A stretch of DNA of 64,000 nt from Branchiostoma floridae (taxonomy: Eukaryota; Chordata; Leptocardii; Amphioxiformes; Branchiostomatidae), in assembly GCF_000003815.2 (NCBI RefSeq), contig NC_049982.1:21586213-21650212 (forward strand). The letters run 5' to 3'. The position numbers were made by a program, and so were the translations under genes. Position 1 is the stretch's first letter, and each line of letters begins with the position of its first letter. Below are positions 1 through 64,000 of this stretch, piece by piece. The notes under the pieces are model-generated. The model saw only the letters and a list, made by a program, of their open reading frames with translations. It searched no databases and was not told the DNA's origin.

Positions 1-931
1 GATTGGAGATAAAGAAATTGGTTATTTCAATGAAGTTAGTGTGTCCTGCATTTAGACTTAATTAGAGTTGGATATGACAATAGAACTTTTATAGAAGACA
101 TTGTGGAACATATTTCAATGCATTGCAACGTCATAAAAACGAACTGGAGAAAGAGAAAGTTGAACAAAGTCTTCTTTGGTACACAATCAATTTTCTTTCA
201 TTCTTCTGCAGAAGTTTCAACAACTTGTCAGTCATCTTTATCGGTACAAAGGACAAAAACTTTGTTCCCCAATCAGGAAATGGTTACCAGTTGATGAATG
301 CCACTGCATGAAGGGTTTGCCACAGACTATTTTTTGCGGTGATTTCATTTCCCAAAGAGGAGAAAATGGAGTGATTGTGGTGGTTATAAGTTTGAGGTAG
401 TGCTATAGTCACATACTGTGCAGTAATGGAAACACCAGCAGCGGTTTTGAGTTTGCATTAAAGAAGTGACTGTGAAAGCTGCAAACATGAAACCACCGCC
501 CAAATATAAAGAATTATGGTTTAGAGTGGAATTCCCTACCTGACACGGTGGTAATTGCTCCTACCATTGAGTCCTTCCGAGATGGTGTATTGTAATACAT
601 TTGTTTTGTAAAGAAGGCACAATTCAGCCTTTGGCTGCCACGCCGTTCTGACAAATAAACCATTTGATTGATTGATTGATTGATTCCGTGCCAGGCAGGA
701 GGCCTGCCCGCCTTAACCTGGGACCTCTACTCACCCCCGCCCCATACGTTGCCCCTCGCAGGGCTATTTGTGGTATTGATGACGATGATGATGATATAAA
801 TCCATAATTGAATACTAGTACGTGTATGCATGCAGTATTGAAACTTCATGGCAAAATTATGGCAACAAGCTCAATAAATATGCCTCCATCCAAGAGGTGT
901 TGCAAAAATTATAGATTATGAAGCTACACAC
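1..931 (-). other. Inside SNRNP200 intron 2; retroelement tail
   Basis: No further SNRNP200 exon was recognised here. Around 590-690 there is an AATAAA-like stretch followed by a (TTGA)n run at about 664-685, typical of the 3' end of a LINE- or SINE-type retroelement. The segment 400-560, with its ACCACCGC motifs, resembles 26.9-27.07 kb in gene B intron 5, so it is probably a diffuse interspersed repeat. Confidence 0.4.
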
Positions 932-1785
932 TTGGCCTTTCGTTCCTCCATGAGCGGTGGTTTGGTGCGCTGGTAGCGGTCACCCATGCGGCTCTCCTGC
1001 ATTTTCCCCACCAGGGACATAACCTCACCTGTCGCCTCATCGCGACTTCTGCGGTCAATCAGCGACCGGTCGGCTTGGAGAACAAGGTTGGAGTTCTGAA
1101 AATAAGAGTATGATTGCATAAGTTTTTTTTTTAGTCTTTGACTTCTTTCATGGCCGCGTGGCGCGTTGGTATACCCGATCCCTCGATCTCGGACGGTCCG
1201 GACAGTGCTTGGATGGGAGACCAACCAAGGACGTCCGGATTGCTGTAGCCTCACGAAGCTTTCCACGAAATCGTCTTCCGGGAGGGACGTAAAACGGGGG
1301 TCCCGTGCTCGAGGAGGTGCCTCGACCACGTTAATCAGCCTCATTACTCATAATGGGTACCTACTGGCTGGCAAAATACACCTGGTGATTATAATTTTCA
1401 TGCAGGAATAACTTTCACGAACTACAGATACATCTCGTTTCAAAAGTTTACTTTCAACAGGCGCACATCCTACATCTCAGTAAGTTAGTTTGTATGAATT
1501 TTTGAAAGGACATGTTGAAGCGTGTGGAAACACTCTTCCAAGTTAACCTGCCCCCCTCCCCCTTACGATCATGCGACACACACAACAAAACACGTTTTCA
1601 CGTGTCAAGAAAGTCATATCAAACTGGCAAAACTTGAGGAAACAAAGAAAAATTAAAGCAATCTGGCCATAGAAAATATGTTTATCTATTATCTGGTGAG
1701 CTTACAGTGTTGCAGGGTATTGATAAGTGTCATTTCTTACCGCTTTGTACTCGTACTGAAGCGAACGAGCCGAAGCGTCCGCCAT
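932..1785 (-). CDS. SNRNP200: SNRNP200 (Brr2 U5 snRNP helicase), first two coding exons, partial
   Basis: Brr2 is the DExH helicase of the U5 snRNP that unwinds U4/U6 during spliceosome activation in the nucleus. Two minus-strand coding exons are visible: 1741-1785 (ATG at 1785, 15 codons, donor GTAAGA) and 932-1095 (acceptor TTTTCAG, likely donor GTGTGT at about 931). The joined protein begins [15 protein letters not shown], then [38 protein letters not shown] and EERKAK. This matches my recollection of the conserved N-terminus of animal SNRNP200 almost residue for residue. The helicase and Sec63 modules are not in the window; the gene runs off the left edge. An open frame continues upstream of exon 2 into intron 1, but its sequence comes from a SINE and is not coding. 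The intron-2 donor is the least certain boundary. Confidence 0.88.
1153..1380 (+). mobile_element. 5S rRNA-derived SINE in SNRNP200 intron 1
   Basis: The segment 1180-1246 resembles 5S rRNA: CCCGATC, TCGATCTCGGA, then GCTTGGATGGGAGACC (the pol III internal box C) and TGCTGTAGCCT near the 5S 3' end. Part of the middle of the 5S molecule is missing. Downstream, to about 1380, follows a non-5S body with GGGACGTAAAACGGGG. A 5S-like head plus unrelated tail is the architecture of SINE3-class elements. It lies antisense to SNRNP200 within intron 1. It is not a functional 5S gene, since the 5' half is degenerate and no T-run follows the 5S-like end. Confidence 0.6.
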
Positions 1786-4700
1786 GATGCCTTCCCTGTC
1801 GTCGACCAAGCGTCGTCTTCTCGCGAGAGATTGCGGACTTCAACGTGATCGTTTTTCTAATCTGTACTTTTTCTTATCGTCGCTAGGGAGCGCTTATGGA
1901 TCTCATGCAAACCACCACTGCAGAAAATTGATTTCTGTATATAATATTGAAGAAGGACTCTGAAAAAGTAGAAATTCAAAACAACTGGAAAGCCAAAATA
2001 CCATAATGTCTAAAGTTTGATTGTTAACGGAAATTGAAAACTCTATCCTACTCTACTCCACTCCACTTGAGGGTCCAATGCTTGTTACGAGTTATTTCAA
2101 TAATTGTTGCCGACCCACTCTATTAAATTCACGTTATCAGTATATTGTTTGTGAAGCGTTATTGGACGTTTTAATTCTATGTAACGTTAATACATTATTT
2201 GTTATCCAGAATTCATTATAAATTATTATTGAATGAATGAATTATTGAGACATTCATCATTATTAGTGACGAGTAGACCTGCGGAGGCAATGTCAGATAT
2301 CAAACCCTCGAGCTTGGACATGAAACTCCTAAACACTCTGGAGACAAGACGATATAATTGTCACCGGCCCCACATCTCTCAGCTTTGACGCAAAAGTTCT
2401 GCCGCTAACGTTACATGTGAAAAGGTGATCCTGCAGAATGCTTGAAGAGCTTCAAAGGTTACTTAAGAATTGTGTGGATCCCCCCATGCAGACCCTCCCA
2501 CTATACTAAACTCTAGATCCCTATACTTTAGTTTACTTTATTCTATGCTATTACTCTACACTAGATCTACACTACACAAAGCATCTCTTCCTAGCAGAAA
2601 ATGAGCTTTCTAGGAATTATAACGGGTCCGTTATGGTGAATATTTTTTTTCTGCCAGTATTTGATATCAGAAGAATTTTCAAACATATTAAGTTATCTTT
2701 AGCGAAAATCGTACCATTCTCCAAAAGTGGGCGGGGAAGTCGGTTCGTGTTATTATTTTTTTGCTAACATCTGCTTGGAGATGAGACCTCTGACCGCCCC
2801 CTGACGACTGATGACGTCACCCATCAGCTGACCATCAGGGGTTAGACAAACTCCGGTACTAGAGGGCAATGACCTTGCGGTGGCACAGGAGGTAAATTCC
2901 TGACCAGAAAATAGCATCTGCCTCAATCGACGTAGGTTGATTACATTCTTTTTTTACAAATACTCTTACCTCAATTGTATCTGCTCAAAGCGTGCCCAGA
3001 TTTGCGTTCAGTTGCTGGCTGGATTTTGCTAAAAAAAAAAGATTATGGATATGGCGTCCATACGTCCATTTTCTTGGTAAACACACGCCGTGTATGAGAA
3101 GACCGTGAAATCCACCTCTGTCAACATTTGCTCAAAGTCTGACCGTAAGACTGTGGTGTGAATCAGCATTGCGTGATGTGTGGTAGGTAACGTATATAAG
3201 TACACCTTCCACTGTAATGTGTTGTGGAATCGGTGCAGTGTGGTTACAAACGTTACCGTGGCAAACCGTGGGTGGGGGAGGGCCACAAGTTGACCACAAC
3301 GCAACATACAAGGGACGACTAGAGACGGTATGTTTGCGTCTTAGATTATATCTTGTTATCTTTTACACGAAATGGACGCTTTTGGCATCATATTTTGCGA
3401 AGGAATTTGAGGAAATAAGTAAGTCAGTCCCTGGTCAGCAATCAAAGATGGTGTCTGCAAAATGTGTTGTGTACAATTTACTGTGTTGTGTACAAATACT
3501 ACATATTGGCGCAGTCGGACTGATAATTTTTGCATCCAAGGAGGTTCCTCTTCAACCTCCTTGTTTCATCTAACGTTACTATATTCTATGGTGTATTTGA
3601 TTGGCAAAGTTATATAGTTATATTGAGTCGACTATTAAAAGATTCAGTCAGCTTCCACAAAGACACTTTTGTGTCCACATAAATTAACGTTACGTTCTGA
3701 AGAATTTGAAACACAAATGGTGAGTAGAAATGGTCACCTGGCTCCTGGAATTCGAACCAGCACCGAATCCAGGCCACCAGCTTATAAACCCAATGCCGTT
3801 AACCACTACGCCAAAAGGTCGGACCCATTGGCTTGGCCAGTTTGATGGGGCTTGACCCCACTGTTACAAATTAGCATCAAGGTTCACGGAAAAGTTTACC
3901 TTTACAGTAAGATCTGTTTGGAGATTAGGTTACCACACCCCAGCCTGATGTCAAAAATATCTATTGATAGACATTTAGAAATTTTTGACGTTGGGGTCTG
4001 GTATTCAGGCTATCATATGACATATCCCCAGCAAATGGTAAGTCTCTGCTGCAGCCGCGCTTTCTAGTGGAATGCATCAAGTTTAAATAGTTTGCATCTG
4101 TAGCTCGCTTTCTCAGTAGCTTAACATGTACCAGCAGTGTTAATTTTCTTTCCTTCAAGCCGATACTATCAATGCAATGATAGATCTTTAGTGCACTGCA
4201 TCATTCTTTTACACCAAAAAAACGTCAGAAATTCGCACACATATAAATGCTACAAGTACATTTGTTCAGCACAATGTAACTTACTGATAAAGGATTAAGT
4301 TGCCGGTGAATGTAATAAAAAGTATGGTGGAGTTTAATTCATAGATTTGGTGGATAAGGTATGTAACAAATTACACTAGGACTTGTAAGAATTTCTCAGA
4401 ATGAGTGGAATCGCCATTACGATATCGGGAAAATTTCTCCCGAAAGGTCCGGACCATTGGTACGATACCTTACCGATAGCTTAGCAGGGGTCCCCGACAG
4501 CTTCGTGTGCGTGTAGATACTTCCCGACTTCGGGAAGGCTCATTAGCATATAACGCCATTTGGAAAATCGCGCTATATGTTTATGACTGCAAGCGCCATG
4601 GGTGTCCGGCCCCCTACGTTCTAGATCCCTCCCGACATCTCCACAGATATCGGTAAAAACTGTGTGTAGATTGGGCCTTAGTCAGGCTACTGTAATTCCT

Positions 4701-5320
4701 GATTTTTTCAATGTACTTTTATGTTCACAGTTTTCACGGTGATGACTGTAACGTGACCTTATCATTACTGATAACAAATAATACATGAGACTTTTTAATG
4801 CCCACCTGCCACCACAGTGAACATTTAGTTCCGAGAACAAGTTGAATTTTCTCAGACCGTGAAAGTTTGGTACCGAGAAGACAAAGTGAATTACAGTATG
4901 TCATTTGTTTGTGGTATCTGGAACAAGCCAGCACCCCCACCCCCGTAAAAGTTTGTTTGAGCTAACGCCTGATAATCGACAAAGCTGGGTAAATAGGAAA
5001 ATTGACTTTCCAAATAAGTGGTCTCTACAGTGTATTAGAACACAAATGTCACCATTAACTTACTAGTAGATCTATATAAGTTTGACTTATATTGTAGAAA
5101 AAAATTAAATTGAAATAAAATGGACTATGAGCCCACAATGGACTTTTCTGATGCATGACTCTATCCAGCTTGCATGTTTGATTGAACTTAAGGTTCTCCC
5201 TTCTGAGATAGCTTTTTGGTACATATTTGTCTTAGTGACGAGTTTATGCAACAGTAAAGAGGTTAAAGGTGCAATGTAGGAGGAACATTTGTTGATTAGA
5301 TGTATGTCAAACACTGAATT
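1786..5320. other. Intergenic: SNRNP200 upstream and gene A 5' region
   Basis: Holds the SNRNP200 promoter (start codon at 1785, minus) and, somewhere, the unseen first exon of gene A. A perfect cAMP-response palindrome TGACGTCA lies at 2812-2819. No coding exon is supported. A tRNA-like SINE fragment at 3745-3850 is listed separately. Confidence 0.35.
3745..3850 (-). repeat. tRNA-like SINE fragment
   Basis: Read on the minus strand, an A-box-like TGGCGTAGTGG (3803-3813) precedes a B-box GGTTCGAATTCC (3747-3758), spaced as in a tRNA gene. No good acceptor stem is evident, so it is a tRNA-derived repeat rather than a tRNA gene. Confidence 0.45.
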
Positions 5321-5359
5321 TGTATTTCTTTCAGAAATAAAAGTTGTTCATGCACCACC

Positions 5360-8300
5360 ATGAGTAAGAGGGTGTCCATCGCCGCAGTTTTTGAGGAAGA
5401 GGATGATGATGATGCAGGGTCCGCACAGGAAGTCGTGACGTCGGCCATGTCTGCCGTAGCCGGTAACGACTGTTTGGTATGCGGAGAAAAAGCATCAGGG
5501 TTCCACTACGGAGTCTTCAGCTGTGAGGGCTGCAAGGGTGAGTGGAGTCCACAGCAAAACAGTACCTACATCATGTATTACATACAACATGTAGTACATA
5601 CCGGTACAACAAGTTTTATGATAGCTGAAGACTGCTGCACAAAAACCTATTGGTGGCAAGGACTTAGGTGGTTAAGGTTATTGACTTAGGGTACAAAAGT
5701 TCTGGATTAGACTATTTAAAGTCCCTAGCTCGACTTAGGAGAAAGTAAGCTTCACAGGAAACACAACATTTTTTCCTAGGCCTTACTATAAAGGATGGCT
5801 ATTATCAGAAAACAGGAAACTATCAGAGAAAATGAAAGCTATACCGGGAAGACCAGCTTTTTGCTTTGTGTTCCCCTAGATTGCTTTTGCCACTACAAAT
5901 ACCCATAAGATCTTCTCAACCAAGATCTTCTTACTAGTATGTCCCCCCTCCCTTTCCCAACACCACACTTACTGCAGGGTTTTTCCGCCGAAGTGTGACC
6001 CGAGGCCATGTGAAGGTCTGCAGATGGGGGAACCAGTGCAGTATGGACCTGTACACCAGGAGGAGATGTCCCGAGTGTCGCCTCCGGTCCTGTAAGGCTG
6101 CTGGCATGAGACCTGACTGTAAGACCCTTCCTTGTGTGAATAGATGTAGAACATTATACCATTGTTATCAAATATTTCCCCCTCCCTTTGTCACCTCCTT
6201 GAACAGAGGTGTCTATCAGTATGTGTTCCCACATTTATGATTTATTACCATATGCGGGTATGTATGTATATATTTGATGGAACACATTTTTACTGTATAA
6301 AACTGTGGAGAGTAGTGCCATTCGGCTTTCTTTGTTTTACAGGTTTGCTCTCCCAGGCCCAGCGCAGGTCGAAAGCAATGTGGCGGAAAATCAACGAAAA
6401 CACTCATCCAGCAAAGACCACTGCTAGTGCTACTGCTAGTACTAGTACTACCGAGGCGTCTGCCGATCAAGACCAACCAGAAGTGCCACCAACAAATGAG
6501 AGTGCTGAAGAGCCATCACCAAGGTTACCGGTGTGTCCTGACTCTAGCCCTAGCTGTCCCCAGCTCCAGGATGTGTCATCATCCTCCGTTACTCTACCTT
6601 CCATAGAACAAAGAGAGATAAAGACTGAGAAAATATCTCTGCCTGCCAGGGAGGTAACATCCTCAAGCATGCCGACAGGCCCGCCCATGACCAAACAAGC
6701 CTTTCACGCCTTTGCGGCCAAGGCTGGCAGAGACATGATGTCATTTATATCTCTGTTGGCCCACGACCCCGAGATCCTGTCCCAACCAATCAAAGACAAC
6801 ATCACTGACGTACCCCATTGTACGGACAGCACGTCTGACCGCAGTCCATCCTTGAGTATCTCTCTTTCTTGCGCGGATGCTGCTGCATCAAAGCCCTCCA
6901 CGTCAGCTGAAGGACTTTTGCCTGCTACAGCCAATCAGAATGTAGAACTGACCAAATCACTAACCTGCAGGGCGTCACCTGTCCAGGGGAGTGACTCATG
7001 CTCAGGAATAACTGATGTTGCCAGCGGTAGCACAGCAGGGAAAGAGGATGATGATAAAGCAGCCCTTGTGGCTAGACGGGACAAAGGGCCTGCTTTTATA
7101 CAGCACCTTTCTTCACAAAATCTGGTAATTACTTTAAATTTCTAGAATTCTGTTTTTGCAAAACCTCAGGAGCATAGCCTTTTGCATATTCATGTCATGA
7201 TAGATATTGCTATCAATACAACTTTACAAGTCAGCCAATGTGGTAATGTGTATTCAATGTATGTTGGATATCAAAGTAGTTGGTTGTAGTTCATCATCGT
7301 ATTTGGTTGTAGGTACAACATGTTTGTTTACGTACAAGTTTGGCTTTTTCAAATGCATTCAAGAGCCTTACAATTTGGTCACTTATTTTGATGACTTTGG
7401 ATAAAATGATAAAGTACTCAGTGAAAGATTATTATATTTCAGCCATACCATATATGGTATGGTGAAATATATTGTATTCGTAATGTTTCTTTCTTTCTTT
7501 CTTTCTCCTGTCAAATCTTCAAAGCGATTCATCTCCGTCGTTCCATGACCTAATGACCTGAAATTTGGCACAAGGGTAGAGTGGGTCAATACCGAGGTGT
7601 GTTTTTCATATTTTTTTCATATCTGCCTCTAAAATGATTTTATTGAAGTTTAAAGGTCATGTTTTTACCAAAACGGTATATTGTGGCACCCTGTTCCCTT
7701 GAATTACAATGGAATGACCTTAAATTTGGTGTAGATAGGCATTAGATAGTTGTTAAAATGATCCAAGTAAATTTTTTGGCATAAACCAATTTCAAATAAT
7801 TAATTTCTGCACTTTTCTGAGGGAAAATTGGTTTTCTTTCGGTCTTCTCCCGTGAACTCCAGTGACCCCAGAGCCCACACGTGCCAGGTGCCAGCGGTCT
7901 GGGGAGAGCGAGAGTTAATTACTTTATGGACGCCAGCCAATCAGCGACGAGAAAGGCGAATGCTAGTTAATATTCATAAGCGGGGCCTTGCAATCCCGTA
8001 TATACACAAACAGATGCATATTACAGCCTTACAGTGGCCATATGGTACCCTGTGCCCGGTTTGAAATTGTAGTTTGCGAGGATTTGGAGTTCAGACAGGG
8101 TCATTTGAGGGGTAGCGGACGGTACGTGTGCATTGAACGTTAGTGTCGATGACTTTACCAACATTCCGCACGGCACTATCAATCATTTTCGGCAGATTTG
8201 GACAGGGAAAATTGGACAGTTTGAGTTTAGTTTTGATACGTAAGTTTGACAGTGGCGAGAATGGATGTATTTTTCCCGAACAAATGTAGGTACTTCTAGT

Positions 8301-11300
8301 ATTGTTGTTGTTCTTTTTTGACGTAAACTTTGTACATTCAATTTGTAAGTAACTTTAAACTGCCAGAGTTTGAGCCCAATAAAACACTCTCAGTACCAGA
8401 GTATCACAACTGACCTCCGAAAAGAAACCCCCGAACAAGGTAGAAACACGTATCCTCCAGGTCTCGCACGCTACGAGCAGGAAATTATAACACTCAGACA
8501 AGATTACGTCCGATGGCTCAGCGGATTGCATACAAAGTAAAACAATTTAACAGTGGTATGCAGGGGCATATACTTAACAAAGAATTCGAAGGAAAATGAA
8601 ATATATAGATAAAGCCAAATCAAATTAACTTGTTGGTCCTGGGATTTTTCAGAAAAGAAATGAAGCGACAGAGTGGTAAAATTCTTGTAAAAATTCGAGA
8701 CGTCTCCGTTTATGCAATGGCTCATACAAAACAAGAAGAAGATTGAAGTTTTTAGTTTAAAAAAAAAAAACACTCCTACTACACAGTACCTGCACCTGCT
8801 TGACAATTATTAAAACATATGCCCTACTTGCTTAAAAAAAAGTTAACTGCAATAATAAATGTACCCACATCACAAGGAGATTATGACGGTACTTAGACCT
8901 AGTTATCGAAATGGAAATTGTTGAATGGCTTCATGTAATTTCATGATGAAAATCTTCTTAATGGAAGATGCGTTTTTTTCACTCTCGGAAAAATAGGAGC
9001 TGCCGCAATTCTAAGAACCAATCAGTTATGCATAGGCGCTCCTGTGGAAGATTATATTCTTCCATATGGGCCCGGGGCATATTGGGCAAGCTCTGTTTTG
9101 ACCTGGAGTCAATTCACAATATTAGTTCTCTTTTGGAGATAACTTACAGTTAAAATATTGCATTTTTGCGCAGGAGTGACTTGGAACAGTCCAATGTTGC
9201 GTGGGAATGGGTATGGCTGAAATATGCTGTATTTGCACCCAAGCAAATGTCGGCCTTTCTAGTTATGTGACATATTTGTATGTAAGAAAAAATGGATGTA
9301 TAGCACTGATATGCAAAACATGTCATGGTGTGCTTTATCAATAATTAATGATGAGAAATATGTTTTCAGGCAATCCTTTCAGAAATTCTGGCATTCAAGG
9401 AAAAAACTGTGGAGGAAGGACGTCGCAACATGCTGAGAATATGGCAGGTAGGTATGACATAAACAGTAGAAGCTGTTTAATTGCACACCCTATTTGCCAG
9501 TGTATTTCATGCAATTATCCAGCTGGTGCAATAATGCGAAATTATCCAGCTGGACTGTACCTGTTTGGAATTTGGGGATTCCGTTAAGTTAACAGAAGTA
9601 TGCATTAATCCGCTGTGCAATTAACTGTATTCTACTGTACCAGCAGTGTGTAACAAGTTATTTTGTGTTTTCAACTTTTATCAGATATGAAACTCCTCAT
9701 CAAGTGCAGAATGCTAGGCAAAGCACTGATCTTCATACCTTTTTATCTTACAGAATTGTATTGGGTTTTTTTTTGCAAATGTAGGAAACCCAGGCTTGCA
9801 AGACGTTGGAGGAAAAACAGATGGTCCAAGTACGGCATATGAATGACGGGGTGGGGAAGGTCATTGCCTTCATCAAAACACTTCGAGGGTTCAATGACCT
9901 TGCTGTTGAGGACCAGGTCGCTGTTGTAAAGGCATGTTTTTTTTATTTTACTTTTTCGAGTTGCAAAGTTTGTCTGCATTTAAAGCACATTTTAAGCACT
10001 ACAACCCAGAAAAGTTTGTTGTGGTAAAACGTACATCAGGTTACAGCTATCAAGTTAGTTCACCTGTGGTTTTGAAACTGACAACAGACTGTGTGTATGT
10101 GTAGCTTTGTCTTGTATTCTAGTACTGCAACTGGAAAAAATGGCAGATTTTGTAACATAGAAACTGCATCTAAAATGTCGTATCAGTTGTTGTAGGACTT
10201 GGTGAAGAAAAACTAGATGATTCTTGGAGAAAAAAAGACTTCACAAGTGTGTTGATAGAGGAATAACATTTATCATTTGTTCCAGGGGTCCATTTTTGAG
10301 TACTTTTTGATAAGGGTGTGTCTGGTCTTCAGAGAGTCTGGGTTGGGACTTCAGGACCTACAAGGGCTACTGTCTACCAGTGAGTGACATTTTTCACTTT
10401 GTTTTAAAGTAAAATGGTAGACAGAAGTACATATCAACATCTGGTATTTGTCTTGTTCTAGCTTCAAGTTGTGTCTTTAATTGCTGCTCTTTCAGATAGT
10501 CTTCACCAGTAGCAAATTGGCATCTCAATATGCTTGGATCCACATGGCCCTCTGTAATGTCATAGTAACGGGAAGGAACAGGCATTTGTAAGTCCTATTC
10601 CCATTGCACTACTTCTGAGAAATATTCCATATGTGAACAAATTGATGATAAAAGAGCCAAACATTTCAATGGTAATGTTGTATTTACAGGGTCAACATAA
10701 CAGGTAACAGGTTCCTTGTTGTTCTATGGGGAGGCAGAGGAGCAGACTGGAGCTAGAGTAGGGTACATTCCATGCATATCCTGATAGGGGATTATGTTAT
10801 GGTCAAAGTTTGGTTTCCATTGATTAAGCTGATTTCCTAAGAGACAAAGACATGTCATGGAAGACAGAAACTCAAGAGTGGACTAAGTCCTGAAATGACA
10901 GTCTCTGGGCAGAGTGATGTAAATGTACAAACTTTTGTCCCCACAGTGTACACAGCAGAATCCATGACAACATTTCAGAGGTGGTTTGAAGGCATCTGGA
11001 GGTTGAACCTGGACCCAGTCACCATGTACCTCCTCCTTACTGTGGTGGTGCTGTCACCAGGTTTGTAAAGAAAACATCTCCACCAGCTCTGCTGGATTCA
11101 GTCATTCATTGTAAAAGATGTTCAGACATGGTCTGAGACAGTTTGTTACTTGAGTACTTAATTTTTTAGACATTACTCCTTTGAAAGTTGATCACGATCT
11201 TGAAACAAGCGGATTAATTGACAATGTACACTTCTAGTATCTTGAGAAAATGTGATTCTAGTGTATACTAATATTCCATGTGTTTTTTGTGTAATCTTCC

Positions 11301-11541
11301 AGATCGCCCAAGAATCATGAACGTTTCCGACCTGGAGAAGTCGCAGGCACAGTACCTGGACTGTCTGCAGGCGTACTGTAAGGTGGCTTACCCCGACCAA
11401 CCGCTGATGTTCGCACGGCTCATGGGCAAGCTGACGGAAGTGCGGCAGGTGGGCCTCATGGTGGAGAGCTGTCTGAACACTGACTGTAAAGCCATCATCA
11501 AGAAACAACCTGTCTTACCAGAGATCTGGGACCAGGACTAG
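5360..11541 (+). CDS. Nuclear receptor A, NR1H (FXR/LXR/EcR) type, 590 aa
   Basis: Ligand-regulated transcription factor acting in the nucleus, probably as an RXR heterodimer (family knowledge). Exons: 5360-5537, 5978-6118, 6343-7124, 9370-9447, 9785-9931, 10286-10379, 10947-11060, 11303-11541; total 1773 nt. Zinc finger 1 uses Cys 38, 41, 55, 58 with P-box CEGCKG; finger 2 uses Cys 74, 80, 90, 93. The C-terminal extension [16 protein letters not shown] resembles EcR/FXR. Hinge about 108-360, Ser/Thr-rich, with a SUMO-like IKTE and motif [19 protein letters not shown] about 361-590 ends in helix 12 VLPEIWDQD, like FXR. Oddities: an extra phase-0 intron (7125-9369) splits the LBD start, giving a 26-codon exon 4, and the exon 5 donor is GC (AAG|GCATGT). 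The start follows an acceptor at about 5333, so a 5' non-coding exon lies upstream. The poly(A) site was not identified. Confidence 0.9.
7440..7760. repeat. Interspersed repeat in gene A intron 3
   Basis: Starts with the palindrome CCATACCATATATGGTATGG, then a TTTC run, then two related units, ATGACCTGAAATTTGG (about 7554-7569) and ATGACCTTAAATTTGG (about 7714). Internal repetition suggests a decayed transposon. It carries a perfect DR2 of receptor half-sites at 7546-7559. Confidence 0.4.
7935..8245 (+). promoter_or_regulatory. Possible internal promoter and alternative first exon in gene A intron 3
   Basis: A CCAAT box (AGCCAATCAGCG, about 7937-7948) is followed about 55 bp later by a TATA-like CCGTATATAC, then about 230 bp of moderately GC-rich sequence ending in a strong donor, ATAC|GTAAGTT (GTAAGT at 8240-8245). 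Splicing to exon 4 at 9370 could make an LBD-only transcript. However, the frame from the ATG near 8148 would not match, so translation would need an ATG further downstream. Speculative. Confidence 0.25.
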
Positions 11542-12960
11542 TCTCTAACTAATCTCCAAGCAGATCTATCAAGGACAAAGACAGTATATAAGGGCTTTGT
11601 TTTTCAGTTGGGCACAGTTCAGTCCTTGTATACTGTCTTTACCCTTGTTAAAACTGCTTGGATTTTACTGTTGCTAGTCCACAGCAATGGAACTCTTGGT
11701 TATCGGGATCTCCTGTCATTTTTTTTTCTGATTTGAAAAAGGAAAAAGATCAAATGTACTGTAGATTAATTTTACGTTGGAAGGGACTTGATTTTGTGGT
11801 AGGGAATAAGAATTCACAGTTTGTATTGGTTACAATGTGGTGATTTCATGGTAGGGAGATCCTTGTGAAAACTGGTAACCCTAAATGTTTCAAAATTTAC
11901 AGTTCCATTCAGGCTATGTACCTTTACAACCCAAGTCTGTGTGTTCATAGTTGGTAACAATTTCCATTTCTTTATGTCACGAGGTTCAGCTTTTTATCAA
12001 GATTAGATTATATAGTTCCGGTGAATGTCATGGACAATACACATACATGCACACACACACTTACTATCCGGTTTATTGTCAGTTACTTCCTGAAGACTCA
12101 AAAATGTTTGCCTTATGTAAAAAAAAGAACCACATTTTGGGTATTGATGGTCTTTGATACTAACTACAATGTATGTGCTATTGGCTTTTGGGAACTCTAT
12201 TCTCAGATTTTTAGAATATTGTAGAGAAAGAGCTACTGTAGTTTATATAGTAGGGAAAACAAATGATTTTCAGTTGTGCTATTGTCTGCCATACTGGATG
12301 GTTAGACCTGGAAGTTACTAGTACCAGGTGAATTTGAGTTTGATTTGCATAAATTACATGTAATCCTGACATTAGACAGATATGCAAATTTTAAGTCTGA
12401 CTCTTCTAGCATGCTGGCTGTGGGTTAGGTGTTGTCATATATCATACTGTATTTCTCTTGTTTACTTTCTAACATATACAGTTTATAAAGGGTTTTCATA
12501 TCATTTGCCTGTCATTAGAATTTTTCCGTGGTCACTACTGACCAGAGGAGGTCATATATTTGCATGTTGGAACACATTGGTAAGGTAGTCATTTATTGAC
12601 AAAGCCTATCTGGCTGGTAATGGCCTCTCGCACTCTGGGGCAGACCCCCTACACTTATTGATGAGTGTAATGTATGGTAGATTCCTTAACGTGGAGAGGT
12701 TTAATGCCTGATTCTTAAACACAAACATGGGACCTTACCCTTCCAAATTACACTCAACACAAAAATCTTGATTAATCATTTTTATTTATGAGCATCAGGT
12801 CTGCTTCTGTGAGTAGGAGTAGTAGGTAACATCCAGTTTTTGAATGTACTGCTGCGTGGGTGCCTGACAGGGGTAGGCAGCAGTCTGCTAGTCTTCACAC
12901 CACGGCTCTTTGCAGCAGGTTCACACTCGTAAGGCCGCACACATTGATGTCCTTGAGTAT
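11542..12960 (+). other. Gene A 3' UTR and AT-rich intergenic DNA
   Basis: Follows the gene A stop. No coding signal. The 3' UTR presumably lies here, but no convincing AATAAA close to the stop was found; AT-rich sequence continues into the transposon cluster. Confidence 0.35.
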
Positions 12961-13443
12961 GGCCATGTTGATTTGATTAATTATTATGGATGACATCCGC
13001 ACGTGCATTAATTTTCATCCATCCCCAAAAATTTTTGATCATACTGTGAATGGTAGAAAGCAGCTGTAAAGTAGTCCCCTATGTACTGCGGCTGCAGTAG
13101 TCTGGACACCCCGCAGCAGCTGGGAAATGGGAACATACAGTATATCCTGTAAATTGAAAAAGAAATACAAAATGTATGAGAAAACGGATACTAATGTCAT
13201 TGAATGCCAAAGTAAGTTCCAAAGTCAAAGAAGAACATTTGAAAGAACAAAAAAGAAAACTCTGCTACATGTTTTGTACATGTATTCTTTGTACCATACT
13301 TTGTGTGTTTTAATGATTGGTTCAATCACTTAGATTTCGTAATGAAGGCAACTTTTTGGCCAATTTTTTATTCACACTCTTGCATCATATTTGGGTTTCA
13401 CAGAGGACGTTAGCCATAACCTTGTAATGAAATCAACATGGCC
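12961..13443. mobile_element. Degenerate Harbinger-like MITE
   Basis: Left end GGCCATGTTGATTTGATTA with GGATGACATCC shortly after, and right end AATCAACATGGCC, as in the clearer copy at 47646-48512. The right subterminal region is eroded and the 3-bp flanks (TAT and TAG) do not match, so this may be two truncated copies rather than one. Confidence 0.4.
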
Positions 13444-14188
13444 TAGATTGAAAAAAAGTGAATTTTCTTTAACCATGTTTTTTTGTTTGTCCATGTTATC
13501 TTAATGATAACCAACATCACTGAAACATTTCTCATGAAAATGGTACCTCCTTTGATATTGTAGCACTTTTGTGGAATATTTTGAGGCAAAAATAAGTGTT
13601 GACATTCCCCTGCCAATGTCAGACACTGCTGGCTGGGGAACGTTTGTGACATACAATGTACTGGCATAGTCAGCACTGATGTTTCAGTTTTACATTTAGA
13701 TGTAGTATCTATAACCAATATATCATTGTTAAGTTATTGTTAATATCAATACCATACAATTGATAAAGTGATAACAAAGATATGACTGATGAAATTTAAC
13801 TTTGAAACCTTTTGTGTTTATTGTATTATCATATTCAGTTGATGATGATACATATAAATGAGAATCTTAATTTGTTGACTTTTTTTGTTACGAATGGGGG
13901 GAAATGAAAGCCACTGGGCTCCATAAATTTATGATAAGTGACCATGAGGACAGTAGGAAATAAATTGCTACTTTTGCAAAACATCTTTTACGATGTGATA
14001 TTACAGAGGTGTGTGTAGGTTCATTCCATGAAATCAAGTTATGTACAAATGTATTTTTGTAGGGAGGTGTTGGGAGTCAGCTGTGGTAGGATTGAATGTA
14101 AAAAAAAACATTGATGTTGTCTAAAACATTCTGTCCTTGTGTATGAATCATTTTACTATTGTTTCTTAGTGTGCCATTGACTAAGAAA

Positions 14189-14702
14189 GGCAATGTTGAT
14201 TTCATTATATGGATGACATCCTCTGTGATCTGGGAAACCCCAAACTGATGCAAGCGTTTTTTGCAAGGCCAAAACAGTTGCCTTCATTATTGAATAAAAG
14301 TGTTCAAAAATGTGATGGTTGAACGATGACATAACATAAAGAATATGGTATGCCAAACAACAGATTTTTCTGTTTCTTTCTTTCTTTGCGTCTTTCTACT
14401 TTGACCTTGGAATTGGCTGTGACATTCTATTATATAACATTGGTTTATGTTTTCCAATATTTTTGTTTTGAAATCTACGGCTCATTTTGCATCTGCTCTT
14501 ATGCGATTTACATTATACTAGTTCTTCTACAAGGTGTATATAGGTCTTCCGGCCTTTGGAAACAGTTGAAAATTTAGCCTGACTAAAATCCTTACACTTA
14601 GAGTTGGGGAGGGGGTCATTAACCTGGGGGAGGAGTCATTAACCCCAGCCAGTCGAAAATGGATGCGCGTGCGGGTGTCATTATAATCAAATCAACATGG
14701 CC
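14189..14702. mobile_element. Harbinger-like MITE, diverged copy
   Basis: Left end GGCAATGTTGATTTCATTAT with GGATGACATCC and CCAAACTGATGCAAGCG, and right end TATAATCAAATCAACATGGCC followed by TAA. Shares both termini and subterminal sequence with the copy at 47646-48512. The left-flank TAA is displaced a few bases, so the exact left boundary is uncertain. Confidence 0.55.
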
Positions 14703-14737
14703 TAAGGGCAAAAAATTGGCTTGATAATGGTGGCAAC

Positions 14738-15164
14738 TAGGGCTGGGTATCGGTACAGCGTACCGGTACAAAACCGGTTTTTCGTATTGGGCCGGTCCAG
14801 AAAAACCGGACCTGAAAAAATTAGGTGGACCGAATGTTGGACCGATTACAAAATTAACAGATTATTTTATCAGGCATTCACACGTTTTAGCGCTTGTAGA
14901 TGGAAGAAAATAACAAGAGTGAAGTAGAGTAGAGTCTATAATAATTTCTACCAAGTTTTACAGCCAATCGTACCGGTGCAGTTAGCGTTGTATAATTTTA
15001 AAGCGCCAGTGTGAGTCTAATACTTCACCAAACAGATTTCTTTGTAGTAAAATGGACCATTGGTATGAGTCATACTGCATCAGGTTCAGGTCCGGACCTG
15101 GACCTAATCCTTTGGACCTGAACCGGACCTGGACCTGAATTTTCTGTACCGGTACCCACCCCTA
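14738..15164. mobile_element. hAT-type MITE with 8-bp target duplication
   Basis: Termini TAGGGCTGGGTATCGGTAC and, inverted, TAGGGGTGGGTACCGGTAC. The 427-bp element is flanked by a perfect 8-bp duplication GTGGCAAC (14730-14737 and 15165-15172), diagnostic of hAT transposases. The interior is rich in GGACCTG repeats and codes for nothing. A decayed relative lies at about 47826-48276. Confidence 0.8.
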
Positions 15165-15750
15165 GTGGCAACCCAATTCCGAAAACAGTATACTCCATTA
15201 GAAAGTAAAGTTACGATGTGTTTGATGGCAAAAAAAACAGACATCTTTAAATCCCAGGATTATCTGAACAGGTCTGACAGGAGATTAATTAAAATACCGT
15301 CCTAGAGCCGCTTTTACAGTAAAAAATCTTACGTATTTATTGAAACCCCTAGTAACATTATGTCAAAAACAATTTTGACGTTATTTATCTGTAAGTGTAA
15401 GTTACTGTAACGTTACAGCTACAACAAAACAAAAAAAAACGAATTCCAAAACTCTCAGCTTGCTTCAAAGGTGGGACCTGGATTGCTTACTTGTCATAGC
15501 TATCTTGGGAAAACATTACACATGAATGTACGTGGCTACAATGCTATGTAGTTGAACCGCTTGTGTACATGCACACATCCCATTTCTAAACACTAGACGA
15601 CTCTATTGCGAAATACACTTCCGGGGGACCTTTGACCAGCCCTTTTGTTTAGACAAGTGACGTAGGTGATTGCCCAACCACAGAGACCGGAACTGACTAG
15701 ACATCGCTCTGCGGGTCAACAACCTACAGTTTGAGACTTACCAAAGCAGT

Positions 15751-16206
15751 TGTAACAGTGGTGTTCAAGGACTGCTAAACCGAAGACGCCTAACGGCTTA
15801 AGCCTTTTGGCCGAACGGTTTGCACGTTCGATTTGTGATCCGGCTGCCCGGGTTCGGCGGGGGTTCGAATCCCGGGAGTCGGGGTGTTGTTTCTTTCTGT
15901 TCTTACTCGCCCCTCTGGTTGTTTCACTGGTTCCCACGCCGGCCCTGTGAGTAACAGGCTTGTATGTGCCACACAGGGATGTCGATCTCGGAGATTCGAG
16001 GACGAATCTTGAAAAGAAAAGGGGGAGTAGTGTAACAGTGGTGTTCAAGGACTGCTAAACCGAAGACGCCTAACGGCTTAAGCCTTTTGGCCGAACGGTT
16101 TGCACGTTCGATTTGTGATCCGGCTGCCCGGGTTCGGCGGGGGTTCGAATCCCGGGAGTCGGGGTGTTGTTTCTTTCTGTTCTTACTCGCCCCTCTGGTT
16201 GTCTCA
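15751..16206 (+). mobile_element. LTR mini-element (TRIM) with tRNA-like sequence in its LTRs
   Basis: Two 176-bp direct repeats, 15751-15926 and 16031-16206, differ at one base. Each starts TGTAACAG and ends CA. A 104-bp interior starts one base later with a primer-binding site TGGTTCCCACGCCGG (15928) and ends with a polypurine tract GAAAAGAAAAGGGGGAGTAG (16011-16030). The target duplication is CAGT (15747-15750 and 16207-16210). Each LTR carries tRNA-type pol III boxes: A-box TGGCCGAACGG (15808-15818; 16088-16098) and B-box GGTTCGAATCC (15862-15872; 16142-16152). There is no coding capacity, so it needs an autonomous LTR element. It fits the class I recall as Helenus TRIMs, including the 4-bp duplication of animal members. 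Open frames across it are meaningless. Confidence 0.88.
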
Positions 16207-16210
16207 CAGT

Positions 16211-18180
16211 CATTCTCACGTGAGTTTGCCGAGCAGTTTCACTATGGTTACCGCTTTACGAGTTTTCAAACGTCAATTTACAGTTCTGTGAATTAGGAAT
16301 GCTTATTTGTGTTGCTTGAAAACTCGCACGTAAAGACTTGGGGTCGAGCATTTTGCAACCGCTGCAGTATCGAGGAGGCCGATTTGGGGGTTTGCAGTTT
16401 ACACACTTGTCTGCAACTGGAGCGATTTAAAAATATATTACCGAAGCCAACATTGTTAACTTGGTGGTGGCTAAAACGGCAGTCTCTCTTGTTTTTCTAA
16501 GTTGAATTCAAGGTCTCATGGGGTTATTGTCTCGCCGTAAACCCGATATTTTGTTCTGAACAAAAAGTTGTCCTTGGTCTGTCAAAAACCGGACTCACAG
16601 TGAATGGATAAGTACAGTCGGCTCTAGAGATTGTTTACCTCACTAAGCCCGAGCAGTAACGTTACAGTAGTCACTATATGGTATAATACTGTTACTAGAA
16701 TTTTTGCTTCTTTCTCAGACTAGTTAGACAGTCTCAAACTCAGACTACTCAGTCTTTCTATTTACATTTATTTCTGTGTTTGTATGGACAGTTGGATACC
16801 GATAGCTTTCCTTTGTTTTGATGTGTTTTCAGTTGTTGTTTTTTGGCTTCCGAAGATTTTGAGAGTTGTCACTAAAGCTAAACAAGTAGTAGCCAGTTAG
16901 ATTCGCTGCAAAGTCAATGGATTTTTCTTCTTTAGCGATAGACTTTTTGACTGAGGATCTTCATCATGCTTGCTTCACGTGAACCCAGTAAGTCGAGCAC
17001 ATGTACACAGGTGGGCGTGACGTCACAAAGCACACACCTCCAGCAACACGGCCTATGCCCCACTTAATACCATCAATGGCTGCTATGCGTGACCACAAAT
17101 AGTGGCATTCTCCCTCGGGAAAAACACCTCAACTCAATGGAGAACAAGGGTTTACTCGGGGTTGCTTTGGTGATGTCATTCATAAGTAGGTCATGATATA
17201 TCACAAAATTTAAAGAGGTTTCAAAGGGTTCTCTGGTCGATCTAAAAGAACGTTGTGTGAGACGAAGCGAACAAAGATCAACAAAGGGAAGTTTTCCCAG
17301 CCGCATGTGTTTTCTTAGTAATCATACCCGTGTGTCAGGCTGCTTGTTTTGTGTGCGACATTCACATTATTCACTTCATTCATAATCCACGTGTTTTTCC
17401 CATTGTTGTTTCTATATAGTATAAAGTTTAATATGCCTGAGTGTATATTTTGTGTTAGATTTTGCTTCGTTGATTTTTGTCGGTATGAACCATAACTATT
17501 GTTAGATGCATACCGGAGTGCACGTGTACTGTACAACTGTTGTGTCGAAGCAAACATCAAATCTCATTCGTTTGCACGCTTTCAGTTTATCCTCTTTCCG
17601 TATTCACTCAATCATTCAAAACGCTGTAGATAAATTCTATCACCGACATCTTGCGCAACATGCCTTCCTGTCGTATTTGTAAGGGTTCTAATGATAAGAA
17701 AAATACGCTGACGTTGATTTTGGGCGCTGGTGCTTACATTAACCACTAGCTATTGTTCTTGTACTTTGTGCAGCGATGGAAAATATGAGTCAGGTAGTCA
17801 TGTGCTATTTTCAACCAGCAGGTCGTTCACGATTCAGGTAACCATGGTTAAAGGATATCCCCGGAAGTGACGTCAATAAAGATTGCTAGTCTCTTCCCTA
17901 AGTAATAAAGGCTCCTTCGGCAAGTGTGAATGTATACGTGTCAAGCCATGCATTAAGCTTGCCAAAACGACATGAAGATACACTGTATATAAACCGCGAG
18001 TATTTATCATTTGTCAAAGGAGCTGTTCATGGAGTATTTTCTTTAATAACTGACCGTAAATTTTGTTAATTTCTTGTATCATTCAACCCCAAGAGGAGCC
18101 TTGTAGAGGCTATCAAGGGGATCCCGTCAAAAAGAGGGGAGGGGCACGAATACAATACTTATGACCTGCTGCTGAACCCG
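16211..18180. other. Intergenic, no gene seen
   Basis: No exon-like signal. A perfect palindromic CRE, GTGACGTCAC, lies at about 17017-17026 and could belong to a distal regulatory region of gene B. Confidence 0.3.
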
Positions 18181-18510
18181 TGGATATGACTCAGCTCTTT
18201 ATTTAGCCGAGGTGTTTAGTGACGTAAATAGGCCCTGGACCAATCAGGACGCGACTTGGCGTGGCGGGAGCCGTTGCAAGTGTACTTTAGGCATCGCTTC
18301 TCAGGTGTTTGGGGTGACTCACTGTTCAGTTAGCGACGGACAAAGATCTGCTCCAACTGTCCCTTAAGGGGTGGTTTACTGGAACCAAGGGTAGTCCACG
18401 TGCGCAAGTAGGTTGGACTGGTCATCCCTCGATCTACCTTTGACATTGCAGAGCACCTGCTGGGTCTAGTTGTACCAAGCCATCGTATCACGTTTTTTGG
18501 TAGGTAAGCC
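18180..18510 (+). promoter_or_regulatory. Candidate gene B promoter and 5' non-coding exon
   Basis: GC-richer than its surroundings, with a CCAAT box (GACCAATCAGG, about 18238-18248) and, downstream, a strong splice donor GGTAG|GTAAGC at 18504. Gene B's first coding exon begins at an acceptor just before 24192, so an upstream leader exon must exist; this is the best candidate. No transcript evidence is available. Confidence 0.35.
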
Positions 18511-19562
18511 TATAGTATAGCCGCCATGTGCCCGCATGATCATCTGCTAGCTTTGTTATTGTTATACCTAGGAGGGGGAGGGGCCGCTGAAAGCATTGCA
18601 AATATGAAAATATAGGAGTGGAGAACTGTGGTGTTGCTTTTGAGTCCTTGCGATTGCCGTCGTTGTGCCATATGTCTAGGTATGCACTAGTATCTCGTAC
18701 CTGTTACTGTTGTTACCGCCCAGGTGCGATTTGTATGTACGTATAGTCTATAGATGTATGGCTCCCGGCATTGCTTGCATACCCTGCATCGTAGTGAGAG
18801 TATTTACACAGTTCATGGTAACCATGGCAATAAGAAGAGCAAGCAAGTGGCAAATATACAAAGTGTATTGAAACCTATAACATGTGCGTATCGCCTACCG
18901 ACTTTCACTTCTTGGTCAAGCAAGCCAAACGCAACCCCAAGCGGTTGCACAACTCCCATCCCGGAAGGCTACAGGCGAGGACGCCCGCCACTGGATGCAT
19001 CGACCCGTCCCCGATCGCCTCGGTTACCGCGTGTACTGGGCATGTACAAGGGTGGGGAATGGGTCAAAATAATACCTTTACAGAGTATGGTATCGTTGAA
19101 TGTTCGTCCTGTCCTATATCGTGCTGTCGGACAAGAAATAGAACGCAATGTGGCGTTGGGTCTCTGCGTCGACTGCGAACGTTGGGACGAGACTGTTTAC
19201 TTATTCATTGCCAACAGCGAACGTTTTCCTTTTTCAACCCTGTTATATTTTCCAACGCTACGAAACATCAACTGCTGGTATTGTGTTGGATGTGTTTGTG
19301 GTTTAATGATTTATACACATGTCACTGTTCACATTGTGTTCCAGCACTGCAACACAAACCGTCTGGTGTACAGTGGCTGCCCGGCCGTCTAGACGGACCC
19401 CCTGGCACAGCTCCACGTACATTAGGGGTGAGCCAGTACGGTTCATCGCTATGTATGTGGTGTACCGGTGAATAAAAAAAGAAAGAAATATTTTCACCGG
19501 TGATATTTGTGGAGAACCTCCCACAATAAAGTCGGAAGATGCCACAAGAAGGTCTTTGAGGC

Positions 19563-19575
19563 GGGTCAATGACCT
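19563..19575. promoter_or_regulatory. IR-1 nuclear receptor site GGGTCA-A-TGACCT
   Basis: Inverted half-sites spaced by one base, the configuration preferred by FXR/RXR. It lies 4.6 kb upstream of the gene B start codon. Function is inferred from sequence only. Confidence 0.45.
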
Positions 19576-20084
19576 AAAACTGAAAAAAAAATGGCCGCGG
19601 CCACATTTTCTCACGTTCGCAAGCCATTCTTCTTTGTCATCCTCCTTGATTGAATTTCGTGCTTTTACACCGCGCGTGAAAAAAAAAAAAAACTTACGAC
19701 CTTCGGCGTTCACCATATTCAGTTTACAAGCTAAGGTTTATATTGAAGAAAGAGAAAGAAATGCTGTTTTTTTCTTGCGTGAACTGACAGTAACAACAAA
19801 CAACTGGAAAGACTGTAAGTGGGTAGAAAATTTAATCGACTAATGGAGCGCTTACGTTACAGTGGTCATATTTCCAACAGATAAATCATGCCCAAGAGCA
19901 CGGTAAAGCGTAGAAATTAGAATCTGCGTTGCAGGTAGTTACACTTAGAAACTGTTCGAAGTTTCGCAATCAAAGCTCTGCCAAACTGTCTTTTTTCCAT
20001 GACGTCAATACATCCTGTTCTCGGTGTAATGTTCCACAAATAAATGAGTCTATATATTGTTCCTATGATACGATCTTGACGACG

Positions 20085-20102
20085 TGACCACAATATAGGT
20101 CA
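20085..20102. promoter_or_regulatory. ER-6 nuclear receptor site TGACCA-CAATAT-AGGTCA
   Basis: Everted half-sites with a six-base spacer, a configuration known from NR1I (PXR/CAR) targets. It sits about 0.5 kb from the IR-1 site upstream of gene B. Confidence 0.4.
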
Positions 20103-21466
20103 CCTTTCTGTATAATTATAACGTTTGATGCTTTTTTTTTCTTTATCAAATTCCTTTTTTTCATCCTCGTGAAAAAAAACCGTCAGTCATCGGCTCTTAC
20201 AATTGATTAGTTGACATCTGACTCTGAAAGGAAATTTTCATCCAAAGTCAACATTTACACTGTATTCTTTTATATTTCATGCAAAATTCCTCTAGTGTAC
20301 ACGTGATTTGTGAAATACAGTAGAAATTTGTTTTACTACCATAGGCCTCATTTAGAACGATTGTTGGTGGTGATGATTTTTGTGACGGATGTTCCAGAGA
20401 TTTAGCTTGAGTATCAGCCTGGTTAGTTTATCGGGGCTCCCATATCATACTCACCTCTCACCAGGTTAGTGAGGGGGGAGTATGGGATCCGATATGTGAG
20501 TATTTTTTTAAACGTAATTTGTAAACCTATGGTAAAGCCCTGCTAAACAAGTATAACTGTACATAATTTGGCTCGGTTTAATATAAATACTTAAACGTTC
20601 AATGTGTCATATGCCGTGCACATTTTTTAGCATTACTTGCAAATACAATATGGAGCACATGCATGTGCAGTGATACTTCACAATGCTTGTATCGATATTT
20701 ATATGTGTTGCTTTCAGCAGATACAAAATATTCCCAGCTCAATTCACGTATAACCTCCACCACACTCCTTTGATTATTGAAGATTTGACGAATATGTCCA
20801 ACTGATTTGAAGTAATTTGCCAAGAGTATCATAGGCCAAAAGAGTACCAAAGAGTACCAATGAGTCGACGTCATTCACCATAGGCCTATAGTTCACCGAT
20901 TTCTGTTATTTTCCAGCAACCCAAACTGGACAAAGAGGGCTGGCGGAAGTTAACAAATTTAGACATTACTCAACATTCGATATGGTACATGGCAGTTTTT
21001 GTACAACTAAATCGAAGGTTCAATCATATACAAAGTAAATCATACTGTTTTACGGCTGGATAAGGTGTCTCTCGCAGATTTGAAAGTTCTTATTTCTGAG
21101 CAAATGTCATCACACGTACTGGAAGATCACATCTCCTTAATAAACGTTATAACTATAAAGCAGCTCAAACCAGCTTACGGTTATTGCTTGCAGTTTGTGC
21201 GGTTGTAGAGTGTTCAAAATACTTATTACTGGGAAAGTTACCAGGGATGATCTAGAAGAAGGGCAAGGGTAGAATGTCTGTTCATCTCCATATCGTTTTT
21301 GTTCACGTTCTTGAGCTGACGGATCCGTCAATTTTCTCATGTGCAACTTATAGTCAGTTCTACATACAACGCGCCCTAACCTTTCTAAAATGGGTTTCGC
21401 TACTAAAAAAGAGCCCTCGTTATGTTCAAGAGATTGAATTTATACGTTTAAATCAGTAAGTACTTT

Positions 21467-21697
21467 GTACATAGGAAGAGATTGTCATAAATTGCAGCTT
21501 TTATCTGTAAATTAGCAAAGCCACAAACGATTATGAAGTCGCTTATAGGAAAAAGATAACGCTAAGAGTTCTTCCGACTGAGTACATAGGAAGAGAATGT
21601 AATCAATTGCAGTTTGATCTGTAAACTAGCAAAGCTACAAACGATTATGAAGTCAGATATGGAAAAAGATAACGCTAAGATATTTAGCTTCCGACCG
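21467..21697. repeat. Two-copy tandem duplication, period 115 bp
   Basis: GTACATAGGAAGAGA... at 21467 recurs at 21582. Both units run through CACAAACGATTATGAAGTC-type sequence to AAAAAGATAACGCTAAGA, with scattered substitutions. Non-coding. Confidence 0.7.
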
Positions 21698-24191
21698 AGT
21701 GGTTGTGCTTGAAACTGAACGTACAAGAGATTTACCAAGATGGCGGACCACCGGGCAAATGTTGACTATATAGTTGTTGTTCAAAGGAGCACATGCACTC
21801 TGATATTGTAAGAGAAACTTTTTGGCAGCTAAATCCCAACATCAATTCGACATAACGCTACCCATTCTGGGTTGATAAAGAGACAGAGTGCGTCTCGAAA
21901 GCTTCCCAAGCTTCGAACTGTAGTTGTGTGTGCCTATTATGGCGTTCACATATAGTACATAATAGACAGCCTCTGGGTTGCAATTTTTGTCTCCAGATTT
22001 GAATAAAAAAGTTTTGATACTGTAAAAGAAACATAACGAAATAATAGAACCGTCTGTACTGGTTATACCAATGCACTGCATCGGTGAATCAGTGGCAAGT
22101 AACCTAACCTGCCGGTCGTTTTCACCTGTGAAGTAAACAACTTAGAAAGGTGAATCTATATCATGTATTGTTTGTAGAACCTCCAACCCAAATATAAAGT
22201 GAGAGTTGTTATGAGACAAGAATATATAGGTAAATAACATCTTGTGTGTGTTTCTGAGAGATGGACCAGCGCTGACAGAGATATCTAATTTGGTCACTCC
22301 TAAGCATGCCACCTGTAGGCTGTATGGCTTTATAGCTAGCCAAAATGGCGGCGTAAACAAGATGGCGCCGAAGGTGTCGTGTAAAAAGTCACCCAAGATC
22401 ACCGTGAAAACCACGTCGTTTACATAAATATAATATACAGCCCACAATTTGTGACATACACAGCAACAGTTATAGATATGGTCAGTAACGACGTAGTGGA
22501 GCAAAGACGATTCGTTAAAAAATCACCGTGACCATTATGAACCCGTATCAGGAGACAAAACATAGGAGCGACTAATTCACCCCCCCCCCCTCTGACAGTA
22601 ATCAAATCTCCTTAGCATCCCAGTTTGTAACCTTGTGTGAATTTCATATCGGCGACAAAAACGGAGAGTGTTGGTCACACGCCGGGAAAATGACGTCCCT
22701 CACACACAGTGCCGTGTCAGACTGTTAACTACAATAATGAGATACTTTCTCGATAGACAAAGGCACACCATATGATCATATTGAATGATCACAAATGATT
22801 TAGTCCAATCTTGGCGACTATGAGCAGTAACGTATTTTCATTAGTGGTATTGATGTTGTTTGTAAAAGATATATAGTGTGGCCTCTCATGTTCTGCTCCA
22901 AGAAATCTAAAGCCCAACTGTTGAAATGATCCAGCCTGTATCCGCTCGACCGTTAGAAAGCGACAGGTGTGTCGAAGATTTATGATTTCCGGTCAGGACG
23001 ACACAGTACACTGATCCCGGCTAGGTGTGCGCCGATCCTACCAAAGATACAAGGTTTCCCGCCTGTCAAACAGGTCCTTGGGTAAACACAGCGTTTTGCC
23101 TGCAATGACTAAATAAGGAGAACAGCTATGAGCTATCTGAGTCATTTCAAACGAGTTTATAGTGGCAGCCACCACTACATGGGCATATAAGGTGTCGCAT
23201 TGTCAGGTTTTCGTGCCACACCTAACAGTCTGTTTGTCTTTGTCCTAAATATTTGTATTGAGTAATGGTAATCTACTTGATGATAAGAGTGTTCATATTT
23301 ACATACATCATTCCTATAATAGATATCGATGTTCAACTTTTAGGCTTAGGCTTTTTCACGGTACATTTCTTTACCGTGTTTCTGCCATGATACCATATAT
23401 TTGGCAGGACCACGAACAGTACTAATACTAATACTGTCTTATTTGCACAAAGAAGAGGTCAAAGATAGTTTGGATGTGAAGGATCTGAGAGTTGGAAATC
23501 AACATATTTTGATACAAAGAGATTGTGCTTGTCTCATCAAGCTGCTTACCCTAACAAAACAAATATATTTCATACACATATGACAATGCCGTCCGCAGTT
23601 TGTCAGAAGTATGTCCTTTGGATGAAGCCCACAGGCAACTACTGACCCTAAACTGTCAGTCGTTATCTAATCCTTAATCCTTTAATAAAGGACGACGACA
23701 ACTTCCGTAACCTGTGGGACTGAAGAGTACACCTTATCATGAATTAGTTTGTGTCTTTTACGACCCGGCCATGTTAATTACGGAATCAGCATACATGGGT
23801 TTTTCTGGTAACCTTCCTACAAATTTGTTGGTGACATGAATATATTTATACTATCAGGAACATGGCGATTAAAATGCTGTGTTGAAAGACACAGTTCAGA
23901 GATGTCTGTAACTAATGTATGCATTACATGCGAATATATTGCAGTAATGCCTGTTGAGTATTCATTTCTAAAAGCAGTATGTACCAACATGGGACATGGC
24001 CAATTACAAATTTATTACTTATAATTACACAGTGTTCTAGACATGAATTGTTAATTTCTTTATTTGTTGGGGGCAGATAGTCAAATGAATGTGCATGCCT
24101 CCTATATACTCAGTGGCATATTCCATTATAGTGTAATCTAAACCAAACAATTCTATGATTCTATATTTCCATGCAGGTTCCCTTCACTATT

Positions 24192-27100
24192 ATGAATGAC
24201 AAAGTGACAGTAGATTCAATCTTCGAGGATGAGGATGGGTCGAACGATGAGAAGAATTTACCTCGTCCACCGGAAGTGGGCCGAACCAACTGCGTGGTGT
24301 GCGGGGACAAGGCATCCGGTTTTCACTATGGTGTCTACAGCTGCGAAGGGTGCAAAGGTAATTGAAAACCAGTATCCAATGGATTTGTACATTAGTTTTG
24401 TGGATGTTGATTATGCGTTTACTTTTGATAACGTTCTCTGTTCAAACTTACAAACAAACATATTTTTCGTTGTGGGATTAGAAGTTGAACATTAAACGTA
24501 TCGAGAAGTATTAGATCTATAGCGTAAATGGTACTTATTTATGTTTGTCTACATTGATACACCTGGCTGCTTTGGACATTAATGTTCTAGTTGCCAAATT
24601 ATACAACTAGAAGCGAATATAAACGACCAACTTTCCCCATGTTACGATTCGTTGAATGCAAAAGAAAAGATGCATGAAAGGGTCTGGCTGACAATGTTTT
24701 GTTTTTTCCTTCAGGTTTCTTCAGGAGAAGTGTGAATCGAGGCTATGTCAAAGCCTGCAGATGGGGGAACACATGCAGCATGGACCTGCACTCCAGACGG
24801 AGGTGTCCTGACTGTCGCCTCAGGTCCTGTAAGGCCGCTGGGATGAGGCCCGACTGTAAGACCCCTTCACCTCTACTATTACTACTTTGAAAAAAAATTC
24901 AGAAACAACACCTTGTTGCACACTCAAAGGAAGCACGAAGTTCCTTTTTCTTTGTTAGCAGGTGTCCAAGATGTATGTTAACGTGGCTGTATCTGTATGT
25001 AGGTTGGTCTATGTACATGACAGAAGGACTAATTTCTTTACCCTTGAACGATCTTTAAATACCATTTGCACGAATAGACTAATATCAGTAGAAATTGTTT
25101 TCTATACAATCTCATATATTTCTAAAAGTCAGTGAATGAAATTAAGACATTTACCTTCATCTGTCACCAGGACAACCATCAGTTTCAAAAGTAGTTTTCG
25201 ACGATACATAAGTGTCTGGTTGCTATTTTGTAGGTCTGCTGACCCAGGCCCAGTGCAGGTCGAAGGTGATGTGGCGCCAGCGTCAAGCATCAAAGTCATC
25301 AGCGGCCGGATCAAAGGGCGGATCTGCCGGGACATCTCCACTGTCCAGTCAGAGTGTGGCGTCCAACCAAAGCACGGAGGAACACTTCCCGTTCCCAACA
25401 GTGTCAGAAATACCCACCACCGTCGACAACGGTCTTCAGTTGCCTGAGAGCGGTAACGTGCAGCCCTTCACGTCCGAGGCCGCAGACGACAGCAGCTCCC
25501 AACAGCTATTTGAAGAGTTGATGGCATCGTTCGACGTCGGTTCGACGAATCCGATGTTTGCTCGCTCCGACTCTATGGGCAGTGAAGACGTGCTGTCCTT
25601 CCTGTCGCTCCTGGACAATGACTCAGAGCTCTTTCCGACTATAGACCCAAGTGCCACGAACAGCGCTCCAACTGGCCATCCAGCAACAAGCCAGATTGCC
25701 ATCGTGGCCCCATTGCAGGTAGAGGACACGTCTACACACACAGAGGCGTTCCCAGTTCTCCAAGCACAGCCAAACAGCTCAGAAAATGTCGTCTCAACAA
25801 AAGATATACCCACTGTATATGCCAACGATCAATCACTGGGGTTATCTCATTCAGATCCCAGCGTTAACAGCTTTCCTGGCAAAACAGAAGCACCAGCTAT
25901 GTCACAGACTCCAGAAAAGAACGACACCAAAGATGGCGCCTCCGATGATCTTGTACGCCAGAAAAGCACCCCAGAAGTATGTGGAACGAAAAAGATGTTT
26001 GTAAGGCCTGGCATAATAGAAGAGCTTGCACCAAACCACCAGTTGATGATATCGGAAATTTTTGAATACTGGAAGGCAAACGCTGCCGCAGAGGCCAAGT
26101 ATAACAAACTGTGTTATGAGGTAAGCGACTAGATATCAAGTCATAAACTATGCCTATAATGATGTGATCATGATTTACATTGCAAAAATTAACCTTCACG
26201 ACTACGTTGATAGATGTTCCTGTCAGTTTTGTATGGAGATAATTTTTTTACCATTTACAAACAAAGAGTGTGGTTAATGGAATGGGCATCTTTATTCCGA
26301 CTCAGGAATCGATGAAGGAAGGGACTCCGGATGAAAAACGGCGGAGAACCTTGCATGAAGGAGACATGTCCGTCAGGAGGTACGTGTCGTACTGCAAGTC
26401 GTTACGGGGCTTCAACGACCTGTCCATGGCGGATCAGATAGGTGTCATCAAGGTAAGGTCACTTCTACGACTGTACGAATGTATCAGATGAGTGTATCAG
26501 TGATTGGGTGATATTAGTTTCAGTTATCATTCATCTAATCCGTCATCGAAGGTTAGACATCCAGGTGAAAAGATATGTCAAATAGCATTTAATCAAGCAT
26601 TCATTCAATCATGTAAGAATCATAAAGACCTGCATCAAATGAATGCTAAAGTTTGTGTAATAAGTAAGTTAGCGTAAGAAGGCATGTTCCATTTTAAGGT
26701 GCTCCTGGATTACACAAATGTAATAACGGACATTCTTTCCTGTATCACAGGGATCTATTTTCGAATATGGTATCATGAAAGGCACTACATGCACTGACGA
26801 TTTCGCGTTCGACAAGTGTCGCCAAATTGCACTGTTATGTAAGTACCGTTATACTTCTAAAGTGCTATTACTTTGCTACTGTAAAGTCATAAATGTTCAC
26901 GGTAGTTTTATTATCGCGATGACTTCGAAATTGAAAGCATAACACCACTGATATGTGTTTTGTAATTCTCCTGGACTGCAGTATTGTTTCAATCGCCACC
27001 TTAAAACTAAAACCACCGCAAAATAAAACCACCGCAAAAGCAAGTCCATTTACAGTATATTACCCACCTGACACGATATGTATGTAATTCTATGGTAACA

Positions 27101-28348
27101 TTTGAAACATCCTGAAATGGAAAAGCGTATATTTGCATTTCCAATAAAGATACAACTTCGTTATAGTCTCATCGATAAGCTGAAGTAGTGATTACACCTA
27201 TCAGCCATTGACAACATCTTTGTTTCTTTCTTCCAGGGTACACTAAGGAAGTCACCAACATGCTGATGGATTGGTACAAGGGGATGAAGGAGCTGGATGT
27301 GGACACGATGACAATCAACATTCTCTGCTGTGTCATCGTCCTGACACCAGGTGAGTCAACCAGTTGTTACATAATTCAAATAATCATTCCTGACGATCCT
27401 CATGAAAAATCTCAAGATTGTCTGGAAAGATCGTAAGATTTACTACAAAATCTCAAGATATTGGGAATAAACCTCCTCGATTTTCAACGAGGCGTGGAGC
27501 CCCCCCCCCCCCCTCTGGGATCATTACGATCCGTTGAGTACCAGAGAAGTTTTTTTTTACAAAATTAAACATCACATATGTACGTTTAAGCTGTAGGAGG
27601 CTTCAAGAAACAGTTAAAAGTGCTCTGCTAAGTCAATGATAATCTGCTAGCTGTTTGGCAAAAACTACTGGCCTGCCTAGTACCTACTCTTATACGTTGT
27701 GCTACTGACTGACAAAACGTGATGTCATGAACGATTTTTCTTATACATTGTACTAACGGTTGTGTAATGATCTTATCGTGGCGTCGGGCGTGGCGTAACT
27801 GGTAGAGCGTTCGGCTCGGAATCTATGGGTCCTGAGTTCGATTCCCACCGTGCCCCCGACGTTGTGCCCTTGGGAAAGGCACTTTACACGACTTTCCTTC
27901 TGTCTGTACTGTGTGTGTGGCACTGTTAATATAAGTTACAAAAAACTGCCACATTGTCCTCGTCTGTCCAAAAGCAAATAGAAAAAAAAATGATCTTAGC
28001 TTGTTTGTGGTTTGCCATTCTTAATATTAGTTTACTTTGCCATACAGTGTTAGCCCGGTTGCATTCTGTGTTGGATAGATTTGTAACAAAGTTCCACGCT
28101 TTTGTTTTCTAGATCGGGACAACGTCAATGACCGTGCGACCCTGGAGAGCGCGCAGCAGCTCTACATCGACCTTCTCCAGGCTTACTGTAAGGTTGCCTA
28201 CCCTGGCGAACCGGCGATGTTCCCCCGTCTCGTCAGCAAGTTGGCTGAAGTCCGTAGTGTTGGGACAGGCTGCCAGACAGGGCTGCGGCCCGAATGTAAG
28301 ACTGACATTAAATCCCAGCCATGCCTGTTAGAGATTTACAGCAAGTAG
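24192..28348 (+). CDS. Nuclear receptor B, NR1H type, 592 aa
   Basis: Paralogue of gene A. Exons: 24192-24357, 24715-24855, 25234-26120, 26306-26452, 26751-26838, 27237-27350, 28113-28348; total 1779 nt, in phase throughout. Zinc finger 1 uses Cys 34, 37, 51, 54 with P-box CEGCKG; finger 2 is [11 protein letters not shown]...RRRCPDC. The hinge (about 104-370) holds [21 protein letters not shown] about 371-592; helix 12 is LLEIYSK, so the usual Trp is Tyr. Exon 5 is 88 nt rather than 94, two residues fewer, and its exon 5/6 junction rebuilds a Trp codon. Start: an ATG overlapping the acceptor at 24171 is intronic; the ATG at 24192 follows the acceptor TTCCATGCAG. The second finger differs at many sites from those of A, D and E. 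All donors are GT. A SINE sits in intron 6. Confidence 0.9.
27781..27990 (+). mobile_element. tRNA-derived SINE in gene B intron 6
   Basis: A-box TGGCGTAACTGG (27791-27802), B-box GAGTTCGATTCCC (27834-27846), then the tail TTGTGCCCTTGGGAAAGGCA shared by many animal SINEs, ending in an A-rich run near 27980-27990. A related tail on the opposite strand occurs at 62.5 kb. Confidence 0.75.
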
Positions 28349-29432
28349 CAGAGGATGTGCCTTCTGCAATGTAATGTAATGTAATTTAATTTCCTTTTGT
28401 ATGATTTTTTTTAAAAGTCTCTTTCTTTGGAATCATCAGTGCATTGGTGCTAATTGTCCGATGTTGAGAGGTTGGGCACTTGTTTCGTCTATACGTGAAT
28501 GTACATACCGATATGTTTTGCTGGAATAATTGGTTCTAAGGTTGTGAGCTATGTTGGAGCTATAGGTATAGGGTTACCATTGTGTGTTATTGTTTTCTAA
28601 GTAGTGGATTGACCATGTCTATCCGTCTGTACATGTTATTGATATGCTTCATGTTTTGATACTAAGTGATGTGAAGTATGTACTCGTACGTACACCATGA
28701 TGTAGGTATTGAATATCATGATCCTACTTCGTAGTTGAAAGGCGGTGTTTGGCCTAAGTTAGGTCATTTGTACATATATGTATATATTGATAATACGTTT
28801 CATTGTCACTAGGCTGTGGTAAAATTGATACTAACGTAGTTCTAACAAAGATTTAAGACTTGCCAAGATGCAAGACTTTTCTTAACAGATATTCGAGGTT
28901 TGAAGGGGCCTATAACTTCTAAGACGAAACTTGTATTTGTTGTGTTTTCACGGGCTCTATATCTTGTCAAACGAGTCTTTCCTAGCATATTTGCACCATG
29001 CACGAGATCATACTTACTAATCAAGTGTTCAATGTACAAGAGTAACGTTTTTGATACTCAAAATCTGACCTAATGAGTGTTCGGTACGATTTTTAATGAG
29101 TTTACGTAATAGATTTAAGATGGGATCGTTAACAAATAGTGATGATGTAATATAGACTGTTCAAAAGACCACTGTCTTTGTCAAGGACATAGACGATAGC
29201 GGGGAGCGGTGGAGTCTACTAGGGGCTTTGGAAAATTCACGTGGTCTTCATGATCCAGTCGTTGCTATGTAGCACTGCCGTGTTTAGATGTTTTGACACT
29301 ACTATTCCAGTTTCCAATTAGCCAGTCCACAATTGTCAGTTAGGCCGTTGTAAGTTATCGATGTAAAGTTTTGTGCTGTTGTCATTAAGAAGAAAACCTT
29401 TTTGTAAGACATTGTATATAAGTGGGAATTTC

Positions 29433-29438
29433 AATAAA
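29433..29438 (+). other. Probable gene B poly(A) signal AATAAA
   Basis: First good AATAAA downstream of the gene B stop, giving a 3' UTR of about 1.1 kb, followed by a GT-rich stretch (CTCTGTGGTATATTTGG). Confidence 0.5.
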
Positions 29439-29659
29439 TGCCTCTCTGTGGTATATTTGGTCTGTTGCTGTATGGTGTTGTTTGAATGGTCTGATTGGAT
29501 CTAGTAAAATAAAACTCTCGACATCATTGATATAAACACCATGTCCGACACTATATAATATGAATTGAACTGTTTTAGCCAAAACAGGTTGTTTCCATCA
29601 CTTTCCCAGTAACACTGACGGCGTTTAAAAATAGAAATGACTACTTAATAACATCGAAT

Positions 29660-29940
29660 GAAAACAACCAATCAGCCTAGACATAAAGGTCATGTTAGTT
29701 TAGCCTCTGACCCTTTTGTTAATTATTACACGAGGGGAGCAAAGTCGACTTTTGTCTCCTTGTCAGCGAGAAAATTTCTCGGTGTTCCAGACGCACAGGA
29801 CAACAAAACTCATGACATCATATCGTGTGACTGTGTGACGTTGAAAACCTGCGTCGCCACACAGTACACAAAGCTGTCGTCTGTGAGATGCCAGTCAGTG
29901 TGTCCGAGGACTTGTAAGAGAAACCATAGACGGGTGAGTC
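29660..29940 (+). promoter_or_regulatory. Candidate gene C promoter and 5' non-coding exon
   Basis: CCAAT box at 29668-29672 (CCAATCAG), followed by sequence ending in a good donor, GACGG|GTGAGT (GTGAGT at 29934). It lies 1.6 kb upstream of gene C's first coding exon, which starts at an acceptor. The fairly long open frame across it (29658-29951) has no recognisable domain. Confidence 0.3.
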
Positions 29941-31540
29941 TTTCATATTGATGTTTTTTTTTTCTTTTTGTCGCTCTCAATAATGTTGAAGTAATTGTAG
30001 GAATAAACATGCATGGCATTTAGGTAGTGAACCTTATACCTACAGTAATCAGCAGCAAACATCGTTATAGATATGATTTCAGAGTTGCAAAGTACTGCCG
30101 AAAGTGCTATCAGTGGCATCCCTGACGTGCGACAGTTTTGCGACAGTTACGGTGTCGTACGACATCGATAAATTCTTGGTGACAGTTGTGAATGTGTCTT
30201 GAAAAACTCAACTTCATTATGGCCGAAAAAAAGTTGTCGTAGTTTGTCGCCGGTTGGTTCCGTCATAGCTTGCTGAAACACCGGTACCACCGCAAGAAAA
30301 AACGCACAAGGAATGTGGCGGTGCCTTTATTACGGCGAAGTGGGGAATATTAAGATAGTCCGGTGTGTCTCGGGACTTGACATGTACAAGTTGTGGCTGG
30401 GTGGGGTGGGGGATGTCATCGTGTACAGGTCGACCTATACAGGTATCAAGAAACAAAAGTATTAAGGCATCTAGATCCTACGTAGAATAGGGTTTTTCAA
30501 CTCACTACACTGTAGTCTGTGAAAAGGTATGTACATGTATATTGTTTATACAGCCTTTAGGTCTTTCTAACTTTAGACTCAGCGACATCAAATATACGCA
30601 TTTCAGTGATCAGAATGTCTGTTGCTCCATCCCAGTGTCAGTGAATATCTTGCGCAGCATGCAGTTATGTAATCATTTCTAGATTAACAGGTTTGCAACG
30701 TGGCTCTAACTGTAACGAGTGCGGCTTGAAGCTGGTGAAGACTTCCGTAAAGCCTTGAATCCAGACATGAAAACTTTGTAGTGGTGTATGGCTGTGAAAA
30801 TATTGCACACTGGCTGCAAGTTAAATATCAGTAACAAATCCCCTTTTCATGTAGCATATACTACCCAGTATACGTACTGTAGTATAGTACAGTTTGTCAA
30901 CTGTTGGTTTATTTTGTAGGTTGACAGTTTACCAGAAAAGAAAGCCTCTAGTACGCTACCACGTCATTGATCTTTCTGTAGGTCATTCTCAGAAAATGAT
31001 GCAATAAGCGATCGCAACGAGATTATGTAACCAATTGCGAAGAGCAAACGAAATGTGTGGTATCATCTGTAAAGTACAAAGGTCCCCGATCCACTTTAGA
31101 TGACCACACAAGCAAACACCTTTCATTTCGATGATTGCTGATGAGAAGTTCACAAGATCTGAGTGTTGGTAGTAGCCTTTTGCTGAAGGTGACAGGATTT
31201 TTTCTAAGTGGACTGCTGTGTCGACGTATGCATGTATATGTATGTTTGTATGTACGTATGTATAGATGTATACATGTATCTACAAGGACGTCACGTTTGG
31301 GAACTGCAGCACCTGTAGAAAGGCGTGAACGAGAGTGTCAAGATTGGCTTACAGTGTGCACACTAAAGCACAACGCCCTCTTGCACTAGGTCTTTCCACT
31401 GACTCCAATGTATAACACAAATCGCACTTGAACGTAGAGGAAGTGTCCGGCCATGACGTGGCATCAACCGACAGACTGCTATAACTCATGCCATCTTTCT
31501 GCATGATATCTAGCGGTGGATATCCTTAACTTTCAGGTAA
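29941..31540 (+). other. Probable gene C intron 1
   Basis: No exon signal. Contains a TGTA-rich microsatellite at about 31226-31280. Confidence 0.3.
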
Positions 31541-31568
31541 TACTTCTTTGCAGTCGAACTTGTGCGCC

Positions 31569-34500
31569 ATGAGTGAGAGGGTGACAGTGATGGCGATCTT
31601 TGAGGAGGAGGAGCCCATGACCATCCCTGGCCCTCAGGACGTCGAGAGCGGGAACTGTCTGGTGTGTGGAGAAAAGGCATCGGGCTTCCACTACGGGGTC
31701 TTCAGTTGTGAGAGCTGCAAGGGTAAGCAAATTAGCATGGTTACCGATATGCTTTTCTTCCATGGGTATGGTATGGATTGGTAATGTGCTTAGAGTCCAT
31801 TATTTCATTTTTCGCATCGTAGGTGTAGTCTTATGAGTGTCATATTACCGATTCATAAAGTGGGCATTACAAAGTAAATCTCATCACTTTCGCCAATCGG
31901 GTGATGCAGTCTGTAGTGTGGTTGTGATTGAATACCATATCAAAAGATTACATGTATAAACTTGTTATAACCATACAATAAAACCGTGCATTTGCAAGCT
32001 GTATGTTTAAAGCATTTAATCGCAGTGGTTGAGTAGTCTTCATTCAAGCTGAATTATGTGTCGATTTTTGTAGGTTTCTTTCGAAGAAGTGTGCACAAAG
32101 GCAGTGTGAAGGTCTGTAAGTTTGGGAACAGGTGCTGCCTAAACCCCAGCACCAAGAGGAGCTGTGCTGACTGCCGACTCCGGCTGTGCAAGGCTGCTGG
32201 CATGAGGCCTGATTGTGAGTCTACATTTTCGGTGTACGATGATATCATAATGACAAACACGTTGTAGGACAGAAGATGCATAGAGTGCCTTGCTTTCAAA
32301 GTCGTGCTTTCGTTGTTTCCTTGCAATTTCATTGTTTCCTTACAATATACAAGGTGTCCAAAGAATTCGCACTGTTGGTGATTAATACGAGAGTCCTTCA
32401 AACCGTAATGCCTTTGGTTTTATAACAGGCTCATATTTTCATCAAATGAGATGAAATTTAAGACAAAGGTAAAGGTATATATCGTCTTGAGATTGAAATA
32501 TCTGAATTTGTTGTTCAGGTTTTTATGACCGACTGAGTTGATTTCAAAATTATCACACCCCTGGAAGTCTGTTAGAAGATACGTTCCTCTAGATTTGACA
32601 AACTTACAAAATTTTGTTGGATTTCACGAGTGGAAATAAGCGTGTAAGAATCTTTGGTCATCTTTCAGGTCTTCTCACGGACGCTCAGCGCAGGTCCACG
32701 CCGCTGTGGCGGCAACATCGCCCTGCAGGCCAGTCCTCTAAACCCGGACCTTCCTCCTCACCCTCACCACTCATCAACCAAAATGGCGACATTTCATCTT
32801 CTGCATCCGGGACATCATCACCACCATGGTCTGATGACGGTAGCAGCAGCACGGCCCAGGGCATCATGGGAGACCCTGAGGTTGCCAGGATGTTCGCCAA
32901 GCCTGAACTGGTACAGCTGCTGGCTCCAAACCACCAGGAGATCATCTCTGAAATCCTGGGGTATTGGAAGAAGAATGCCAGCGAAGAACGTCGGCACATC
33001 GAGGAACTATGTAATGTGGGTGTTCGGTTGCGATCTTCAAAACGTTTTACTCTGCTGTATCCATTATATATATATGATGTAATCTACATCCCCTATTCTA
33101 AGACTTACACATTATTGGAATCCTGGTTGGAGTCTCTGCTGACAGAGACTCTAATCGGGATCTTGCAATTGGCGATTCTGCCAGATCGCAATATCTGCAC
33201 TGACTATCTATCGCAATGAACTAGATAGTGTGACGTTATGCCTTGTTGCTAGCTATGTTTAGATTTAAAATCACGAAGGAGAAGAAACTACAACGCCCAC
33301 TTAGATAAGGAATTACTGACATTATACAATTTGTTCAAAATTAACCGTCACCTGAGGTACAATTGTCTTGAGGGACAGCTTCTTGACAACAAGTACAGCT
33401 GCTTGAAATCTAGTGAGTTGGTTAATCATGTTTTGATGTTTCATAAAACTCATTTGTTTCCTTGATACAGGACACTCTGGCGGGCAAGACCCTTCAGGAA
33501 AAACAGCTGAACTCCCTGAAGCACGGAGATGTTTGTATTCAGAGATGCATCGCTTTCTGCAAGGCAATCCGGGGATTCAAGGACCTCTCCATCGATGATC
33601 AGATCGCGGTCGTTAAGGTAATAATAATCCTTCTCTGCAGAATATGTATGTTTCGGGTTGCTTTTGCGATAGCATGTTTGCTACTGACATGGATAGCAAG
33701 AATTTCAATCTCAAAGACTCTATGTCTGTGTCTAACGTTATATCCATTTTAACTGAGACGCCAAAGTTAATTAGGTGCTACTTTAGATCGACGGTCGCAG
33801 GTTTGCCGTTAATGAGATTACTGTCTTATTTTTAGGGATCCATGTTCGAGTACTCCATGATGCGATGGACTGTCTCTTGTCAGGAGTGTGAAATAGACAA
33901 CGAAGTGACTTACCAGGTGGCAAATTTAGGTAAATGATGGCTACTACATTTATTGATACGGTATGATTTACATGAATTTGTTAAAACAGTGCGTTTTTGA
34001 TAATCATTCAGCCTGTCACAATGGCCATTGACAAGTTACACTCGGATATACGGGTTACTTGACAAGTGCATGTAAATACGCGCGGCACTTACAATGTACG
34101 TGGGTACCGACAGCAGAAAAGTTTAAAAGATTTAGAAAAAACAGGTACATATTGATGAAAGAAATCGGCGTTGCAAGTAGTATCACAGAATAAAGAGACT
34201 CTTTTTACACAACCAGTGCTTTATTCTCACCGACGTTTCGGTGACCGTCTGTCACCTTCTTCAGGGCAATTCTGACTGGTTCACATTGTACTGCAGGACA
34301 GATCGATGTCGCTGCTCACAGTTCAGATGCGGTCACAAAACGAAAAAGTATTTACATATGTATATACAGACAGCTTTATGCACATATTTACAATGCGTTC
34401 CCAAACGTAAAGGAGTGTAATACATCCATAACGCAATCAGTTGTCAATTAACGATGAATTAATGTAAGTTTTTTCTACTTCTTAAGAATATTGTCCCACA

Positions 34501-36147
34501 CGTGGCTGAGTCTGTACCCCCCCTCATCTCGGTTCATGACAGGAGACGACTTCCTAATCCATACAGCCTCCTTTATCCAGCGGGTGCATCTGTGGTCCTC
34601 TCTGTCAATCACCTTGGCCCCGTCCCAGTCTATGACACAGTTATTTCTCATGATGTGGTCTGTCACTGCTGATTTGTTCTCTTCTTTCTCAGCTTCCTTC
34701 TTCTGCGATCTAGTGTACCGTCCCCCCTTGATGTTCTCTGCCTCTTTCCTGTGTTCTGCTAGTCTGCATCCAAATGTTCTCCCTGTCTCCCCAATGTAGA
34801 CTTGGTCGCAGCTCATGCATGGTATCCGATATATACAGTCTGTCTTCACAGTGTCTTGCAGTTTGTCTTTTGGATGTACCAGAAGGTTTCTCAGTGTGGT
34901 TTTCGGCTTGACTGCTGTAGCAATGTTGTGTTTGGTGAATATTCTCTCAAGAGGTTCAGTGATGCCTTTGATGTATGGTAAGGTCACCCTTCCTTTCGAT
35001 GTTTCCTCTCGTTTCTTCTTGTCTTTCTTCTGCTTGGTTCTATTGCTCTGTTGTTGGACTTGTCTGAATGTCCAGTCCGGGTAGCCACACCGGGCAAGGG
35101 CAGACTGAATGTGTTGCATCTCCAGCTGTCTGTCTGGTTCTTCCGTGACGACTGCCTTGCACCATGTCTCTTTATTCAGTGACGTACCAACCTGATGAAA
35201 CTGTTCACGGAAGTAGTATCACACCGAGTGATTCTAATAGTAAGTGTACTGTTAGGTAGACTCCCACTCGCACACTACAACTACCATCTTCTCAAGTGTT
35301 TCTGGATATACATCCGGGCGCGCACACTTGCAACAGGGTAGATTAACAGCCATTCGGTATCGCTGGATTAACCCTACCCAACCTCCAACCCCTCCCCCAT
35401 CAGCTGACCCCTTCCCATCTCCAGCCCACCCCCTCTGACGTGGTTTTGTACATGTGATTGTAGTGTACACCAAGGGCTTCATGGACACCTACATGAAGTG
35501 GGTTGAAGGTATGGCAAAGCTGAACGTGGACCCGATCACAGTACACCTTCTCTGTTGCGTGGTCGTCCTATCACCTGGTAGGTGTTTCCCAAACAGGCGT
35601 TTCTTATACTCATTTGCATGCCTTCTGACTTGATTCCATGGCGAAGTCAGGTCCTCCTGAAGTAATGATAGCACAAATCTTTGAGATTCAGTGCATGTGC
35701 TGATTCTTTGAATCAAACGGTAGTCTGTAGATATTGTGATGCATGCTAGCCTGGTGATGTCGAGTCAGACGTCGTTCGTGAAGAAGCCCCTATTCTAAAA
35801 AAAATTTTGTAAGATCATTTGTCCACATTTCTTGTATGTGACAATCTGCATGAAGACTGGAAGCCAATACGGGGATCCAATCTGGCCTTGCCTTGTTCGC
35901 CACTCCAGATCGCCAGCATATTGCCGACCGTGACACACTGGAAAAGGCTCAGGAACAGTACACAGACTGTCTGCAGGCCTACTGCAAGGTCGCCTACCCG
36001 AATGAGCCGATGATGTTTCCAAACCTCCTCGGCAAGCTGACGGAGGTCCGCAGTGCCGGACAGGCCTTCGAGAACGGCCTGCGGCCAGACTACGAAACCA
36101 TGCTTAGAGTGCAGCCACTGATATCGGAGATTTGGCCCAGAAAGTAG
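31569..36147 (+). CDS. Nuclear receptor C, NR1H type, short hinge, 411 aa
   Basis: Exons: 31569-31722, 32074-32214, 32669-33015, 33471-33617, 33836-33929, 35464-35577, 35909-36147; total 1236 nt. Zinc finger 1 uses Cys 30, 33, 47, 50, but the P-box is CESCKG (Gly to Ser), as in SF-1/FTZ-F1 receptors. Finger 2, [20 protein letters not shown], is the most divergent of the five. The hinge is about half the size of its paralogues' (exon 3 is 347 nt against 767-893) and lacks the FxxLL-type motif. LBD starts near VAPNHQ-like [17 protein letters not shown] and ends in helix 12 LISEIWPRK. The start ATG follows the acceptor TTCTTTGCAG. Intron 5 holds a Penelope-like element. All three differences suggest this paralogue has diverged in DNA binding and cofactor use. 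Confidence 0.9.
34188..35210 (-). mobile_element. 5'-truncated Penelope-like element with GIY-YIG domain
   Basis: A minus-strand open frame (34475 up to about 35205, no start required) encodes a PLE C-terminal region. A lysine-rich linker is followed by the GIY-YIG nuclease core: [20 protein letters not shown], then RLAEHRKEA, and later NKSAVTDHI and EAVWIRK. The reverse transcriptase is missing. The insert is flanked by a perfect 13-bp duplication AAGTAGTATCACA (34175-34187 and 35211-35223), which fixes both ends and shows that truncation happened at insertion. It lies in intron 5 of gene C, antisense to it. Confidence 0.88.
34232..34264 (-). ncRNA. Hammerhead-ribozyme-like motif of the Penelope element
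   Basis: On the minus strand: CTGAAGA, a perfect 6-bp stem GGTGAC/GTCACC with a small loop, then GAAAC and GTC. These are the conserved hammerhead blocks in order. Hammerhead motifs are known in PLE terminal repeats. Stem III is minimal or absent and stem I was not resolved, so activity is uncertain. Confidence 0.5.
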
Positions 36148-36891
36148 CGTGAATATGCCAGAAAAAAATCCATAGATTAATGTGTAGTACAGCAAACGTA
36201 GGAAATCGATGTATAAATGGCCCTTGTAGCCATGATGCCTTGTTCAAGAAGTTGTACAACAATAATTGCATGCTCTCTGAAGTGCACATGACAGCTATCA
36301 TTGACATATATGCTTGTATCACAAACCTCACACAACATTATGAATACCTCACAATGCAATGGACGGATGGACACTCCTTGCAGATCGTCTGTGGTTTGTA
36401 CACTTTCCAAGACTGAATATCAAAAACATTATATCAATCAGAGATAGCATTTATATCAACGAACGATTGAACGATTTCTATCAATGTACACTTGAGATGA
36501 AACATGTCTATATGGTATTACTTATTTGTTCATCATGATTCTATCCTTAGAGAGTATAGACTCATTTTGATTCTGCTTTATGGACAAAAGTAGTCAGCAT
36601 TGTATTATCGTGAGACACAACTTATAACACTTACCACTATGTATGTATATACCAGCTGTAATTGCATTTTTCTCTGCACTTATGCAAATGAAGGCATGCA
36701 AATGAGGGTATGAGAATACGCTGAGTATAGTGGCGTTCTTGAGCTGCAGTGAGACCCGAAATGAGTAAGAGGCATGATTAACGCTGTACAAACGGACATA
36801 CGCCTAATAAGAAAGCAAAGAAAGTCGTAACCTGTCACAATGACACCGACAATCGTCCAACATCACAAAGCGTCAACGTTACTAGTGCTAC

Positions 36892-36897
36892 AATAAA
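36892..36897 (+). other. Probable gene C poly(A) signal AATAAA
   Basis: CAATAAAG about 745 bp after the gene C stop; no better signal lies between them. Confidence 0.45.
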
Positions 36898-37678
36898 GTT
36901 ATGATGCCCGTGCAATTTAATACATGCAAGTTATCGCTCCTTACTTGTTTTGGGTATCCTCTAGACTTTTAGACACCATTTGATTATAGACATCGACTGA
37001 GCCACGTTTATCAATTCATTTTGATTCCAATGTTTCTAAAATTAGGCGACTACCGCCTTTTCAAGATGTCAACCAGGAGAGCATTCTATTTCCAAACCTA
37101 TAAAGGAACCTGCTGTTTTCGATAAATATAATCTATTTTTCCCATGTGCTCTGTTGGTACCCAGAATTATACATGAGTAACATTACAACTACCTCATTCC
37201 AGTGGCAAGAGTTGTTTACCTATATGTGTGGATGGTGTTCAGCACCAAGGACAGGTGTATTTGCCATGTGCAGACAATGAACAAATGCAGGAATCACTTC
37301 ATATATATATGTAACCGTGGCGACAGTAAGTAAGAAAAGCCTGCAGCAGTCAACACGGCTATCTAACATGGTTTGCAAGATTAGAATATAATGCATACCA
37401 CGCTATTCACATCCTATTCATCAAAGTCTGTGTCCCTTAAACAACAAGGTGTTTGAATAATACACTGGCATTGGTCAATATGGGTAGCATCTCTGCCAAT
37501 GAAAATGCTAAAGACATATTCAAATCAACCAATCACAGAAAATTTCAAAGAAATCAAAATCTCTCCTCCAGGGAGAATGGTAATAATAATTTGTTCCGCA
37601 AGGCGACGCTTCTGTAAGAGTACTTAGTACTGCATTGCGCTGTACTTGTTGTAAACTTTCGCCCCTCACTACAATTTA
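36898..37678. other. Intergenic C-D, no gene seen
   Basis: AT-rich, no exon signal. Confidence 0.4.
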
Positions 37679-37913
37679 CTAGTCTCTACCAGACTCCGGA
37701 TCGCTGGAAAAATCGTAGAAATGGAACAAATCAGAGGAGTAAGCCGGCCAGAGGAATATAACCGGCCAGGGAACAGCACGCGATCGTCGGAGTCTGTTGT
37801 TTATGGCCTTTCAACTAACCGAAAGTCGACAGACTCCTTGGATCGCGAGCTGTTCCTTGGCCGGTTATATTCCTCTCTATTTGTTCCATTTCTACGATTT
37901 TCCAGCGATCCGG
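37679..37913. mobile_element. Palindromic MITE
   Basis: The left arm from CCGGATCGCTGGAAAA (37696), through ATGGAACAAAT and ATATAACCGGCCAGGGAACAG, is repeated inverted on the right, ending GCGATCCGG (37913). A partial copy is at 49750-49850 and a shorter one at 55688-55738. Both long copies share TAGTCTCTACCAGACTCC on the left, so the true left end is about 37679. The open frame at 37721 is a product of this repeat. Confidence 0.7.
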
Positions 37914-38469
37914 ATTTACGTCAAATAAAATTGCTTCCCTACGAATTACGGGAAATTAAGAAGGCCCGTCTACTTACATAAAGGAGCATGGAGACCCCAA
38001 CTTCTCAGTACTGACAGTAGTCCCATTACTAGCCTGATTAAAATCGCGCTCCTAGCGCCGGCCCTATAGTATTGCTCCTAGCGCCGGCCCTATAGTATTG
38101 CCGCCGCCCTAGGGGAGGGGGTCATTAACAGTTATATAGAAAGTAGATTCCCTCATTTTAGACACATGAGTAGCGCTGACAAGTTTATATTTCTCATGCG
38201 TTTTGACAAACCGACCATAGCTAAACCCATACAGTCCTACATTTTCACTATTACCAAGGAGCGAGAAGAAGCCGAACTTTTGTGTTAGACTAGATTTGTG
38301 ATACTTTTATATGTATATATCTTGACTTGTTGTGACCTGTACTTAGCTCGGTTGGGCAAAACTGTACAATAAACGTCTTCATTCATTAACCCCAGCCAGC
38401 GAGAGATTGAGTAAACAAGTAATGAGTAAACAAGAGTAAACACAGGCTATCTCATTACATTCTGATAGC

Positions 38470-38600
38470 TTTTGAGTCACGTGACTAAAAGTACCCAATC
38501 AGAAGCTTCATTCTTCAGACTACCTGACTGACTGGAACTACAGGATACGAGCTCGAGGATACACAAGCTCACACAAGCTACAAGTAGCTGATACGTATGT
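38470..38600 (+). promoter_or_regulatory. Candidate gene D promoter and 5' non-coding exon
   Basis: Perfect palindrome GTCACGTGAC (38476-38485, an E-box matching the CLEAR consensus), a CCAAT box (38495-38499, CCAATCAG) and a donor GATAC|GTATGT (38595). Gene D's coding exon 1 starts at an acceptor 1.2 kb downstream, so a leader exon is expected. No transcript evidence. Confidence 0.35.
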
Positions 38601-39815
38601 AAGCGTTTTTTTTCCAGTGAAGATCTGCTTATGTTTCACTCTAATGTCTTCATAACCATATGTTATGAGGGATGTCAATTATGTGTCGTACCGGGCGCGC
38701 TGGGCGCATGTGAAGGCGATGAGCGCCCTGTAGGTGGTCGATGCATGGTTGTTTTGGTTTTAAAATGGGGAGGGGGGCTTTCTTGGGGGTTGTGGCTGGC
38801 CTCTTGCCGTCGTTTGCAACAAAATTATGTACCGACGCGATTAGGTACATATGTATTTATTCATAAATGTTTCTAACGAAATATCTGTTAGTACCTGATT
38901 TGTACTCAGGTACGCAGGTTGCTGTCGTAACGTTACGTGACCACGTCCACATACCTGTCATGCTGAAACCACTTTACAACCGAAACGCCTCCGACTTCAT
39001 GACAGTGACCCCTGAGCTCGGACTCTAATCTTTAAAGGTTATAGAGTCTCAAACAGGCATGGCAGGAGGTATACATGAGCCCACCGTCTTCATGACCTTC
39101 CTCCCAAATGCAGACAGCACACAAATAATTGTCATGAAAACAACTACGTCGGTCGGTAAATCATGAGCAGCCTACTGCCACGTCTCTTGTACTATTTAAA
39201 CGAGCAGTAACGTTATACTCTTAGTAAATGTAGTACTGAATACTATTGTATGCAACACAAACGACATAGAAATTGTTAAGAAGCTGGTATAGCCACAAGT
39301 ATTTTTAAGTTATGGTCTGTGGTTTCAGCATGACATTTATTTTTTTTAATTAAATATGACATCTACTGTTATTTGTCATGATATTTTTGTGGTAAGCACT
39401 TTGGGGAAATGTTGTTATTAAAATGACTGATTCACATAGCCATGTTGTTATTGTTGGTGTATGGTTTCGTGAATCATGATCATCACACTATTGCAGTTAG
39501 ATTTACGATGTAATTAATGATAATAAACAATGATAAACCATGCATTGTACATCACATCAAGTGAATGGTGCCATGATATGCGTGGTGTCGGTAACAGTGC
39601 CCCCTATATCATTTGACAATAGAAACCAGATTTTTTTTAGCAAATAATGGATCATTTCAAATTTATGATCTGCATAAATACATTTCTTCTTTGCTATTGT
39701 TGTCACCAGTGCTAACCTATGGTTTATTATGTAAACCTTTGCTATGTTTATTCTACTAAAAGACCACAGGCTTGATAAACAAATTTGTTTCTGTCCAGGA
39801 GTAAATGATAGGACC

Positions 39816-42800
39816 ATGACTAACCAGGTGACGTTAGCAGAGATCTTTGATGAGGAGTTGTCTAAGGACGGAGATGGAGTCGACGTTCCTCCACCTATGG
39901 AGCTAGCTGCCGGGGACTGTCTGGTGTGTGGAGACAAGGCCTCCGGATTTCACTATGGAGTCTTCAGCTGTGAGGGCTGTAAGGGTGAGCATTTGAATAA
40001 GAGGGTCTGCATGCCTTACTGTACTTTTGTGAGATGTAGCAAGCTGTTTTCATTCACTACTTATCATAGCCATTTGCTCTAGATTTGATGTTAAGGGTTG
40101 TCTGTAAATCATTCATAATTGGTCCCTTTAATTCTACATAGCATCTTTTTGATTATTCTGATTTCATGCTTTAGGGGCATTGACAAATTGTTCATGTCAG
40201 AAGACAAGATGCCAGATTTTCAACAAGTCACAAGGGAGCATCTGGTTGTGTATTTACAGACTACTAGTACTTTTGTCAGGTCATCCTATGGAATACCATA
40301 GAACAATCCAATCAAGTCATACTCAAAACCTAACATAACATTAATGGTAATCATTACCGGTCCTCTAACCTAGGTACCATCCAACGCAGTAACCGCTGGT
40401 TCAATCTTTTGCGTCTTTTGCGTCCTAGCCATGGAGCCAGCAAAAAGATTGAGCCTGGGGTTACTACTGATTGCTATGGAAAATGGTATCCAGGCTACTG
40501 CGAGTCCTCCTGAACTTACCATTAACTGTTTCTGACCCTCCTAAATTTACCATTGAGTGTTGCCAGGATCCCCCTGTGCAGACCCTCAAACAACAAGTCA
40601 GAAGTAGATTGACTGATGAAATATATTTCTTCTTATTTTTTTTCGCTCTGCATCACATAGATAATAAACCAGGGAAGATCATATTCGGAGGGTGAGTGAA
40701 CTTGTTAACGAAGTTATCCTCTCACTACTGCAGGATTTTTCCGCCGAAGTGTGACCCGAGGCCATGTGAAGGCCTGCAGATGGGGGAACCAGTGCAGTAT
40801 GGACCTGTACACCAGGAGGAGATGTCCCGAGTGTCGCCTCAGGTCCTGTAAGGCTGCTGGCATGAGGCCTGACTGTACGAATTCCTTACATTTGTTTTTG
40901 TTGTCTATATGATCTTATTGTTAACCTTGTACCTGACAGTATTTTTACATGGTCCAAATGCCAGAAACGTTTAAAGTTAGATGTTCCCCCAATCATTACA
41001 GTACAATACTTAGTAACTTACATACATATGTATCAAAGTTTGTTTTTGTTCTGTTGGGTCATAACGAAGTGTACCTCAGTGTTGTTTGTTTATAGCTTGT
41101 CAGCTGTGGCATATGTTTTCTTGAATAATGGAATTACAGTGTATAATAATTTGTATAGTACAGCTGTTTCAGTTTAATCCATTAACACTCCCGGTACATG
41201 TTTGGGTCAAAATGCACAGGCGTCGCAATTACACACTTGTTGTAATCTTTTCCTTTCTAACTCTTGACACAAAAAGTAGGTTGAGTGCTTCTAAAAGGTC
41301 TAACTGCTTTCCAGGTCTGCTCACCCAGGCCCAGTGTAGGTCCAAGTTATTGTGGCGAAAATCCATTGCACCAAAACCAGTCAAGTCCGAACGCGCAGCG
41401 TCATCTAGTACCACTAATAGTCAGGACTCACCAACCATGCCCAATCCGGACCAGAGTGGAGTTCCTGACGAGGTTTCTCACAAAAGCAGTCTTTCACCAG
41501 CTGCTCCAGAATCAACCTACACAAGGAGCATCTCTCATGATGCTCTCAAATGGGTTACCTCAACAGAGAACAAACAGTCTACAGAGGATGACGACACACA
41601 TTCTACTGTCAGGGAAGTGACGTCCCCGTCTGTGGATTCAGTGCATGGCCCATCCAGATCTGTGTCCACAGGCAGCAATGACATGTTGTCCTTCATTACT
41701 GTCCTTGACACTGACTCAGAGGTTGGGTCTAATGCGACATCACTGGAAAAAATCGCAGATGTGGAGCCTATCATTGTAGGAAAGGAGGAAGTTGTGACTG
41801 TAGCACCTGAAAAATGTAAGAAAGAGGAGGACACGGAACTCGTCGCCGAGACGCTGCTATCTCTTCAGACTTCAGACGGCAAAGGAGCCGAGTCAGACCC
41901 CATCCGCAGGAGATATTTGCCCGAGGATCTCTCCCAGGTAGCGCGGATGGAGAATCTGTTTGTGAGACCAGACTCCATCCAGGAGCTGGACAAACAACAC
42001 CAGGAACTCATCAAGGCGATACTGGAGCACTGGGGACAGAACATTGAGTCTGAACGCAAACATGCCATAGCAATGTGGGAGGTGTGTAGTGTTGTACCTT
42101 AACCTGGGCTTTTAGGCTTCTGACTGTTTTGTGTAGCATTATCCTGTAAAACAGAGCTAAAAATTTGTTCCAACAAGACAAAAAGTAAGCTATATAGTAA
42201 TCACATTTACTGCAGTATTTCTCAGAATTCATTCGAGTGATCAATAAGTTGTGAATAAGACTGCAGTAGGACATTTAAAAGCATAATGCACTAATTTGTT
42301 GTGTTGCAATAAAGTCTTATCGCTGTACTTGTTCCGTACCAACACATGTACTGAGGAACGTTCATACTAATCATAAAGATCTTATGTATGTGTGCTCCCT
42401 TTCCAAACATGCATGTACCAGCTGGGGTTCTTCTCTAATCCATAGACTGCAGGAAACTGTAAATTTTATACCTAAACCATTGGTCATAATTCCTTTCTTC
42501 AGGACACAGAAGCTTGTAAGACCCTGCAGGAGAAACAGCTGCGGTATGTGGAGCATGGAAACAAGTTTGTGGAGAGGTACATCTCCTTCTGTCGGACCCT
42601 GCATGGCTTCAACAGTCTCCACGTGGAAGACCAGATCAACGTTGTCAAGGCAAGTTCTACAATGGTCTGACTATTGATACCTTATCGAATATTGATGCCT
42701 TGGATCTGAACTTTGTTGGTATATTCTTACAGTATTTCTGAATCAGTGTTTGTAGGATTTGAGCCATGTGCCTGATGACTCACATTTATTCACTCACAAT

Positions 42801-44302
42801 TTAGTTTATTGTCCATTGTTGTAACTAAAGGGTTAGATGTTTTTGCACATAGATAAGTATAAGTCAATAAGTGGTAAAAAAATAGACTTTGCTGCTTTTT
42901 CCAATTAGGCTTTTTATGTTGGTGTATTTTGTAGTGCATATTTGCCCAGTATAACGTAGTCACCTAGTCACATGATGAAGAAAAAAGACTAAAGCCGTAA
43001 AGGGCATACTAGTTACTTAAAATGAAAAATTCCTTAACACATCCTCTGGCAATACTGTAAATTTCAGCACATGTAGTGAACACAGCCTGATTAAATCCCG
43101 CTTGTACAATGTACCTCCTTTAAAGGATGATGCTAGAGACACAATTAGAAATACAGAAATATCACATTGTTCTTTTATTTGAATTTTGCTATTGTTTGTT
43201 GATTTCGGCCACAAACTATAACGTTAACATTTTACAGGGATCCATCTTTGAGAACTTCATCATGCGTGGACCAGTCTTCTGTAAAGAAACAGGTTTGGAT
43301 GTCAACATCGCTCAGCGCCTAACAGCTATGAGTAAGTTGTCTTGTTCTGTCTAGAGGTTTAAACTACTAGTCACATTGATGCCACCATGGTTTAATAGTT
43401 ACATGACTCATGTAGTTCATTGATAAGTTTGTTCCAACACAAGCCAGCATCACAAAGAAGGAAAATATCTTGCTAATACGTTTGTTTATCTCCTTGATTA
43501 AGCTTTCATTTCATTTCCTTTTCTTTAAATGTTATATGTACATGGTATATGCATAATGTCAATGCAATGAGAGACCACAAAAAATGATTCCAGAATAAAA
43601 CGAAGAGATATACTATGAATTGCTCGTACCATTCCAGTGTACACGCAGGAGTTCACCGACAGGGTGATGAAGTGGTGTGAGGGAATGTGGAAGCTGAACG
43701 TGGACCCCATTACAGTGCACCTTCTGTGCTGTTCTGTCATCCTGTCACCAGGTCTGTACTTAATCAAGGGGATATCTCACTGAAGTAAATGTGACATGTT
43801 GGCAGTGTTGCTGTGTTCTAAATTGAATTTGTGTTACCCATGATAAAAAGCCATGATTTTATCATGGGAATATCATGCTAAAAGTATTGACTTAAAAGGC
43901 AACAAAACACACAAAGTTCCACGGCCGCTGAGTATGAAGATGCTTGATTGTGAAGATTTTGTGACCGAAAACAGTTGTCATCTTGATTTGAAAAACGTCA
44001 GTCTATAAAAACCTTTCTGACAAACAAGAAGCACTAGAATTAAATAATATCTTGATCTTTCAGACCGTGCCAATGTGAGAGGTGGGGAAATACTTGAAAA
44101 GGCCCAAGAGAAATACATAGAGTGCCTGCAGGCGTACTGTAAGGTGGCTTACCCCGACCAACCGCTGATGTTCGCACGGCTGATGGGCAAGCTGACGGAA
44201 GTGCGGGAGATCGGCGCATCATGTGAAAAACACCTGCGACCTGAGTGTGCCAGCATGATTCAGGCACAACCCCTGGTGTCAGAAATCTGGCAGAAAGACT
44301 AA
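39816..44302 (+). CDS. Nuclear receptor D, NR1H type, 556 aa
   Basis: Exons: 39816-39984, 40734-40874, 41315-42081, 42503-42649, 43238-43331, 43638-43751, 44064-44302; total 1671 nt. Zinc finger 1 uses Cys 35, 38, 52, 55 with P-box CEGCKG; finger 2, [20 protein letters not shown], equals that of A and E. The hinge has a SUMO-like VKSE and the motif [18 protein letters not shown] about 335-556; helix 12 is LVSEIWQKD, close to LXR/FXR. Exon 4 ends in a GC donor (AAG|GCAAGT), as does the homologous exon of gene A. The last exon shares an 81-bp tract with gene A that differs at one base. The start ATG follows the acceptor TCTGTCCAG (39798). A poly(A) signal is at 44730. Confidence 0.9.
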
Positions 44303-44729
44303 AATAGGAAGGAAAGGCTACATACAAACATATCTTTACAGTGTAGACTGCAAAAGTGTTTGGTAAGTTCTTTGAACAATGGGTGGAATTACATTGAAGG
44401 AATTTTGGATGCAATCATATCATGATTTTAAGATAGCTTTGGTCAGGTTATAAGTTTTGAAATTGAACTTTGAATTAAGATCCCTGTGTCACTGTTCATA
44501 TTATAGAAATAGACACCAAGATGTTCAGGATGTCAGTGTTTCTTCTGTATCATTTATATGTATTTGGGATATTTCTATATCATTGTATATGCTTTTTCCA
44601 AAGGCATCCAGTAATTAAGTGGACTAATATTGTGATATGATATATATATGATATGTATCACATGTTGATTATGAAGCTAAACTTCTTCCTGTTGTGATTT
44701 TGTTCTGTAACATTGTTGGCTACAGTGTA

Positions 44730-44735
44730 AATAAA
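44730..44735 (+). other. Probable gene D poly(A) signal AATAAA
   Basis: GTAAATAAACC about 430 bp after the gene D stop. Confidence 0.45.
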
Positions 44736-47642
44736 CCAGGGCAAAGGTTATGGGAGGGAAAAGGACGCCATTTATGTGGCTCACAGCACAGAAGTAAGCA
44801 TGCAGATGCATGTACAGAGAGAGAATATATACAAAGCTGTATCCTTGGTGAGAGGGCAATCATAATCCAAAGGTTTTGCTAATTGAACAATATCTTAGCT
44901 TGTTAAAAATGCCTGGCAACAAAGGGGAAGGGTTTGGTAAATAAAGCAAAGGTGTAAATATTTCTTAGTAAATATGTTGCAAGCTAGCATTAACTAAGCT
45001 GTTGAAAACAAAAAAAAATATCTATAGTTGAGAAGAAATTATTCTTGCAAATTGTACAAAAACATTTGTGTAGCAGATAGTATTACAACAGTTGTGATAA
45101 ACGTATATTACAATTTGGCTTCTCATAATACAATGTAGAAACACATTATACAGTTGGAGTACAATAACCAGTAAGCCTTGTATCCATTTGATTCTATTAC
45201 ATGTATATCTAAAATTTATGTTCACTCATTTGATCACTTCCCTTTGGAATTAAGTCTGGCGCCTGTAGTAGAGAGACAATTGGCATTAAATATTTGCTGG
45301 AAATATGGGCAAGATACTAATTGCCTTTGATTCACAGAGTTCTCGCAATGGCATAGATAGAATGGTCATTTGGACATTTGACCCCTGCATATGACACCTA
45401 TAATTCAGAAAATAATCGATGCACTGGACTTATGGACAAAATGATGGTACAGGGTCCAGATTTTTAAAAATACTTGTATGTGTGTGTGTAGACACACATC
45501 AGAAAGGAAACTCTAGACTTGTATTCAGGTGACCGTGTTGGCAAAATTGAGGTATGTGGATCTACAGTAGTACTTTTTCCCATCCAGACTTTTATTAAGG
45601 GCCACCTGCAGTGAACAGCTTGATTGTTGTATGTTGTGAAGTGGTTAGCTGGTACCAGTGATCATTTTGTGTAACGGTTCTTGACTCAACTTTCAGCTAC
45701 TAGTATATATCCCCATGTACAGTTTGCAATACTTTCAAACAATGGCTTTGTGGTAACTACAAAATGCATGACATTTCATTGTACATGTTGTCATCATTTG
45801 TTACACTCCTTGTGTGGTAATGTGAGTACATGCATATTACATGGTACTTTCAGCCACAAACACCTGACAGGTGCAGTTACTGTGTTTTGTTTTAAGCACA
45901 ATTGTGCTTCGGTTTCTAAGGAGAGATAATGTGCTGATCATCATTCAATTTCTAGAACAATTTATGCCACTTATCCTTGCCGTTGTTATAATTTGGTGTA
46001 TTTGTCTTGGAGATTTAGACACCTCACCTTACCAGTCCTGTAGCCTCACCGCTGTTAGCAAAAATATATTTTCTGACGATTACTAGTACTCTATTTTTCT
46101 TACAGACAGCAAATGCATTAGATTTAACATTTCTTGGTCCTCCTAACCTGTACTTTTCATTGGATGCAAAATTTTGTCCAAAAGAGACACTTTTATTTTA
46201 AAGTAGTTTCTGGTAACTTTCACACTCATTCACAATTCTAACATAAGAATTGTTTAACAGAAAGAAATAGTGATAACTAGCTATAGAGTTCAGCAACCTC
46301 ATGCCTTCATGAAATATGGAGGAGCTTTTGTAGATTTTATGCAAATGACTTGCATATTTATCTTTGGTGCTGTTCATCATTGACAAACTTACACATGTCA
46401 CAAGTATAAAATTCCCATCATTTATCATTAAATGGTTTTGCCATTTTTGCATAGATTATGCGAATCTGTTTCTCCTTTGCATATTTGGATGTATTTTTCG
46501 TACCACCTACCATGCATGAATTACAAGTCCAATTATGGAAAACAAGAGAATTGTACAATTTTGTAATCAAGTATGCAAATTAAGTCCTTATTTGCATAAC
46601 ATGTATATCATTATGGACATCTTTGCCTAAGCTAACTGCATGCCTAAAATCATGAAAAATCGCATCAACAGCCTGAGAGTCAGTAATAGGAATCTACATA
46701 TATATTAATAAAGACTTATTTGCATAACCATTGAGAAAATATGATTTTATAGACAGTAAATGAAATTTTAAATGAAGGGAACCTTAGACATGTTAGAGTG
46801 TCTTGCAGATTATAACGCTAAAGAAGTCCAAGAATAGCTTGCACACTGCCGAAAACATAACCGTCATGGCTAAGGTAATGGTAAACATCTATAAAACCTA
46901 AGTGTTGTACACGAATGTGGACGGACACGTTCCTCTGTCTGCTACCTATCTGATTTGTGTCAATGTACGACAGGTCAATCGACTAATCCATATGAAATGG
47001 TTTGGGGACAGACTACAGCGTTCTAGTCACCCAAGTATCCCTCAAAAGATCCTATTTCTCAATAATACTTTATGAATCATTATTTTGGATAGCAATACAG
47101 TAATAATGTCTTCTATTTTCTTACTTTATATGTGGTTTACAAAATATTTTGCGCCCCTAAGAACAGAAATAGAATCGTCTCGATGCTTTCACCCTTTCTC
47201 AAAATTTTCGGCTGCACAGCCGGTGACGTGACCAGGGCAAGGCTGTCGTTTAATACCAATTTGAGAAGTTCTTAAGTTTCCAGGAGGGCTTCAACCTACC
47301 CCAGAGTACAGGTAACTGTTACTTATGAACTTTTATTACTTTTGAAGACTCTAAATTTGCATACGTGTATAGATTCACGTACAAGTTTTGGGTGTGCACC
47401 ACGCCTGAGCCTGGATACCAGACCGGTCTCAAATATACCCAAATATCTACGATCTATCTCGTGTTTATCACTCTGACAGGGGGCCTACTGTAGAATTATT
47501 TCCTTAGGGCCAGGCAACATTGGCCTAGAGTCGAGCATTTGAGCTGTACAGGCCCTGGAAACAGTCTGACATCCAAGCTACGTGACGCCATGCACACCCA
47601 CCTATAGTATACACCGGGGAAACTGTGGCAGTATCAAGTCAG
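44736..47642. other. Intergenic D-E, no gene seen
   Basis: AT-rich; many short TTTGCATA-type words at 46.3-46.75 kb but no defined repeat boundary. No exon signal. Confidence 0.4.
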
Positions 47643-47645
47643 TAA

Positions 47646-48512
47646 GGCCATGTTGATTTGATTATATGGATGACATCCTCCGGGAACTCCAAAACTGATG
47701 CGAGCGAGCGAATGAAAAAAAAGTTTGGCCAAAAAAAAAAAGTTGCCATCAGTATGAAATCAAAGTGGCCAGGAAGGTTGAACATAGGATAAACACACAT
47801 AGTATGGTATACCAACAGTTAACGTTAGGTGTAGGGACCAGTACATCATGCAGGTGCAAAACATTTTTTTCTCCTTGGACCAATCCGAGAAAAAAACAGA
47901 CCTGAAAAAAAAAACAGAGCAACAGGTTTCGCCAATTACAAGATGGACACACTATGTCGGCAGCCATTTGGGATCTAACCGGAGGGCCAAGAAGACAACA
48001 AGAGCGATGTCAAGTACTAGAGTTTATAGTCAATTGTACCAAGTTTCTACAGTCAAAGGTACAGAGACAGTTAGCCTTTTTATGGAGATGGGATTCTAAA
48101 ATGCAGTGGGAGTCCAGTAATCCACCAAACAGATTCCTTTGTAGCAAAATTGACCAATTACCATTGTTTTGAGTATTGCCAGTTCTCAAGTTTCCACAAT
48201 CAGGTCCAGGTTCATGTTCAGACCTGGAAATGATCCTCTGGACCTGAATTTTCTGTACTGGTACCTCCCCCAACCAACAATAGATTTTTTTTCTTTCTGT
48301 CCTTTCACATCTTATTCTTTGTTTTCATTTTGGCATTCTATGGCATTAGTTATCTGTTTTCTGATACTTTTTTTTCAATTTTCGGAATATTTGTGCTCAT
48401 TTTACAGCTGCTTTGCACAATTTATTGTGTGGTTGAAAACTTTTTTTTTTTGGAAATGGCCTTAAATTGGTGCAAGCGCGGATGTCATCCATATAATCAA
48501 ATCAACGTGGCC
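47646..48512. mobile_element. Harbinger-type MITE with TAA target duplication
   Basis: Terminal inverted repeats GGCCATGTTGATTTGATTAT and its inverted counterpart ATAATCAAATCAACGTGGCC, followed inward by GGATGACATCC. The 3-bp duplication TAA flanks it (47643-47645 and 48513-48515), as expected for PIF/Harbinger. The 867-bp interior has no transposase. A decayed hAT MITE (about 47826-48276, ending GTACTGGTACCTCCCCC) appears nested inside. Confidence 0.8.
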
Positions 48513-48977
48513 TAACTGTTAAAAAGTAGTAACGTTATTAAGGTTTCCTACCTGGCTAAATTGGCATTTTGACCTTCCGTTGTTTTCTCATCGATGAATT
48601 AAGAAAGAATGGAACTGTGATGAATATTGATAGATGGACATGAAAGAATAATTTAAAAAAAAAATGATATTTTGGGGGGGGGGCATATAGATGATGTCAT
48701 CATGATCAAGTTTTATTGCTGGTATTTTTTCTATGAGAAAATACCGCACTTTGTTACCTACCGCAATAAAACTATGTTTTTCATGTGCATAATGATGAGA
48801 GCTACAGACTCACGTTCACACATCTTGATATCTACTAATTATCTTTAGTTATTAGTAAATGATTTTTTTAATTAGTTGAAAATTAACATTTTCTTTTGGG
48901 TTAGTGTTAAGGGGGCTCAGACTCATCAGAGATATTCATTACAGCCTTTTCTGTGAAATGTTACTAACTTGTTACTA

Positions 48978-49580
48978 CCGTATATTCTCGAATAAAGTAC
49001 GCACCCCAATTAAAGTACGCACCCCTGATTTTGGACAAGTCTTAGACAGATCTTTGGGACTGAAAGGTAAAATGGAAAAACTCAAATAAAGTACGCACCC
49101 CTTTTCCACCAATTTTGAACAGACCTTTAACTGGATAAATTCAAATTTATGATGTTTTCCCCAGGTTATTTTGCATGAAATAACCTGCATTTACACTCTC
49201 ATTGTCTCTATAAACTTGTGAATTGCCTACTGCAAATTATAAAAATCAATGTGAACTGGTAGAAGAAATCAGGAAAAACCAGTTGTACAGTCAAAGTCAC
49301 TAACTCAAAAGGATTGTATGCAAATACTAATCTTATGTAAATCCTGTTTAGACAATTTCTTTGTTTCATGTTTAGACAACTACAAGACAAGAACAATGTG
49401 CATGTTTTGAAACATTACTAGAAGTGTAGCTCCACCTTGCTTTATTTTAGGCTTTTTTTTTACCATTTCTCTGTGCAGTGACCTCAAATAAAGTACGCAC
49501 CCCAACTTTGGCAACAACTTGTAGTACCTTTTCAATTTTGAAAAGTTTAAAAAGTGCGTACTTTATTCGAGAATATACGG
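48978..49580. mobile_element. Non-autonomous DNA transposon with 27-bp perfect TIRs, TA flanks
   Basis: Both ends read CCGTATATTCTCGAATAAAG and continue to GTACGCAC without mismatch (27 bp). TA flanks both sides. The 14-mer AAAGTACGCACCCC recurs near 48995, 49012, 49088 and 49488, so the TIR sequence is also reiterated inside. No transposase. Superfamily not assigned. Confidence 0.8.
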
Positions 49581-49749
49581 TAGTACAAGTAAATAAATAA
49601 TGCCCAGGTAATTTATTTTGGTCAAATTTCACAAATTCTCTAAAGTAAATCCTTTTCTAATGTGCTGCTGCTGTTGCTGCATTTTTCTTAATACTTTCTT
49701 CTGCTCTTGCATGTCAGTTATTCTTACAGATTCTACTGCATGTCAGTTG

Positions 49750-49850
49750 TAGTCTCTACCAGACTCCGGATCGCTGGAAAAATCGTAGAAATGGAACAAA
49801 TAGAGGAGTAAGCCGGCCAGAGGAATACAACCGGCCAGGGAACAGCTCTC
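49750..49850. mobile_element. Partial copy of the palindromic MITE
   Basis: Matches the left arm of the 37679-37913 element (TAGTCTCTACCAGACTCCGG, ATGGAACAAAT, GTAAGCCGGCCAGAGG), then breaks off at about 49850. Confidence 0.65.
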
Positions 49851-49984
49851 GATCATCACATGATGACGTTTTTTTTAAGCCATCCCAGTATTCCTTAACT
49901 TGCAAGTTACTGTTAACCCTTTACTGTTTACCTGATGCATTCAATGATAACTTGACCCTTAACTTTTCATTTTCATTCATCTTC

Positions 49985-49998
49985 GGGTCATTTGACCT
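49985..49998. promoter_or_regulatory. IR-2 half-site pair GGGTCA-TT-TGACCT before gene E
   Basis: Two inverted receptor half-sites with a two-base spacer, ending 57 bp before the gene E ATG, in the intron next to coding exon 1. A further half-site TGACCC is at 49953. Possible autoregulatory site; chance is not excluded. Confidence 0.35.
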
Positions 49999-50054
49999 TC
50001 TTGTTCATCAATTATTTTTTCTTTCATATTTTCAGTGACAATATTTTCAGTGCC

Positions 50055-52884
50055 ATGAACTTCCAAGTGACGGTGTCGTCGATCTTTGAGGAGGCACAGT
50101 CGGAGCAAGATGAGGAAGGAGACCTCACGCCTCAAGACCTGACGATGGGAGGCTGTCTGGTGTGTGGAGACAAGGCCTCCGGCTTTCACTATGGAGTCTA
50201 CAGCTGTGAGGGCTGCAAGGGTGAGTTAAACAGGATGCATGAGTGAGGCAAGGTTTATCATCATGACTGGATGCCACAGGGCGGTATCTGTGGGAATCGC
50301 ACCCAAGGAGTTCCCAACCATGTGACTGTGTGACAATACGGGACCTTGCGAGAATGAACTTCATGCGGGAAGTTTCTGACGCAGCTCGCGCCTTGTCCTT
50401 CAAAAGCCGTGTGAATACGTCGTTTGCAGCCTATCTTTGTTCGTCTGCCTACCCTATCTGGCCACACCAATTTTGTTACAAGCATGCCTCAGACTAGCAT
50501 GAAAGCTTATCTGGGTTGATATGATACATGTTGAAGTTTGTTACTTTCATTCAACATAAGGAAATTGCTTACCTCGAATTCTAGGTGACACATCCGTCGG
50601 TCTTTTTCAGGGATGATGATTCAATTACTCTTAGCACATGACCTTAGGGATCAACTCCCGTCTCAGCTGCGTGTAGATGGCCTCCTTTACCCCCCTCATG
50701 AAGTCATCCCGTTCAGGGTTCAATATTTGTGCTTTGTCCAAGGGGCTGAAAAATGTCCCAGTGATTCAATATTTATTTGCTGCCCAATCTCTGATGGGGT
50801 ACAGACACTTAGGGGGTACACTTTAATGGTACTTACATTGCAAGGGAAAATGTCACTTCTTAAGGGGATATAGACACTACAGATATGCTGCAGATTTATC
50901 TTCTTCACAGTCATCCGTAGCCATTGGCTTTTTCTATCTATTCAGGATTTTTCCGCCGAAGTGTGACCCGTGGCCATGTGAAGGCCTGCAGATGGGGGAA
51001 CCAGTGCAGTATGGACCTGTACACCAGGAGGAGATGTCCCGAGTGTCGCCTCAGGTCCTGTAAGGCTGCTGGCATGAGACCTGACTGTAAGGCACTGTCA
51101 CTCATGTAACACTTACCAATACTAGTAGATCTATCTATAAGGCCGCTTAGATTTGATTTTAGTTGTCCAATTTTTACATGGATCAATTACTTACTATTGA
51201 AGTGTTTGTATGTTTGTTTGTTTGTATGTGTTTGCAGATTTTTTGACAACTTTGAAAAACTTTTTTACAGGTCTGCTCACTCAGGCTCAGCGCAGATCAA
51301 AAACCCTGTGGAGGCAGCGGCAGGCATCACAACCCATCAAACCTGAATCTGCTGTGTCCTCCACCAATCAGGAGCTGGCACAGGTACCCTCACCCAATCA
51401 AAGTGGAGTTCAGCAAGACCAACCGTTGGTCACTGCTTCTGAAATCGCAAGCTTATTAAGTTCCGCAGGTCCTGACAGAGTGCTCACAACACAGTCTTCA
51501 TCCGAAATGCCTTCCCTTCATCAGAACATTGCACCTTGTGATTCTTCTTCATTTTTTGATGAAGTCGTGTCTGTGTTCATAGATGTCACGCAGGATAACA
51601 TCCAGTATTGTCGTTCTGAATCTTCAGGAAGCGAAGACATGCTTTCATTCTTTGCCCTCCTTGCAAATGGCTCAGAGCTGTTGTCAGAACCGATTTGCCT
51701 GGACACCATCCCATCTGTTTCCCCTGTTCTATCCAGCACAACTGAAGGTGGTGCAGACACTTCCTTACAGGATGACAGTAGAACTGAGCATGCTCAGACT
51801 CTTCTTTCTCTGCATACAGGTGTCAAGTATGAAGCCCCCTTACCCACCAATAGTCTTTCAGCATTGCTGAAATCTACAGGGTCTTCAGCCAATCAGAAGC
51901 CAGACCTTCCATCCTCCAATGAAGTGGCTGATTGCAAGGCAAACAGTGTCGATAGCTGTTTAGGGTTGTCCGTCGCCCCAGCAAAGTATGAAGAGCCGGT
52001 GCTAGGGACAAGCAATGCTGGCTCTACCATGTCCAAACTCTTTATCAGACCACAGCTCATGCAGCAACTGTCATCAGACCACCAGGCCATCATTTCTGAC
52101 ATTCTAGCATACCTGAAGGAGGCTACTGAGGCAGGCCGCAGGCACACCTTGAAGCTGTATAAGGTATGTTTGTAAATGTTATATGACAAACAACATTGTG
52201 TGTAATCGTGTTAAGTCCTGTGTTTGACTGTAGCGTGTAAATGTTCCCTTGCACATTGAGGCAGCTGTGGGCAGGGTGACATGGGCTCTGTATGAATTTT
52301 GTATTTCCCAGTGAAGAATTATTTTACTAATTTTACTATCTCTGTTATATACTTTGTCTGACCCTTTCCTTTTCTCTCATGACCTCAAACCTGCAGGCCA
52401 ATTTGAGCTTTTCATGAATTTCGTGTTTTCTGCATTTGTTGTTACCACTTTCAATAAGGTTATTATCAACAGTCTTTATCTATTTGTGAACAGTCTGTTG
52501 TGAATGGGCTTTAGATTTCATTGTGCTTTTTAGTTTGTAAGAAGATATTGTCCTTAGGAAGAATTGATGAAGGTTTTAGTCCCTTAGCAGCTTCCTGTAG
52601 ATATAATGTCAAGCTGTTTAATACAATGGGAGAAACTATAATAATGATGTAAATTTGATGCCTAATTTAGATACCAGTGAGTTGCCATGTACACAACAAT
52701 GATAAGCTTATGATGAGACACATTCACCCATTGGTCATCCATTGATCTGTGGGTTAGTGATACTATGGGTTGATTTTAACGGTGAACTACAAGAGGTCTG
52801 CTCCTATATTATGAGTGCTGGTATCCACATCCACAGAAATGAAAAACAGTAATCCAAGCATTTTTCTCCATGTGGATGCCAGCA

Positions 52885-52919
<35 letters not shown>

Positions 52920-55900
52920 GGGTTAGTCAACCGTATAGAAGAAGAAGTCCATTTTTTAGTGTTCTATATACAGTGATATGCGCAATTCTTTTAGTAGTAC
53001 TTTTATTGTAGACACACAGTGTAAACAGTTAACCAAGGACGAACCGTTTGTATATATATTGACAGCACTGCTGAAAGAATTGCGTATATCACTGTATATA
53101 GAAGACTACTAAAACATTTACTTCATTTTCTATATGGCTGGAATCACAAAGAAGGCTTAGCCCCCTCTATATAAAAAGTACTGGCATTCCCAGCCACAGA
53201 AATGAAAAACACTGTACTCCAAGCATTTTTCTCCATGTAGGAGGCGCTGACATGCAGGACTCTCCACGAGAAGCGCATGCTGTGTGTACAGAGTGGCACG
53301 GTCACAGTACAGAAGTACATCACCTTCAGTAAGTCTCTGCAGGGGTTCAACGACCTCCCTCTGGACGACCAAGTGGCCGTTGTGAAGGTGAGATGCTTCT
53401 ACAGTGCAGATAACAATGACTTGTAAAGCTGGGTTGTAGGGGTGGGTACAGGGCCAGTTCCCAGGTCTGGATCTGATCCTGTTTAGCAGCATATCATATG
53501 CTTAGATGTTGAATCCACTTCTGCCCTTATTCGAACCCCATGCCCTTAAAACATATATTCAAATGTGCAGAAATCTGCCTTAGATGTTACGATGGACCAT
53601 TGGGTCAAAACGTGTTTTAGCGAAGGAGCTGTGTGCTCACAGCAAAGGGGCTGCGTGCTCGGCGAAAGAGCTGTGTGCTCACAGCGAACGAGCTGTGTGC
53701 TCGGCGAACAAGCTGTGTTCACGCAGAAAAGGGGCTGCGTGCTCGGCGAACGAGCTGTGTGCTCCCAGCGAACGAGCTGTGTTCACGCAGAAAAGGGGCT
53801 GCGTGCTCAGCGAACGAGCTGTGTGCTCCCAGCGAACGAGCTGTGTTCACGCAGAAAAGGAGCTGCGTGCTTAGCGAACGAGCTGTGTGCTCACAGCGAA
53901 CGAGCTGTGTGCTCAAAGCGACAATGGGAATATATGGACGTAAATGACGTATTTGCATAATAGTAGACAAAAGCGTCACATGATATGTACGCATTTCCTC
54001 AAAAGTGCGAAGGGACTGTATACGGAGCGTTCTTGTCCTAATTAAATTGACGATTTGCTACAACTTAGAACTTCAGTTTTGCGGAACGTTTAGAAAACTT
54101 AGCCTATACTAGTACATGTAGTATGATTTTCATCACTCTCTCATGATTTTTTTTTACATTTGACACATAAGCACCCCACTTGAAAATGAAGAATTTGGCC
54201 CAATTCCTCTGGGCTCAGGTCACCAGAAATATGTTGGAGTAAGAATAAACACAACAGTAGTCAGTGTTAAACTACAATATTTGAAGGTAAACATTATATA
54301 ATTGCTTGCAAATGTCCTGAGTAATAAGACACTTACTCTCTGGCCCCAAATATATGTTAATGTGATAAACTTCTAACGTTAACAATAGGTAATTATACAA
54401 TATAAAATGTACAGGCGACTTTGAATGTGTAACACCGTGCAGCACCTCAGGTGTTGATGACAATGAATGTACAGGAAGACAATGTACTTCATTTAAAAAA
54501 ATACCAACAATCAAGTTTCGTAGTTCTAGTAGATCTACTTCTACACGAATTTCAAATGGTTCCATGTGGTATTAGAAGCGAAATTCCTTACCAGTGTCAA
54601 ATTGCTGAAGGAAGGGTACTCTAGCAACAGGCCTGAAAAAAAGAAAGAGCAACGTGGAATGCATATTACCCACAAACAATAGATCAGTCCCAATTAGTCA
54701 TTATCCCTCGTAGGTGCAAACAACTTAACAAGGCAATGAAGGGGGCTAAGATCAAAGCCCCGTGTAACGGATTGCTACCTACCACAGTCCTTTTGTTTTG
54801 CAAGGCGAAAAAAACAGATTGCGTAAAATGGAAACGCTGTGGCTATTGACACACTGAGTGTGCCAATAGCCAAACAGGCTGACACACCGAGATGCCAACC
54901 AGCCAATCAGAGCTTGTAACATGACTTTCCCGACATTATTTTACACAGGCAACAGTTGATTAGACATTGTTCGGAAGATTAGACATTGGAATCTTTGAAT
55001 CTTCGAATGAACACGTTACAGACGTATTCAAGTTTTGACCTACGTTTGGATACCTGTTAATGCCGTGAAACTGTGTATGTTGACCGTAGCGTATTGGGGA
55101 GAGCGTTGACCTGCGAAGCCATGTTACCAGTTCCGACCCCAGTTCGAATCCGCGATAGAATTTTTTTTTCAATTGTCCTTTTACCTTTTTAAAAAATCCA
55201 TACCACAGTCCTTTGTTTCGTTTTGTAAGGCGAAAAAAACAGCTTGCGAAAAATGGAAATACAGACTCAACTAGACTATAAAACAGAGTTATTTCGAGGG
55301 CCAGGAATTCTGCACACTGTGATATTTTCCCTCATAACTGGTCTACGGGAAAGAGGGTATTCAAGACGCTGCCTTGTTTTGAGTTGGCCAATTTGGTCCG
55401 AAGCGCAACTTTTAAACTTACTTTAAAGCCAAAATATTAACGCCTCGTACAGTTGTAAATTTTCCAACTCTAAGGGACCGTCCACTGTACTACAACTGGG
55501 TGTGAACAAGATAGTGATAGTGAACAAGTGGTACTCTCCAAGCAGAGGTTAGGCGCCGGCTGTTTTTGTAAACGTTTTTTTAGTCAGGGTTTTGACAATA
55601 CAAGATACAATACAAAATAGAAAGCCCGATGGAAACGACTAAAAAACGTTTTAAAAAACAGCCAGAGCAGAGCCTAACCTCAAGGTTGCTGGAAAAGCGT
55701 AGACGTGGAACAGATAGGGGTAAGCCGGCCAGAGGAATTGGGCCAAATTCTTCATTTTCAAGTGGGGTGCTTATGTGTCAAATGTAAAAAAAAAATCATG
55801 AGAGAGTGATGAAAATCATACTACATGTACTAGTATAGGCTAAGTTTTCTAAACGTTCCGCAAAACTGAAGTTCTAAGTTGTAGCAAATCGTCAATTTAA

Positions 55901-57875
55901 TTAGGACAAGAACGCTCCGTATACAGTCCCTTCACACTTTTAAGGAAATGCGTACATATACGTGACGCTTTTGTCTACTATTATGCCAATACGTCATTTA
56001 CGTCCATATATTCCCATTGTCGCTGTGAGCACACAGCTCGTTCGCTGTGAGCACACAGCTCGTTCGCTGAGCACGCAGCCCCTTTTCTGCGTGAACACAG
56101 CTCGTTCACTGTGAGCACACAGCTCGTTCGCTGAGCACGCAGCCCCTTTTCTGCGTGAACACAGCTCGTTCGCTGAGCACGCATCCCCTTTTCTGCGTGA
56201 ACACAGCCCGTTCGCTAAGCACGCAGCCGCTTTGCTGTGAGCACACAGCTCGTTCGCCGAGCACGCAGCTCGTTCGCTGTGAGCACACAGCTCTTTTGCT
56301 GAGCACGCAGCCCCTTTGCCGTGAGCACACAGCTCCTTCGCTAAAACACGTTTTGACCCAATGGTCCTTCGTAAGATGTATCTCCTGCCCTTAGTTGGAT
56401 GCATCCCAAAACAAGATGACTTGACTGTTGCAAAAAGTGGGGCTAGCTTTGGAAAATCTGTCTCTCTGTTAGTGTTAATTTTTGGTCAGGCCAAAACCTG
56501 AGATTCAGATTGCTTGCAGTCTTCTACTTTAAAACTGCCCAGCATCAATCCAGTGTACTGGTACCCACCATTAACTTTGAACACAAACATTCCATATTGT
56601 GTTGAAAGGGTTCCCTCTTTGAGTGCTTTGTGATGCGAGTACCTGTCTTCCTCAAGGAGTGTGGTCTTGACATTGGAGTCTTGGAACGGCTGGTGGCACC
56701 AGGCAAGTGCTCAAACCTTATGATTATGCATATGTGTGTGTTTTAGTACTGCTGCAGTTTCAGTGTATTTTGCCAGAGGGTTCTTACTGTCAGGAAGGTG
56801 ATGTGTCATGCATTTCCTACCATACCCTGTTATACATGTATGTAAGTCATGGATTAGAAAGACAAAACATGAATCAGGTCTACACTGAATTTGACTGAAG
56901 TTGCTTAATCTAAACCCTGTTAAGGTAGCCTCTTGATGAGAAGGTAATAGACTCACTGACAAGAAGCCGCTACAAAAATAACAGTGGTTGACTGGCTTTG
57001 CTCAGATTTCACTAGTACAGGTTTAACTGTATATGTAATACATGTATACATATATGTATACATAATTTTATATAAACCAGAAAGTTTTGAATCCAGTGCA
57101 CACCCAGGAGTTCATGTCCATGCTGAAGTCCTGGTATGAGGGGATGTGGAGGCTCAACATCGACTCCATCACCGTGCACCTGCTCATCTGTGCCGTCATT
57201 TTGTCCCCAGGTCATCTTTAAGCATCATTTTTTCTCTTGTAGCAATTTCAGTAGAATTTCTGACTTTTTTTATTTTATTTGATCATCAGGGCCTGCCTTC
57301 ATACCTATCTTACTGTTAACATATAAAGACATGAAAGTCAGTTAGAATTCCCATATTGCAAGTTTAACATTTATCAAAAAATTACAGAATTTGTAATCAG
57401 TGCTTTTACATTTTTTATTTCATTTCCTGCTATGCTCATTTCTTTTTCTAATGAGAAGCAATCAATACCAATCTTAAATGTGCCAGAACACCACTCTACA
57501 GGTACATGTAGGTTTCTCATGCATCTTCAGGCATGTAAAAAAAAAAGGAAACTATGTACAGTTCCATCTTTTCATGATCAACAGAATATTTTAGTGCATG
57601 GTTTTCACCAGAATTCTGTTTTGCGTGCACCTACAGATCGTCCCAACGTCGGAGCCCGTGGCACCCTGGAGAGGGCGCAGGAGCGCTACGTGGAGTGTCT
57701 GCACGCCTACTGCAAGGTGGCCTACACGGACGAGCCGATGATGTTCCCGCGCCTTCTGAGCAAGCTGACGGAGGTCCGCAGTGTGGGACAAGCCTGTGAG
57801 AGAAGTCTGCTGACGGAGTGTGGGCCCATGGTCAAGGAAAACCCGCTGGCCTCCGAGATTTGTAGTCCAGATTAA
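50055..57875 (+). CDS. Nuclear receptor E, NR1H type, 597 aa
   Basis: Exons: 50055-50220, 50946-51086, 51271-52163, 53241-53387, 56609-56702, 57097-57210, 57637-57875; total 1794 nt. Zinc finger 1 uses Cys 34, 37, 51, 54 with P-box CEGCKG; exon 2 differs from gene D's at only 2 of 141 bases. The hinge is the longest of the five, with SUMO-like IKPE and VKYE and the motif [21 protein letters not shown] about 376-597; helix 12 is LASEICSPD, where the usual Trp is Cys. The exon 5 donor is GC (CCAG|GCAAGT), confirmed by reading phase. Intron 3 carries a hairpin copy of its own acceptor region and a palindromic MITE; intron 4 is enlarged by a foldback transposon. The start ATG lies 5 bp after the acceptor ATATTTTCAG. 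Confidence 0.9.
52811..52889. repeat. Hairpin containing a copy of the exon 4 acceptor region
   Basis: Arms 52811-52830 and 52870-52889 pair over 20 bp with one mismatch (ATGAGTGCTGGTATCCACAT). The loop repeats the sequence just upstream of the real exon 4 acceptor (53194-53240), including GCATTTTTCTCCATGT, but the acceptor AG is GG in the copy. An (AT)n run follows (52888-52915). Confidence 0.65.
52912..53172. mobile_element. Imperfect palindromic MITE in gene E intron 3
   Basis: Inner arms 52962-52991 and 53074-53103 (TTCTATATACAGTGATATGC...) are complementary over 30 bp with one mismatch. Weaker outer similarity (TATATAGAAGGGTTAG against inverted TATATAGAGGGGGCTAAG) places the ends near 52912 and 53172. 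No coding capacity. Confidence 0.6.
53588..56373. mobile_element. Foldback transposon in gene E intron 4
   Basis: Inverted arms 53588-54212 and 55729-56373 begin TACGA(T/A)GGACCATTGGG and end at CCAGAGG. Each contains about 300 bp of tandem units of two kinds: one with GAACGAGCTGTGTGCTCACA, the other with GTTCACGCAGAAAAGGGGCTG. The remaining arm sequence is also shared. The 6-bp flank AGATGT (53582-53587 and 56374-56379) looks like a target duplication. The 1.5-kb centre has no transposase; it holds a tRNA-like repeat and a fragment of the palindromic MITE. Cys-rich frames inside the repeats are artefacts. Confidence 0.85.
55080..55170 (+). repeat. tRNA-like sequence inside the foldback element
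   Basis: A-box-like TAGCGTATTGG (55087-55097) and B-box AGTTCGAATCC (55141-55151), followed by a T-run (about 55160-55169) that would terminate pol III. The acceptor stem is not convincing, so tRNA-derived rather than a tRNA gene. Confidence 0.45.
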
Positions 57876-58330
57876 TTAGTCATACCTTGGACAGTTAGGT
57901 TTGACATACATCTATGAGACTATGAAACCAGGTGGCTATTGATACTCTTTCTTCACCCTTGTTCTTAGTATCAACTAGCAAAACCGTCCATATTTGTCCA
58001 TGTTTTCTTGGATGTACAATTTTTTATTTAGATATGCTATAGAGTTTCTCTTGTATTTCCCACAGGTAAAGCCTGAATGATAATAGAGTTTCATGAAGTT
58101 TTAAACACAGACGGCCCTTGGCTTAATCATCTAGTGTAAGCATTCTGCATTTTGAATATATCATTTTAATGCTTGGTACAGTTACCTACTACTTGGAAGT
58201 TGGAACAGACCACTACACTACTCTCATACAGTACAAAGAAACTCACAGCAAAATCAAAATCATTGGTCCAGTTGTCATTGGTTATTCATCAGTGTGAAGA
58301 CAAAGATTGCATTAAAGCCTGGGTGTTGGC

Positions 58331-58336
58331 AATAAA
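58331..58336 (+). other. Probable gene E poly(A) signal AATAAA
   Basis: GGCAATAAAATG about 455 bp after the gene E stop. Confidence 0.45.
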
Positions 58337-59227
58337 ATGTTTTATTTTTACAAAGACAAAAATTATTGGAATTACCATGATTAATGTGTAAAAAACCTGA
58401 TATACACGTACATGTAGAAAGTAGTTGAAGTGCCAAAGTCCTGATTTATAATGTTTTAGGTAAGTTTGAAAAGAATATGAAAAAGACAAGATGTAAAAAA
58501 CAGTATTTTAGATAACAGTTAGGGAACATTGACACCCATATATCAATTTATCAGCCCCCTAGATAGCTAGCTGATCAACAGGGATGAATAAAAACCTGTT
58601 AAAGTTTCGATTATTGCCTGTTCAATCTGGGTCAAGATGTTATTCATAGAAACTTTACTCCTTGAAATCAAAAGAATGAAAACTAATCCCACAGACGCAA
58701 GTCTTTGACATGAGGTATGTTGATGATGGTTACATGAAACAAATGGGGATGTGATCCCCATAACAGTGTTCAACCACGGCTCTGATTGGCTGAAAGTACC
58801 GATCATACCATTCCGATAGCAGGGAGGATGAGTTTCAGCCTAACTTGCATATTGGAGACACTTCTGATTGATAGAATCTAAACTTTGCTCGAAGTGTGTC
58901 CTCAAACTGTCAGTGGGTTCAGAGCATTAAGAAGGGCGGAAATGTGTCATGTGATCAGTGAATGCTACCTCACATTCTCTAGAGAGAAGATTACTGTAAG
59001 TAATTCCATGCAGGAAGTCAGTCATCTCTAATGTTACATTACTTTTGTATTTTTCCGGAGATAATTATGTTTATTTTTTGCTCGTACGTTGTGCCACTTT
59101 TAGACCAGTAGCACATCAGTTTTGTACACTTGGTACAAGTTGTGCAAGACCAGGTCATGGGCATAGTTTTGATCCACTCACACTATCATCGAAAGAAACC
59201 GTGACAAACATAATGACAACTACAAAT

Positions 59228-59233
59228 TTTATT
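59228..59233 (-). other. Probable opsin gene poly(A) signal
   Basis: AATAAA on the minus strand about 160 bp beyond the opsin stop at 59391. Confidence 0.45.
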
Positions 59234-59390
59234 GTCAAAGATTTCCACAAGAAAGTCCATATACATACATTGTGCAGAATCCCCGTTAATGTACATACAT
59301 ATACATTTGTATACATCAATTCAAGACATTAATGTACATGATATCCACCGCATCAAGGGCTTGGCACGAAGTGGCTTCACACTGACATTT

Positions 59391-61201
59391 TCACAATCTG
59401 AGATATTTGTCCAGCTTTTCCTTGTAATACTGTCGGACCACAGGTAGAGTCAACGCAAACATCAAGGGATTCACTGTGCATGAACACTTCGCTATGGCAA
59501 AAGCAACCATGATATAGATAATAGGAACAGTGACGTTAAACAGACTTAAAAGAACAACAATGGCATATGGTGTCCAACTTGCACAGAACAAGGCCGAGAG
59601 ACTCAGTGCGACAACGGCAGTCTTCGTATCTCTTTTACGAGTCGACCCTGTCGTCGGCACTTTCGCCTTCTGCCTAGACCTTCTCACAGCCACAAGAATG
59701 TAGCTGTAAGAACAGACTATGCCGACTAACGGTAGCGCAAAGGCGAAAATCAACAAGACAATGACGTATAACCTGGAGAGGTCGTCACGAGCTAGGTAAT
59801 CAAACGTTACACTGACGCCACTGTGATCTAGGATGAATCTGTTCCATCCCAGGAGAGGCGGCGGCATGAGCAGGGCGGAGTAGATCCATGTGGTGGCAGC
59901 GGTGAGCAGCACCCTGCCGTGTGTGATGTACACGGCAGCCTTCAGCGGTTTGATGGACACGGCTAGTCGCTGTACGGCTATGGCGAGTTGGGTGGTCATC
60001 AACACTATGACCATCACACCAACGCTGAAGCCGATCATGTCCAGACCTGCGGGACGTATAAAGAATAGCTGATATTTAGAGATTTGAGACACATGTCAAC
60101 GTTTTCTGAGAGTTAAGCGTTTCCTCTGCTAACTTTCACTAACATTTTGAACCAGTAAAATGCGAAGATTGCTTACAAATGTTCGATTACGGTCACATCT
60201 TACTTCCAAAAGTACATGCGTAATGTTAGTCTGTCTGCCATTTTGTCAATCTTTTGCTCGGCCATAGAACACATGTACAGAAAGGCCGATCGAGTACTAT
60301 TGTACAATATACCATTGTTATATTGAATAGGAAAAGAACTCTTAAGTTCCCACCTGGTTTCCCAAACGTCCATGAGTGTGCGAAGCTTGCCCAGACTGTG
60401 ACAGGACAGAACACCACACACAACAGGCCGTCTGTGATGCTCAGATTCACCACCAGGTAGTGCTTGGGTTTTCGCAGGGCCTTACACCTACATGGGTACA
60501 AAAAAGACTTTTACTACCATTTTACATGGGGACAAGATCAGATTTACTATCATTTTCTTTGAAAAAAAAAAGACAAGAAGTATTGAGTAAATTCTCATAT
60601 TTTTTAAGTGCAACTTTGATGAGGGCCGATGCAATTGTACGTGATTTATGCAAATCAGGACTTGATTTTTACAAAATTAATGTGGAAAATGTCCAGTTCA
60701 ATCGTGCGAAATGACAAGAACATCATACTCAGTACCTGTAATATTTGGTCCGAGAAAAGCACTACTGTACTGGATATGAATATATCATTGATCTTATTCT
60801 ATTTATTTTTCTGAAATGAAATCTTTAACTTATCAAAGGGATATTTGTGAAAATAGAATAAAATAACACATACACAGGAGCCCCTGAAACCTATTGCTTT
60901 TGTCCCCACCCCCTCAATCGCTATTGTTTACTTACTAGTACTAGTGTCAATGTTATTATTTACAACAGACATGTTACATACATGTACGCATGAATGTGTG
61001 GTCTGGATTAACTTACGCATAAAAAGCTTGCAGAGCCAGGCCGTTCCCGAGGACCCCAGTCAGCCCAGCCAGGAGGATCAGCACACCGAACACGGTCTGA
61101 GCCCTGGCGGACGGCTCCACGATTCCCGCCGCTGAGACGTTTGCCTCTCTGCTGTCTTCGATCAATGAGCCCAAGCACATGGAAATATTTCTGACATCCA
61201 T
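59391..61201 (-). CDS. Opsin-like seven-transmembrane receptor, 324 aa
   Basis: Light-sensitive G-protein-coupled receptor of the plasma membrane (family knowledge). Minus-strand exons: 61017-61201, 60354-60487, 59391-60046; 975 nt, in phase. The N-terminus has glycosylation-type NIS and NVS. TM1 about 37-60 (GN), TM2 about 71-95 (NLSITD), TM3 about 107-132, TM4 149-174 (ending LLGWNRF), TM5 199-227, TM6 247-276 (WTPY), TM7 278-305. Lys293 in AIAKCSC sits where opsins bind retinal (rhodopsin K296), and FDYLARDD in loop 2 is opsin-like. Unusual: the TM3 Cys is Leu108 and the loop-2 Cys is Val186, so the standard disulfide is lost; rhodopsin E113 is Ile; the DRY position reads VQR; NPxxY is NPLMF. 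The tail after TM7 is short. The subfamily cannot be assigned by eye. A TTG-initiated extension to 61228 is possible; the ATG at 61201 is preferred. Confidence 0.85.
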
Positions 61202-62430
61202 TTTGTTGCAAAACTGCAAGCATCCCAAAAGACGACAAATGGCATCAATTTAGTATAGCCTGTAGCCACAAACCAAAACAGCCAGCAAGTGCGTCAATGG
61301 AAAGAGAAAACAACAGCTTCAGAGGTAATTACTAATTGTCTCCCGAATATGTTTTCATTGGACGGTACGCATCTCCGGCCCCCTGCCGACACATCCAACT
61401 CCCACGCTCTATACGTCAGTCATATCATTTGGGTTCAAACACTACTGTCCCTTCTCGTTTTGTACCGCTCGACTTGGTCACCGTAACAGGTTAATATGGC
61501 CCTCCGCCTGTCAAGTCGTGTTATTCATGACACTTTATCATTCTGGAGGACCCAGCAAAATAGCAAACCTCATTAGATAAGCGTCATAGTTATATAATAT
61601 GAACATGGCTAGTGACAGGAACATCCTGTTATTAGTGAAAAAAATCTCCAAAGGAAACTCAAATGTACAGAAACACCCTGTCAATTGTAAAAATGAAATT
61701 CTTATTGAGATAGAGATAGACAGTAACATCCTGTCAATGAATAGCCTTAACCATACAATATACTTTATACTATATACATTTATCACATCCGGTATACCTA
61801 TTACAGTTGTGGTGCAATAAACTTTAATTTGACTTGACTTGACATGTATACGTATATATATATATATTTTCCCAGGTCGAGAACTAAATGCCCTAACAGA
61901 GCCTTCTCTGCAGTACAGCTACCGGTCGGTGGGAGAAAAATGTCAAAAAACGACCGTCAAATTGCCAAATTTCGGTCTTTTCGGGAATGGGGAAACTGTG
62001 AATAGCTTGCAAAGGAGTTCAACTTCTTCTGGCTTAGTTGATTCCGATTTCAAAAATGGGACCATTTCAAGTCTAGCACATTTCATAAACAATGCAAAAT
62101 GGGATATCAGTTATAGTTGTGCCCTTTGCATTTCACGATAGGAGTGGTTGAGCGTACATTTCCTGTAGTTTATCTCGTTCTATAGAGCTGTCACATCCAC
62201 ACTTTAATCCTAATTTGTGAAGCAAGACGACGGGGAACAAATGCGACATGCAATTTTTTTTTCTGTTTGTCAATCCACTCTAGAATGTTGCAAGGTGTAT
62301 GGATTCCTTACCGGCGCAAAATAACTTTGGATGCCGGAGGGAGCCGTTTGATCGGCTGGATTATGGCTGCAGTGAACACCTGTAGCTATATATAAGACCG
62401 AGGTAGTCCCATATACCTTTTTGAGGCCGA
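61202..62430. other. Opsin upstream region, no gene seen
   Basis: Contains a retroelement-like 3' tail (CAATAAACTTTAATTTGACT with TGACT repeats, about 61814-61843). The frame at 61839-62141 has no recognisable domain. Confidence 0.35.
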
Positions 62431-62469
62431 TGGCGCGGTGGGTTGTTTACCACTGCTAATAGTGCTCTG

Positions 62470-62675
62470 TATTGAAAGGCGAAGCTCGACCATCTCCTTT
62501 CCCTACCTTTTCCCTCCCCTACCAAAGTCCGGAACCCATTTTTATACCATGGGAATAGTGGGGAATGTTGCGCTAAGTGCCTTTCTGAAGGGCACAACAT
62601 GTGACATGTCAGATCCAGCACCTCTGGGTTCTGGGCCAAACACCCCAACCGGTACGCCAACACGACGCCACTGAG
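62470..62675 (-). mobile_element. tRNA-derived SINE, minus strand
   Basis: On the minus strand: A-box-like TTGGCGTACCGG, a degenerate B-box, then TTGTGCCCTTCAGAAAGGCA, the same tail as the SINE at 27.8 kb, and GGGTTCCGGACTTTGGTAGG. The left boundary is approximate. Confidence 0.6.
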
Positions 62676-62759
62676 CTACATATGGAAAGTCATACACAGA
62701 AGCTAGTTTTCTACCTCAGACAGTACTCAGTAACAAATGAAGGACCAGACAAAGCTTCT

Positions 62760-64000
62760 GCACAGTAGAATGTTTATTGTTGTAAAGCAATCGTTGCACA
62801 AAAAAACACCGTAGCGGCTATGAGACATGCCCTAAACAAAAGGAAATCCTGCTCCTTTCTCTCACTTTTTGACAATACACATGAATGATATAAACCTTTC
62901 TCAACGTTATGTCCAATGTTTATCCCAAATTTATCTTTATAGTAGCTCATGCAATGGCAATTGCTTTTTTCATTTCTCCTTTAAAAATCATGTTCCATTG
63001 CCACATACATACGTACAAATTTTTGGGTAAAAAGAATAAACAACCACTTTAGTTATTACCACACGGTAACAAAAGTAACAGATTACCTCATTACAAAACA
63101 ATAGAGTATGATTTCCCCTTGTGAATTTTTTTTCACATCAAAAAATGGAGAACTTTGAAGTTCACAATGCAAACTACTGAAAAGCATTAGTGTCCCCTGG
63201 TTGTATTGTTTCACCACACAACAGTTCATGTTGGTATAAAAACTACCCTTAATAACATTAGACTTGATGTATTAAAACATGTAACTTTAAGAAGAGTTCT
63301 TAGCAGCATCATGGCATATTGTATGTACCCCTACTTATCTATACATACTAACGTACACCTTTTATTTTACAATGTGAAGCTATATGGAAGAGATACCAGT
63401 GGCAAACGTCCTTGCCAAACCTTTCTTCCTGTCTTTCCCACACTTGAGGAAGCTCTATGTAAGATTTGGAATTTTCCTCTTGAAAAAGTTACAAAATGTA
63501 GAAAGAAATGAATATTTTTCCACTACATGAAGATTTTAATGTCTAAAATGTTTTCAGTTCTGTTGCGCTTTTTTTTGCCAAAAGGTACAAAGGACCCATT
63601 TAAAATGGTGACTTTATCAACAGACAAAAATCTTTTCAAGCCAGACTATCTGGTTTGTACATTTAAATTTGTCATTGTTTGCCAATGCGTCTAACTGTTA
63701 GCTTCTTTGAACTAGCAGTGCTGATGATATCTAGCTGCACCACATGTACTCGTATAAAACCCTGAGACTATACTGTGTTCCTACGTGGTATTCTACGATT
63801 GTCAGCTTTTTTTATATGTCATAAGTAGTACTTACTCCCTTTCCAAAATTCGTAGCTGTTGTAAGGATGTACACATAAATGATTTTGTCATGGTATAACT
63901 TTGCTAACATAAAAGCCCTTACAGTTCACCACAATATTTACTTGTAGTTATAAAAGGCACACACATCATACTTATTCACCATTATTCTCTTAAAGATAGT
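62760..64000 (-). other. Possible 3' UTR of a minus-strand gene outside the window
   Basis: AATAAA on the minus strand near 62772-62778, followed to the right by 1.2 kb of AT-rich sequence without exon signals. This would fit a long 3' UTR of a gene entering from the right; plain intergenic DNA is equally possible. Confidence 0.2.

Follow-up and report, generated by a model that had tools for sequence, protein, structure and literature searches.

A putative Helenus-type TRIM in amphioxus, its tRNA-Glu primer and its likely Ty3/gypsy partner

Helenus (TRIMp3) is a group of small LTR elements whose LTRs carry the two boxes of a tRNA-type promoter. The available part of Kojima (2024, PMC10886601), which reports a screen for elements under 1000 bp, gives the motifs as TRGCY and YGG for box A and GGTTC for box B. 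It also describes animal members with 4-bp target duplications (TSDs), as the initial annotation of the locus studied here had stated. Kojima infers that animal Helenus elements are mobilised by Gypsy elements; the evidence for mobilisation given in that part of the paper is largely a resemblance between PBSs, together with one partner-like interior in fungi. Tandem arrays are reported there for LTR-11_DR. Amphioxus is not mentioned in the available main text. In other literature, as represented by titles and the openings of abstracts, neither an amphioxus Helenus nor integrated copies of a whole primer were found.

Two further systems are useful for comparison. According to the same part of Kojima (2024, PMC10886601), Cassandra has a short R, with transcription starting and stopping within the LTR. 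This was the model for the idea, discussed below, that a TTTT run may stop transcription. In Ty3, as presented in the available part of a review (PMC5371799), the plus strand is extended over 12 nt of the primer tRNA and no further, the primer does not pass its sequence on to the PBS, and plus-strand strong-stop DNA is a dead end, as in Ty1.

The element described here lies in a 64-kb stretch of the genome of Branchiostoma floridae, which is called the window below. It occupies positions 15751..16206 on the plus strand and measures 456 bp, made up of a 5' LTR of 176 bp (15751..15926), an interior of 104 bp (15927..16030) and a 3' LTR of 176 bp (16031..16206). In the window the direct repeat measures 177 bp, since both LTRs are followed by a C. 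The two LTRs differ at a single position (15923 T, 16203 C). The unstranded TSD CAGT is found at 15747..15750 on the left and at 16207..16210 on the right. The interior is too short to encode replication proteins. It begins with a spacer of 1 nt (15927), followed by the PBS TGGTTCCCACGCCGG (15928..15942), which is complementary to the 3' end of tRNA-Glu(CUC), CCA included. With the most often captured form of this tRNA, the pairing includes one G-U pair. The PPT GAAAAGAAAAGGGGGAGTAG (16011..16030) ends directly before the 3' LTR. Each LTR holds an A box TGGCCGAACGG (15808..15818 and 16088..16098) and a B box GGTTCGAATCC (15862..15872 and 16142..16152) at matching positions. At 15860, near the B box of the 5' LTR, the window copy has G, with C the base at this point in 81 of 83 other LTRs. 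Near-identical LTRs, PBS, PPT, the 4-bp duplication and the paired boxes had all been noted in the initial annotation, and each was confirmed. The single LTR mismatch agrees with its view that the insertion is recent.

The window holds several other features. A minus-strand ORF of 214 aa at 34475-35119 has no Pfam match; it is taken here to resemble a GIY-YIG/Penelope-type fragment. Five ORFs (6162-7145, 25212-26132, 32614-33219, 41128-42102 and 51210-52175) have a motif in common, and Pfam gave no match for the four tested, 32614-33219 being left out. Two minisatellite arrays (53619-53914 and 56020-56342), separated by about 2 kb, have similar units and opposite orientations. A fragment of a rhodopsin-family 7TM receptor (Pfam 7tm_1, 3.2e-21) lies at 59391-60092 on the minus strand.

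The element is best explained, with a probability of roughly 0.83, as a recently integrated, non-autonomous TRIM of Helenus type that replicates in four steps with the help of a Ty3/gypsy partner. First, guided by the two promoter boxes of the 5' LTR, pol III would make a short transcript that crosses the interior and enters the 3' LTR. Second, a Ty3/gypsy element resident in the same genome, similar to the TRIM in PBS, PPT and TGTAAC end, would lend the proteins with which this RNA is packaged; the minus strand would be primed by tRNA-Glu(CUC) and the plus strand by the PPT. Third, integrase would insert the DNA and thereby produce the 4-bp target duplications. The second and third steps are strongly supported. 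The fourth is supported by fossil copies, in what would probably be this order: the first plus-strand strong-stop DNA enters the primer tRNA, and synthesis can pass A58, commonly reaching the tRNA 5' end or its vicinity. Such DNA would normally be a dead end, as in Ty1 and Ty3, and for that reason the PBS would not be renewed from the tRNA. Some of these molecules would be rescued by microhomology joining or by fold-back, and then integrated.

Further copies were sought in the window's own genome (G000, 513,431,437 bases) by four DNA searches. The best 40 candidates were scored in each, out of 1092, 752, 804 and 88; therefore all counts given here are lower bounds and describe copies selected for similarity. 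The first search gave 46 matches from the best 40 of 1092 candidates, and 40 close loci were fetched, including the window copy (L009). All 40 have the organisation LTR-interior-LTR. In five of them this is extended to LTR-interior-LTR-interior-LTR, each flanked by exact TSDs. An exact 4-bp TSD is present in 35 of the 40 loci, three of four bases agree in 2, and fewer in 3; when the flanks were permuted 5000 times, the mean number of exact TSDs was 1.4 and the maximum 6. Outer LTRs carry no substitutions in half of the elements (20/40), and the mean divergence is 0.6% within outer LTR pairs against 1.3% between copies. Further copies with 4-bp duplications, which the initial annotation had named as support, are thus present. 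Its alternative, copies that lack PBS and PPT and look like tandem SINEs, did not materialise: the close copies share LTR, PBS, PPT and 4-bp TSDs.

Older relatives also exist. One locus (L013) holds an older copy about 77% alike to the young LTR. Starting from this copy, 45 matches were obtained from the best 40 of 752 candidates, and 39 further loci were fetched. In 32 of these 39, the fetched stretch gave no match to the interior or to a tRNA. TSDs were scored in 32 old copies with script-found ends, a set that takes in rows from L013 and copies with an interior, one copy (L066) being added by eye; 6 are exact and 5 have three of four bases. The old copies include interior-less LTRs with TSDs. 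The LTR-interior-LTR arrangement is kept in L053, whose interior is 85.6% identical to the young one.

Pol III use by the TRIM is suggested by its motifs. The A and B boxes are separated by 54 nt, start to start, in each LTR, a spacing presumably fitting a long-armed tRNA. Both GGTTCGANNCC and the combined A-plus-B pattern occur at only the two LTR positions when both strands of the 64-kb window are searched, and the exact B-box pattern has no further occurrence on either strand. Besides the boxes, the LTR has a T-arm hairpin. Its likeness to a tRNA goes no further in the programs used: ARAGORN recognised no tRNA in the LTRs, and Rfam gave a weak match of the hairpin to tmRNA, below the family's gathering score (in a scan of the window stretch and two loci, L018 being the one of the two that shows the match). 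A tRNA model scan had been proposed as the way to name the parental tRNA; with ARAGORN and Rfam, no parental tRNA or SINE was found for the LTR. Rfam likewise gave no 5S rRNA match up to E 10 in window positions 15600-16400.

A run of TTTT lies directly 5' of the A box (15805..15808, plus strand) and is a putative pol III stop if reached in the 3' LTR. As a strict terminator it was rejected: TTTT is missing from the first and last LTR in 25 of the 40 young elements. It is kept as a possibility. The run reads CTTTAT in 44, CTTTT in 27 and other variants in 14 of the 85 young LTRs, and it differs between an element's own LTRs in 7 of 40 elements. Of 42 old LTR copies, 38 have TTTT before the A box.

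The strongest rival holds that the boxes are passengers: the element would be an ordinary pol II TRIM whose LTR has taken in a SINE, now decayed, and the promoter would be dead. Besides the variable T-run and the failure of ARAGORN and Rfam to recognise a tRNA, this agrees with the conservation of the A box among 42 old copies, in which windows over the A box have low ranks (about 131-154 of 160) and those over the B box intermediate ones (about 20-97 of 160). This set excludes L013_2, L013_3 and L062_2, which are young or of another subfamily, and keeps near-duplicate loci. Conservation ranking was dropped as a test of the boxes, which it does not single out; decaying copies say little about selection. 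Against passenger boxes, A-like and B-like boxes are retained, similarly spaced, both in the young LTR and in the old copy of L013, which is about 77% like it; other old copies retain them too. Of the 85 LTRs of the close loci, 81 carry the A box and 80 the B box in exact form. Neither AATAAA nor ATTAAA is present in the window element. Passenger boxes are thus a serious but unlikely alternative to a pol III-transcribed TRIM.

The primer could be read from copies that have captured it. Only one of the 40 young loci carries a tRNA (L014), in a set chosen for likeness to the normal element and so biased against tRNA-carrying copies. In L014, the reverse complement of tRNA-Glu(ctc), called as such by ARAGORN, directly follows the PBS in the first interior. 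A search with this junction gave 46 matches from the best 40 of 804 candidates, and the 39 loci other than L014 were fetched. A TRIM-type LTR, matched partially in some cases, precedes the tRNA copy in 38 of the 40 loci; the LTR of L122 and L125 is a different one, not of TRIM type. ARAGORN called tRNA-Glu(ctc) in 14 of 23 further fusion loci scanned (L090-L093, L095-L097, L100-L102, L106, L122, L125 and L126) and tRNA-Gln in L107. Together with L062, L068 and L082, the 40 loci provide 43 tRNA copies. Judged by the pairing of the PBS and by these copies, the primer of the TRIM is tRNA-Glu(CUC).

The captured copies cover A58 without mismatch in all 43 cases. They reach nt 8 or nearer to the tRNA 5' end in 30 of 43 and nt 1 in 8; chance match leaves a margin of a few nt at the end points, and the set is biased to long copies because the query held the full-length tRNA. 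The complement of CCA, TGG, is present in 41 of 43; as proof of a mature tRNA template it was dropped, since the PBS itself holds TGG. Fusions of this kind look like plus-strand strong-stop DNA that was read into the primer and then integrated. Related TRIM subfamilies (L062 on the minus strand, L093, L095 and L097) differ in the surroundings of the A box and have a similar U5 end, and the tRNA-Glu fusion is present in L093, L095 and L097. The copy at 540-765 of L062 (minus) has, by eye, the TSD AGAA.

The tRNA-bearing copies might instead be lineages that spread from one or a few ancestral captures. Such copies are numerous (at least 40 scored loci), and some hold additional internal units. 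Yet their end points on the tRNA range from nt 1 to nt 52 and the sequences that follow are mostly different; the exceptions are L107 and L117, which are alike after the tRNA, and L093, L095 and L097, which all enter an LTR start. In addition, the tRNA occurs in several LTR subfamilies and in the partner, and the close loci, for all their bias, include the single example L014. Spread from few captures is therefore improbable, markedly more so than passenger boxes.

Another possibility is that recombination at the DNA level with tRNA-Glu genes, rather than reverse transcription of the primer, produced the fusions. Transfer RNA genes are dispersed and repetitive, and the TGG at the junction could derive from the element's own PBS. 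But the tRNA is antisense at the PBS in all 43 copies, as primer copying predicts. The eight copies that reach nt 1 run on into eight different sequences, so that no tRNA gene leader is seen in common, and several fusions have TSDs. Recombination with tRNA genes is thus very improbable compared with copying of the primer.

The ends of the fusions bear on their integration. Of 36 fusion loci, 10 show an exact TSD past the downstream LTR terminus, against a mean of 0.47 and a maximum of 4 in 2000 permutations; 12 have three of four bases (mean 3.4, maximum 11), which is a small excess. The 36 loci are those with a script-set LTR start, which is mis-set in at least L088, L122 and L125; in 26 of them the script found no exact TSD. 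In L089, L092, L103 and L110, about 8 to 29 nt of U5 remain before the TSD, and in L116 there are 5-6 terminal nt that could be either U5 or inverted U3. Both L124 and L068 terminate in inverted U3, and therefore have U3 ends at both insertion borders; L109 shows the same pattern by eye, with ATGT on both flanks, and is unscored. The tRNA rejoins the interior in L106, a second LTR is present in L093, and L126 has a terminal rearranged stretch. Exact TSDs follow the last LTR in L090, L095 and L014, with three of four bases in L097 and no TSD in L101. Further exact TSDs among fusions belong to L127 and L137/L145. Finally, L072 and L079 are fold-back copies, in which no TSD is detectable.

The fusions also bear on how the PBS is inherited. 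Renewal of the PBS from the primer in each round, as in retroviruses, should make PBS and captured tRNA agree. At position 11, however, G is found in 42 of 45 TRIM PBS rows (one of them, from L014, mis-sliced) and A in 38 of 43 captured tRNAs. At position 8, T is found in 4 of 7 partner PBSs against C in 41 of 43 captured tRNAs. From these differences we infer that the tRNA does not renew the PBS, much as in Ty1 and Ty3, and that the fusions would be rescued dead-end products. The mismatch could instead reflect a choice between tRNA-Glu isodecoders.

A likely partner emerged from the two fusions without a TRIM-type LTR. The copy in L122 is bordered by ACAA and consists of a 511-bp LTR beginning TGTAACGG, a 1-nt spacer, the tRNA and then 8-9 nt of U5. 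In L125 the tRNA is followed by integrase coding sequence (rve 1.3e-13). A search with the 511-bp LTR, scoring the best 40 of 88 candidates, found 14 matches that enter a PBS: 7 normal 5' junctions, 3 tRNA-bearing junctions (L122, L125 and L137), 2 hybrids and 2 that are not true 5' junctions (L135 and L139). Partner LTRs are spaced 7.8-7.9 kb apart in three pairs (C8, C9, C10). All four compared pairs (L134/L141, L136/L143, L133/L144 and L137/L145) have an exact 4-bp TSD, the LTR end being assumed at TATA for the first two. A 2-kb piece of the C8 copy (L149) matches RVT_1 (4.1e-35) and RNase H (about 1e-34), and L128 has its integrase (rve 1.3e-13) close to the 3' end. Combined from these two copies, the domain order appears to be that of Ty3/gypsy. 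One partner LTR, L131 (G000:C10:6247000-6249013), contains an antisense TRIM copy at 598-1052. This copy is L033 of the young set, and its TSD has 2 of 4 bases, one end being damaged.

Partner and TRIM have several sequences in common. The partner carries a tRNA-Glu PBS and a PPT/TGTAAC boundary, and the two elements share GAGGAC(A/G)AAT, the PPT end GGGGGAG(G)TAG and TGTAAC. In the window TRIM the boundary is GGGGGAGTAG/TGTAAC, which resembles the partner's GGGGGAGGTAG/TGTAAC. The hybrids L129 and L130 join a partner 5' LTR to a TRIM interior and a TRIM 3' LTR; L130 has an exact TSD (GGGT/GGGT) and L129 has none (TTAG/ACAA). The Ty3/gypsy element with the 511-bp LTR is therefore the likely mobilising partner. 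A tandem SINE duplication, for which a repeated unit with a tRNA-like promoter could be cited, has next to no probability in view of the exact TSDs in 35 of 40 loci, the PBS and PPT, the interior-less LTRs with TSDs and the partner hybrids.

A bolder proposal has about an even chance of being right. One Ty3/gypsy reverse transcriptase of this genome may habitually copy the whole tRNA-Glu primer, passing A58 without error, and integrase may accept the resulting strong-stop DNA once microhomology has supplied a piece of U5 as short as about 8-29 nt, or perhaps 5-6 nt as in L116, or an inverted U3 end. If this is true, strong-stop integration would give TRIM and partner a second, regularly used way of spreading. 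It would also seed complete antisense tRNA units, which are possible raw material for new pol III promoters.

The primer, the likely partner and the recombination between partner and TRIM can all be read from one genome. Integrated strong-stop fossils are a natural record of plus-strand synthesis, informative about its stop point on the primer, the methylation of A58 and the minimal LTR end used by integrase. They also carry a warning for annotation. Since tRNA-Glu was called inside retroelements, in 14 of the 23 fusion loci scanned, the count of tRNA-Glu genes in this genome may be inflated.

Among known systems, tRNA-derived SINEs share the A and B box promoter with the window TRIM. They differ in that they are without LTRs and insert by target priming with variable TSDs, whereas the TRIM has LTRs, PBS, PPT, 4-bp TSDs and integrase-type insertion. 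Cassandra resembles the TRIM in having a small-RNA promoter in its LTR, but it is a plant element and its promoter is derived from 5S rRNA; the 5S-derived LTR promoter of Cassandra and Ajax is absent from the window TRIM, whose boxes are of tRNA type. The closest likeness is to Helenus, to which the TRIM is assigned from its sequence features (TRIMp3), and Repbase may hold an entry for this family. Both have two LTRs around a short non-coding interior (within 456 bp here), tRNA-like A and B boxes in the LTR, a PBS, a PPT and 4-bp TSDs. Both would also have a Gypsy-type partner, to which a similar PBS and PPT and the hybrids L129 and L130 point here. In contrast to Helenus as treated in the available part of Kojima (2024), the partner was found directly, through hybrid copies; the capture of a whole primer tRNA and the fold-back copies have no counterpart there. 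The partner, for its part, resembles Ty3/gypsy elements in its reverse transcriptase, RNase H, integrase and a PBS for a tRNA 3' end. In contrast to the Ty3 model, as far as the available part of its review presents it, many copies here extend to the 5' end of the tRNA or near it, and some of them are integrated with TSDs.
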